The notes under the pieces are model-generated. The model was given only the letters and a program-made list of their open reading frames with translations. It did not search any database and was not told the origin of the DNA. Positions 1-64,000 of a stretch of 64,000 nucleotides of DNA are shown here, piece by piece. The translations under genes were made by a program, and so were the position numbers. The stretch comes from Eimeria necatrix (Eukaryota > Apicomplexa > Conoidasida > Eucoccidiorida > Eimeriidae): assembly GCF_000499385.1 (NCBI RefSeq), contig NW_013651790.1:28604-92603 (forward strand), in the 5' to 3' direction. The stretch's first letter is position 1. Each line of letters opens with the position of its first letter.

Positions 1-320
1 CACTGCTGCTGCTGCTGCTGCTGCTGCTAGGCAGGGCTGCTGCGTGCTGCAGCAAGGCTGCTCCAAAAGGCTTCCTCAGCCCCAACGCCTTCGTCAGCTG
101 AAAGCACGAAGTGTCAAAGAAGAACAGGCTTTGCTGCAGCAGCAGCAGCAGCAGGAGCAGCAGCGGCTGCTGCTGCTGCTGCTGCTGCTAAAAAGCACTA
201 TGGCCAGCAGCAGCAGCAGCAGCAGCTATTGCTGCTGGTGGTGTTGCCAAGAGGCACTAAGGGGTGGCTCTAAAAGGGCAGCGGCTTCGGCCCCTGCCGG
301 CGCAGCAGAGAGCCCCAAAA

Positions 321-355
<35 letters not shown>

Positions 356-837
356 AGCAGCAGCAAAAGCAAATTAAAAATAAACTGAGAAGCAGAAGCT
401 TAAAAAGGGCAAAAGTTCGAAGGAAAAAGCACTTAAAGCGGGCCACTAAAGGCTGGTTAGCTGTAGCTAGCTACAGCTAGCTACAGCTAGCTGCAGCTAG
501 CTAGTGCAGTTAGCTGGAACCATAGGTAGCCGTCTACCTACAGCTTAGCACTGATGCCGCTGCCTCTGCTGCTGCTACTGCTGCTGCTGCTGGCGCTTTT
601 GCTGCTGCTGCTGCTGCTGCTGCAGGGGGCTGCAGGGAGTGCAAGGCTTCCTCAGAGGTGCTGCTGCTCAGCTTGCTGCAGCAAAAGCCCTAAATGTGCA
701 TTTGCATGCAGCCCTTCTTAAGTGCATGAGCAAGTTTGCTGTTGCAGCAGCAGCAGCAGCAGCTGCTGCTGCTGCTGCTGCTGCTGTAGCTGCTGCTGTG
801 GGCAAAAGAGGCCTTGACCCCAGCTGTGGGGCCTTCC
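1..837. repeat. CAG/CTG trinucleotide clusters, left edge
   Basis: Short CTG and CAG runs alternate here (for example 3-28, 136-155, 165-189, 322-353, 598-623 and 744-787), with a short GCTAGCTACA array at about 455-510. Open frames across it are poly-Ala, Cys, Ser, Leu or Gln by-products of the repeat, and none shows a recognisable domain. I see no supported gene. The tracts match the homopolymer-encoding repeats typical of Eimeria R segments. Confidence 0.8.
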
Positions 838-1260
838 GGCAGCTAGCTAGCTGTAGGGCCCCCGATGGCTAGCTAGTCGTATGGCCCTCTAATGGCTAGC
901 TAGCCAGCTACAGGGCCCCCCGATGGCTAGCTAGCTGTAGGGCCATTTAGTGGCTAGCTAGCTATGGGGCCCTCTAATGGCTAGCTAGTTGTGGGGCCAT
1001 TTAATGGCTAGCCACCTATAGGGCAATTAAGTGGCTAGCCAGCTGCCCCGAGTGGCTAGCTAGCTGCCCGCAGTGGCTAGCTAGCTGCCCGCAGTGGCTA
1101 GCTAGCTGTGGCAGAAATGGCTCCACCGCGCGAAGCCCTTTGCTGGCTAGCTAGCCAAGTGGCCCTGCAGTGGCTAGTCACTGACATGGCCCTTAGATGG
1201 CTAGCTAGCCACGGGGCCCTCTAATGGCTAGCTAGCCATAAAGCACTTTCTTAAAATGCT
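838..1260. repeat. Degenerate satellite: TGGCTAGCTAGC alternating with GGGCCC blocks
   Basis: About a dozen tandem copies of a 30-45 bp unit consist of TGGCTAGCTAGC followed by a variable GGGCC(C/A)-type spacer such as TAGGGCCCTCTAA. Copies diverge progressively along the array. It is non-coding as far as I can see. The GCTAGCTA core is shared with the intronic arrays in the ADA2 and TIM50 genes. Confidence 0.8.
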
Positions 1261-1317
1261 ACAAAATTTCCAAATGGCATGCAAAGGCCCCCAAGCATAT
1301 TAAAGCCCAGCAGCTAG

Positions 1318-1500
1318 TAGGAGGGGCCCCCAGGGGCCCCCAGTCCGGGGGCCCCTGGGGGCCCCAGGGTACCCCGGGGCCCTCAAGAGGCCCTGAGAGG
1401 CCCTAAGGGCCCCAAAGGGGCCCCCAGGGGCCCCCCGGGGGCCCCCGGGGGCCCCTGGAGGCCCCCGGGAGCCTAGGGGCCCCTGTGGGCCCCCTCAAGG
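1318..1500. repeat. GGGGCCCC-rich low-complexity block
   Basis: About 180 bp are made almost only of alternating runs of G and C (GGGGCCCCCAGGGGCCCC and similar). They are self-complementary at many offsets, so both strands could fold heavily. The same motif recurs inside exons of ADA2 (about 8097-8165) and TIM50 (about 13485-13560), where it is translated as Gly/Pro-rich protein. Confidence 0.8.
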
Positions 1501-2280
1501 TAAAGCCTCTCCTAAGCTGCTGCGTCTTGTGAGGCAGCAGCTGGGTCTGTTTGCTGCTAGCGGGGGCAGAGCCGGAGCACCCAGCCCTTCGTTATAAACT
1601 CGTTTATAAACTTAAAAAGAAATAAATTGGAATTAAATAATTAATTTGAAGAATTAAAATGAACAACTCCACTGAACTGCGCAAGAAGCCACGCAGACAG
1701 CAGCAGCAGCGGCGCTGCAGCTGCTCCACACGAGCTCTTCTGGAAGGAGGCGAAGAAGACACAAAGTGGACCTGTACATACACTAGGGATCGCATTAAAA
1801 GGAAAATAAAGTTTAATTTTAAATTTATTTCTTTTTTATCCGCCAGTTAACTCAAACGGCTGCTTCGGCGGCTGGCCGAAGCCCCGGCTGCGCACATGCA
1901 GGCGCCGCGAACTTCCGGATTTGATTTTCGAATTTTGTTTGGAAGAAATGAAATGAATTGACTTTAAAAGATATCTCGCTTTGCTGCACTTGGGGTGTAC
2001 GTACACCCGGCGGCGGCCGCGCGACGCGCAGACACCGCAGCTTCCCGTTGCTGCTCACTTTGGACTTAAAGTTCCGTTTTGCTGCAGCGGCGGGGAGGGG
2101 GCGGGCTCGAGGCTTTTTGGAGTTCTTTTTTGCTTTTTGCTGCTGCTGCTGATGATGAGAAGCAGCTAATATCTTTTCTTTTGCATTTGCTGCTTCAAAT
2201 AATGCGCACAGCCAACTAGGATCCGCCTTTGCTGCAGCTGGCTCTCCTTCCTCCCCAAGTCCGTTCTTGCTGCTGCCAAG
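1501..2280. other. Region upstream of ADA2, no supported gene
   Basis: Contains an AT-rich stretch (about 1590-1850), a perfect copy of the GGGGTGTACGTACACC palindrome at 1992-2007, and small CAG/CTG runs. A short arginine/glutamine-rich open frame at 1659-1850 resembles no family I know. The stretch could hold the ADA2 promoter or a 5' untranslated exon, but nothing in the sequence proves this. Confidence 0.4.
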
Positions 2281-2372
2281 ATGCAGCGGGCTGCAGAAGA
2301 CAGGAAGTGAGCTCGCTGCCGCTGCTGCTGCCTCTCCGCCCCGCGAGCTGCTGCTGCAGCCCAGTCCCACCT

Positions 2373-2413
<41 letters not shown>

Positions 2414-2522
2414 TTCGTGGGGCGTGTGTGTGTTGCTGCAGCCCGAAGCGGCTGCGCGTGGCGGACGCGTGCGCGACGTCCGTGGCGCCTGCGGAGAGCT
2501 GCTGCCCCTCGCCGCCGCCCCC

Positions 2523-2584
<62 letters not shown>

Positions 2585-2740
2585 TGTCGGGGCTGGCCGT
2601 GGGGGCCCTCGGCTCGCTGCTCTCGCTGCATGCGCAGTACCACTGCGACGTTTGCGGCAAAGACATCAGCGGGGCTTTTCGCATAAAGTGTGCGGAGTGC
2701 TTCGACTTCGACTTGTGTCTGTCTTGCTTCTGCAGCGGCC

Positions 2741-2786
<46 letters not shown>

Positions 2787-2926
2787 GCAGCAGCAGCACG
2801 AAAACTCCCACGCCTACATCCCCGTCGGCCGCAACACTTTCCCCCTCTTCAGCCTCGACTGGACTGCCGAAGAAGAGCTGCTGCTCATCGAGGGCGTCGG
2901 CAAATACGGCTTCGGAAACTGGGCAG

Positions 2927-2988
<62 letters not shown>

Positions 2989-3764
2989 GGTTCATTTCGC
3001 TGTGTTTGCCTCTTTGCTGCTGGTGCTGCTGGTGTTCGTTTTGCTGCTTTTTCCCCTTTGCTGCTGCTGCTGCTCCTTTTGCTGCTGCGGCGCCTTGTGC
3101 TGCTGCTGTCTGATTTAGCCGGCCAGCTAGCCAGTTCCATAGCTAGCTAGCCTGCTAGCTAAGTAGCTAGCCAGCCAGCTAGTTATTTAGCTGGCTGGCG
3201 GCCAGCTATTTAGCTAGCTAGCTGGCTAGCTGGCTAGCTATTTAGCCAGCTAGCTGGCCAGCCAATTATGCATCCATCTATCTAGCTAGCTGGCTAGCTA
3301 GCCACTTATTTATCTGGCTAGCTGGCTATCTAGCTATCTAGCTAGCTGGCTTGTCATTTAGCTAGCTAGCTAGCTAGCTAGCTAGCTAGCTAGCTAGCTA
3401 GTTACTTAGGTAGCTAGCCAGCGAGCTGGCCAGCGAGCTAGCGAGCTAGCTAGCTAGCTGGCTACTTATTTAGGTAGCTAGCCAGCGAGTTAGCTAGCTA
3501 GCTAGCTAGCTAGCTGGCTAGTTGTTTAGCTAGCTAGCTAGCTAGCTAGCTAGCTGTGTGGGTTTGTGCGGCTGCAGGAGGTGGCGGAGTTGATATCTCA
3601 AGTTTCTCTGGAGCCGAAGACCGCGGAGAGTTGCGAAAAACATTATTTTAATTTTTATTTAAATTCTGCTGCTGCTCCTTTGCCGGATTTGTCGCAGCTA
3701 ATTAAAAACAAAGAAGGCAAGGCCTTGTCTGCTGCAGAGGCGCTCGAGCGCCAGCAGCGGGCCC

Positions 3765-3827
<63 letters not shown>

Positions 3828-4522
3828 AGCTGCCCGAGGCAGAAGCAGGTCCTGCGCCTTTCCCTTCTTTTCCCGCTTATTCGTTCGTTCTAATTTAATT
3901 AAATTAATGATTTAATTGTTTAATTATTTTTTTAATTAATTATTTAATTATTTATTTAATTGTTTATTTAATTATTTATTTATTTATTTATTTGGTTGTT
4001 TTGTTTAAAATGTTTTATTTAATTGCTTCTTATTTTCGTTGCTGCTCGCGTGGCTCTTTGCTGCTCTTGAGCTTTGCTGTTCAATTAATTTATTTATCAA
4101 ATTTATTTATTTATTAACCTTATTTGTTTATTAAATTAATTCATTTATTAAATTAATTCATTTATTAAATTAATTCATTTATTAAATTAATTCATTTATT
4201 AAATTGTTTTATTTATTTGTACTTTGTTTGTTTTGTTTTACATTGGAAGTGCCAGTTGCTTCTAATTCAGTGAACGGGCTTCTCTGCTGCTGCTGCTGCT
4301 GCTGCTGCTGTTCATTTCATGCTGCTGCTGCTGCTGCTGTTCATTTCATGCTGCTGCTGCTGCTGTTGAATTCATGCTGCTGCTGCTGCTGTCCAATTCG
4401 TGCTGCTGCTGCTGCTGTTCAACTCATGCTGCTGCTGCTGCTGCACTGGTCGTTTGCTGTTTCTGCTTCCCGCTTCGCCCGTGCCTTCGCTTGCTGCGGC
4501 CGCTGCTGCGCCCATGGGCCCC

Positions 4523-4562
<40 letters not shown>

Positions 4563-5853
4563 GCAGAGTGTGCTGCTGCTGCTGCCACTCCTGCTGCACT
4601 GCCGCGGCCAGCAGCAAAACCCTCGCACTCCATTGTGGGCTATTGGCCGCTGCGCGGCGACTTCGACGTCGAGTTCGACAACGACGCCGAACTCATCCTC
4701 GCAGACATGGAGTTCAAAGGTCCCGCAACACGCACCAGCTAGCTAGCTAGCTAGCTAGCCACAGCTAGCTAGCTACAGCTAGCCAGCTACAGCTAGCTAG
4801 CTACAGCTAGCTAGCCACAGCTAGCTAGCTACAGCTAGCTAGCCACAGCTAGCTAGCTACAGCTAGCTAGCTACGGCTAGCTAGCTACAGCTAGGTAGCT
4901 AGCTGTAGCTAGCTAGCTACAGCTAGGTATCTAGCTGTAGCTAGCTAGCTTCAGCTGGCTAGCTACGGCTAGGTAGCTAGTTGTAGCTAGCTAGCTACAG
5001 CTGGTTTGCTCCAGCTAGCTGCAGCTAGCTGAAGCTAGCGAGCTGCAGCTAGCTAGCTGCGGCTGGCGAGCTGCTGCTGGCTAGCTGCAGCAGGATAACT
5101 GCAGCCAGTCAGCAGCAGCTAGCTAGCCAGCAGCAGCTAGCCAGCAGCAGCTAGGCAGCAGCAGCTAGCGGAACTTAGCGGGCCAAGACTAGCTAGCCAA
5201 ACCCAACTAGCCACCCCCAGCTAGCCAAGCCAGGTGGCGAGCAGCAGCTAGCCAGCCCGCGCAGCGGCGGAAGGGTTAAAAGTGGAAAAGAAATAATAAA
5301 TAAAAAATAAATTAAAAATAAAAAATGAAAAATAAAAACAAAGAAGAGTTGAACTCGCTGCATGCGCTGGGGTGTACAGACGGCGAGCCTGTGCAGGAGC
5401 GCCAGCTGAAGTTGCAAATTGTTGAAATTTATAATTCAAAATTAGATGAAAGAATTTACAGAAAAAACACCATTATCAGCAGGTAAACCCTAAACCCTAA
5501 ACCCTAAACCCTCGGGAGAGAAACCCTAAACCCTAAACCCTCGGGAGAGCGGCGCCGCTCTGGGGTGCAGGCTTGTAGCCGCCTGAAAGGACTGTGCTGC
5601 AGCTGCTGCTGTTGCTGCTGCTTCTTGCTGCTCCTGCTGCTGTTGTTGCTACTGGTGCCGCTGCTGCTATTGCTCCTTCTGCTCTTGCTGCTGCTGCTAC
5701 TGCTCTCGCTGCTGCTGCTGCTGCTGCTGCTGCACTTAGGGGTCTGCTGGATGTGAAGTCAATTCATCTGCGGGACAAGAGGCGAACAAAAGAGGAAAGA
5801 GACCTTCACAATCTTTTCAAGTATGGCCTGCAGCAGCAGCAGCAGCAGTAGAC

Positions 5854-5888
<35 letters not shown>

Positions 5889-6015
5889 CCCAGCGCCAGT
5901 GCCTGCCAGCCCCGAAGTGCTGCTCCGGGGAGTGCTGCATGCAACTGGAGAGCTTCTCGCGATCCAAAGCTCCTGCCACCCTTACAGCCCCCACTACTGC
6001 TGCTGCTGCTGCTGC

Positions 6016-6057
<42 letters not shown>

Positions 6058-6212
6058 AGGCCGCTGGCTCGGTTCCAGGCCGACGAGCAGCAGGAGCGGC
6101 TGGTGCAGCTGCTGATCGAAGAGCGGCGGCTGCGGCAGCGGCTGGCGCTGCTGCAGGAGTGGCGGAGTTTGGGGCTGAAGACAGCGGGGGACGTGGAGGC
6201 GAGCTGCCACTT

Positions 6213-6260
<48 letters not shown>

Positions 6261-6916
6261 GTTTTGCCCGCTTTTGCTGCAGTTTGCCGCCACTTTTGCT
6301 GCTGCTGCTGCTGCTGCTTGTTTTGCCGTTTTTGCTGCAGTTTGCGGCCATTTTTGCTGCTGCTGCTGCTGCTTGTTTTGCCGCTTTTGCTGCAGTTTGC
6401 CGCCACTTTTGCTGCTGCTGCTGCTGCTTGTTTTACCGCTTTTGCTGCAGTTTGCTGCCACTCTTATTGCAGCTTGTTGCCACTTTTGTTGCAGCTTGCT
6501 TCAATGTTTTCAACATTTGTTCCTTTTTAAATGACATTCTTTTTATTCTTTTATTTGCTCCTTTTGTACTTTTTCAAACTTCAGTCAATTCCCAATCAGC
6601 AGCAGCTTGCTGCTGCTGATTGGGCTGCAGCAAGCTGCAGCAAGCTGCAGCAAGCTGCAGCTTGCTGCAGCTTGCTGCAGCTTCAACTAGCTGCAGCAAG
6701 CTACATCTTGCTGCAGCTAGTTGAAATGCTTATTCTTCTTGTTGCATTTATTAATGGGAAGTTAGAAGCAGCAGCTGCCATCTTCTGAAGTTTTAAATCT
6801 TTTTTAATTTAATTTTTTGCTGCAGGTTTATGAAAAGGAAAAGGCCTGGAGAGAGCAGCTGCGGCTGCGCGCCCCAGACTTGTGTCTTGCTGCTGCTGCT
6901 CCAGGGTCGGTGCACG

Positions 6917-6954
<38 letters not shown>

Positions 6955-8403
6955 GGCGCAGCAGCCAAGACCCAGGCAGCCAGCACGGCCAAGGGACGCG
7001 CCGGGCAAAGGGGCGCCGGTGTTGCTGCTGCTGCTGCAGCAGCAGCAGCAGCAGCAACACCAGGGGGCCCCCAAGGAACTGCTCCCTTAACATCCATAAG
7101 AAACTTCCCCGGGGCAAAACTGCTCAAGCCAGAGGTGGGCTTGGCCTCTATTTGGCGTTTGCTGCAGCGCATGCATGCACGCATGCATGCATGCATGCAC
7201 GCATGCATGCATGCACGCATGCATGCACGCATGCATGCATGCATGCATGCACGCATGCACGCATGCATGCGTTTCCAAGTATTTGTGTTTCTAGCTGCCA
7301 TAATGTATATGTATGTTGGCAGCAGCAGCAGCAGCAGCACCTGCTGCTGCTGCAGCAGGCGCCACGGGCTCCCTCAATGTGCTGCTGCTGCTGCTGCTGC
7401 TGCTGCCCATACGCGCAAATCCACATACTTTTGCAAGTATAAATTAACAAGAATAGTGCGAAATTTGTATTTTGTCCAAAAATATAAATCCTTTTGACAC
7501 TTTTGTGCAAATAAATAAAAAGTGAGGGCATGAATGAGCAGCAAGAAAAGCAGCAGCTGTGCATTTGGGGTGTACGTACAGCTCCGCTGCAGGAGCTGAT
7601 GGGTGGGCTGTTTGAGTTTGTGTTTATTGTTCATTATTTGCGAATTTATTTGTCATTATTTATTTATTTTATTTTATTTATTATTTTTTTGCTTTTAGGA
7701 ACTGGCATTCTGCGAAAGCGCCAATTTGCCTCCAATTTATTTTCTGCTGGCGAAGCGCATGCTGGTGCAGGAGCTGTCTGTACACCGCAAGGTGCTGGAC
7801 AAGCCTTTGGAGCTGCGTGGGTTCTTCACTTTATTTTTATTTTTATTTTCAATTCATTTTTGTTTCTTCTTTGCTGCTTTGCGGGCTCTCCAGCTGGCTA
7901 GCAGCCCGCGGCTTTGCCCGTAGGCTTTGCCTCCGTCTTAGCGCCGTGCTACGGGCAGCGAGGGTTTAGGGTTTAGGGTTTAGGGTTTAGGGTTTAGGGT
8001 TTAGGGTTAGGGTTTGTGTGCCGCAGTAGTGCGCCGCGTGGGCCAGCTCTACGACTTCCAATTAAACATGTGGCAGTTTGCTACTGCTCCCCAGGCCGCG
8101 GGGGGCCCCCTAGATGCTCCCAAGGAGCTGTTGGGGGGCCCCTTGGGGGGCCCCCCAGGGGCCCTTCAGGCTGCTGCTGGGGCCCCCAAGGCCTGCGCTG
8201 AGGGGGAGCAGCAAAAGGCGCCGCTGCAGCAGGAAGGCGAGGCGTTGCTGCTGTCGCAAGTTGTGCAGCCCGGGGTGTATAGACAGCTGGGCGGGGCCGT
8301 GGAGGAGGAGGAGCAGCAAGCTGCTGCTGCGGCTGCTGCTGTTGCTGCTTCAGCGCCAGCTGTTGCTGCGCCAGCTGCAACAGCAGCAATTCAGCAGCAG
8401 TAG
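2281..8403 (+). CDS. ADA2: ADA2 transcriptional coactivator (SAGA/GCN5 complex), repeat-expanded
   Basis: ADA2 partners the GCN5 histone acetyltransferase in the nucleus and stimulates nucleosome acetylation. My exons, joined by matching phase: 2281-2306, 2442-2925, 3578-3848, 4612-4719, 5380-5482, 5740-5820, 6060 to about 6198, 6826 to about 7133, possibly a tiny exon near 7592, 7699-7816, 8027-8403. Seen in order: a poly-Gln run; a ZZ zinc finger ([21 protein letters not shown]); poly-Ser; a SANT domain split by an intron ([13 protein letters not shown] / GNWA, then EVAELISQ); the ADA2 signature [40 protein letters not shown]; and a C-terminal SWIRM domain ([13 protein letters not shown] then RRVGQLYDF). 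The start at 2281 rests on a short exon whose phase fits the next one; a start further upstream is possible. The exons near 6826-7690 are the least certain. Toxoplasma has two ADA2 paralogues, and I cannot say which this corresponds to. Confidence 0.92.
2926..2985 (+). repeat. (CTG)n tract at the 5' end of ADA2 intron 2
   Basis: About 18 CTG units begin five bases after the proposed donor that splits the SANT domain. The flanking exons carry CAG tracts on the same strand (about 2523-2583, 2743-2785 and 3766-3826), giving Gln and Ser runs. Confidence 0.85.
3115..3557. repeat. GCTAGCTA tetranucleotide array in ADA2 intron 2
   Basis: About 440 bp of (GCTA)n with interspersed GCTGGCTA, CCAGCTAG and TTATTTAG variants. 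The longest pure run is about 3360-3404. It ends about 20 bp before the 3' splice site at 3578. Confidence 0.9.
3890..4205. repeat. AT-rich intron segment with 17-bp tandem repeat
   Basis: Intron 3 of ADA2 starts with TTAATTAATTATTTAATT-like sequence. It ends with about four tandem copies of AAATTAATTCATTTATT at about 4130-4205. Confidence 0.85.
4266..4560 (+). repeat. CTG tracts with interspersed TTCATTTCATG, ADA2 intron 3
   Basis: Five short CTG blocks are separated by TTCATTTCATG, TTGAATTCATG, TCCAATTCGTG and TTCAACTCATG, forming a 25-30 bp compound repeat. A pure CTG tract (about 4527-4560) then lies shortly before the 3' splice site near 4611. Confidence 0.8.
4738..5180. repeat. GCTAGCTACA array in ADA2 intron 4
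   Basis: Tandem GCTAGCTAGCTACA and GCTAGCCACA units, about 440 bp, grade into GCAGCAGCTAGCCA repeats at the right end. It resembles the other GCTA arrays but with an added CAGCTA spacer. Confidence 0.9.
5484..5548 (-). repeat. Interstitial telomere-like repeat, ADA2 intron 5
   Basis: Two blocks of AAACCCT on the + strand (four and three units) each end in CGGGAGAG. The array begins immediately at the donor site (GTAAACCC). Here the C-rich strand is sense, the opposite of the other telomere-like arrays in the window. Confidence 0.9.
6206..6500. repeat. About 54-bp minisatellite in ADA2 intron 7
   Basis: Roughly five copies of a unit contain CCACTTTTGCTGCTGCTG, then GCTTGTTTTGCCGC, then TTTTGCTGCAGTTTG. 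The last copies degrade toward 6500. The unit itself contains a CTG run and a potential 3' splice site (TTTTGCTGCAG) in every copy. Confidence 0.85.
7165..7272. repeat. GCATGCAT/GCATGCAC array
   Basis: About 105 bp of alternating GCATGCAT and GCACGCAT, giving many overlapping TGCATGCA palindromes. It lies in an intron in my ADA2 model. TGCATGC is a well-known apicomplexan DNA motif bound by AP2-family factors, but whether this array is bound is unknown. Confidence 0.9.
7961..8013 (+). repeat. Interstitial telomere-like repeat, ADA2 intron before the last exon
   Basis: About seven units of TTTAGGG on the + strand end about 13 bp before the proposed 3' splice site at 8026. Confidence 0.92.
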
Positions 8404-9293
8404 CAGCAGCAGCAGCAGCGGCAGCAAGTGCAGAGCATGCACAGCAGCCCGGCTTCGCAATGTATCTGTGGCTTTTTATGTTTACCTCCAGAGGGAAGCC
8501 TTTTGGGCAATTCCGTCGTTTAAAAATAAATAAAAACAACTAATTGTTTGTTAAATAATCGCATTTAATGCAAATTAAGTCCGTAGGGCGCAGAAGGGGT
8601 GCTGCGGAAACACGCGGGGTGTACAGACACCTCAGATAACTGTGCAGCCTTTGGGCTCCAGCGGCCGGGGGAATTAGCGGGGCGCAGCAGCAGACATTTA
8701 ATTGTATTTATGCCTATTTTAAAATTAATTCAACTTTAATTTATTAATTATATTAATTAGATCGGATTGAACACTAGAGTTGCACTGAGTTACATGCGCG
8801 AAGTTCTCCTGGTGTCTGTACACTGGGCGTCGCGGAACAGCTGGGGGTGAGGCCGTGAAGTCTTGCTGCTGCTTCTGGCTCTGATTTTATTGCAAAAGAT
8901 GATTTTTTTCCTTTTTTTTGATTAATTTGTTAAATTTTAGTTAATTACACTTTTTAAATTTATTTAATTCGGCAAAACGGAGCACTGAGAGCGCAGCAGC
9001 CCCGCCGCAGCCCCGCAGCGGGGCTGCTGGTGCTGGGGCCCCCAGCCCCAAACCAAGTTCTTGATCCTTAAATAGCTATCTGGACTACAACTTAGTCTGA
9101 ATTTAATTCAGTTTAAGAAAATAGTTGCATTGGTTTCGAGTTTAAGGGACTCAGCTGCCGCCGGCGCTGCTCTTGCTGCTCCTGCTGCTGCTGCAGCTGC
9201 AGCAGCGCTGCAAACGACCCCACAAGCAGCAGCATGGCTTAACTCGCATCGAAACCTCAGCAGACACTTCAAGTTGCTTTTGCTGTTGCCAAC
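8404..9293. other. Intergenic region between ADA2 and TIM50
   Basis: AT-rich stretches (about 8520-8580, 8695-8765 and 8880-8970) alternate with GC-rich patches. Variants of the GGGGTGTAC palindrome occur at about 8616-8631 (GGGGTGTACAGACACC) and, in the other orientation, at about 8811-8824. The latter hint at untranslated exons or introns, but I can define no gene here. Confidence 0.5.
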
Positions 9294-9521
9294 ATGCACT
9301 GCAGCGGTGCCCCGGGCGCATGCAGGCGCAGCGGCTGCGTTACTGTTGCTGCTGCTGCTGCTGCTGCCCGGTTGCTGCAGCAGCAGCCGCTGCAGCAGCT
9401 GGCTCAGCTGCAGCTGCAGCAGCAGCGGCATGCAGCACAGATACCGCGTAAGAGGATCAGTGCTGCTGTCGGGGCTCTACAGCTCGGGACTGCATGTAGA
9501 CAAGTTGGTGTTGCCTCACCA

Positions 9522-9559
<38 letters not shown>

Positions 9560-10744
9560 ACGTGGGGGCCCCCGTGGGGTCCTTCAGGCCCATAGCAGCG
9601 GCCTTTTTCGCGGAGCTTCAGCAGCAGCTCGTGGCTTCGCGAGCGCAGCAGCAGTGCCGCTTGCTGTTGCTGCAGCTGGACAAGCAGCAGGTGCAGCAGC
9701 AGCAGCAAGACACACAGGAGCCCTTGCTGCTTCGGGAAACGCAGCAGCAGAGGAGCTGCTGCGCGTGACCACAGGGGCTGAGCGGCAGCAGCTGAAGCAG
9801 TCGTCAGAAGCCGACGCAGCAGCAGCAGCAGCAGCAACAGGAAGTGCAGCAGCAGCAGGAACAGCAGCAGCAGCAGCAGCAGCAGATGCAGACAGCGAGC
9901 AGCAGAATGCGGGGCCCCACAGCAAACCCCCACACAAAGGCTTTTCTTTGGGGGCCCTTCTTTGGGGCGCGGGGGCCCTCAGTGGGGCCCTTTGGGTGGC
10001 AGCTTACATGAAGCAGCACAGCTTGAGTTTTACAGGCAAGTTAGGGTTTAGGGTTTAGGGTTTTGCAGCCAAGCCTTAGGGTTTAGGGTTTAGGGTTTAG
10101 GGTTTAGGGTTTGTGGCTGCAGAGTTCTTGAAGGAAATGTGGCAAGCGGCGGACGCCCAAATGACCAAAACGGCTCAGCAGGTTCAAAACGCCGTAGAAG
10201 ATGTACGCACAGCCAACGTGGCTAGCTAGCTAGGTAGCTAGCTAGCTAGCTAGCTGGCTAGGTAGCTAGCTAGGTAGCTAGCTAGCTAGCCAGCTAGCTA
10301 GCTAGGTAACTGGGCAGCTAGGTAGCTAGCTAGCTGGCTAGTTAGTTAGCTGGTTGGCTAGCTGGCCAGCTGGCCGGCTAGCCAGTTAGCTGGCTGGCCA
10401 GCGAGCTAGCTAGCTGGCCAGGCAGCTGGCTAACTGACTTGCTGGAGGGCTAGATAGATGGCTAGCTCGCTAGCTGGCTAGCTAGCTAGCTAGGCAGGCA
10501 CCGCAGTAGCTGTTTGTGCCACTTTCGGAGCTGCTTAAGAAGTGATTTTGCTTTTGGAAAAGTGGCGGTGAGCTGCTGCAGCAGAGCTGGGGTGTACGTA
10601 CACCGCAGGTGGTGTGCGGAGCCTTTCCCGAAGACCCCGAGCCGCTGCTGCCAGATTTAAAAGAACTTAATTATCCCGAAAACCTCCCGACCCTCGTCTT
10701 GGACTTCGACGGAGTGCTCGCGAAGATCGGGCACGATGTGGGGC

Positions 10745-10781
<37 letters not shown>

Positions 10782-12304
10782 GGGCCGTATAGATCCCGCT
10801 GCGTGTCTGGCTTTCGTCGTTCTGTCGGTCTTGCTGGCGCTAACATGCCATAATAAACAATTAAATAAATAATAAATTAATTAATTAATTAATTAATTAA
10901 TTAATTAATTAATTAATTAATTGCTGAATAAGTTGTTCATCCAGCTTCCCCGGTAGCTGCGGCTAGTGAGCAGTTATGGGCGTTTTGGCCTGTGGGCGTA
11001 TAGGGGGGCTTCTCTGAAGTGCATTTTTCGTGCAGAATACGAAGACTAGGATTAAACAAAACGAGAAAACTAAAATAAAACAAAAACTAAAATAAAAGAG
11101 AACAAAAAACACCAAAGACTGCTTCAGTTGCGTTTGCTGTGCATAGCGGGCTGGGGGCTACAAGCTGAAGAAACGGCCGCACAGCGAACGCCTCGTGGCC
11201 GACTTGTCCCACTTCTTCGAAGTCCTCGTCTGGAGTTCAGACGAACCCCCGGCAGTGCAAATGGCGCTGCAGCAGTGGGGGCTGCCGGTGACGGCTTGTC
11301 TCAGTGCGGACACGATGAGTCGCAGGCCCGGCCGCCGCGTGAAGGCGAGTCAGGGTCTTCAACAGTGCACAAGTTCTCCTTCATTTTCAAAAAAGAAAAG
11401 CCCCCAAAGGCCACTTAGTTCGACTAATTCGCGGATGTTCTCCACAGATTCTCCTGTGGCTTTTTAAAAAAAAAGCCACGCAAAATCCACGCGAAATCAA
11501 TAAGATGGCGCAATTTCTGCACGAGTTCTCCCTTAAAGAAAGAAGAAGGGCCACACAAGTTCCACTGAAATTCAACTTCTTTACTCATATTCAACAGGAG
11601 TTCTCCCTTTAGCTTTTAATAAAAGAAAAGCCACACGAAATCCACTGAAGTTCAACAACGTGTCTCAGTTCAACATGGATTCAACACTAATTCTAGATTT
11701 TCACTCTTTCCAAGTGGAAAGGCGACAGAAAGTCCACTGAAACTCAATAACTGCATTCAAATTCAACATGGATTCAACACAAGTTCCAGCTTTTCACTCT
11801 TTTAAAGCCCGGAAGACGACGCAAGTCTCACTTACTCAACACCATCCAATTTCTTAACTCTTTGACAGCCAGCAATGCGACACAAAGTTAACGATATCTC
11901 CGAATTCAACACTATTCAACTGCAGTATAAGTCCACTTTTTCACTCTTTTAGAGCCAGATATGCGACACAAACTTAATGATACTTCTGAATTCAACACTA
12001 ATTCAAGTTTTTCACTGTTTAAAACCAGAAATTCGACTCCAACTCAACTGAAAATCAACACTATTCAAGTTTTTCACTCATTGAAAGCCAGGAATTCGAC
12101 AAATGCTTGATTGAAATTCAACGCTAACTCAAGCATTTCACTTTTTTGGAGCCAGAACTGCGACACAGACTTAGCGAAAATCCAGAATTCAACACTAATT
12201 CAACTTTGCACAATTCTACTTTTGCACCCTTTTGGAGTCAGAACTGCGGCACCAGCTAAACTGAACTTCAGAATTCAACTCATTCAAAGCGGCGCTGCGG
12301 AGCC

Positions 12305-12342
<38 letters not shown>

Positions 12343-13564
12343 TGCGGCAGCTGAGCTGTTGCGCTGCTGCTGCGCGTTTGCTGCTGCTTGCAGGACCTGA
12401 GCAGGCTGGGCCGGCGCCTGGACCGGCTTGTTTATGTGTCTTGTACTGAAGAAGGCCTTGAGGAGAAGTTTCTTCCGAATTTCATCAAAGTGACGCCTTT
12501 CGAGGGCACGGGTGTGGCTCCCCTCTTGCTTCCTTTCTTTCTTTCGTTTTGTCCTTTTCTCTGCTTCTTCTGTTGCATTCCTTCCGCTTTTTGCTTCCTT
12601 TCTTTGTTTCTTTGCTTCCTTTCTTTGCGTCTTTTCTTGCTTTCATTCTCCTGCTTTCGTGCCTTTTCTTCGTTCCTTTTCTTGCCTTCTTTCTCCTCTC
12701 CGCTTTATTTCTCTCCTCCACAATTTTCTCTTCTTGCTTTCCTTCCCTCCTTCGCTCCATTTCTTTGCTTTCTGCCCTTCTTTTCCTTCTGTGTTTCGCT
12801 TTCTTTGTTTCCCTTTCCTTGCCGTCCGTCCCTCCTTCCCTTCTTTTCCTTCCTCTTTCCTTTTTGCTTATTTTCCTTTCCGTGTCTTCCTTTCTTTCTC
12901 CATTTTCTGTCTTACTTTTCTTTTTTTTCCTGTTTTTGTCTTCTTTTTGTTTTCCAGTCTTTGTTCCATGGTGTTGCTGCAGCCTGTGCGCCTCAACTGT
13001 CTTTCTCTCTATTTCTTTATCTGCCTGTCCTTGCATGTCAGCCTTTTAATCCAATCTTTTTGCCCCTTCGCATCTATTTGTCTTTTGAGCCCTTCAGCTG
13101 CTTCTTTATCAGTTTCCTTGTTTGTTCTTGCCGCCGAGCAGCTGCTGCAGCTGCAGCAGCCAGTGACTGCAGCTGCTGCTGCTGCAGCAGCAGCAGCAAC
13201 AGCTGCTGGTAGCCAGGCCTCCCACTGGCTCCTGCAGCGCCTGTGCGCCTGCGAATGCGCTGCAGCCGCAGAGGCGGAGGAGGACTGCGAGCTGCTGTCG
13301 CTGATTAACTTCTTGAAACACTGTTCGCTGAGTCCCGACGACGTGCGCAGCAGCATCAGCAGGTACGGGGGGGGGGCCCTTCCGGGGGTCGGCAGCAGAT
13401 TCAATGAGGCCAAACGCCTGCAGGAGACCAAGGCCACGCAGCGCAGAAGCATAGGCCGCTTCCTGGGCTTAGCGCAGACCCAGGGGGCCCCCAACTTCCT
13501 CGGCGCGGGGCCCCCGGGAGCGACGCCGGCGGGCCTGGGGGGGCCCCTAGGGGGCCCCAAGTGA
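9294..13564 (+). CDS. TIM50: TIM50, mitochondrial inner-membrane import receptor
   Basis: TIM50 is the intermembrane-space receptor of the TIM23 translocase and hands presequence proteins from TOM to TIM23. Phase-matched exons: 9294-10035, 10123-10202, 10609-10737, 11147-11344, 12394-12511, 13173-13564. Exon 1 is Ala/Gln-rich with scattered Arg and no acidic start, as for a mitochondrial leader, and ends in a transmembrane segment (GALLWGAGALSGALWVAA). The FCP1-like domain follows: LPTLVLDFDGVLAKIG (keeps Asp-x-Asp, which is often degenerate in TIM50), GGYKLKKRPH, HFFEVLVWSS, VKDLSRLGRRL with VVYV-like RLVYVS, then INFLKH and DDVRSSI. The C-terminus is Gly/Pro-rich from GGGGCCCC-type DNA. Two introns appear to use GC donors (CAG|GCAAGT after 10035 and AAG|GCGAGT after 11344). 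The N-terminal start is the first Met of an open frame and is less sure than the domain. Confidence 0.92.
10041..10112 (+). repeat. Two telomere-like arrays forming TIM50 intron 1
   Basis: TTTAGGG blocks at 10041-10062 and 10077-10112 are separated by TTTTGCAGCCAAGCC. They make up nearly the whole 87-bp intron, from just after the GC donor to just before the CTGCAG acceptor. Confidence 0.9.
10218..10500. repeat. GCTAGCTA array in TIM50 intron 2
   Basis: About 280 bp of GCTAGCTAGGTA, GCTGGCTA and GGCCAGC variants, in the same family as the ADA2 intron arrays. Confidence 0.9.
10589..10604. promoter_or_regulatory. GGGGTGTACGTACACC palindrome before a 3' splice site
   Basis: A perfect palindromic core (GGTGTACGTACACC) stands directly before GCAG at 10605-10608, the acceptor of TIM50 exon 3. 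The exon is fixed by the LVLDFDGV motif and by phase. Function is unknown; it could be a splicing element or part of an inserted intron sequence. Confidence 0.55.
10741..10782 (+). repeat. CTG tract near the 5' end of TIM50 intron 3
   Basis: About ten CTG units follow shortly after the proposed donor (GTGGGG at 10738). Confidence 0.8.
10862..10922. repeat. (TTAA)n simple repeat
   Basis: About 60 bp of ATTAATTAATTAATT, self-complementary, in TIM50 intron 3. Confidence 0.95.
11390..12290. repeat. About 75-bp degenerate minisatellite filling TIM50 intron 4
   Basis: Around ten diverged tandem copies share the order AATTCAACACTAATTCAA, then TTTTTCACTCTTTTA, then GAGCCAGAAATGCGACACAA, then ACTxAACTGAAA. 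The first two or three copies, near 11410-11640, also carry AAAGCCACACxAAATCCAC. No frame is conserved through the copies, so it is not a coding repeat. Confidence 0.8.
12300..12340 (+). repeat. CTG tract before TIM50 exon 5
   Basis: About ten CTG units, followed by CTG-rich sequence that ends in the CTGCTTGCAG acceptor at 12393. Confidence 0.8.
12525..13130 (+). repeat. Long pyrimidine-strand tract in TIM50 intron 5
   Basis: About 600 nt made almost wholly of T and C on the sense strand (CTTTCTTTC, TTCCTTTCC and similar). A long antisense open frame here is Lys/Glu/Arg-rich only because of this composition. The tract ends near the TIM50 exon 6 acceptor at 13172. Confidence 0.9.
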
Positions 13565-13934
13565 CCCTGGACCCACTACAACCAATGGGGGGGCCCCAAG
13601 CAGAGCCAAGCAGGCGCCCATGGGGCTGTTGGGGGCCCCTGCTGGAGGCTTAGGGGAGTGCTGTTCTTCTAGTTTGTTTTGGTTGACTTATTTAATCGCT
13701 TCAATATCTTCGCTTCACTGCCGCTGTTGCAGACTCAGCTCCTTTTCAAAATCAATGGGAATAAGTACCTTTTTTGTTTAGGGGCCTCATGGCTGTCCAT
13801 GTTAGTTATAGGCACCCAAGCGTAGGACTCTACTTTGTTTGCTTCGCCTGACGAGCCTTTCAACTTATGTTTGAATTAAGAGGTATGAGCACAGACACTT
13901 TTCTACAGACGCGCCTTGTGCGCCTTTGTCAGGA

Positions 13935-14013
13935 GCTCGTGCAGCAGCACCAGCTGCAGCAGCACCAGCTGCAGCAGCAACAGCTGCAGCAGCACCAGCT
14001 GCAGCAGCAGCAT
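13935..14013. repeat. 15-bp tandem repeat CAGCTGCAGCAGCAC
   Basis: Five near-perfect copies. The reverse frame reads as poly-Ala with Gly and has no other support. Confidence 0.85.
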
Positions 14014-14259
14014 TAGCAGATGCTGCTGCTTCGTTGAGGGAAGACACGCCTTGTACTTGTTGGTACAGCAGCTAGAGCCTTTTTAGCCCGTAGGCCGTTG
14101 GAACTTCGACGCCAAACAAAGTCCAAAAGGACCATCTGCATTCTCCCAATCCATTTTATGTCAGATTATTCGCGTACTCATGCATATGTAATGTACTACA
14201 AATTCATTTATTTCATATTACTCATGAACTCATGTGCATCTGATATACGCGTATACGCA

Positions 14260-14420
14260 CGCATGCATATATAAGGCATACATATACATGTACAGCATTA
14301 TATACATGAACAGCATTATATACATGCATGTGTATATATGTGTGTATGTATATAATACTGTTCATGTATATAATGCTGTTTATGTATATAATGCTGTTCA
14401 TGTACAATATGAATATATAT
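14260..14420. repeat. TATATACATG/ATAATGCTGTTCATG compound microsatellite
   Basis: Alternating copies of ATTATATACATGAACAGC occur on both strands. The left half (about 14292-14330) is roughly the inverse of the right half (about 14350-14403), so the block can fold into a hairpin. Confidence 0.75.
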
Positions 14421-14993
14421 GCATAATGACTTTACAAGCACATACGCACAAACAAGCATATGAGTGTTTTGACGCCTCTGGGTAGAGGTGAAGAAAAAAG
14501 CTGCAGTTGGGCTTCTGCCTAAACCTCAGACAGCCATTTTCCCCCAAGAAAAAAGCCTGAGCCCTAAACTATCATATTTTAAGTAATTTCTGTGTTCTAT
14601 GTGCATGCGTCTGATTATTTTTTTGCGTATCTGTACACACTGATATATGCGTAATATGTGTATATACATATCTAGGTCTGTGCATGCCAAATATATGTAT
14701 ATATATATGTATATATATATATATATATATATTTGCCTATAATGTGTCTGTATCCAGAAAATCTATAATATGAGTTATCATAGTCACTTGCTTGCCGGTG
14801 CATGCACAGATCTGCTGCACTGCTGCGTTGTTGCGAGAATATGTACGGAGAAGCAAGTCAAACTCAGGTGTACATGAGAACAGCTCCGCACTAAAGTTTG
14901 CTGTCTTTGTTTGAAATTAATTAATAATAAAATAAATAAATTCAAAAGAAATTAAAAAGACGCAACTCTGTGTGCGTGTTTCGCTTCTGCCGG

Positions 14994-15306
14994 CTAAGCA
15001 GGTCTTTTGCCTGTTTGTGTCTTCTTGCTATTTGCTGTTGCCGCTGCGCCCCCCGCTGCTCTCTTGAGTCTGGTCCCAGCCTTCAAGTTCGAGGCCTTTG
15101 TTGCTGCTGCTGCTGCTGCTGCTGCAGTGTTGCTGCTGCTTGCCTTTGCCTTCGCACTTATTTGCTTGCACTCTGCGCCTGAGGCCCCACACTGACGCCC
15201 CTCAGACAAAAGGCCCTCCCGCTTCAGCCGCTGCTCCAGCGCAGCAGCTAAGGGCTTAACGAGATACGCAGAAAAGATAGAGAACGCAAGCGAATGGCTG
15301 CTGGGG

Positions 15307-15340
<34 letters not shown>

Positions 15341-15537
15341 GGCTGCTGCTGCTGTGGGCGACAGCAGACGCGGCGGCTGCAGGAAAGGCACTGGGCGCCA
15401 CCCTCTGAGCTGAAATTGCTCTTGCTAGTTTGTTGTGTTTTCGGAGAAGAAAGTCTGTTGTCTTTGCGGAATTAAATCGAACAAATAAGCAGCCGCTGAG
15501 AGCAGCAGACAGGCGCTCGCGGCCCTCCTCAGCAGTC

Positions 15538-15573
<36 letters not shown>

Positions 15574-16109
15574 TCGGCGACGGCTGGCTCTGTTTCAGCA
15601 GCAGCAGCGTCAGAATTCAGCAGCCTGAGGTCGCATGTGCAGTGCAGCCGCCGCAGCACTGCGGGGTGCTGCGCGAGGGCCTGCAGGTTGCTGCGGAGGT
15701 TTGCGTCCAGCTTGCTGGGTGCTGCAGCATCCAGCAGCGGCAGGAAAGATGCAGCAGCAGTTAGCCGTAGGTGGGGCAGCAGCAGCAGCAGCGGGTCCAT
15801 GGGGGTGGCCAGCAGCAAAGAGCCGTCGCCCAGCAGCAGCTGCGGCGGCAGCAGCGCCGAGCAGGTGCCCACGCTTCTGCAGCTTTTGTTTATTTCATAA
15901 ATGACTTCGCCAGAAACAAAGAAGTCCACGGGAACTTCAGGCGCAGACGGGTACGGCAGCGCCAGCGGCTGCAAAGACTGCCAGCTGGCCTTCTTCTGCG
16001 AAGCTGCAGACTCCGGTGGTTTATTTGGTGGGGTTGCTCCTGAGGCTTTGGGGCCACCAGCAAGTACAAGAAGTCGCAACTCGCTCGGGCGAGGAGTTCG
16101 GCCTCCCAT
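14994..16109 (-). CDS. RNase H2 subunit B-like protein
   Basis: RNase H2 removes RNA from RNA:DNA hybrids and single ribonucleotides from DNA; subunit B is a structural partner of the catalytic A subunit and of subunit C. This single-exon frame encodes 371 residues. Residues ~60-105 (VPVDFFVSGEVIYEINKSC, then LLGDGSLLLATPMDP and LLLLLPHL) match the family pattern, in which a strand reading D-G-x-L-x-x-ATP-x-DPL-x-LLP is the hallmark. A middle segment reading FVRFNSAKTTDFLLRKHNK and a later helix FSIFSAYLVKPLAAALEQRL fit the helical C-terminal half. Ala runs encoded by GCA/GCT repeats separate these blocks. The tail is Lys/Arg-rich (KKTQTGKRPA) and could be nuclear-localising; I see no clear PIP box. 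Last gene of the repeat-rich half. A start further upstream in another exon is possible. Confidence 0.72.
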
Positions 16110-19106
16110 TCTGGTGACGGACCCCCTCTGTGCTGTGGAGAGGCCAAAAGTGGCTGAGACAGCCGAAGATTCAATACCGCGAAGTGGGGTGGAAATTGGC
16201 CAGTGTTGCCTTCTTTGCCGCTATATAATAACGGAATTCTTTATTCTTCCACGTTTTCCGGGTGTTCATTTAAATTTCAGGAGAGTTGAGCCAACTTGAG
16301 CGGGTTTCACGCGATAGTGTCACAGACTCCGCTTCGGAAATCGACTGGCGCTGCGCGTGTATGCCTCAGGATTTATATACTCTTTGTCTTGGCATTAAAA
16401 TATGTATCTAATAGCAATAGTCGGAAAAATAACTTTTAGTTCACGCCGCGAGATAGCTGTGAGCTGGTCTGGTTTTTCGCTGAAGTGGCTCTAAGGGCTT
16501 GTGGTGGGTGGAGTGGGGCTGGAGGTTGTGTTTATTTCTCTTCTTGCCGCCTTACAGCTTGACTCAATTTCATCTGAGTTAACGAAATTGGGTGTCCTGG
16601 CAATTTGTGGATTTATGGAGTTGACTCTTTGCAAGAAGCTGAAGTGGGACGCAGGACGCCTCGAACCAGGAAGGTAGCTGGTTATTCAAGCTTCGGTTTA
16701 CTTAGGCCTTGAATACGGCGTTCGCAACTTACAGATTAGTTTTTAGCGGAAATCTGATATAGATTGAATATTTAATGTTACTTTAAGGGTCCTTTTACTC
16801 GGCGAGTCAGTAGTTCCCGTCCTCCCGTGATCATCGATTCCTCAGTTCAAGCTGCACAGTTGCGGCTGCTGCATTTTTGAGTGGTCGCCCGCTGCTTTTA
16901 CCCGCATTTACTTTTCTTAATGTGCCGAAAGTTGCGAGACTTCTATTTGGTTAGCTCTGTAAAGTACTGCTTTGTGCTGGTCAACGTTTCGCCGGCGGTG
17001 GCGGCGTCGAGACTGTGCCTAAAACGGGGATCAGCCTAACACAGGGTCAACAATTTTTATGTGAAGCTGGAAGCATTTGCCAAAACGTGGAAGGAAGGCA
17101 TGCATTCTAAGAATGTTCCATTACGCGAAGTCAGTAGACGCGGGAATAGCAATAGCGGGGAAAGAGAGCCTCAACAATCTGATTGAGACTCCCGCATTTC
17201 CTTCCCGCTTCCTTCAGAGGACTAGCGAGAAAGCAGCACTAGCTAGAAGTCTCCAGATGAGAAGCAATTAGATCTCTGTGTTCAGATACAGGGAGCTGCA
17301 TGCTTCTGCAGGGATAGTGCACGCTCGAGAGCTTCCGGATGTGAGTAACTGTCGAAGTTTCGATAGAGCTTTCACTCGTTACCTTTGTTCCTTCCTGGAA
17401 GTTTTCCTTTTTATCGCACGACTATGGACTATCGCCTTTGAAGCTTGGGCGAAAGTCCCTGCACCCGTTTCTTGTACACTTTATCTCGCCAGCATTAGCC
17501 TGCAAAACAGGGCAATCCTGACCCCTATTTGGCTGCTTAGTGCTCACTGCCTTCAACTTTCTGGGTCCTCACTTTGCCTGCAGTGCGAGAAGATGAAATG
17601 CACAGCCTAACTGCCATAGACAGAAAATTTAGGCTTCTGTGGGTATTCCAGTGCACTCGAAACGCAGTGGATGCTGCATTTGCTTCGACTTTTGGTGTTT
17701 TTCGCTGGTCCTCACCCACAACAAGCGTTTTTCTTTAGGGGCTGTACTGTGGTACTCTACGGCAAAAGATCTGAAATACCTACTGAATTGAATGAGGGTG
17801 AAAGGACCAACATGATAGATTTGCGTATTAAGTGCAGACATACACACAAATGTTGTGTAAGATGCGCGAGAACACATGTTTGCCGATACACATGCATTGA
17901 TGGCACCAATCAGCCTACTGTTCGGCTTGCTTTAAGCACAGTACGGCCGCACAGTCGGCTAGATGTAAATCTATTTTCGTTAAAGAGATCAAACAACAGC
18001 AATATCAGCATGCGACTGCTCCTCTGTCCGTGCAGAGCTGTGTGCCGTATGTTTGCAGTGTATAAATGCATATCGACATCCATGCAAAGCAAATAGAATG
18101 TTAGAAGCAGCCAGCAGTTGCTACCTGATTTTCACTGAAGGCTGCATTGTGTCTACAAGGTCCATGATGCATTGTGTCTTTAGTAAGAAGACATGTCAGT
18201 CTGTATTTTTCATTTACGCGATAAATATTATAACACTACTCCACGTAAAACCAGCTCTCCACCTGCTGCTGAGGGCGCAGGAACAACCCTTAATGCTGTT
18301 TAGCTGTCGAAACTAATGTCTCTTGAGGCCACAATTATACTTCTGAGCAATAAAGAATGTGAGCTTGAAGAACTTCAATGTACTAACTAAGTCAAGGTAG
18401 CTCCAACTGTGCCACGATGTGGAACTGCGTGCGGTGGAACCTGCGCAATGAATTCTTGCACGAATTGGGTACAAATATGTTTGAAATAATTCTCCGTAAA
18501 CAATATTTCCCAGTATCAGTTGAAGTTTAAAGTTGAACATCGGGATTTTTGCTCGTTTACTTCCGCGGGCCTGCACATAGCATTAAGGCACTGTCCCGTG
18601 GCGCCCGCCTACCCAGCTTTCTGCGCTTCCGAAGGCCGCCCCAGTCTTCTTTACTTCCACTGCCCCCCGCTTTGCAAATAACTGAATGTTTGATAAAATA
18701 ATATGCTAATTGACAGTTTCAAAGAGGAGTTTCAACTACGCCACGCGGGTGACCTGCACAAGGACTGGCCCCCTTTTCCCTGAGCATGCATCGGGGCTTC
18801 AGCCCCACACCAGCAAAGGGATTTGCAATTTTCCTCTACAGCCAACATGTAAAATATAGTAAAGTTGCGTGCTGAGCCTCTATCACTGCCACAGGAGTAA
18901 GAGGCATGCCCAACATAACAGTTTCTGCCCTAGCCTGCTGCGGCCGTCGCAGAAGTCTCGAGATATGAGGTTCCCCTGGGGATGCCTAGCTCACTAAACT
19001 AGAGCTCCTGCGTTTTCAGAAGAGCAATTTTCACAAACTAGCCAGGATCTACTGCAGGTCCCTGGCTGTGGCTCTGTAAGGGCGCCTCCCTTCCGTTCTT
19101 GGCAAC
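16110..19106. other. Start of the repeat-poor segment, no supported gene
   Basis: About 3 kb of mixed-composition sequence without CAG/CTG runs or GCTA arrays. The open frames are short (up to about 140 codons, at 17671-18096), cysteine/serine-rich and lack domain signatures. It lies between the divergent starts of the RNase H2B-like gene and NOL6, so promoters of both are expected here, but I cannot point to them. Confidence 0.6.
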
Positions 19107-19939
19107 ATGAAGGGCCTGGCGGGGAAGAAAGAAGGGGGCTCGAAGAAGCAGGCCTTGGCCACAGGGCCAGAGGGGCTCCGGGCCCCGGCAAGCCTGCTGG
19201 AGCTGCAGCTGCAGGCTCTGGAGCAGGGCGTGCGCGTGGCTGTCCCGGCTGCGGGCGTAGGCCTGTCCTCGTCTGTGCTTCGAGACTTCGTGGCATTTTT
19301 GGAGAACTTTCTCTTGAATGACTATCAGCCTGTTCAGATCCACCTCACTGAGCCTTCTAAGAAGGAAGGAAACTTCGCCGTCTCGCAAACAGCGCAAGCC
19401 TTATTCAGCAGAGTTCCTGGCAATGCAAAAGCAACGCCACCCATATGGACCGCCCCCAAGCCTTCACAGGTGCAGCTCGTTGGCAGCTGCGGCGCAGAGT
19501 TGGGGCCTCCTGCTTTTGCCCGCAACTTAGACTTGGCTTTTGAACTGCCTGCAGACGCCTTAGACAAGCGGGACTACCTGAATTACCGGTGCGTGGGGTG
19601 TCTGGACACCTGGGCTCCCGCTGCTTTCTGCTCCAAACTTGAATGATCAAATGCATGCATTTAGGGGATCCTTTGCGCCATTGCAAGGAACTTTTGGCTC
19701 TTTGCGTTCTGCTGCATTCTCAGTTACCTTGCGAAACGCGCCGGGCTGGTGGACGCTGTGCATAGCCAGCTGCAGGCAGCGCTGGCTTCCCCAGAGCTCC
19801 CGAAGAAGTGGAAATGGGCCAGTGTGTGCAAAGGCCGCCTGAAGGTGGAAGCTTCGGTGCTGCCTTGGCGCTTTGACAACACGAAGACCTTCATAAGCCT
19901 CAGGTTCCTTCCCGTGGCAGCAGAGGCGGCCAAGCTCCC

Positions 19940-19979
<40 letters not shown>

Positions 19980-22900
19980 GATGACGAAGAAACGAAAGAC
20001 CGGGACCGCGCCATCCGGCAGCTGCAGAAATGGGAGGTGCGGCTCTTCCCAGCCTACTGCAGCGGCCTCTTCAGAGAGAAGTTTCTAAGGCCCGACGCCA
20101 ACGCCGTCCGCCGCAGAACCACAGCCACTCGGGGAGTCCCAAATTCAAGTACTGCTGAGGCGCATCTCACAGAGGCTCAGGTCAAGGCGCTGCCCCCCAC
20201 GCCTTACTACAATGGCCTCGTGCTTGAGGACTCCCGGTGAGGCTAAGTCTGCCTCTGTCTCAAGCATTTACTGGGAAAGCTGAGGCTGATGGGGCCCCCA
20301 CGAGGCTTCCGGCTCTTTGGTTTTGGCTGTCACTGTTGCTTAGGTTCTTTCGGCACGCGAAGATTCTTCGAAAATGCGCCAAAGACTTTCCTGCCTTCGC
20401 TAGCTCCGCCCTGCTCCTCAAAGCCTGGGCCAAACGCCGCGCGCTGCTGGCTAGTGGAGCCTCCAGCCTCCCCTCAGGCAGGCAGCAGCTCTTAGTTTGA
20501 TTATTTGCTTCGAATTCAATATTTGCTTCGCAGCAGCGCAGGAACTTGCTGCGAGCTGCGTTTGCGGCGCAGCTGCAGCTGCAGTGTCTTGTAGAAGTGG
20601 TAGATTGTCTTAGGAGTGCTGTTGGCTTGCTGCGCTGCTGCAGGTGCCTGCTGCGGCTTCACGCTTTCTCTGATTCTTGCGCACGTGTGTATGGCCTCTG
20701 CGGATGTGGCTCGAGTGGCTACTCCGCTGCAGCTGTTCAAGTTGGCCCTGTCCTTCATAGGACGCGCAGACTTCCAAGGTCACTTCTACTGCATTGGAGA
20801 GGAGGCGGGGCAGCCTAAGACGGCTCTGCCGGAGGCGGCTGCAGCAGTGCTGGCTGCGGCGGTAGCTGCGCGCAACGACGCTGCAGACGCAGCTAACCTG
20901 GCCTCAGCTGCTGCTGCAGCGGGCCAGCAGCAACTTGTGCAGACTCCCCAATGGGGCCGCAGCGAGCTCTGTGTTGGCCTCGTCGAAGACGCGTTCCTCT
21001 TCGACTCCGAAGAGAAGACATTCAACATTTTATGGCGCGCTCAGTTGCACATTCAGGTGCGTAGCCGCGCCAAATTCGTGTTAAGTGGTTAAGTGGCTAG
21101 AGGCTACCGCTCGAAGATAAGTCCAGTGGAGTTTTCACATGGGGGAAATGACAGAAGGAGGACCCTGAGCTCTAGGCTAAGAAACTTGATGGGAATACTC
21201 GCCCTGCGTAATTCACTCCTCAACTTAGCAGTTTGCGTATAGCTTATCTGAACACGAGGGCAGGAGTACTTCGTCACGCTGTTTTCGCAGGAGCTCCAGC
21301 AGGAGGCGCAGATAAGCCTGACCACGTTGGAAACTCTTGACGACCCTTTTTTGCCATTATTTGGTGAACAGCAGGAGCAGTTACTGCTGAAATCGGACTT
21401 GTGGGTACAAATTCCTTCTTTGCCTCCTCGAGGGAATGCATACGATGTAGAGGCCTCGTTCCCTGTTGCCAACTACGAGCCCCCTCAGCCAGACCTGCGT
21501 CACATAGGTCAAGGTCCACCCCACGAAGATGCCTGTGTTGATGCCCCTATACATATAGATCCCCCTAAATGGGAAGCGTGTCCAGCCTTCTTAGGCGCTG
21601 GCACTGTGGCGCGCCTGCTGGTAAGAGGGCTGGGCAACCGCCTGCAGACATTTCGCATCCGATTTTCGCTCGCTGGACCACCGACAGGTGCTTCGCGTGA
21701 AGGTGAGGCAGTGCCTTGGGCTGCAGTGAGGAAGTCACGTGAATTTTCCGCACACGCCTCATGAGGCGCGGGCCAAAGCCTAAGATGTGGCTCCATTGCT
21801 GCTCTTGCAGGTCGTGCTAAGTTACACAGCGGCTGTCTCGTTGTGCGCATGCAGGGAGCGCAGCAGACGCGTGCCCTGTGGGTTTATTGGTCTCAATTAC
21901 GCTCAACGGGAAAGCATACTCCCGGTTGTTAGACCGAGGGCCTCCCTTGGTGGATTCGACAGAATCGGCTTCGCGAACGCCAAATGCCATCGCTGCAGAC
22001 AGCTTCAGGTATGGCACCAAGGTGTCGCATGCACCACCCAAGCGTTGACAGTCTGGGAGGTAGAGAGATGCGCGCTGAACCAGAAAGCTTTGGCTGCTTT
22101 TTGCTGGTATGCACCTCGCGGGTCATCGAGTACTGCGTACTTGCAACTAGCCACTATGCAGCATCTCTGTTCTTCGGAGTAATATTTCACATTTTCAGGA
22201 AATTCTGGGGCCCACGGTGCGATGTGCGTCGGTTCCAAGATGGACGCATGCTTCACTGCGTGCTATGGGAAAAATTTGCTGCTTTAGAGGGACCGGCCGG
22301 GCTTGAAAGGGGCGCAGAGGGGGCTGTGGGAGCGCAATCGCCTCCAGAACAGATTACACGAGCGGTGCTGGAGCGCCACGCTGCTGGCATCTGTGAGTAT
22401 TCGGCAACTTTGACGAAGACAGAGCTGTCCGCAACTCCCAGGAGACAAAAACATCGGCGGGCATTCAACATACTTTGCAGCCCACTGGGTTCTAATGGGC
22501 CTTTGTCTGAGAGGCAGAAGGCGCTTATACGAGTGGGCTATTCAGCAATGTAGCTTCTGGGCTGTGATCCCCTGAGTATGTTTCTTGTGAAAGGTGGTGT
22601 TAATAATGCATTTTTTGGATGACGAGCGCACGAAAGTGGTGGTATGTGACATCATTTCCAAAGCTTATGGATATGTGGTATTGCACAGGCATTCGCGGAA
22701 CTGAAGAATGTGCTATGCGCCCTGAGTTCCACTCCACTGAGCATCAAGCAAGTTTGGCACTCGGATGCTGCTCTGCGGCACACTGAAGTCTCCACTTCAA
22801 ACATATGGGAAACAGAATCAGCTGATGGTACGTACGTGCTGTTTGCGCCCTCTGCCCAGAGCCAGAGTGTGCTGAAAACCCGTGTGCAGTCGAACCTTAT

Positions 22901-25535
22901 ATCTACAGCAATGTTCAAGCAGAAGCCGCAACAGCGTACGTTGCAAGCTGACTGGAGCATACCCGCTTATTGCGATTTTTCATGATCTCTTGCGCACTGC
23001 TCAGCTGCCACTGTGCACTCCGTGGTGGTCCAGTTTGAAGACTCGGGCAAGTGGCCTGTGGAGCGCGAAGCTGTGTGCAAGCTGAAGGCCGCCTTCCTAG
23101 TAGCGATGAAGTACGACTGCCTTCTTGGGGAATCACTGCTTGCTTGCGACCTAAGCATGGTTAACATGCTCTTCTGGACTCAAATTACGTAGAGCAGAAC
23201 TAAGCTTTCTATTTCACCTATTCGCTTAAAGGCAAAGTGTCTGAGCTCGTAACTTCATTGCAATATGCACAGAAGGGGTGCATGTCTGTTTCCATGGATG
23301 GTGTTTTTCGCAGTGAGGAGTTGCTACGCGATTATTCTGTTTCAAGCAATGTAATGGAATCCTATTTAGATGTTCATTTTCAATCGTTCATCTTCCGTGT
23401 TCAAATATTTCACCCGAACGAAGTCATGGAAGAGGCAAATATCTTCACAGACTTTTCCCTCAAGCCCATTATATCTCATCTGGGCAAAGCGGTGGTTGGC
23501 TCTGGGAGCAACGGTAAAGAGACTTTAACGTTCGTTGGTGCGTTGCCCGACGACCAGACAACGGCTAAGCAGGTCTGCGATATGCTACTTCAAGAAGACG
23601 TGGCACTGTTGTCTGCGATCAACCCATACCACAAAGATCAAGTGTTGCACCTCCGCAGTCTTTGGTGGGCGCCGCAAGCGTCGGCACTGCTGCATAGCCT
23701 GGCCCTGAAGCACACGGCATTTGCAGGTAGGAAATGCAGTGAAGCAGGAGTGGGTTACTTGCAACCCGCAAGCACGCAAGGCCCCATAAATATCTAACTC
23801 AACCTCCATCCCGTGGCGGGTTTTTCAGTCGGCATACTGCAGGAGCCGCACCTAATTAAAAGATGAGCCCTGTATAGGCTGCTTGCAAATGTTTATTGGA
23901 TTCTTGTGCCACTTATGATTTTGTCGAACAGGTGCCGTGCGACTGGCAGTTCTTTGGCTCAGCAAGCAACTGGTGGTTGGCGCGGTGCACTTTGTCGAGC
24001 ATGTTATGGCTTTCCTCTTTGTCGATTATCTGCGTGCGGGTTATGGCGATGAGCCTCAGACTCCCCACGTGGCGTTTCTTCGGTAAGTCCCACCAAGTGG
24101 AACTTTGTATCCTTGTCCTTTTACTGCACTTCCACTTCCAGGCGGGACGCCACCATATGCTGGTGGCGGCTTCACGGTATTCGGGATCAACTTGTGGGCC
24201 TGAGCCCTTGTGTAGGGAAATTCGCGTTATCGTCTCAGGTTTCTTCAGTTTGTAAGCTCGTTTGATTGGGAGCATAATGCACTGCTTGTTTCGTTTGATC
24301 CCGCTGCTCCACTTACTGAAGAACAGCGACAAAAGATGCAGATATCCTTTGAGCAGTAAGTATGAACAGCTGCGGCGCAAAGATGTATCCTACTTAGCTG
24401 GTGTAGATGCCTATGACGGTGGGCAGAAACGCAGATGTCTGCATGTTGGCAGAGTCTTTAAACACATGCCATGGACTTCAATTTGGCTCCACTGCCAAGC
24501 TTAGTGGTACTGCCGGCCTACGCTGTACCGGCGTGCGCGATGCATTCCATGTCTCCACCTGCAGCTTCCGTCATACCCCGTCTGTGCACTCGGTGATCGA
24601 TCCACATGGGTTCATTCTTCCGCGGCCAAACCCCCCATCGTTTCGTCGTCTCATTGGATGTGCCCGGTAAGAGCACGGCAGACGCACGTATAAAGCACAA
24701 CTAGGCCCTCATTTGCCTTTGTCAGCAGCTGCAGTTTCTTGAGGTTGCGTGCATGCCTTAATAGCATTTGTTTGGGTTGTTTGATTGGCGCAGAGACTGC
24801 TTTAAAAAGATTCGTGTCAGCTGCATAACTTCCGCGCAGCTGGCAGCCGCATGGGCGGGACTATTTACAACTGACTGGCGCCAGTTTGACATTATTTTAA
24901 GACTGAAGGATCCTCTGGCCACTTCGGAGGCGCGGCCAGATGTGACAGCGCCGCAGAAGAAGAGGCGCTTCGCAAACTTAGCCTTCAACAAAGATCCGGA
25001 GGACCACCGTAGAGAGCCCATTACTGGTGGCCTTTTGCAGGGAGGATCCGAAGATTTATCTGTCCACTTTCCTCGAGAGAAATTCAATCTTTCACCCACA
25101 GCCCCTGAAACAGCAGCTGTATTGGATGACCTGCTGTTGCGAGCTGTGGGCTCGAAGGTTTGTATACGGAGGTATATATTACTGCGGTTCCTGCGACGTC
25201 TCTTCCAGGCATTTCCAAATGCTTTTGTATTGGGTCTAGACTTTGTGCAGGCTCAGCAACTAGGGGGAGGCCTGCCGGATGCCATAGCATTAAAAGTGCC
25301 CCCAGTAACGCTGCTCTGCAGATCTGTACAACCCTTAGAGGTGCTACCTCGCTTACTTGTTTGCCCGTCGTGGGAGGCACAGAAGGTGCCTAGAAGTCCT
25401 AACAACCCCAAGAAAGAAGACGGCGACATACTTCACAATGAGCGGGCTTTTATGGCCGTCCTAAGTCCAGCGATGCTACTTGGGGGCATCAATGCAATCG
25501 CGGGAGGCTTGGTGAAGTCAGTGTTGCTCACCTAA
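19107..25535 (+). CDS. NOL6: NOL6/UTP22 (Nrap) ribosome biogenesis factor
   Basis: UTP22/NOL6 belongs to the UTP-C module of the small-subunit processome in the nucleolus; it has tandem inactive nucleotidyltransferase-like folds. First exons by phase: 19107-19588, 19724-20236, from 20344; about a dozen more follow, the last about 24794-25535. Signatures in order: ELPADALDKRDYLNYR joined to YLAKRAGLVDAV; TPYYNGLVLEDSR; HAKILRKCAKDFPAF with LLLKAWAKRR; VGLVEDAFLF; ETLDDPFLPLFG; LNGKAYSRLLDRGPPLVD; RKFWGPRCDVRRFQDG with PEQITRAVLERHA; VVVQFEDSGKWP; ESYLDVHFQSFIFRVQI; LRSLWWAPQASALLHSLALKH; LAVLWLSKQLVVGAVHFVEH; FVSSFDWEHNALLV; and FRRLIGCARDCFKKI. A (CTG)n run at about 19940-19976 gives a poly-Ala insert. 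The match covers the whole family length, so identity is secure; some internal exon borders are approximate. Confidence 0.95.
19939..19977 (+). repeat. (CTG)n run encoding poly-Ala inside NOL6
   Basis: About twelve GCT codons in a row lie between the LPVAAEAAKLP and GDDEETKDRD blocks. It is one of the few trinucleotide tracts in the repeat-poor part of the window, and it is in frame. Confidence 0.9.
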
Positions 25536-26223
25536 GCCTTTCCTGGAACTAGAAGTGAACGTCTGCTAATCAAATGCATCGTTTTTTGTTAGCACAATAT
25601 TTAAGGTTGAAACGCGTGCTTTTCTCTAGTGCATTTGCATGCGTTGCCCTTTTCTGAGGAAATTTTGTCAGAGATGACGAATGTGGAAGGAACAGACAGG
25701 CACTTCTCCATAGTCGTAGCGCAGGATAATATCTTCAAGCTATTGGTTTTCTTCAGATTCGTGGAGTTCATAGGATATGTCAGCGTGAATACGCCTTGTA
25801 GGTTGAAATGGCATACTTGCGGAAACATAATCTGAGAGAGTACGCTATGCACGGAGTGAGTTAGTGGCCTACGACACGGCATGGTGTAGTGCGAAGACAA
25901 TTTGATTGCTCAGCTTCGCTTTCTTGAATGGTGCAGTTATCACCGCTGAACAGTACACTGCTGCTTGCAGAGCCTTCCCACAAGCCAATTTGAACCTGCT
26001 TTAGTAATCATCTTTTAGTGCGACAAAGCCTCTGCAACTGCAGATGCCGGTTCGCTCCGATGTAGTAGAGGCATCTTATGTAAACTATAACGCATGTCGC
26101 AGCCAACAGCACTGACTATCAATAACTTCCCTTCGGAAAGCCCCATATACCACCCCATCAGCTGCATCACTATACCTTGAAATCCACGTCCACTTGGATG
26201 CGCGTTTAGAATCACGAGTTCCG
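25536..26223. other. Convergent intergenic region
   Basis: The NOL6 (+) and armadillo-protein (-) stops face each other here. No domain-bearing frame is visible. The two 3' ends are expected to carry their polyadenylation signals in this stretch. Confidence 0.6.
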
Positions 26224-29200
26224 CTACATGTGGAGGGGCATCGGGCCCCTTGCGCTTACAGGGGCATTCGCCGCTGCTGTCATTTGCCTGGCCAAAGAGG
26301 CACCGTCTCGTGGACGCGATTGTTTAGCCGGGACGTCCAGACGCGGCGACAACGCTTCAACTTTGCCCAAGGTGTCAAGACCGGTGTCCCAGAGTGGGTC
26401 AATGCTCTGGCGTGCCACACCTTCCCCTTTCAGGATGCGGAGCAAAAAATCTGTCACCAGCTGCTTCGAGTCGCCTGTGGCGGAATACTTTGTTGCAGCA
26501 TGTTCAATCAGCAGGACGCCACGATTCATTGTCATTTGCTGAAGACCAGGTTGTGAAGACAGCAGCCAAAGGCAGCGGCATCCCTGTGCCACGACCTCCA
26601 TGTTACCGGAATGCGCGGACACCACCTGCAGGCGATTTCAATGCACTCAAATTAATATGCAGTTATAAAAGCACATTGCGAACACCGCATATCACTTCAA
26701 CTTGCCTCAAGGGTCTGCATAGCAGTCATACAGAGAACCTACCTTACATATTACATTCACACCGCGCTCCAGAACAGCGGACGCGCATACTTCGTTTGCG
26801 GCACAGTTTGCAGTACACCTTAGGGCGTCTTCTGCGAGGCAAGACTCAGCGCAGTGCTTGAACATGACGAATAGGAATGTTGTCATTGCTCTTGCCTTCA
26901 TGAGCTCGGTGTAGATCTTGGATTCGTCCGGCTCATTGTACACTAGACGAGATATGGCACGGCAGCCATATGCACACACCTATAGGCAAAAAACACGCTC
27001 AATCGTTGTGCCCAAGAGCAGATACTACGTTATCTGCATCGAAATCGCCGCAGGCGTCAGTAAGTCGCGTTGCGGTTTATGAAGAAGTGACTGACCAGTG
27101 CATCGTTAGCGCAAGCTGTCATGCTTTTGATAATTGCTTCAATCACCCCTAGTTCCACGGCCCTTCTTCTTGCGTCAGCCTGAATCAGCATTCGGAAGCC
27201 ACGCAAAGATGCAGCGGCATAAACATATTGCATTATCCTGCGCGTCTAAGGTTTCGGGGAAACAGCAGTCAAGTGGCAGCTGCTCCACAAAGTTCTGCAG
27301 CCATATGTGAGTATGTATTGTGATATACACTCCTGTGCTGTCTGCTTCACTTCGAGGGAGCTAGTAAGGCTCCGCATGACTCACCAGGGAGTTTACGTGA
27401 TAGCTAAACGTTGCAATGAACTCATTCACGTTCGCGCAGAGCATAAATGCATCCTTGCTATCCCTCAGGGCACTGATGATGATGCTCAGTGTCAGCCGGC
27501 CGAATACCTTCGCAGAAAGCACGCATGGGAGATAACACGCCCAATTTGCACAACTACACTAGCTAGCTTTCTTCCGCTCCAGCGTTCACACTGACTGCTC
27601 CTCTTGTGGTTGTGCAGCAGTTCATATTTGCATTGACCCTAAACGCCGTACTTCGCTTTGGGGAGAATAGAAAGGTTCGAGGACTGTCAGTGCTGAACAG
27701 CATGCGCTGATGACCTCAGGCACGCAGCGGTGGCGCTGTATAGCTGCTTGGACTTCTTCGACCATTTCTTGCGTAAGTGACGCCCTGTATCAAGCCACAT
27801 TTGTGAGCTCACTTCCGTGCAAAATCCTCAGAGGCCCACCACACAGCACTTCACCTCTCGTAGCCCCTCGCACGCTGTAGTGTATGCACATACTTGCATT
27901 GCTTCACTTTTCCAACAATGGCAACTGTATTGGCAAAACCACTTGCGACACTTTGGCTCTCTGGGTGAGTAGACGATGCCGACAACAGAAGAGGAAATGC
28001 CTGCAATGCACAGCATGCAGCCAGAGTGTCAAAAACGTCAGTGTAAGGCACACGCTCTTCGAGCTTTCAAGATGAAAAGCGGTCAAGGTCACGCTTACAT
28101 TTTGAGCCACATGTTTGCAGTGACGCAGGGAAGCACGCGCAAGTGAGGCAATCGCCTGGCATGCCGCACCTTGAAGCTTCCGATTGTTTGCGTGTAGCTG
28201 CATGACTTCCAGAACCTGAGTTGGCGAAGACACAGCACCAAACCAAAGGATCAGCACTCATTTGAGTCGCGCCAGACAGCAATTCCAGTCATTATTTCTC
28301 TCTTGTTGAGACGCTCCAGGGTTAGCTGGTTTTATGAGCCTAAAGGCTATCCTCTCACCTTATCCACGTCGCTGGCATCGTCAGGCATCCATTTTGGTGT
28401 GGCTGACTCGACTACTTGAAGCTCCTCGCCATAACTTGGCGGCCTTCTTAGGTGCTCATAGCCTATATTACACACGAAAGAACAGTCTCCCACATAAAGC
28501 GGGTGAAAAACCAACGATAAAATCAAGACAATGGCGAATTCAGAAGCACTTTCTCACCCTCTTCCAAGCGCTGGCCAGATCTCGCTTGTTTTTTGCGTTC
28601 ATGAGCTGCCAAGCCTTCAAGCTGAGCCCTGTGCCCGGCTGCATCGATTGCTAAGCACGCCCTGAAGACCCATGAAGAACAGTGAGCTTAATCGAGCAGT
28701 GACAAAGTTGTCCAAAGGCTTATATATTTCGCATCATGATGACTGGAAGAAAAACCTTTACTGCGCATTTAAGTCAGTAATTGAAAGACAGCACTTCCGT
28801 GAATACACGTAGCAGGCAGAACGGGAAGCCGTCTGGAAACAAACGCGACTCTATTTACCTTGTTAAGACGGTTGGCTCATGCTTCCATTTTCCAAGAGCC
28901 TTCAGGAAGGCGCAGTACTGAGCGCTCTTCCTGTGAGGTGAGCGGGCGACGATTAGGATGTGAATGCAGAAAGCGACGATCTCAGACTCGGATGATTCAT
29001 CGACTTGCTGCAGAAGTAAGTCCACCAAATCTGTGTTGATGACAACCTGCAAGCACCCACTGCCGTACTTGGAATGAAAATGATTGACAGAAATGTAGGC
29101 TGTATGCCGAGAGAATCCTACAGTGGCAACTATCAGCTGAGAACAACAGTGGCACCACAGATACTACTTTGTTACCTTCGGACGAATAACTGCTGCCATG

Positions 29201-32200
29201 ACCGCAACAATATCTGACCGCAACTCCCTGTCATCTATCGCCATAAGCGTGGTCAATGTTTCAAAGATCGGGGGTGCAAGATGCTCCTGGAACTTGGATG
29301 CTGGACACAGCGCATGCGTAGCCGGTGGCTATCTCATTCTCAGCGCAGACGATTGAGAGCCAGCTGGCTGCAGCTCAAGCAGCGGAACTGTGATAAAATT
29401 CCCTCAAGCTGTTGTTGAGTAATCTAAATGCTAAAGTGCCCTACTTACACTCAAAAATATTGAGAAGTCCGATAATTCCTGCTCGTTGAATGTCAATCTG
29501 GTACGGATAATAGGGCAACGACTGTATGAGAGCATTCGCGTATTCCTGTGGGCAAACGAATACTAAAGCACAGTGCACCCTGAAATTTCAGAATTGCTTG
29601 TCACCATGATTTGTGACTCTGCCATCGCTGCAGACGGGAGTACCTGAGAAACTGGATCGTTCCGAACAAACTCCTGGCAGCAGCCAACTGCGAAGTCGTA
29701 CACCAATTGTACGTGCTCACTGCTGCCGAGCTGCGCAGTATGATACACAAGACAAGTCCACCGTAGGGCGCATCAAGAAGTTGCAAGTACAGAGACTGAA
29801 ATAGTGTAATGCCCATTGAAGCGCAACTGACGGAAATTTCAAAAGAAGCCAAGAGTCAAGAAACGGCTGCAGGCTGTAGCTGTTTTGCTTCTAAGCTGCC
29901 AAGCTGCAGTTTCAGGTGTGGTTGCACCTCCCCAGAAGAAAAAACTTTTTTTAGCTGCCCATACAAGAACTTCAGTTTGGCCGGGGTAGCTTCGACTGGA
30001 GGGGACAAGAAAACAAATTCTTCGCATCTGTATGGTGGAAGTCTCTCTGCTAGAGCTGCGACGCTCAAAAGCATCACAATCAATGCGCATTTTTCGACAC
30101 ATAATTTCCTAATGCTTGTGAAAATAAATAGCTGGAAAAATGCACAAGCACCTCCACTAGCTGAATGCGGCGTAACAGTGGTCTACTGATCCAGTGCTGC
30201 CTACATCGCTGTTATTTGAACGACCACGGAACCGAACTTATCGGTCCAAGCCAGCCACGACTCCGTACTCACCATTGTTCAAAATTTCTCCTTTACGCCT
30301 ACCCTGCTGCGGAATAGCAGTAAGAAGGCGTTTTGGGGCGGCAATCTCAAATGAGTCGTGAATAGTCTTGCCGAGTTGCAGGTTTTTGCTTTGTGCTCGA
30401 CTAGGAGCGTTAACCTGATGCTCTGTTGGTGAGTAGGACGCTCGAGACATTGAAACTGTGCGTGATCGGCTAAGTGCAGAGCCAGTACGCCGCGGCACAC
30501 CTCCTGCAGCTGCTTCGACCGTCAGCGTAGGAGATCGGCTTGGAGCTTTGCGTGCTGTAGCTGCAGCTGCCGCAGCTGCTGCGGCCGCTGCAGCTGCTTG
30601 CCGTTCTGCTTCTTCCAGGGCGCGGGCTGCTTCTTCCTCGTGCCGTCTAGCTAGTTCGCTCATAGCATCCCTCTCGGCTATGAGTTCCTGCTGCCGCCTA
30701 CGCATTTCCTCCAAATTCTTCCTAGCTTCCTCAGCCTGTGCACGCGCCTCTTCAGCTTCCTGGATAGCAAGGTTTTTTGAATGGAGTTTACTTAGGCAAA
30801 GCTTGGCCCACTCATCGTCCACTTGCCTTTTTTCTCTCTGTTGTTCCATCAGTTGCTCGTCTCTCTCGAGTAGTCTCCCCAAGCCTTCAGCATCTTTTCC
30901 GTTCGCTTCCTCAGCAAAATCCCCAAAGCTACGCACTTTGCCATCATCTTGTTGCATTTTCAGGTACAATTCACGTCTCCCTTGCTGGCTTATAGGGAGT
31001 GCATTTGCATATTCCAGCTCAGGATACATACCAGGAAATCTGTACGCAACACGCCGAATGCAACAGGCCGTGCAAAACGTTATGTTTGTGTCTACCGAAA
31101 GTCCAATACACCAGGAACTTCCCTCCAGCTCTATAACGCTGAATAAGTGAAGAGGCCCTGAAAGGTGTAGCGACTTCACAAACACTGTGCGCCAGGTACT
31201 CTTTACTAACATCCGTTGGACAACACACACGGGCACATCCGGCTGCTACTGAGAAGCAGTGTTTCGTCAGAGAGCTTCTTAAGAGCGTAGAAGAAAATAG
31301 GCCTCACTTGGATTTGTATACAGCCGGGCCATCTCCACGCCGTACGGGAACGCCTCCCTCGACGTCTTGTCTGTAGCCCAAGTTACGCAACATGCGCGAA
31401 ACAGCAAGTTGAGCAGCCGCAGCGGAAAGTCTTTGCTACACACAGACACAAAAAGCGAAAAGCTCAAGAGTTCGGGGGCTAAGCTTCCTATCGAACACTA
31501 TGATTCCAAGCAAAACACCCAAAAGCAGACTCTTGACTCGATGCCGTGACTCCGCCATTTCCTTGATTATGAGCTACATAGTGGAGAACGACATGAGTTC
31601 AAAGTACCTCTCTGAAGTCTACGTTACGCTCTGCCATTTCCTCCAGAGGGTCAGAGAGACACTCGGCCACAGCTCGCGTTGTTAAAGATTGTGTTGGCAG
31701 GAGCTTTGTCGCTTGAATAGTGGAAATTTCTCTCATACGTTCCGCATGTAATTTAACTATTTCCGGGTCTGCACTGACAAGGTGATTGACACACAGCAGA
31801 AATTCGACACGTGCATGAGGCACCAGATGCAAGCGTAGGAAGGTTAGCGCTTCTGCACACGTTCCAGACAAAAGGGTACACGATGGCCCTGCCGCAGACA
31901 GCCTGAGCTACTGCAGATCTATCTAGTAAAATGAGCTCGTACTTCTCCGCATATGCCGCATGGTAAAAAGCATCCCGGCTCCTCTGTTCAATGCGCGCGG
32001 CTTCCGCTTGTGCAAGCGCAATCTCGCCGCGAGCCTGAGTCGTATGCAAGCGCAGCAAAGCGCTTATGTCCCCTCACCGTGATGCTGGGATTGGTGAGAA
32101 TTCGGTGGCTGCTACCCGTTTGCAAAAATCTGAACCTGCCTCATCTATACAACGTAGCTGCTCTTCAATAAGGCGCTGTTGTTCTGAAGTGAGCTCCGTC

Positions 32201-33656
32201 AAAAGCGGGTGCGCCTGCTTCTCCCTCAATTCTTCAAGCTCTGCTTCTTGTTTCTTCTGTGTAATTGCCCTTGTTATCTCGCGGCTTTGGTTGTGCATGC
32301 GCTCTGCTTGGTCTCTCAAATGCTGGACAGCCAGGTCCATCCCTGTTTTTTCATACAGAACTGCAGGATCTACTGTTGGACGAGGTTTTTCGGGATGCAA
32401 GTGCTGCTGAAGCTGCCACAGAGAGGCGGTGCGGTCTGCTAAGGTCTCTTGCCCATTTGAGGCGGGCAGCGTTGTAGCGATGCTGATTGGCGGCGTCCAT
32501 GGCGCCACTCGAGGGGGGCCATGACCAAAAAGTGACATTGCAGGGACACCAGTTCGCTGAAGCTGCATAATTGCCTGCTGCTGTTGTTGCTGTTCTAGCG
32601 TGCCTTGTCGCCATTCATCTGCCGCATTAGGAAAAAGCGGGCGGGCAGAAGTGCTTGGAAGCATGAACGAAGGAGACGAACTTAGAGCTGGAGTGCCTGC
32701 GGGGCGAGCGCCCAGAAGGGGACGTCCTGTCTTATGCAAAAGGTGATACTGTAGTTCAACTGAGTTGCGCTGTTGCATGATTTGCATGTACCCCTGTTGC
32801 AGTTCCTCCAGCCTGCGAATGTAAAATGATAAAAGTTATAGTTGAAAAGGGCCTCCTGCTGCAGCCATTTTGACGCGTGAAGTGGATGTACAAAGATGAA
32901 AGGGTTCCTACTATTTTTTGTGCCTATTTTTCTCACCGCTTCATGTAGTGCAGCGGAGGATCCAACGGTTTCTCGCCAACTGGTGCATTAAGCTCGGCTG
33001 TAGCAGATGCGATTGTTGGAGCATTCTGCCCAAGGGACTCCCTAGGCGCAACATTGCTTGGCAACTGTCCTACGTGATCAGGTGCATTCTGCAACACCTG
33101 CTCCGCTGTAGTCTGGTTTAACGCGCTAGCATCGCCTTCGCCTCCTGTGGAGGATACATCAGACTTAGTTTTTGTGGGCACCTGGGAGCCCTGTGCAGGG
33201 TCCTGTGCCGTTACCCCGGTGCCAGAGGATGCTTGAGCACTCGAGTCAGCCGTGGGGCTGGAAGAAGCCACTGCAAGCTGCTGGCTTCCTAGCTGTGGCC
33301 CTGCACGCTGCGCATCTGGTGTTGGCTGCACAAGCGATTCTGCACTTTGTTGTCCAGCTGGCTGCACTGCTGTACGACGAGAGGCGTCGCTGTCATCGCC
33401 GCTATCCGGCGGCTCCACGGACTCCTTCAGAGCCCTGGCCAGCGCGGGATACTTGACAATGAAGCTCTCATCCTTGAGGAGAGCAGCAGCTGTAGCTTTT
33501 GCTTTAGCCCTGAAAATGGGGAAAATCACGGCAAATATAAGGTAACAGTGGGAACGGCGGAAACCATGACGACTTCCAGTCAAACTATGGGCCCGCTGCA
33601 CAGACACTGATATAAATTGCAACAGTGGCACAAGCTCACCGGTTTACATTGTCCAT
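26224..33656 (-). CDS. Large coiled-coil and armadillo-repeat protein, function unknown
   Basis: I do not recognise a named orthologue. The start is well supported: a 17-nt first exon (33656-33640) ends CG|GTGAGC, and joins in phase to 33509-32937, reading MDNVNRAKAKATAAALLKDE. That exon is rich in Ser, Gln and Ala. The next (from 32812) reads LEELQQGYMQIMQQRN and ends with a charged helix. Further exons lie at about 32055-31925 and 31870-31600. One at about 31070-30270 is a strong coiled coil (EEARAQAEEARKNLEEMRRR) with a poly-Ala run. The C-terminal third, from about 30080 to 26224 in many short exons, has armadillo/HEAT-like helical pairs: QGAACQAIASLARASLRH, CAYGCRAISRLVY, EDALRCTANCAANEV and AQGCRCLWLLSSQPGLQQ. 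The stop at 26224 follows the last armadillo exon. Armadillo folds usually bind other proteins; the partner is unknown. That this is one gene rather than two is inferred from strand and continuity. Confidence 0.6.
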
Positions 33657-35702
33657 CTTCCTCTAAAGGAAGCTTCCTGGAGGGAGGGGCGTACATGGAC
33701 TCATGCTGTTTCCTTTTGGTCCTCTGGTAATGCGAATACTTCAAGGGTGCAAGGAGTCACATGTCCCGTCCCCCAGGTTGCTTGCGGAGTTTAACACGGT
33801 CTTAGGCCAAGCGAAGAGCACGTTAGCTACCTATATAAAAGCGGTTTTCCGCGGGAAGCTTTTGTTCTAGCTGGTTGATATTTGAACGCTTTGGAAAGGC
33901 TTTGGGGCCGCCTTCTCCCGTGTAGTCAGTAGCACTGCAATGTGGCAAGAGGACAATCCACAAGATTGCAACGATTAACATTCTACGCATGTTGCATTAT
34001 TAGAAAGTTTATGGCTAAACAAACCTAGCTTTTGCACTCGACTTTGTCTAGGTTGTTTGGTTGGAAGGCCAGGGATAGGGGTTAGCTGTCTCACCGATGC
34101 AGCAGGCGAAGACACACGCATACCGAGGGCCACTGAGGGTCTCGGAGCGGCCTGAAGAAACGCAGACTTGGTACTTTGGTTTTAAGCGGTCCAGCTGAGT
34201 TCCTCGACCATATCTGGGTCCGAAAGTGCTTACAAGTAGCACGAAGAGTACCATGTGGAAGTGAGGCGAGGTGTAGTGCGCGGCGCCTACTGCTGCGACT
34301 ACGCTGTTTCCTGCCCCTCTACAGGTCTACATACTACACCTGGAATAGCCCCATTCCTCGGTCTCTATAGCTTTATTCCGTCGAAATACGACAATTCAAA
34401 AGGTGTCTGTAATCTCTCTCTTCGATTCGCTCCCTTCTCGGAGCTTACCCCCCAGGCCCTAGGGGGGAGGTCCGCATTGGTGCCGGCGCTATCGCCAGCC
34501 CCAGTCTCCACACGATTTCCGGTTACTGACTAACGCTTTTTCTTATTTTTTCATGTATTGGGGGGGTCCTATCCCCCTCCAGTGTCGCGGCCCCTTGCAG
34601 GTCGCTAGCTAGCTATCATCCCTAGGACACTAGTCAGCCCCATTGTAGTGCCTCAGCATTACACGAGGCCTTGCTCACTAAACCCCGTATCAACAGGAGG
34701 AATCCCTCCATGTATTTATGCGATTGCCTTGAGCCTAAAAACTCCGGAGCATGGACTAGAAAATGCGTGAGGGGCGTTCCTGACATACTCCAGCTCGTCC
34801 CTTTTCATGTGTGGTCACATTGGCCTGAACGAATGACCGTACTCTACACCAAGTTGGTAGAAGACATCTTTGGGCAAACCAAGGCACTGAAGATGAAGAC
34901 TTCATATGTTTAAATATAATACAATTTTAGTGCATCGTGTTCTTCTCATGAAGCATTTGCATGCTCAATTGGTCTCAATTGACCAGTAGCTCTTTGGGCA
35001 GCTGCCACGGCCGACATTGTGTGGGTCCTTCATCATTGTATGTTCTAAGGCATGCTGGCTCAGAAGCCACCAATGCCAGAGTTCCTCGCAAATTTTTGAA
35101 GAATTATTCAGCTTTTTTAGAGTAGGTTGTCCCCGGGGTGTGCTTTGCATCTCTGGTTGCTGTGTATTGGGCGGTCATAGGCAAAGTAGCCGCTGACGAA
35201 ATTGACCTGTGCAACGCTCGCTCCACGAGCTCCTTCACTGAATTGCTACCACCATCTAGCTTTAGTTTGTCATTAAGAGAACACAAGATCCAGGAATGTC
35301 AGCGGGAAGTCCATCTCTCTTCGCTTGCTCAGTAGGCCGTGTCACGGGGAATTCGGATCCCGGGACCAACTGATTCCCAGACAAGGCACAGGGCCGTTCA
35401 TAAATGGGACTAGGCTTAGCTTTTCATAAAGCCTTGGCCACGCCTGCTCTGACGCTGCAACTTGCTGGCGGGGCCTGTTGGGCCAGGCACACAACAGCAA
35501 TTGAAGGCATCCATGGTAAGATATAAATAATTGTCCAGCCTTACAGTTGAATAGATAAGTAGATATGTTTGCAGTGGAATGCAGCGTTGTGCTGCAAGCA
35601 TTTCACTGCATTACTACATCGCCAGTATTTCAATTCGTAAGAATGTGTAAGCTGTTATCTGCCTTTCGGGCCCCATGTGCCAGTCGCTGCAGGAGACTCA
35701 CA
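33657..35702. other. Intergenic region, no supported gene
   Basis: Two divergent genes flank this 2-kb stretch. A Pro/Ser-rich frame at 34255-34533 and a short frame at 34671-34913 have no domain signature. A G-run (about 34560-34566) and a small GCTAGCTA remnant (about 34603-34612) are present. Confidence 0.5.
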
Positions 35703-36992
35703 ATGCTGACAGCAAAATTATGCAAAGCCTGTGAAGATGGAGACTTGAAAGAAGTACAGGAGCTTTTGGAATCCGGAGCTACCCCTAACTTTGCATCCAA
35801 CGGGAAGTGTTACCGCTACCCCTTGCACTACGCTACCACTAGCGGGCACGTCGATATAGTGAAGCTGCTTCTTGAAGTGGGTCTCCAGCTGCCCTCGTCA
35901 CCCATGTGAAAGCAAATTTTCTCCCTTACGCTGTGCACGTTGACGGGATTAATTTGCGATGTGTTTTTCCCTTATTTTTCCTCCTGCTTTCCTGGATGCA
36001 GAATGAGGCGGCAGTGGATCCTTTGGAATCCTCAAATGCCTGGACCCCTTTGATGCTAGCCGCGTGGGTCATTGCACAATAGCGTGTAGCATTGAAACTC
36101 CTGCACCTCCAGAGGGTTCTGCTTAGGCGGTTTTCCATGATAACCGTAATTGGTGTGTGGTTCAGATTGAAGTCGAAAGTTTCTCAAAAGTACGTGGAGG
36201 TGATGATGCTCTTAATAGAAAATGGTGCGGACACTGAGGTGGCAGATGCGGTACGGCAACCGTGTCGCTTTTCGTTATTGTTGAAAGAACGTATTTCCCT
36301 TGTGTTTTTGCAGTGCTGCTTGCCAATAGTCTTCGATCGAATAAGTTTTCCACAGAGATATATTTGTTGATGAAGGCCACGCGAGGGATCGCGAAGTGCC
36401 ATTGTATGCATTTGTGGCCGTATATGTGCTCCTTGCAGAAAGGAAACACAATAGTTCACATACTGGCATCATTGGGTCAAACCGCGTTGCTGAAGCAAGT
36501 ACTCCATAAGGTCCCCTCGCTCGACATTCTTGGCCCAGGTTTCGGTTACCTAACCCCACTGCACTACGCCGCTGAGGCTGGGCACTTCTCCACAGTTGAA
36601 TTTCTTCTGCAGTTAGGTGCTGATCCTCGAGGTGTGGATGCAAGTGGGTGGACACCGATGCATTGGGCCTGTAGACAAGGGGACAAACGAATCATCGGAC
36701 TCCTCTTGAGCTCCGGAGGCAGCATCGAAGATCGTGATTTTGTAAGCGTCAACTTTCCCGTACTGCGGTTGTGCATTGTTGCCTTTGTGCGAAAGCACCT
36801 AGCTTCCGCAAACGTTGAAACATGCTAGCTAACATTGTGAAGCTTCCCGAGTTCACAATTTTCTACCGAATTCGCTGTTCTATGATGATGCAGAGATCTC
36901 TAACACCGCTAGATGTCGCATGCCTTTTCGGTCATACTGCCTTGGCAAAGCTGCTGGAAGGTGAGGTGAGCTCAGGCTTGCTACATGCATAG
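35703..36992 (+). CDS. Ankyrin-repeat protein
   Basis: Five exons joined in phase 0: 35703-35876, 36002 to about 36067, 36173-36250, 36439-36741, 36894-36992. The product is about 240 residues, nearly all ankyrin repeats: LCKACEDGDLKEVQELLESGA / YPLHYATTSGHVDIVKLLLE; AWTPLMLAAW / YVEVMMLLIENGADTEV; GNTIVHILASLG / TPLHYAAEAGHFSTVEFLL; GWTPMHWACRQGDKRIIGLLL; LTPLDVACLFGHTALAKLLE. Ankyrin repeats bind proteins; the ligand is unknown. The start is the Met directly before the first repeat, though an in-frame Met at 35565 would add 46 residues. The last exon carries a good donor (GAG|GTGAGC) just before the stop, so the transcript may instead continue into the membrane-protein frame that begins at 36985 and overlaps the stop by 8 nt. 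Confidence 0.85.
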
Positions 36993-39900
36993 AAAGTACA
37001 GCAAATGGTCTGCGTATCGAGTGCGGCGTATGTGCGGTGCAGCGCAAATGTCCCCAAAGTCCAGACAGGATGTGCCTTTCAACACCGCATTGCCGCCAAC
37101 ACAAAGCGACTCCAAGACTGAGGATAGGATGAACAGGAAGAGTTCACCAGATTTGCACGCGGGCGCAGTGCAACGCAGTAATTCTGCTTATGATTTTAAT
37201 GCATGGCGGAGACGTTCGGAATGTCGCTTCGGTTGGGACGGACGGACATTCACCCGCTGTTGTTTGGCAGCGTTCGTCGTCACCATATCTGTTTTCGACT
37301 ATGCCTCAAGAGTTTCAATGACGTTATTTCTCGCAGCAGCGGCAGGAAAATTCGAAGGAGCAGAGCCATTACTTGTCGCTGCAGGCGTGCTGGCATGCTT
37401 GTCAATCTTCTTACCAAGCATTGCTCTTGGACTTTGTTGCAGTTGTCACCTTAGAAACACAGGCATCTGGGCAGCCTGGAAGGCTGCTACGCTTTTTCAT
37501 GTTACAGTGAATTCCAAGGAAGAGGAAGGGCACAGCACGTTGTTTCCCAGGCGTTTGGTGTTAGGAGAATTACTTGTTGTGAAATACTTCAAGCTATTGA
37601 GCTGCTGCATTTTGCCTTCCACCCAGTGCACAGCAATAAAAATCGTCATTGCAGGTTGCATTTTGCCTCCCGCTGCAGTTGCGTGTTGTTTAGTACTGTT
37701 AATACAAATCGTAATGGTGGCTGTAGTAGCCTCGCTTTCTGTCGTAGGTCTATGGGCATGCGGATTTTTGGGAGTTACAGCACTCAAAGTATTACTTGTT
37801 AGTCCCCGTGGTCTTCTGCCTTACCTCGACTGTCTGACGTACGCCTCGGCTGTAAGGTTCAATTTGGCAGAAGTACAAAACCAGGGAATCAATCACACTG
37901 GCGAACCGGGGCCTCAACAGCTGCCAAACAGGGGAGGAGGACAGATTAAGCCGGCTCGTGGGCATGTCTGCCAAAGCTCGAAAGGTGGGGGACGTGTGGA
38001 TCGTTCCAACTCGTCTTCCATCCCGAAGTATGGTCAGGATCTTCGCACTATAAGCCAAGGAGAAGAGGAGCACGGGCATGTCGACGTCTGCGTGCCTAGA
38101 GATACAGGCGATAGCGCCTGCATTACATCGTTAGGAGACCCCGCTGTTGAGTTCCGTCGTTCGTCTGCTTCGAATTGGGCACGCTGTAATCTTTGTACAA
38201 AACGATATGCGCGTTACACAAGAGCCACTCTTTGGGGTCGTGTTCATCGGAAGCTCCATCCATGTCCCTCTTTGCAAGGTGCTATACAGCTTCACCGCCA
38301 GCATCTCAAGTCGCGCCTAGACAAACCGTTCCTGGCGGCCCACGGGGAGCGTCGTTTTAGTCGCCTAACACCGACTGCTTCTGTGTCCTCACGCTTAAGT
38401 GGCACTGTGGGTGAGCCTGGCATGTCAACCCCTAGAGAGACGTCGGCCAAGGCTAACTGGCGTTTCCATGGCAGCAGTGGCGGTCTCTTGGCCGACTCAT
38501 TACGGGCGCCGGTCGGTGTACAAGACCTCCGGCCAACTTTAACTCACGAAGAAAAACAGAAATACTGGTCGAGTGGTTTGGCAGAAGGCTGCATTCCAAG
38601 CCCTTGCGCAAGTAGTAATTGTAAAGCCGCATTACACCCTTGCAGAAACACTGGGCAGAGCCCATGGATATCTAGCGTTCTGGAATTTGTTTATAAGGGT
38701 GAGGCTCAAGAGGCTACTGCGATATCAAAGGTTGGTGTAGATGGTTATCCGCATGACCGCGCCTACGAGGATTCTGTTGCTAAGGATACTACTTTTTCGA
38801 AGTGCAGTGACGCTTCCAGTCTCCGGACAAAAAGTTTGGCTTCTGGTTTGGCGGCAGCTAATCCTAACAGATGGCTGAGAAGTGAGGCTAAGAAGCAGGG
38901 TGCTCCTGCTTCGCTCCTTGCGATACCAGTGAGTGCCTCCCTCAACTCTCACACTGCTGGAGAATCCCATTCAAGCCTAGCACGCGCCAAAGTGCACAAG
39001 AAAGAAGATTTGAAGAGCAAATTTGAATCTCGTCGTACAGAGGTGCTTCCTCCTGGTGGATTTCGCGCAAGAACTGGCTGGAAAGGCTTCAAACTCTTTT
39101 TTACGGGTGGCTCAGAGCGCCGTGAGACTTCCGTTGATATTAACAAAGAAGAGTGTAGGCAGGTGCAGGTTACGCCTGGGCCCCCAATTGTTCGAATATT
39201 CAAGAGGGGAAACAAAAGGCCACAGCCCTGTCAGCTTGATGATAAACAATACAGTGACATGATTGTTCGGAGGGAACGGTGTATATTTAACTGGTATGAG
39301 CGCCTTGTAACGTTCAGGTATACTGAAATTTCTGCATTTAGGAGAGTAGAAGCATCGCAACTCAATGAGACAAGTTTTGAAACTAAATCAGTTTCCCTTG
39401 GAGGTGGTCCGGAGGACGTTGTTCCACCTACAAGCCCGCGTTCCTCTGTTAACCAGGGGGAAGCCGGCATTCAGTGGGCTAGCCTTCATACACTCTTTCC
39501 ACATACTGAATCCACCGAGCAGCTCGTTGATGTGACAGAAACGTTGGATGGCTGTACACCACTGCACCAAGAGCCGTTGGCGTGCATGCACACCGAGGAT
39601 CTATTTGATTTGCCACCAAACGACTCATTAACGTCTGATGCTCGGCCTTACCTGTTTTGCAAACCACGCCACGACCAGCAGCGCCGTTTAGACCCATCAC
39701 GAGTCGTGGCTGGATTTAAATCCGCTGACTGTCCAGCCCCAACTCATTGGAACAAGGCGCCTGAATCCGGGGTTGCTGGTGATGGCAGTAGCACCCGGGG
39801 AGATAGTGGTTTAGACCAGCTTGCTTCTCCAGACATGCATTACCGGTTTCGGGATATGGTCGAATTGCCCCATTTACGAGAGGTGAGTGAGATTTCTTCA

Positions 39901-41011
39901 ACGCAGGCAGCTGGTGGAGATTGTTCGTGCAGGTAAATGCTAATCGCAGTACACCCCCAATGCGTGGTGAGACACAGTCCGCGTGTGTTTTCAGACATTT
40001 TTCAGCTTTTGGTGTCGCGAATTCGAAAAGCTCCTTCTGTATCAAGATCAGCATTTTGGGGATAACTCTTTGTGGGTGACAAATGCTCTGGAGAAGGAGA
40101 GTATCAGTGCCTTTTCACAGGGAAATGTTTCTTTCCGAGCAGATGAAGTGCCCTGCACCACTCCCCCTGCGTCGTACATACGGGAGGAAGCGGATGTCTT
40201 CTCGAAGCATTTCAATGACAGAAGCAAGGATGTGCTGTGGTTGGTCTGTCAACCCACGTGTGAAAGACAAGCAGGCAGGTCCTTCAACTCACCCCGGGTA
40301 AGAAACACTGAGAGCAATCGTGATGAGGACACTGCAAACAAGCAACTGGACATATGCCCCTCAACTGCGCCACCAGCGCCGCCAATGACGTGCGCCATCG
40401 CAGTTAGCTTGGGGAAACTCAAAACTCCCAAGCGCTTTGCACCGAATGAGAAGCGGCATTTCTTCAGGAGAAATTCCGTCAGACGATTAGTGCATCATGC
40501 CCCAGCACGTGCCCCCTGCAAAACGGTGTCTGACACTGTTTCTATATCTGAGGGGACTGGGAGACATGCAGGAGAAGAGCGAGACAGGGTAACAGGAAAT
40601 TTTGGAAATCAATTCGTACTGGTAGCGGAGGCTTGCCGGTTTATCTTTGCCCTGTCATTAACTCTAGATCTCCTGCTAGGCCTCTTGCCATTTCTCGCTG
40701 CCATTGTTCTTGCTTACCTGCTGCCAAATAAGGGTTCCATTGATAATCAATCCGCAGCTCTTAGTGTTTCGTTCATGGGTGCTTGCGAGCACCGTGAATG
40801 GACTGCTGCTGCACTTCCTGTCAGTTATTTGCTGTCTCTGCAGACGTTCGCTGCCACAGTGTGTACCCTGAGAGTGCTCGCTCTTTGGTGCCTCGCACTG
40901 GCTTTGCTGGTGTCGTCTGTGCATGCGCTTATCTTGTTTAGCCAGGCAGCTCGGATTTTCTTCCCACTGAACGGAAGGAAGCATGCCACGCAACTTATGG
41001 TCGAGGCATGA
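36985..41011 (+). CDS. Large multi-pass membrane protein, unknown function
   Basis: Two exons, 36985-39882 and 39995-41011, joined at a strong GTGAGT donor in phase 0, give up to about 1,300 residues. I recognise no family. N-terminal hydrophobic stretches (residues ~85-120, 130-155 and 220-275, for example LVLLIQIVMVAVVASLSVVG) suggest four or five membrane spans. A ~700-residue hydrophilic, Ser/Arg-rich loop follows, and then a second hydrophobic cluster near the C-terminus (LSLTLDLLLGLLPFLAAIVL, SYLLSLQTFAATVCTLRVLA and LALALLVSSVHALILF). The Met at 36985 overlaps the preceding ankyrin gene, so the true start is either one of the next Mets (37018 or later) or the frame is spliced onto the ankyrin exons. 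The long uninterrupted exon is unlike the intron-dense neighbours. Confidence 0.75.
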
Positions 41012-43952
41012 GTGCCCGCGCAGCACATCTGATTAGCGTAATTTCTTCTGTGGTGTTTCTTCGTGCACCACTGGAGTCTGCTCAATCAGAACCATTCAAA
41101 GGAGTTTCAAGCTCGCAATAAACAGGCCCACAGGCCCAGGCCAGTCGTAGTTAGTCGTAACTTTAGTTTTGATGTGCACTTTACATTCACTAAAATGGTC
41201 GTGTTGCAGTGTTGGGTCATGCATCCTTCATGCCAACCAAAGCCGACCACGCACTCTGAACCATGACATTAAGATTCCATCTGGCTTCCCGCACCTATAG
41301 AATAGTAAATTTCTTAGACTTGTTGACTTGCAGATGGTCTGGCAATTGTATTGCCAACGGGAGGGCTCGCTGGCAGCGAATAAGACCCCTGGTAATAGTA
41401 GAGCAAGTGGAGCTGCTCAGGCAAAATTAGAATGATGCACGAAGGCGCTTAGCAGAAAATGGACAATTATGCTGAGTCCGTCCAGACCGCGAAGGCACAA
41501 ACATGCTTGCACTCTACAGCAGTGTTCTCATGCACTAACGGGAAACAAACAAAAAAGCGACATGATGGCGGCAGTCCTTTCCTCCCCTCTGTAAAAGGCA
41601 AATGCTCTTCGCTTCAAGACACGAAACTAGCGACTTCTGTGTTCAGTGTGCTCCACGTACAATTATTCTGTTGAATATATGCTATCTGGGCTCGACAAGC
41701 GGTGTCTCTGGATTTGCCAAGTTCCCGTGCTGAGCACCCGCCTTAGCGAGGAACGCTTTCAGGTAAGCAGCGTCCTATTCCTATTCAAGTTTAAATAATA
41801 TACTCGAGCGCTTGGAATGGCCTTAACCAGCATCCCGCTCCAACTGTCGCAATCCGGTGGCACTCGCGTTTGTTCAAAAGCGTAGGTACATAGATGACGC
41901 GGTTGCTTGGCTCTGGGTGTGGTGCTCGACGATGAAAATTCTGGATAGCTAGGCTGCGTGGCTTCTGAAAACCTGCCTGCCGTACGCCAGTGCTACAGGT
42001 AGCAGTGGATCATTGTGAGACTGCTCTGATGAGCAGACTGCATGAATGAATGACTGAGCCACTATTTGATAGATCTGTGAATGAGGCGGATGTTTGATGT
42101 GGGTATTCAGATATGCTCAAAGCAACTCCCCTCATTTCTAATAAGTATTCCAGTAGGCAAATGCTCTGCATTCCTGCTGTAAGCAACTTCCCTCGTTTCT
42201 AATATGTACTCCAGTAGGCGGAGATTGTGCATTGATGGTCAGGTATGATCAAGGAAGCTTCGTTGTCTTTAACAAATATTTCGGTTAAAAGAGCTGTGTC
42301 TACTCCACAAGGGGTGGTAGTGAAGCGAAGTTGCTCCCTACTTTCATGGTGGTGCAGGGAAGCCCTTGTGGAGTAGACACAGCTCTTTTAACCGAAATAC
42401 TTGTTAAAGACAATGAAGTTTCCTTGAACACACCTGACCATCAATGCAGAATCTCCGCCCACTGGAATACATAGTATTAGAAACGATGGAATTTGCTTAG
42501 AGCAGGAATGCAGAGCATTTGCCTACTGGAATATTTATTAGAAATGAGGGGAGTTGCTCGTTGGTTAGTCCGCACAACGCCTAGAGTTCTGTACTAGGGC
42601 CACAGTACCTGTTAAGTATGCTACGGACTTGTGAGTGACGCAGCCCTACGAGCAGCGGAGGCGAACTTGCAATGCGTAGCCTAGTGGTAAGTGCGAAAAA
42701 ACTAACCGGCGATGACGGCGGCACGGAATAACGAAAAACCGGGGGGCTGCATTGCAATCAAATATTGCCTGACTAATCCACTTGTGTAGTGAGAACCCGG
42801 AAGCTGGGAACTGCACTCAGTCGCCCGGTGCCTCAGTGGTCTTCTAAGCGTGCTCACCACACACAAGAAGCATCCGCTTGAAGTCGCAGGTAATCCAGTT
42901 TCCGTCTTCAAGGGACAAGAGTTATGAAGAGTCTTATATCCATAATTCGCGTTGTTCGTGCACGGCAAACAGTTGCCATTGAAGCGGCTGACCGATCATG
43001 GGACAGGGGGCCCCTTCATTTCAAAGCAGCTCAATGTTGACCCGTACAGGTCCTTACGGGCGCTGCCTGATCTCTGACTAAAAAACGGCCCGTGATGAGC
43101 AATTAACAGTGGTAGAACAATGCTTTTAATCCTTGCACTGAAGTAAAAATGGATTCCTGCACACTGTTCTGAAGGGCCCCAGGTGCCGCTGGTTGCTGAT
43201 GGGCCGCCACAGCGAGTAGGTACCCAGTATACAGTGACGGGCGTGCAGCGGCGTCCAAGTGAAGGCATATTAAATGACGTCACTGTCTTTCACTAACATT
43301 TGAGAGTCATGAATGGCTGAGCAATTCGCGGCAGAAGCAGCAAGTGATCTACTTGCTCTGTGTCTCTCAACGTGGCAGCGGTCTCATGGTTTACTGCAGG
43401 GGCCCCTTATGTCTTCCCACTCTCACCAGCATATCCCCTTTCAGGAATTGTCTACTTCCTGTAGTCGACTTTTTCAAGTTAGCAGTTCGACTACGTAATT
43501 ACAGTACCTGGAGCCCCATCTGCTACATTCACTGGGCTCCTCTAAATTCTGTAGCTTTCCCCCCTCTGGTCTTGCGGTTCTGCATCAGAGGCAATGTCTC
43601 CTAGTACGTTCTTACAGGAGCTTCCTCTCATCCTTAACAGTATGATTCGGTGCGGCTAGCAATGAAGACATCAATGTCACGGGCTGCAAATACAAACTGC
43701 GCCGCCTATTTAAGTGTATTTGCCTTCAAACTCCGGGCCCACCATGGTCTCAACCGTTCCATACCAGTGAATCTCGTTGATCTGCAGGGGCTGGATAATG
43801 CGATGTTCACTGGTTGGCTGGCTGGGTGAAGACTACTCTTGGAACTGCGCCGCGGCTTTCCTGTCTTTTGCGCTTCCACTCCCATGGAGGCCATGAATAT
43901 CAACAGTTCTCACTAGTCACTTGCTTCACCGCGTGCCGCCTTTTTGAGGAAA
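41012..43952. other. Gene-free stretch carrying a large inverted repeat
   Basis: About 2.9 kb without any frame I can support; the longest are under 100 codons and lack domains. Its outstanding feature is the long inverted repeat at 42121-42558, listed separately. The right part (42,600-43,950) is ordinary mixed sequence and is expected to include the promoter of the following gene. Confidence 0.6.
42121..42558. repeat. Long near-perfect inverted repeat (hairpin, arms about 195 bp)
   Basis: The left arm (42121-42312) begins AGCAACTCCCCTCATTTCTA and ends CTACTCCACAAGG. The right arm (42364-42558) is its reverse complement with roughly one mismatch per 8-10 bases, and about 50 bp of loop separates them. 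Each arm also holds an internal direct duplication of about 60 bp: CAACTCCCCTCATTTCTAAT recurs as CAACTTCCCTCGTTTCTAAT, each followed by CCAGTAGGC. No target-site duplication or coding capacity is evident. It could be a foldback/MITE-like element or a source of hairpin RNA. Confidence 0.9.
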
Positions 43953-46900
43953 ATGGATGAAATACACGCTGTGCTGGAGCTGTTTGTCAGCTGCCGCGGC
44001 AGCGGCTGGCCACTAGTGCGCTTAGAAGCGGAACAGCAACTGCTTACACAGCACCTTTTGATGGTCAGTCAGAGCTTCCTGCACTGTGCCAGACTGCCGC
44101 TAGTTTTTGTCATCAACTTTTGAATTACTTATTGTTTGGAAATAAATCCGGAACTTGCCGCTTGAATTCTGTGTGCAGGCGGCACCCATGGAAAAAGAGG
44201 AAGTTGAGGACTTGATCAAGAAGTGTTTTGAAGCAGACAACAACGGAGAGATTAATTTTCTTAGCTTTTGGGCGGGTCAGTGCAGTATTGGCGCGAGTGG
44301 ATGGCTCGTCACAGCCTGTGTGTCTACGCAGTCTTCGGCACGCTCCGCTTAACTATCCATGCAGTCCTACCCTTTTCTTTTCAGGCATGGAGAATCTTCT
44401 TGAACTCTTGGGGATCAGAGAGCCATCTACGCATATTGACGATAAGGTTTATGGGCTGCAGGTTTTCAGGTATGACATCTCAGTAGCCATTACATTAATG
44501 CACGCATACCGAAGCGCATGTGCTTGCACCAGTGCTGCCAGGTCCGCCGTTTCTATCATCTACACCACAGCTTCCTTTCAATATGCTGGCCACCGCAGCT
44601 TGATTTTGGCTTCCTGTACAGGGATGGGTTGCTTGCTGAGGCTATGAGGAAGCAACAGGGACCGACCAACAGCGTGCTGCTTTCCAGAGACGAAGTGCTC
44701 CAAATCATCGACCAGACGAACAAGTCGGTCACCTTCCGTCATAATGAACGGCAAATGGAGAACAGGAGATGCGGTCTACTTCAGGCAGGGGAGGCATGCC
44801 CCTCTAGCCTGTTTTGGGATGAAGTGCACAAGGAGACGTCGCTCTTGGAGCCGACGTCTGTCCTATCGATTACAGAACTATCCATGATGGTTTTTGGCTT
44901 TCTGAAGAGCTATCTTCAAGAGAAATCCACAGCGATGAGGCTGCCAGATGGGGATTCTCAGGATGCTGGTCAATCTGCAACGTCCCCAGACTCTGGACGG
45001 ATTGTTCAGTCTACTTTGTCCCGAGCCAGCAGCGTAACGTCTGAGTTTCACTGTTTGCCAGTTGGGGCTTCCGCTAACATCGGCAGTGCTGGAGCCACCT
45101 ATGAAAAAGACGCGAAGGACCAGAAGCTGCGGAGCGGTAACTCAGCAGCCTCAAGGCTGGCATGTGACGGGCTCGAGGAGAACTACGGTGACGAGCCGCT
45201 ACGAGGGCAATGGCGAGGGAGTCCGAGAATGGGGCATGCACTAGGCGAACAACAAGAACGTCCCGTGAGCGGAACCTCTGCTACAAGCGCAGCATGCTCA
45301 GCTGGACCGAGACAAGACGGAGGCTCCGAACATCGCTCATTTGAAGAGCCTTCAAGATCAGCACGTGATGATATATTGGCACTCTTGAAGACCGTTGAAT
45401 CGGAAGACCCATGTAAGCTTTGCAGGGTTACAATGCAGTCATGTGCTGGTGTCTTTAAATGCTCTTATGACAAAGACAAATATCACACTATGTAATCGAA
45501 CTACGTTCGACTCTTGCCTGTTCATCTTCAGTTGACCAGCTGCGAGAACTGCTGATTTTTGCCGGGAGATCCACGGAGAGTGGGATGCTGTCTAAGAAAG
45601 AAGTACAGCACTTGCGGTACTTGAATGCAGCTGCAATTGACTGTATGGACCGAATAGCTGCCGAGCGTGACAAACGAAACGATGTATGTTCCCATGTCGC
45701 AGAAAAATCCGTCAATAAAGAAGCATTCTGTCTTGCGCATGCACCTTATAGATCTGCACACACTCGGTACTTTTGCATGCATTGGTCAACGTGTGGAGCG
45801 CCTCGTTGCCAGTCATATTTCTCGTTTGCAGAAAATGTTGCTCAGCGTCGCGTAGGACCCTCTACATGACCAAGGCATTGTGCCCCGTGCGTGTTTCAGG
45901 AGATGAATGACGCAGTGTTATCTCTTAGACGGATGAGAACAGAGAAGCAGCAGCTTGTCGAGCGCTTGGAAGGCTTTGAACATGAGCACAGCCAGTTGCG
46001 CATGCAACAGGAGCAGCATTTATGCGACCAGGAGAAACTTCATCAGCTGCAGGCGGCGCTGAGCTCTGGGCAAGTGGAGAGAGAGCGGATCGAGGCCTTG
46101 CTGCATGGTGAGTATAGCCCCTTCGTGCCCGTGTTTACGATGCCACAACAGGCTTTTGTTTGTCTCATAATGCTGACGAGCATCTGCAGTTTTCTGTGCT
46201 TACTTCTGCCAGATAAAGAGGAGAATTTGCTTTGTGTAACCCGCGAGAAGGATGCCCTCATCGACAAGCTTACCTCACAAGTAAGGAACAGTTTATGTGA
46301 CAACGCTCAATTCATGCTTCGAGCATTTTGAGCACTTGTTGTACCCTTCACTAAACAGTGCTGATACAGTGCTGATCGTTCTTCGTTGTGACCAATCGAC
46401 GCAGAGTGAGCACTTGAACCGCCTTTTGGCTGCTGCACAAAAGGAAAAAGCTGATGCTGCTGAAGAACTTCGCCAGATAAAGGAAACGCTGACGCGTGAG
46501 CTACCACATGTAACGGGTACGAATAGCCCCATGCACTGTACAGAGACTTGCAGTATACCTCGCTCCAATGCCGTGGTTCTCTGTCACAGGAGAAAAGGAA
46601 ACACTGGAAGGGCAACTCCGCTTCGCAGAAGACAGAGCCAGGGCGGCAGAAGCAGCGCGTCAGCAGCTTCAAGGCGACATAAGTGCCAGTACTTCAACCC
46701 TTCGACAGCGGATCGTGGAGCTTGAGGAAGATAAGCAAAGGCAAGAGGCTGAGGCGGAGGAGAATGACGCCTTGATACAACAGTTGCAGGGGAGGCTCGA
46801 GGAGAAAGTTCAGCAAGTGAGAAGCGGTCTGCCGAACCGTTTTCGAACATAGTAGTTATCCCCGTTGACGTTGATTTCGGTTCCCCAGTTTTTGTCGGAT

Positions 46901-49900
46901 ATCTAGCTCTTGTACATGGCTAGCGATGATGGTTTTGCAAAGATAATGATGATGCTGCTGCTCAACAGGTCACAATACTGGAGGTAAAGAACAAACAACA
47001 AGCTCGTCTGTTGCAGCAGGTCCGTGGCGTGCGTAATTGTTTGATGCAAATTCTGCAAGAATCAAGGCAAGAAGAGCCAGTAAAAGGCGCATCGTACGCC
47101 AGTGAAGTCGAAACAGCGCAGCGCGACCATGAGTTAATGAAGCTGAAGGCAGGGATGAAGGCTGCCCTGGCACATATCAAGGAGTTGGAGGCCTTTACCG
47201 ATGAGATGTAGGTCCCCTTGAGAAGCTGTGCAGCGAATAGTGACTCTCTGGTTTCCCTTGCTAGGTGGCTCTCCCGATCTGGTTTCGACTTTATGGCTTC
47301 AGGAGAAAACAGCACAGACGTGGTGTTCATCCGCGCTATGAACTAGCTGCAACCTCAGGCGAGTCTTCTGCACGTTCTTCACAAAAGAAGCAAGTGGATC
47401 ACTTAGTCGGTGCGTCTTGGAGAGCTCTACCAACTCTTGGAGACGAACTGGAGATGTCACAGGCGCCCTCTGCTTCGGACAGTAGCAGGGATGGCTCTGG
47501 CTCTGCCATTCAAAAGCAGTCTAACAGGCCAAGTGAAGGCAGACAAGTTAGTGAAAAAAGTGCCTTTTCTTTTCCGAGGGGAAACGAGCTTACTAAAGAA
47601 ACTACTAGCGAAGGACCTGAAACGTCAAGACGACGTCAGAGTGAAAGTGCTGCCACAATCAGTAACGAGATGGACCTCAAAGCACCTTTGACTGAAGCGG
47701 TCGCTACCAGGGAGCAATCGGCTACAGGGGCGAATCAAATAGCTCCCTCTAGCGGAGTGGTTAACCCCGTTGCTCCCGCTGTGCTGCGGCCCCGCGACTC
47801 ACCACCAGGAGCTGCTGTAAGTGACACTGAACTGCTGTTCGTCAGGTGGGTAAGCTCAAAGTGGAAAGCAATTCTTTGCTTGAGTTCTTTACTTGTGTTC
47901 ACTCCTGCTGGATGTTTCAGGGAGCTGAATACCCTTATGCTGCAGTACGCTCTGAGCCTTCGACAACAGATGCTGTTTCCAAGGAACCAACCTCTTCCGC
48001 AAGCCTTTTAGAAGCTGAAGATATTTTCGGTGAGGAAGGAGATTTTTTCCCCCAGGGATGCTTGCTTGCAACGAGAGAGACCTGTGTCCGAACCAGTATG
48101 ACTTTGACTAACTAGTGATTGACAGATGAGTGATTTTTTTGGGGGTCTAGCTATCTATTTTGGAGTGAACTGGCTCACTATGCTATGCGTGCTTTCAGAT
48201 CCGCTCGATTTGCTCAAATTTGAAGATTCGGTGGAAGAAGAGGGCGAAGAGGAGTACGCGCACAATTGTTTTTAGCATAAGAGTCGTTATCTTTGTTTAC
48301 CTTTACCGAACAAGACATAGGGAGCACTGCTTCTAGCATGGTTATCTTGCATATTTTGCGTTTCAGGCCTATCTGGAAAGGCAGCCCAATGCGCTCGTCA
48401 CATGAATTCGGAAGCAAACATCAGCATTACAAGAAGGGTGCATCAGCGCCGGTTCCTCACTTGTCTGCAAAGGCACTAGTAGCGTCTGAATCTCCTGAAG
48501 CACCACGAAGTAGTGGCTCTGCCAAGCCACTCTCTGGGCATTCAGGCAGCACTGGTGGACTCCATCCACCTCTCGAGGGAAGGCGATGTAGATCACGAGT
48601 ATCAGGCAGCAGCGTTTCTAATGAACATCAACGTTCTAGTACATCATCTTCACTGATATCTTCTTCACCGAAAGTAGGACCTGCTCTTGGTGATCCAGTG
48701 AGAAGCTCTCTTCGTGATGGAATTATTTCAGGTCACGCTTTGGCTTCTGCCAGCTCTGACAGAAATCTTCTGATGCTAGGCGCTGCAGGAGAAGCAAAGG
48801 GGTCTCCCATTGTATCGGTTGGCCGGAAGATTGGAAACAGGTCTCACCAAACAAGGGATGATCTGGCTACGAAGGCTCTGGATGCAAGCACTTTAAGCGG
48901 CATGTTCAGCATGTTAGGAGCCTGCGCAGCATTACCTGGAGCCGCAGCCCGTCGTGCAGATGCCCAGAAAAACGTTGATGACGACACTTCTGGAAATACC
49001 CGTAATGCAGGAGAGGCAGATAGCCCAAAGGCTAAGCACAAACAATCTAAAAAGCTCTCTGCAGCAGTAGCAGCTGCAGTCTCTATGAAGGACCCAAGCG
49101 AATTTAGACCTCTAAGGCGCGGCAGTCAGGGTAGTTCGCACCTCGGGGAACAGTTTGAGGGAGGGTCTTTTAGCCCTCCCGCTTGTCTCAGCAGGAGCAG
49201 AGGTTCCGAGTCTAGCGAAAAAACAGATTCTGCGGCATTCAGGAGCAAGATCGGATCGCCTGCGTCCATCCGGGCAGATCATACGCCGTCACCTGAAAGA
49301 CGAGACCCTTCGCCGCGTCCAGAGCACATGAGAGCTCGACGCACAGTTTCATTGGGAGTAACGGAGCCGCCTGCTAGACACAAGGTTGCGGCTCTTCAAG
49401 GAGATGATGGGGCTGATCAACACGGCGAGCCTTCTTCCAAAACTCATGAGGAAATCCTAGAGGACTCTGCGGGGACGCTTAGAAAAAGGGAAGATTCAGG
49501 AGTCACGCTTAGAGCCGCACGCTTGCCTGAGGAGCGCTACACCTGTGAAGCAGAGTGCAAAGCTGTCTTAGAAGCTGAGAATTTAACGTCGCCGCTCCGC
49601 AAGAACGATGAAGGTTCAAAGGGCAAAGTAGACGCTCCTGAAACATGCCGAAGCAGAGAAAATGTAAATCCCCGTCGTAGCCCACGGAGCCGCAGTAGCA
49701 GCGCAGAGCCACCTTTCTCGAAGGTACCCTCTTCCCAAGGAAACACCAGAAGCCACAAGCCACATCAGCCCAATGAGACACATGAAACAAGAAAATCAAG
49801 TGACGCTGAACAACGGCATGGGCAGGATAGAATTTCTAGGACTTCCCACCATGGAGACACTGAAGCTGAAGCACCACCCCGGGCGATGGGCCAACAAAGC

Positions 49901-52477
49901 CAAATACTAACCGAACAATTAACTTTGCAGGACAGATCTACAAAAGATAGAAGAATTGAATCGTGCAGAAGCAGCAGTAAAGAAGAACTCAGAACAGATG
50001 ATCAGCAGAGGTCTAAGCAGCATCTTCAGAGTGGAGTACAACAGGAATGCACCAAAACGCAGGATGAACAGACGGCGTCTGCAGCGGCTCTGCTTGCTGC
50101 CGCTGCAGGCGTTGTCGATGCCTCTCTTCAGCAGCAACAGCAGATGATACAGCGCCAGCGGGAACACCACGAAGATCTCCAGAGGGCGCAGCAGCGGCGG
50201 ATCGACATGCTGCAAGAACAGCTCGAAACTCTTCAAAAGACCAGAGAAGAGCAACGAGAATCTGGAGAGCAACAGCAAAGGAAACTCATTGAAACGCTGC
50301 AAACAAAGCTGGAGGAGCTGCAAAGGCGACAGGAGCAGCGGGAACAGGATCTGCAAGAAGCTCAACGCAGGTTGCTCCAACAAGAGCTGGAAGTGCAGCT
50401 GAAGCAGAAATTGGAAGAACTGAGGTGTTCTTCTGAGAGACAAATTGTAGATACTGCGGGAACGTGTTCTGTACGGAATGATCTTCGAGGCCAGCGTTCA
50501 CATCGACACGAGCCGGAGTTTCGGACACAAAGGCTCAGTTGCGAGCAACGAGGCAAATCCTGTGAAACTGTGACAAATGAGGGAAGCCTGCGTCTGCCAG
50601 CTCAGCGAGACAACGGCTGGAAGCGAACGTCCGATGCCCACCCGCATACGTCATCTGGAAATTTCACGGGTTCAATTGCTAGTCATAGTGACCAGCTGCT
50701 GCCAAGGGGAAAGTCTGATGACAACACTTTGGCGTGTCACTGTGGCAAATTGGAGCATTTTGGAGGTTTTGGAGGAATGCATGCCTGCAGTTCAAACGCA
50801 CAGGCTCTGGAACAGCACGCCTTCAACGCTTCAAGCAGGGGCGTGTGCGTTCCTGATGATGGGTCCAGCGGCTCTGAAGAGACGTCCAGTTGTGCTAGCA
50901 GCAGTCTTATGGGCAGCCAGTGCAGCTTGCCGCTTCATAGCTGTGTAGTCGAAGATGCGACCACAACCACCAGCAGCTCATTCATCAGCCATTCTGAGAA
51001 GCCAGGAGCCTCCCCTTCCATGCCGTCTCAGCGTGGTTCATACCTAGGTACCGACGGGTCATTCGAAAGGCAAATCAACGCTCTTGCAGGCAATCGTCTC
51101 GCATATCAGGGGGCAGGGCTGCAGGGAAGGGAGAGTGTTTTACATAGGCATACGCGTCTGCGACCTCAGCCATCGGAATCGATTTCTGCTTCTCCCCAGA
51201 GTATGCAGGCCAGCCCGGGGCCCCCGGATTCTATCTTGTCTTCATGTGTAGTGCAACGCATCAACAGCTCGGCCGGGTCCTTGTGGAGCCCCAAAGCATC
51301 CAAAAGTCAAGCAACAGGCATTGGGGATCGTGCACCTCGTTGCGCTGCCACTAACGCAGCCCCGTCGCTTGCAGATTCAGTCTCCAACTTCAATTGTGGG
51401 AGTATGACTCCATCTGCAGGTCGCCAGGAGTTTCTGCTCCAGGGAGAGCGTCGCTACAGCTCTGGCGGTTTGCGCTATCCGTCTGACCAGGAGCAGCTAC
51501 TTCGGGACAATGGAGCAGGCCTAAATAGGCCACAGCTGTCTGCGCACCATCCCGTCTCACGAGCTGAAAGAGCATTTGCACTGCAGCAGACACCAATTGA
51601 CAGTGCCCGTTTCCTGGGCGGTAGCCGCACGGGCGAGAAGTGCCAGACCCTCTCTGACATCTCTCGGCATCAGCAAGGTACTTTATTAGCTCGAGATTCC
51701 CACTTGCCTGCCCCGCCGGCATCTGCACGGTCTCTTGCTTCCACGTCGTCTGCCGTATTGCCTGCCCAGAGGTCGTTATTAGCTCATGCAACCAAGCTTC
51801 CACCTTACTCGAGAGATCATAGCAAGTGTTCTCTTGCGTCGTCGGACTTTTTGGGAGTTAGTTCTGCGCGCAGTAGTACAGGCCGTCGACACGGGGATCC
51901 CCGCAGCTCGCAAAACTCTGATGCGAAACGGTCTAGACACAGCAAGAGCGGCGAAACCCAGATGCCGTGTTCTCCAGGTCGTCCAAGGAGCGAATCGGGG
52001 GCTAGAACCACTAGATCTCTAAATACTGGGCACGAGTCATTGCTTTATGGCCCTAGGCGAACAGTCAACCCTTTGCTGAGCAAGCAACAGTGCTCAACGG
52101 CATCTGAATACCGTTCACCTAGACAACGGGAAAATTTGGCGTTCAGCACAGCTGGAACGGATGTCCCCGGATGCGGACATAAGGAATCAGCAACACGGCT
52201 AGATGGCAGCGGAGCGGCTGCTGTGTCCTATCGCCGAACGTCAACCAGCGCAACAGCACCAGATGCAGATTTATCACGTTATTCTTCCCGTCATCGCCAG
52301 AAAATGCGTCATGGGACCAACAGGGAAGATAGACCGGATGAAAAGCGGGGGCGCGAAGAAGATAAAAAATCTGAGATCTCCACAGGTGGAAATCCACACA
52401 GCGCAGCCCCGCTGTCTGTGGGCTGGTCCGGATTCAACGGTAGCTTTATGAGCCAGGTGCAAAAGTGGATCAGCTAG
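43953..52477 (+). CDS. Giant EF-hand-like, coiled-coil and disordered protein, unknown function
   Basis: About 14 exons can be joined in phase into one frame of roughly 2,300 residues. N-terminus: MDEIHAVLELFVSCRGSGWP, then an EF-hand-like helix-loop-helix (EVEDLIKKCFEADNNGEINF, FLSFWAGMENLLELLG; the loop has D-N-N-G-E at the usual positions). A second helical segment has LLSRDEVLQIIDQTN. From about residue 360 a long coiled coil runs over the exons at 45533-47208 (RELLIFAGR, LSLRRMRTEKQQLVERLEG, RARAAEAARQQLQGD). An exon from 47303 (RKQHRRGVHPRYELAATSGE) starts a Ser/Arg/Glu-rich tail that ends in one 4.1-kb exon (48367-52477). That exon contains a Gln/Glu-rich coiled coil near 50,100-50,440 (QRRIDMLQEQLETLQKTREE). 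The architecture suggests a cytoskeletal or centrosome-type scaffold, but this is inference. I do not recognise an orthologue. Confidence 0.75.
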
Positions 52478-53174
52478 TTAAAAGAACTGTTTTGATTTTG
52501 TTGACCGTTGCTCTCGTTTCTTCTGCTTCCCCGGCCTCAGGCGAGGCTTCAACTGAGGCCCAACTGAGGCGGCGCTCACAGTTTACAATTCAGTCTGTCG
52601 AGTCACTTTAATTGCCGAAGTGCTGTGGTGAGGGCGAGATGCTGAACCCGGCAAACACTGATTGTCAGCAGTGATACTTTGTTTGGTTTATTCAGCACTA
52701 TTTGTCTTCGACTACCAGAGTTGGTCTCTTCGTCCACAAAGAAGCATGCCACCATCCCATCTGTAGCCGTTAGTAGGCATGTTTAGCGGATTTCAGTGAG
52801 AAAGTTACTAGGAAATTGTAGCTCTTGTTAAAAGATGCTTTCAACGGCTTTGCCTTTCGTAACGCGGCTAAGGAATTGCCGTCCCGTTGACTAAAGTTCA
52901 GAGTATCCTTGAGACCGCAAGGCAATGGTGGTGGTGGAGTACTGGGCTCCAAAAAGTAAGGTGACCTATTGTTTGGTACGTACATTGATCGCTGGCCACG
53001 ACCTCAGTCAGACTTGTTCAATCAGAGGACAACTTAAAAGAACATTCTGAGCATGTTAGGATTACTTAAAAGACAAAAATAAATTTAGACGATATAATTC
53101 CTAGAAGCTGAACTTACACCAAACGGAAATCCAGGCAAAAAATATGAATTAATCACAAATACCCACTGTTTTAA
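52478..53174. other. Convergent intergenic region
   Basis: The stops of the giant coiled-coil gene (+) and MNS1 (-) face each other. A short frame at 52770-52985 has no domain signature, and I see no gene. Confidence 0.6.
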
Positions 53175-55724
53175 TCAAGTGAATGCCTCGGTGGTTTCCG
53201 CAAGGGGCAACGTTCGAAGTGTTCTAGGAAGTGACGCCACAGAATCCAGGTGAATAGTGGCACTCTGCTGTTTCGCGCTTCTAACAATGTTTTGCTCTCG
53301 TTTGTCTTGCAGCGTATACTTCGGCAAGAAATCCGCAAGCTCTGCGTTTTCGCACAGTAGTCGTTCCCTCTCTTGTTGAATTACTGCCTGCTTTTCGGCC
53401 TCTAGTTCAAGATATTTGCGATATTCCTCTTTATCCCTTTCCCGTTCTTCTGCAAGCCGGTGACGACGCTCTTGTATAATTGCCTCTACCTGAAATATCA
53501 CGACAGTATTCAGCAAGTCTCGACTATACGTGTCTCTGACGAGCGACAGCTTGCTGACAGCAGCTAAAGAGACATCCAAAGGGACCAATAATTATCACCT
53601 GTCTGTTGTGCTCCAAGATAGCGAGCTTGCGTCTTTGCTGGGTCATCTGCTCAATTCTGGCTTCCCTGGCGAACTTCGCTTGCAGCTCTCGCCTGAACTG
53701 TCCCTCTTCAGCCAACAGTGCTTGTCTCCTCCGTTCTTTCTCCTGCATTTGCTCCTTGAATGCAGCAGCGAGCGCAGCTCTTTCCTCTAGTCTGAAGCGA
53801 CAGAGAAAAAATGCACTGCTCTTTCCAGTCGCTAGACAGTTATTCATGGCTGCTCACCAAAAAATTCGTTATTCAAGAAATTCGCAGACTGCGGCGGATA
53901 CGACGGCTCCCCGCTGGAACTGTTTTTTCCTACCTCTTCTGCTTTTGAGCCTCTTCCTTTCGTCTTTCTTGTTCTTCACGCTCGTATTCATAAAGCTCGG
54001 CCATCAGCTGTGCATAATCCGTTTCTTCTTTCTGCCTTTGTAGTTGTTGTTGCAACAGCTCGTTTAGCACTCTTGCCTTTTCCTTCCTGATCATCTCTTT
54101 CTCCCGCGCTGTGTCTTCTGCGCGTTTACGCTGCATTTCGAGGTATGCCTAGACGTACGAAAGGTAAGGCGCACCAGATATTTTGCCGTTCAACCCCTGA
54201 GTGGCAACCAGGTTGAGTCCTGCTTAACTGCAGCTGCGTCACTAGTTTCGATCTGAAACATGAAAGCTTGCTACCTTAATTTCATTATCTTCTTTAATCT
54301 TTTCTTCAAGCAACTGCTGTTTTTGCCGTTGCCTTTCTTTCATTGCTTCCTCGATCATATGTGCATGGAGGCGACGGCGTTCAATGTACTGCCGCTTTTC
54401 ACTTTCCATTTCTTCAAGCAGCCTTGCAACGACTGCGCCGACCTGGAGGTAGTAAAAAAAGCGATTATGGGGCGAAATTTTCAAAGCAACCTCCCATTTC
54501 CGTGTCAATGACCAATGCATCAAAAACGTCTTGCAAGACGGACGGAACGGGGACTACTCAGCTTCGCATCAAGCCGACCTGCTCCTTTTCGCGGGTGTAT
54601 TTCTCCACAGTTTCCTCTTGTTTGGCGCGCTGCCTGGCTTCGATCTGCGCTACTAGATCTAGTCCTACTCGCTTCATTTGCATGCTGCGTTCGAGCTCCA
54701 GCCGCCGGGCATTTTCACACTCTGCCAGTCTTTGTTCTTCCATAGCTAAATCAAGCCGTGCGTCCGCTAGCGCAGCATCAACTCTGCAACATAAACCTAA
54801 AGTAGATTCTGAAGAACGGAGATGACACTCTCAAGCATAGAAAAACAACCGGGGGATAGTGTGAACTGAGGAATGCACTATCACAATGCCAATGAGTTCT
54901 AGGCTTAAATAAGAATATCAAGCAGCTACTGTTGATGGATCACAGTTCCGTGACTTCCAATGACGCAGGAATAAGCAGGCGGAGAGACCCGGAAACAACA
55001 ACATATTTGAAAACTGTTTCATCAAAAATATTTCCAGAAAGCGCAATCAAAGTCAGCTGCCGCAAAGGTTCTTTCATTTGTTAATCAATCGATAAAAGTT
55101 TGCTGAGATGCGTTTGCGCATGAGCTCAGTAGCCAATCCACAGCCACGTGGTTGGAATAACTTGCGCTGCAGACCTTTGGAATCAAATCTATCTGTGCCA
55201 AAGTCAGAATGCGCAGTGGGAGCCCTCTGTGCAAGAAGTTCGTGTTTCAAAACAGACTGTTCAGACTTCTTCTGATATGCTTAGCCAGCTTACTCCCTAA
55301 ATTGTCGCTCGAGGAGTTGAGCAGCTCTTTCACGATTCACCCGTGCTGTTGTTAGCTGCTCCTTGAGCTTGCGTATCTCTTCACTCTCTAAGCATATTTT
55401 CTGCCTCTCAAGGTCGATTGCTTCTTTTTGTTGGAGCTGCCGTTCTAGTGTATCTGTAATTCTTTGCTGTAACTCTTCCCCCTTCAATTTTTGCTGCTTT
55501 TGCTGCTCCTCAACTGTGAGCTCTAACTCTGTTGCAAATCCCTTGAGTTCAGCCGTCTCTAAGTTTTGACGCCTTAAGGCTTCTACCCTTGCGTCGCAAC
55601 GAGACTGGTTGAGTGCTTGTATCCTCGCGGCCTCAAGCTCTGCAAGGACCTTGTCACGCTCTTCCTGCACGCGACTTCGTTCTATGAGTCGCTCTATTGC
55701 GGGACGATTTGAAGACTTCCCCAT
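53175..55724 (-). CDS. MNS1: MNS1, axonemal doublet inner protein (TPH domain)
   Basis: MNS1 is a long helical protein on the inside of axonemal doublet microtubules, needed for motile flagella. Exons (minus): about 55724-55295, 54783-54579, 54442-54275, 54148 to about 53935, about 53791-53597, and about 53490-53175, joined in matching phases where checked (for example ttt agg ga|gtaagc then a|gtt gat). The product is about 510 residues and almost entirely charged coiled coil, the usual length for the family. The diagnostic block near the C-terminus, KFAREARIEQMTQQRRKLA followed by LEHNRQVEAIIQERR, matches the MNS1 core, and the end (VIQQERERLLCEN then LADFLPK) matches its closing ERxxLLxEHAxxLLxYLPK pattern. 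In Eimeria the only flagellated stage is the microgamete, so male-stage expression is expected. Confidence 0.9.
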
Positions 55725-57140
55725 TGTGAAACAAACCTGAAATCATCCGATCCTTAATGCTCCCTACTTATAATTATGGAAACGCCACCTGCTCACAGGC
55801 TTTGGTGAACCGCACGGCAGCTTTGCTTTGCCTAGCTGAAGAACCGGTCAGCCAAACCTTGTGTTGCAAGTATGCGAGACAAGAACCGGTGTTCCTTGCT
55901 GCTAAGTGGTGAAAAATAAACTAAGATGCAGAATGCTTGATGCGGCTAAAGCGTAAAATCTCAGAAGCATCGGTTTGGTACAAGCCTTCTGGTGATGGCA
56001 TTTAGCAGTAGATGCTTCAAGCACTAGCCTATCACGAACATCACATGACGGTTTCAGCAGAAAAACGTTCTATTGTATCTAGTCAGAAGTCTTAGCTTAT
56101 CATGAGGTACTATTCTGGGCAATTACTCGCTCACACATAATGGCTTCGTTGCGAGGCGAAGATGCTCGCTGCTGTAGATGCGCGTAAGCGGCCCCGTTCT
56201 TGGGAAGTGTTCGAGCCGCTATCCGCACAAAATCATACAAGTGATGCGCTTCTTGTAATAGTAAAAACCATTAAAGAATTTTAAACGCGATTTGTTTTAT
56301 ACCCCAAATCTGGGCTTGTGCAGCTTCCCGCAGTGGCCCCGCAAACGGAGGTCACTTGATACCGTTACTGTGGGGACAAGCCATAGCATAATTCACATCC
56401 TGGTATGAAGCCCAACGTGCCATAAGCGTACACTTCATGCAAATGCTAACAATATCAACTTTCACACCTACCGGGGGGTCAGCTAGCTCTTCCGTCTCCG
56501 CTCTTCGCGTCAAGCGATGCCATCCGCCCAACTCTTTGTGCAAACTCGAGCCTTTCCCACCTCTAAATTCGCCCCGGGTCAATTTTGAGTACAATAATCA
56601 ATACACTTCCCGCAAATATGCACAGATGGCTTGAAATAGCAAGCATCATAGAAGCCCTGCAGAGTGACATGGTTTACACCGCCGAGCACCAGCCTAGTGG
56701 TGAGCTCCACTATCGGTGACTGTTGTGGCATGCTATTTGAGTGCATTTCAATTGTTCCGTGATCGTATAATACACCACAGCGAATGACGCAATGCACTCA
56801 CGCAGTCACCCAGCCCTGCCCACACGCCCACCGTGCAAGACACGACAATCCCTGCTGGTGTTGAGACGCCGCAGGTGAACCTATGGAGATGGTAAGTGAC
56901 TACTTTGAAAGTACAACGCAATCAGTTCACATGGGACTGCCGTACCAACTATCCCGCCCCATACGGGCAAGCTTATCTTGCGGTCGCTCACGGGTGTATA
57001 CACGGCTAATTTGCCTAGTTGCTTGAATAACACTAGTCCCAAATAGCCGCGCTCACGGTATGTTATGCCCTTAATACCGTTTCGTTTCTAAAATGGGAAA
57101 GTCGCAAGTTCATTAGCAACAAAAGCCGTATGACAGTTTT
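55725..57140. other. Intergenic region, no supported gene
   Basis: About 1.4 kb upstream of MNS1 and downstream of the RTR1-like gene, both on the minus strand. Frames are short and lack signatures. The MNS1 promoter should lie in the left part. Confidence 0.6.
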
Positions 57141-60100
57141 TTAGGCTGACGACGACGAAGACTGGACCGGTCCACACAATTGCATAATTGGCTGTGTCAT
57201 GCGCGAGAAAATAGACTCCAGCAACACATGAACAGCTCTTTCTTCAGGATGTTGAGCCGGTACCTCAGCTCCTTCCACTGAGCTTGGGGGATCGAAAGGA
57301 CGAACCAGACCGGTGGGAGGAGCCGACTTGTGTATTGTTGACCGAACGAAGTCAACCAACTCAAGTCCTACATCTTCTTCCCTTGCGAGCGTCAGTGCGT
57401 CGTCGAAGTAAAATGACGCCGCTGCATCCGTAGGCTCGTGTCCTTCCCCTTTGGCATGGCCAGCGGTTGGGGGCGGGCGTCGTTGGCAATGAGAATGACG
57501 ACTATGGCTGTTGCTCCAAGGACGGCAACCTTCGCAGCAGCAGCAACACGTCAACGGCCGCGCGCGTAGCAGCAGCAACATAAGCAGGATCATTGCCGCG
57601 AGGCAGCTACAGAGAGAGCACCGTAGAGTTGGAAGCGGCTGCAGTGAAATCACGCAACCGCACACGGAAAGCTCGGGGCTGCAATAGATAAAAGCGTGCA
57701 ATTGCTGGGATCATGCATCTTGCGCCTGCGTACATTCTGACTGATGAAGCGAGTAAAGGGACGTTCATGTTCCTCTAGAAGGAGAGTACGCTCGCTATAG
57801 GGATAAAGTGTACCTGAAGCGGCTGCAGAGTTTCGCACAGCTCCGTGATGAGTGGAATGAAACTGTCTGCAGAAGGCGGCAAGCTCCTTAATATTGCCTT
57901 TAGCAGTTGCTGCTGCCTTCTCTTCCATAAATCTGTCGGCTCAATATCGTCTCCAGATTCTCCATCTACGCATGCGACATTATCTGACTCGTCCGCTTCA
58001 CTGGCCTTCCTCAAATGAAAGCTTCTCGACTCATCCTCCTCTGCAGCCATCTCTCGCTTAGGTGACTCGCCGCCCTCAGAACATCGAAAGCTGGTCTCAC
58101 CGGACGCTGGAGTTGCTCCCTCGCACAAGCAAGTGCAGTATCTTCGGTGGTAACCAGCAAGGAATTTGGCAGACGCGTCCGTGCAACAAGAAGACAAAAG
58201 ATCAAATGCAATGACCACATCCGAGAGCCGCATGTAGCCAACCTGAGCCTCAGTAGTGGAACTGGCAGGTGGCGGGGATGGGTCAACAGGTTCGGTAGAA
58301 GGCTTGAGAATGCTCCTTAGCTCTACAGTACCGTTTCGCAGCTGGCTTCCTGGAGCATGTGTACTACCTGTTACTGCCTGACGGTCAAAGCGATTATAGA
58401 ACCCCGGTCCATCATCATCGTCATGCAGGTTGAAGAAATGTTTGAAAACAGACGCCCCCGCGTCCCCATCTCCATCCCCGTCTGCACCGTCTTCCTCATC
58501 ATCATCTGCAAAACGAACGCGGGATCCACGCGACTTGACTGGTGGTTCTGTTTGAGAGTTTAGCCCTGCAGCGTGGGGGAGGCTTGGCTCTCCACGTTCT
58601 TCTTGCTGCTGCTTTTCTTCTGCTGGAGTCCCCTCAGCTTTATTCGGGCATTGAAGAAACTTTCGGATTGGAGATGATGCCGCAGCCTTCTCAGGAGCGG
58701 CTGGCGACTCCCCTTTCGCGGGCACCGCTTCACACGCCACCTGAGACTGCTGGAGCGCTGTGGTGTTGGCTGTTGGAACAACCGCCCTGGCGGGTTCGCC
58801 AGTGCCTGAAGCGGAGTTGTAGTCCAGCAAGAGGATACTACTGCTGCCGACGGCCCCGCCTTGTTTGTCAGTTAAGGGAACCGCAGCCTGCCGACCCAGG
58901 CTACTCCTCCCCTCTACTAAGCAAAAGCTTTGGCTGTCTTGATTTTTAGTGCCTCTGGTTGGCGCCTCGTCTGCACTGCTATCGTCCTCAACAGTTACAG
59001 GCACTTTAGTTCCATCAGCCTCTTCTCTGTCCTCGAGCTTAGTGAACTCCGCGCTAGACGACTCAGTAGAGAAGGAAACACAGGGCACCCGCTTCTCCAC
59101 TATAGGTTCCATTAGTCTCTCTGCCCTATCATTCAGTAACTCGCTCATTTCCAAAGCCGGCCTCACTTCCTTCCTTTCTGATATTTCTAAAACTGAAGCA
59201 GAATCAGGAGACCCGGATTCTCCTGGTTGCTTCTCTTGCACACGTGAGGAAGCTTCTGTCTTAGGCGCTCCCTCTGGCAAGCCGTGTGGATGGGGACGGT
59301 ACGCTGCCTTTCGCTGCAAAGCGTCACCAATCCACTCCTTGATTCCCGGGCGGGTGTACATTGGCTCTTCGTCCAGGAGGCGCAGCAGCTGCTGCTGGCG
59401 GTTACAACAGCGGCTGCAACAGAATTGAACAAGCTCCTCCTCTGACAGCGCCTTGCTACCCCCGAAATCTAGAGTCCATCGCCACAGCGCTGCGCGCCGC
59501 CTGGAAAAAACACGCATGCGCAAATAGAAGTGCACTCTCGAAGCATATGTGCTCTGGCTGTAACGAGAACATACAGAAGCAAATGAGGGGAAATATTAAT
59601 AAATAAGCGCTATAAGGGGCGCGGCTCACTTCTCCGGAGTCGGGATGTTTTTTCTCCCGCAGAAGATGAAGCCACAACACTGCGACTCTTGCCTCTCAAC
59701 GGCAAGGTCCCTGAGCTCCGACGGTTTCAGGAAAACAAGAAGGGAAGCGACAATGTAGGCAAAGTGCTCCATGCATTGCTGGCACGATACCCATGCGGTG
59801 ACGGGCCTGCTTTCGTCTTCTACTGCCCTCTTTGGCCGAACAGCAGCAGCCGAACCCTCATTCCCTACAACAGAATCCATTGTACTCGTTCGTGAGGTGC
59901 CGTGATTGCTCACGCCCCCAGGTGCCACAGGCACAGCAACTGCACTGGGGGCCTCTGAGGGCCCGTGGGGCACTCCAAAGGAACAGCATTCCGGACAGAG
60001 GGGTTCATGGCTCATCCAACCAGGAGTATGCGTCTCGTGTTTCGATCGTCGCTGCCACAGCACGCGATCCAGAGTGGCTAATTTGCCGCTTAGAATAGGG

Positions 60101-60375
60101 TCTTGCTGTAATAGCTTAGAAAGCAAGGGACAGGTGAGGTACTGCCGAATGAGGCCGGGAAGGTCTCCAACCACTCCTGGATTTAAGCATGAGGAGTTTT
60201 CTCCATGAGAAGTAGCGGCCCCTGTTTGGGAGTTTGACTGAAAATTGTCACTGCATGCGGCTCCGTTTGAATGGGGAAAACCGCCAACACGCAGATCTAG
60301 CAGCTCGCTCTGGATCCAGAAACGCGCGGAAGTGCACCGAGCCCGGTATTCCAAAAGAGCCTCTGCAGACAGCAT
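57141..60375 (-). CDS. RTR1/RPAP2-type RNA polymerase II CTD phosphatase
   Basis: RTR1/RPAP2 proteins remove phosphate from Ser5 of the polymerase II C-terminal repeats and assist polymerase import. Exon 1 (60375-59630) ends with the family's first zinc half-site, ESQCCGFIFCGRKNIPTPEK (C-x4-C). Exon 2 (59500-57814) joins in phase 2 (AA|GTGAGC then G|CGG) and gives RRAALWRWTLDF, then the second half-site EELVQFCCSRCCNRQQQLL (C-x3-C), matching the family order. The preceding helix (VASLLVFLKPSELRDLAVER) also fits. Exon 1 has a Gly/Ser/Pro-rich insert, and exon 2 a ~500-residue acidic, low-complexity tail. The C-terminal exon (start near 57638) reads through a hydrophobic patch to VGLELVDFVRSTIHKS and a stop at 57141; this part is less certain. 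The phosphatase mechanism is debated for the family. Confidence 0.8.
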
Positions 60376-62233
60376 TAAGATAATGATTAAATGATAGGAA
60401 GAATTGCTCCAAAGTAGCTCATGCCAAACAGAAGCAAAGAAGATGCAATGTGACCTAGGTTTCGCATTTATCTTCGAATTTATATTTTCAGAATGGTACG
60501 ATGCGATAAGCCTCCCAACCTGGTCGCTCCCAATACAAAATAATTTTATTGCTTCCCTGTGAAAACCCGTTTAGTGGTTAAGGTGTGTGCTTGCTCGGAG
60601 GGTCTAGTACACTGCATAAGTTGTGTTGACGACAAACTGTTCCTGCTTGGTTGCTCTTTTTCCCGGCGCATGGGAAACGCTGTGTGCACACAAGGAGGAG
60701 GAATGAAGTGTACCCTTACTTGCACGCTCATCTGCTACGTTGTGAACGTGTTGTGAATCTTCTTGATGGGCCCGTTGCTGCCGTAAGCGACGCTTCATCC
60801 ATGACCCACGATCCGCGGAAGCCTCCGTATGGGGCTCCCCGCTTTCCTCCATCCGGCGGCAGGATAATTCCTCGATGCCCCTGAAGTTGCAACAGGCTCC
60901 TCCCGACCCTAAACTGTTGATCAGATCCTGTTATCTACGTGCCTCTGCGGGGCGAGAAGGACATCGAAGGCTAACCTTGAGCCGTTCGTAAATTGTGCTA
61001 CGCAAGCCACGTTTTTGTCCTTAATCTGCCGTTGAGAAAACGCGAAACTGTAGATGGTAGATGCAGATCCATGCTTATGGGGATATCGGAGGCAAATTTT
61101 TGGCAGAGGAGACTTGGCAGCGGACCAAGCGGTGCTCAGCGTCTATACCCACAGGCAGAGCAGGCTTAAGCAAATATTGGGGACGAAGGGGTTACCTTCG
61201 GGCTTCAAAGCCCCAAACACGCTATAAAACCCGCGAGCGTATTACTTCTGCCGCACAGAGCAAAGGAAAGGCCCCTGCATTCACAGACTGCGCATCTGCA
61301 GTACACCGTCACGGCCGGCGTGGTTGCCAGCGTCGGCCTTCCCCGTCCTGTCCCTCCAGTAAAATGAAGAAACCTGTACAACTTAAGGGAATGGCGTCTG
61401 AAAGTACTGGAGAAAGATAAAATACAGCTATGGACAGTCCAGATTTGGTGACTGGAACTCTGACAGAGGCCTCGTGCCCCACGCCAACAGCGCACAAATC
61501 GCGGTAAAACGATAAGCCCGTGACGCGAAATAGCGGGAAAATCCTAATTCCTTTTTAACCAAATCTTGTGGTTGGTCTTAATGCGAATGTTTGTTACAGG
61601 ATGGGGCCTGCAGTGGCTGTTCGCCCTTTAGGGCTGTGCGGCAGCCCCTATACAGGCAAGGAATCTTGGGGTCTTCCAGGGACGCACCATATTTAACTAA
61701 TCTTCTGAGCACCTCAAGTAATAACGCAAGCTGGTACCTTTCTTCTTCATACCTGTTCTTGCGCTTCTTGACTGCTGTCCCCGCCAAAATGGTAGGTTCC
61801 GCTGCGCTTTTTGAAGGCGCTGAAAATAACGGGGCCGTTCCCCTTAGTGTCAAACGACTGTATTCAGGCCGCAGTAGAAATTCTGTTTGCACCATTCTGT
61901 AGCATTTCTCGCGCCGCGGCTTTTTCTTTTCAAGTGTCAGCGAGAGCTGGCTTCGCACACTAAGACTTGCCCCACAAGATCACGACCGTGAACGTGATAG
62001 TTCTCCCAGAGACCAAAAACCTTTTTCTGGTCTACATTACGGGACACAATACGCATTTTTTTGTGTGTCCTACAAGCGGACGTAACATCCCCTCGCAGAC
62101 AGCCCACACTGTGGGCAGTGTCTCAGTACGCGCACACCCGCGCTCTGCAGTCAAGAACGAAGTTTTCTTGACCATGCGTCGCTGCTGTGTGTGGTTGTGA
62201 CTTGCTCTTCAGTCAGGACTAGCAGCACGGCTG
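60376..62233. other. Intergenic region between divergent genes, no supported gene
   Basis: Frames here are under 130 codons. One on the minus strand at 61578-61958 is basic (KKRKNRYEEERYQLALLLEV) and might be an exon of something, but has no family match or splice partner I can defend. Promoters of the RTR1-like gene (-) and CPN10 (+) are expected in this stretch. Confidence 0.5.
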
Positions 62234-62530
62234 ATGCCCCTCTTCGGACGCTGTGTTGTGCAGAAGGTGCAACCAGCGACGGTTAGCAAGGGCGGCATCT
62301 ATATCCCGGCAAGTGCTTCCCCAAAATCTGGCTGCCACATGGCGAAAGTCGTTGCGGTCTCGCCACCCAAGGGCACAGGAAATGCTGCAGTGAGTGAAGA
62401 CTGGGCGAAGCTGCAGGTTGGGCAGACGGTGATGGTGCCCGAGTTCGGCGGTATGAAGGTTGAAGTTGATGACGAAGAGTTGTTTGTCTTTAGAGGAGAA
62501 GACATCCTTGCGGTTGTGAAGGATGAGTGA
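62234..62530 (+). CDS. CPN10: CPN10 (HSP10/GroES) co-chaperonin
   Basis: CPN10 is the heptameric lid of the mitochondrial chaperonin CPN60. The 98-residue frame matches the family along its whole length: MPLFGRCVVQKVQP, the mobile loop with KGGIYIP (residues ~20-27, the part that contacts CPN60), AKVVAVSPPKG, VGQTVMVPEFGG and the closing ELFVFRGEDILAVV. Length and single-domain form are normal, and unlike the double-domain plastid CPN20 it has only one GroES unit. Codons directly upstream stay open (G-L-A-A-R-L before the Met) and follow a plausible acceptor (CTTCAGTCAG), so an upstream exon adding a short leader is possible. CPN10 often targets itself, so the Met shown is also workable. Confidence 0.95.
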   Translation: MPLFGRCVVQKVQPATVSKGGIYIPASASPKSGCHMAKVVAVSPPKGTGNAAVSEDWAKLQVGQTVMVPEFGGMKVEVDDEELFVFRGEDILAVVKDE

Positions 62531-63001
62531 ACTCTCTAGGTAGTGTTGACTACATAGCAGCCGTGTGGAGTTACGTAACGACGGAATGCCCAGGCTTGTC
62601 ACGCAACTAGATTGTTGGCGTTTTGGGGAATCAGTGGAAGCAGAACACCGACGCAATGAAACTAGATGGGGGTGGTGCCACGTACTTGTCAGTTTGTAAA
62701 AATAAGGTAGCACAGCTCTCGTATTATCCCTGAAGTGTGCTTCCTAATTATGTTGGTGAGGGAGCTGTCGCTGAAGGTCTTTAAGTGTTGTTCGCAGTTC
62801 GAGGCCATTCGACTGCGGGACCCAACGGCTGATTACAAGCTTAACAAACTTTGAGCTGCGCACCGATGCAAGTTTCCACGTAGAATTTTGAAAGAGATTG
62901 CCACCATTCGGGACACCCATGTGGACTGCTCCCCAGTCTAGTACTCAGTCTGGCACTTTTGCACTTTTGACAGTGCCACCAGTTCACACGGCTAGCCCGA
63001 C
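62531..63001. other. Convergent intergenic region
   Basis: The stops of CPN10 (+) and UBA5 (-) face each other. No gene or repeat is seen. Confidence 0.7.
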
Positions 63002-64000
63002 TCAGGCCTGAAGAGACTTCAGCTTTGCAGCTAAGTCGTCTACAGATGCTGCGCAAACAGGTGGCCTATTCTTCATGGCCTCGGGACCTGTTCCTGGCGT
63101 TTGATGTTTATCCTCTAGATCCCCATCGTCCACCAGACATATGCCGAAAGGGTTATCCTTATGGAGAGGCCCATCTGCTTTCCTTTCCTCCTGTGCTCTA
63201 GGGATGTAGTCTTCCAGATTGAGGCCCCGTTCTTGCACTTCTTTCTGCGTCGTAAACATAAAAAAAGCATATCCATTACCACCCCGTGAAGCTGGGGTCG
63301 GGCCAAAGTATCCTCAATATTTTACTGTAGAGGACATAACAAGTCAATTTACTTAAGTCGAAATGAAGAAATGCATTTGCCAATGGTTATGTTCTCCCCT
63401 AACTCTGCACGGACCTGTCTAGTGCAGCACCATGCATCCGCACACTGGTCATTCGGCCGCAGGCGTAAAGTGGTAAAGTAATCTTCCAGCGACTCCCAAC
63501 CAAGAAAGGTGGACGGTCGACCGAAACCAAGTAGAAACTTGAGGACATTCTGAACTAGAATGCCTGTATTAGCAGCGAAAGCATACACCGTCGAGCATGA
63601 ATCTTCTAGTGCACGCAGAGACCAAATTGTACGTAACATAACACAGTATTTAGCACCTGTGCCTTCAAAGCATGTAGGCGTGCGGGATCAATACTGCTTC
63701 CCCGCCCACTTACTGAACTTACCGGCTGTTACACCCATGGTAGTTGGGAGCGATGCAGCACAGACGCCCTCACGCTTGATTGCATTCTCATCCTCCTTTG
63801 TGGCGACAACGTATGGCGGCGCGCACTGCGCATAAAAGGCTCTAAACCACGTTCTTGTCAGTACTTCATTGCAGATAAATCCAACAAATTGTAACACGAC
63901 AAGCAAGTATACCAGATGTCACTGAAAACACAATGCCTACCGACCTGGAAGCACGCGAGAATTCCAGGAATGCACAGCTGCACTTGCCCGCTGGTGGCGT
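63002..64000 (-). CDS. UBA5: UBA5, UFM1-activating enzyme, C-terminal part
   Basis: UBA5 is the E1 that adenylates UFM1, holds it as a thioester and passes it to UFC1. The gene runs off the right edge, so the N-terminal adenylation core is missing. Exons (minus): 64000 to about 63950 ([15 protein letters not shown]), 63825-63723, 63563-63415, 63246-63002, all in matching phase. Seen: [27 protein letters not shown] with the catalytic cysteine in [20 protein letters not shown]; and the four zinc-binding cysteines (ACFQC with CAPP, and NDQCADAWC). The tail has [10 protein letters not shown], at the position of the family's UFM1/LC3-interacting motif (WGIELV in human), and the terminal helix [10 protein letters not shown] expected to bind UFC1. 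The last exon has a Lys/Glu/Pro-rich linker, as is usual. Confidence 0.95.

Follow-up and report, generated by a model that had tools for sequence, protein, structure and literature searches.

A recurrent palindrome of Eimeria necatrix R segments is a candidate nucleosome-barrier site of a protein dimer rather than a splice signal

Why should one palindrome appear again and again around the introns of a single Eimeria necatrix locus? In the stretch of DNA analysed here (64,000 nucleotides, part of contig C271; hereafter, the window), the initial annotation had placed a 16-bp palindrome at or just before 3' splice sites, and had offered three guesses at its nature: a splicing enhancer, a protein-binding site or the scar of an intron-generating element. 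The evidence described below favours the protein-binding site, speaks against the other two guesses, and corrects the tempting reading of the palindrome as a splice signal.

All eight stretches that had been quoted from the window read as they were given. We modelled the site as a symmetrised 20-bp matrix, with sites called at a score of at least 9, and found eight such sites in the window (Table 1). Relative to the 14-mer GGTGTACGTACACC, the copy at 7567 carries one mismatch, that at 8616 two, and those at 8811 and 19595 three each. The donor of the TIM50 intron, GTACGC, also lies in a weakly motif-like stretch (10200-10213; 3 mismatches, score 2.1), probably by chance. The gene names NOL6, TIM50 and ADA2 are those of the initial annotation, and the domains listed for homologues fit the first two, with Nrap (PF03813) for NOL6 and PF03031 for TIM50.

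Table 1. Palindrome copies and supported introns in the window, with matrix scores.
Feature	Positions	Strand	Core	Score	Context or support
Dyad site, perfect 16-mer at 1992-2007	1991..2010		1995	30.8	upstream of ADA2-like coding ORF
Half-site GGGGTGTACAGA	5369..5380	+		8.4	below cut 9; putative ADA2 acceptor inside
Dyad site, single arm base altered	7566..7585		7570	23.2	
Degenerate dyad site	7770..7789		7774	16.4	
Degenerate dyad site	8271..8290		8275	15.4	
Dyad site, ACAG variant in centre	8615..8634		8619	26.3	
Degenerate dyad site, CTGT variant in centre	8808..8827		8812	14.2	
Dyad site, perfect 16-mer at 10589-10604	10588..10607		10592	31.9	acceptor end of TIM50 intron
Dyad site, CTGG variant in centre	19594..19613		19598	22.1	adjoins NOL6 donor
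TIM50 intron, 406 nt	10203..10608	+			tblastn of homologous proteins P0005-P0009, reading frame across junction
NOL6 intron, 135 nt	19589..19723	+			in-frame junction; Eimeria magna protein P0004 reads NYRYLAKRA across

The suspicion that the palindrome recurs beyond chance was amply confirmed in the genome as a whole. We counted 2933 places with its 12-base core, GTGTACGTACAC, in the E. necatrix genome of 44 Mb, where 2.6 are expected by chance (44.0 Mb / 4^12) and a reversed control gives 6; the 16-mer was counted 638 times on the plus and 704 times on the minus strand, with 0 for its reversed control. Such an excess of a long, specific motif over chance is what a site of a nucleosome barrier or general regulatory factor should show. 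Statistics draw on contigs C1 and C4 in full, the window, and 40 stretches surrounding listed sites (322,484 bases with 87 exact cores; stretches L001-L008 were left out), a sample biased towards sites, in that the 40 stretches were picked for containing them and both contigs were taken from the head of the match list and so each contain some. In this sample 183 positions score at least 10, compared with 2 in Markov sequence. Of the 187 non-overlapping sites scoring at least 9, 69 lie in C1, C4 and the window, which together hold 24 exact cores. Scaling 2933 by 187/87 or 69/24, we extrapolate to roughly 6,000-8,000 sites in the genome.

Most of the sites in C1, C4 and the window lie in repeat-rich DNA, with 59/69 falling in CAG-rich bins (26 of 64 four-kilobase bins), which correspond to the R segments described for Eimeria tenella in the consulted passages of PMC3505466 and PMC9131526. 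The palindrome is depleted inside coding-like sequence: such sequence flanks a site on both sides in 1/342 cases, compared with 40/1716 random places, at a strict threshold, and in 14/342 compared with 119/1722 at a looser one.

The architecture of the site indicates at what level it is read. The full site is a dyad of 20-22 bp, YTSVG-GTGTAC|GTACAC-CBSAR, and its geometry is rigid: GGTGT and ACACC are separated by a spacer of 4 in 102 cases (GGTGT-N4-ACACC), never by 0-3 or 5-7, and by 8 in two. Outwards from the centre, the arms prefer G at -1, G, A or C at -2, G or C at -3, and T (116/174) or C at -4. Coupling between the two arms would be expected of a hairpin or of a palindrome copied recently, but not of a homodimer that reads each half on its own. 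Left and right arms agreed in 72, 32, 48 and 47 cases at positions -1 to -4, against 73.1, 31.4, 50.3 and 47.1 under independence, with slight agreement at -5 (34 compared with 28.4 expected). The compensating changes that would betray an RNA hairpin are absent at -1 to -4, the arms pairing no better than chance, and we reject that candidate; an Rfam search of the window at gathering scores returned no match. The flanks, compared from contig to contig, have nothing in common beyond additional motif copies and simple repeats. A filter identified 67 of 102 similar pairs as CAG or telomere-like; the remaining 35 consisted of 29 motif copies, 5 telomere-like and 1 CAG-like pair; similar pairs of intervals between sites were telomere-like as well. 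Independent half-sites, fixed spacing and unrelated flanks therefore point to a DNA-level site of a protein dimer, and not to an RNA hairpin, a transposon or an intron scar.

Distances between neighbouring sites are strikingly discontinuous: they cluster at 15-80 bp, near 185 bp and near 340 bp, with few values in between (54 gaps at 15-80 bp, 1 at 81-149, 24 at 150-224, 2 at 225-297 and 17 at 298-379). In C1, C4 and the window no gap falls at 81-153 or 205-302 bp, the other loci being less sharp. The best concentration of gaps in two windows was reached by a smooth null in 0/400 simulations, although such sharper figures use windows seen in the data and sharpness declines in the sample's second half; tests of periodicity were moderate (p 0.0015-0.004), and the peaks at about 185 and 340 bp do not stand in an exact 1:2 ratio.

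Base composition carries a matching order. Around 133 cluster representatives, with neighbouring sites masked, GC content is 0.62 at 20 bp, falls to 0.41-0.44 at 60-100, rises to 0.55 at 200 and continues through 0.44 at 300, 0.53 at 360 and 0.46 at 480 bp, an oscillation that is phased with the site and repeats every ~185 bp. The corresponding GC contrast was 0.091 at sites and -0.007 (s.d. 0.014) at random places, with 0/300 random sets reaching the value at sites; it was present in each half of the sample, and the pattern of rises and falls recurred at 48 isolated sites. Because the wave survives where no donor is near (94 sites) and is deep where no neighbour is coding-like (28 sites), an origin in the alternation of exons and introns is unsupported; the intervals between sites are also no more coding than random ones. 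Periodic order at the nucleosome scale is thus visible by sequence proxy, in gaps and GC wave.

Control sequences did not behave in this way: the wave was absent or weak, and gaps showed no such quantisation, around TGCATGCA (30 places) and GCTAGCTAGC (37), both small controls, and around CAGCTG (230). The first of these, known from apicomplexans and abundant in Eimeria R segments according to passages of PMC3505466 and PMC6631176, resembles our site in being a palindrome plentiful in R segments and differs in lacking a clear GC wave or quantised gaps, as judged at its 30 places, and any donor asymmetry.

The sample shows a GC wave of 170-190 bp also after the sites have been masked. GC autocovariance then has a period of about 170 bp in the P segments, with z 11.9, and of 180 bp in the R segments, with z 7.0, and without masking z is 12.9 (P) and 10.5 (R), all measured against 60 local block shuffles in stretches assigned to R or P by eye from repeat density. 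The P segments C1:37000-97761, C4:31500-96484 and window 20000-64000 carry the ~170 bp wave despite few palindromes. A sequence period near nucleosome length has an apicomplexan precedent in Babesia bovis, where the consulted passages of PMC4148916 describe periodic ACACA, TGTGT and TATAT of ~150 bp around transcription starts; there short words recur at transcription starts, whereas in E. necatrix the wave is one of GC content, runs through both segment types and is phased with a single dyad site.

Nucleosomes are the spools on which DNA is wound, and the general regulatory factors of yeast act as barriers to them. We consider it reasonably probable that the palindrome is, in a comparable manner, the DNA-level site of a homodimeric, sequence-specific protein that serves as a nucleosome barrier. 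The bound dimer would be a phasing anchor that holds its binding stretch clear and lines up nucleosomes to either side; the ~185-bp wave in GC content would be the long-term imprint of the aligned array. Distances between neighbouring sites fit zero, one or two intervening nucleosomes: the two longer gap classes begin at ~154 and ~299 bp, near one and two 147-bp nucleosome cores, as if bound sites left room for whole nucleosomes. Barrier factors follow this logic (consulted passages of PMC8163753), which would place the site in linker DNA.

Eimeria genomes alternate between repeat-rich R and repeat-poor P segments. We tentatively entertain the broader possibility that a dedicated phasing protein, binding the palindrome at thousands of sites, organises the R segments, that the resulting ladder has been steady enough in evolution to be written into base composition, and that the 5' ends of introns tend towards phased positions. 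Should this be true, a class of R-segment sites tied to nucleosome spacing would offer a concrete candidate for a chromatin factor, and the GC wave would allow the nucleosome repeat length to be read from sequence.

Like the barrier sites of the general regulatory factors Reb1, Abf1 and Rap1, of CTCF and of Phaser (consulted passages of PMC8163753), the Eimeria palindrome is abundant and sequence-specific, and nucleosome arrays would be aligned symmetrically at it. In contrast to them, the Eimeria site is a strict 20-bp dyad found mostly in R segments and in part where introns begin, and has the GC wave in the sequence itself. In the consulted portions of the literature on Eimeria together with GTGTAC, splicing, R segments, palindromes, AP2 or motifs, and nucleosomes, we found no description of the site, and none of the consulted literature containing strings of or around the core was an Eimeria paper by title.

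Could the site instead mark the centre of a nucleosome? On this account cores are GC-rich, linkers near +/-90 bp are AT-rich, and the palindrome helps to place the dyad, with no need for a protein. Plasmodium nucleosomes favour GC-rich DNA and AT-repeat linkers (consulted passages of PMC5198986), so that the GC phase alone also allows isolated sites to lie at nucleosome centres, and poly(dA:dT) peaks 60-75 bp from sites agree with this. We nevertheless regard it as unlikely, since the 54 neighbouring pairs at 15-80 bp are too close together to be two centres. The weak patterns generally known to position nucleosomes, moreover, look unlike a fixed 20-bp dyad whose core bases are near-absolute.

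A somewhat smaller chance attaches to an ordinary transcription-factor site, for example an AP2-G-like one, in promoters and first introns, with nucleosome order as a by-product. The AP2-G site is given as GnGTAC or GTGTACAC in passages of PMC4537280, PMC12190761 and PMC6631176, and each full Eimeria half-site contains GTGTAC, the two halves abutting tail to tail and bearing extra arm bases that set them apart from the AP2-G site. Among strict sites, 87/117 have GnGTAC in both halves, and the E. necatrix genome yields 29 AP2 matches, 22 of them over the cut-off. Because each full half-site carries GnGTAC, an ApiAP2 domain preferring GTGTAC is also the leading candidate for the barrier factor proposed above. 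Both the candidate and the transcription-factor account are weakened by the 30/117 strict sites in which one half lacks GTGTAC, and the estimated number of sites would be high for a stage regulator.

Under the barrier reading, copies near splice sites would reflect linker positions at exon edges and not splicing signals. The window itself provides one copy at each end of an intron. In TIM50 the acceptor CAG belongs to the right arm of the palindrome, and the acceptor proposed beside the copy at 10589 is borne out by homologous proteins, four of five spanning the junction with an equal residue number and the fifth covering the exon-3 side only. The NOL6 copy is intronic, as had been claimed, and it begins ~6 nt inside the 5' end of its intron rather than near the 3' splice site; this junction rests on one homologous protein, from Eimeria magna.

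Genome-wide, the asymmetry lies on the donor side. GTGAG occurs 2-32 nt from the core 171 times upstream and 67 times downstream (about 10 of the first 100 upstream hits are neighbouring motif copies, and some downstream hits may be too), compared with 68 and 57 at 70-100 nt and with 329 and 320 around the control palindrome TGCATGCA. With a donor matrix taken from a generic consensus rather than trained on Eimeria, candidates scoring at least 6 numbered 18 upstream and 7 downstream, and 7 and 1 when preceded by coding-like sequence. Thus a minority of copies, that of NOL6 among them, sits within an intron immediately after its 5' end.

Acceptors follow no such rule. TTTCAG at 5-35 nt is only weakly in excess downstream (59, compared with 45 upstream, 9 of which are motif copies), and exon-like sequence on the downstream side only is not enriched in either of two counts (25/216 sites compared with 331/1948 random places, and 42/342 compared with 249/1722). 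At score 4 the acceptor matrix has an excess at +60 to +200 (43, compared with 21 upstream), which we take as no more than supportive; this matrix is blind within ~12 nt of a masked site, and the depletion right after the motif, being partly an artefact, was not used. A position at, or immediately ahead of, 3' splice sites therefore holds for the TIM50 copy and fails as a general rule.

A splicing element read in RNA, whether at acceptors or near donors, is accordingly very improbable. The donor asymmetry, which fades with distance and is absent around TGCATGCA, would suit it, as would the TIM50 and NOL6 copies, but the excess concerns a minority of sites (104/2933 cores with GTGAG), and exon-like sequence is not in excess just downstream. 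The site is also palindromic with independent arms, and at 26 donor-linked sites the stronger half has no preferred orientation (p 0.29), a test made on the local sample alone (orientation searches returned 158 and 150). The enhancer guess fares poorly on the same grounds.

Least credible of all is an origin in a mobile element, intron-generating or other, of which the site would be the scar or a terminal repeat. High copy number, tandem arrays (C1) and concentration in repeat-rich segments might suggest it, but against it stand the independent arms, unexpected of a copied unit, and flanks that share only motif copies, CAG or telomere-like repeats.

Locally the palindrome can be very dense. 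A tandem array at C1:33985-34127 comprises six copies at 26-bp spacing, and at C21:68389-68829 ten GGGG-form copies occur among the matches listed. Within the window, positions 1-16000 are dense in CAG, TAGC/GCTA and AATT tandem tracts and in telomere-like AAACCCT runs, and beyond them only two arrays were reported (19941 and 30560), as at the edge of an R segment. At 36985-39933, where an E. tenella relative was absent among the best 7993 candidates scored, possibly as an effect of the search, proteins of E. necatrix (100%), E. praecox (36%) and Cyclospora (30%) were matched. A 983-residue ORF of the window is 100% identical to an Eimeria necatrix protein over 96% of the query.
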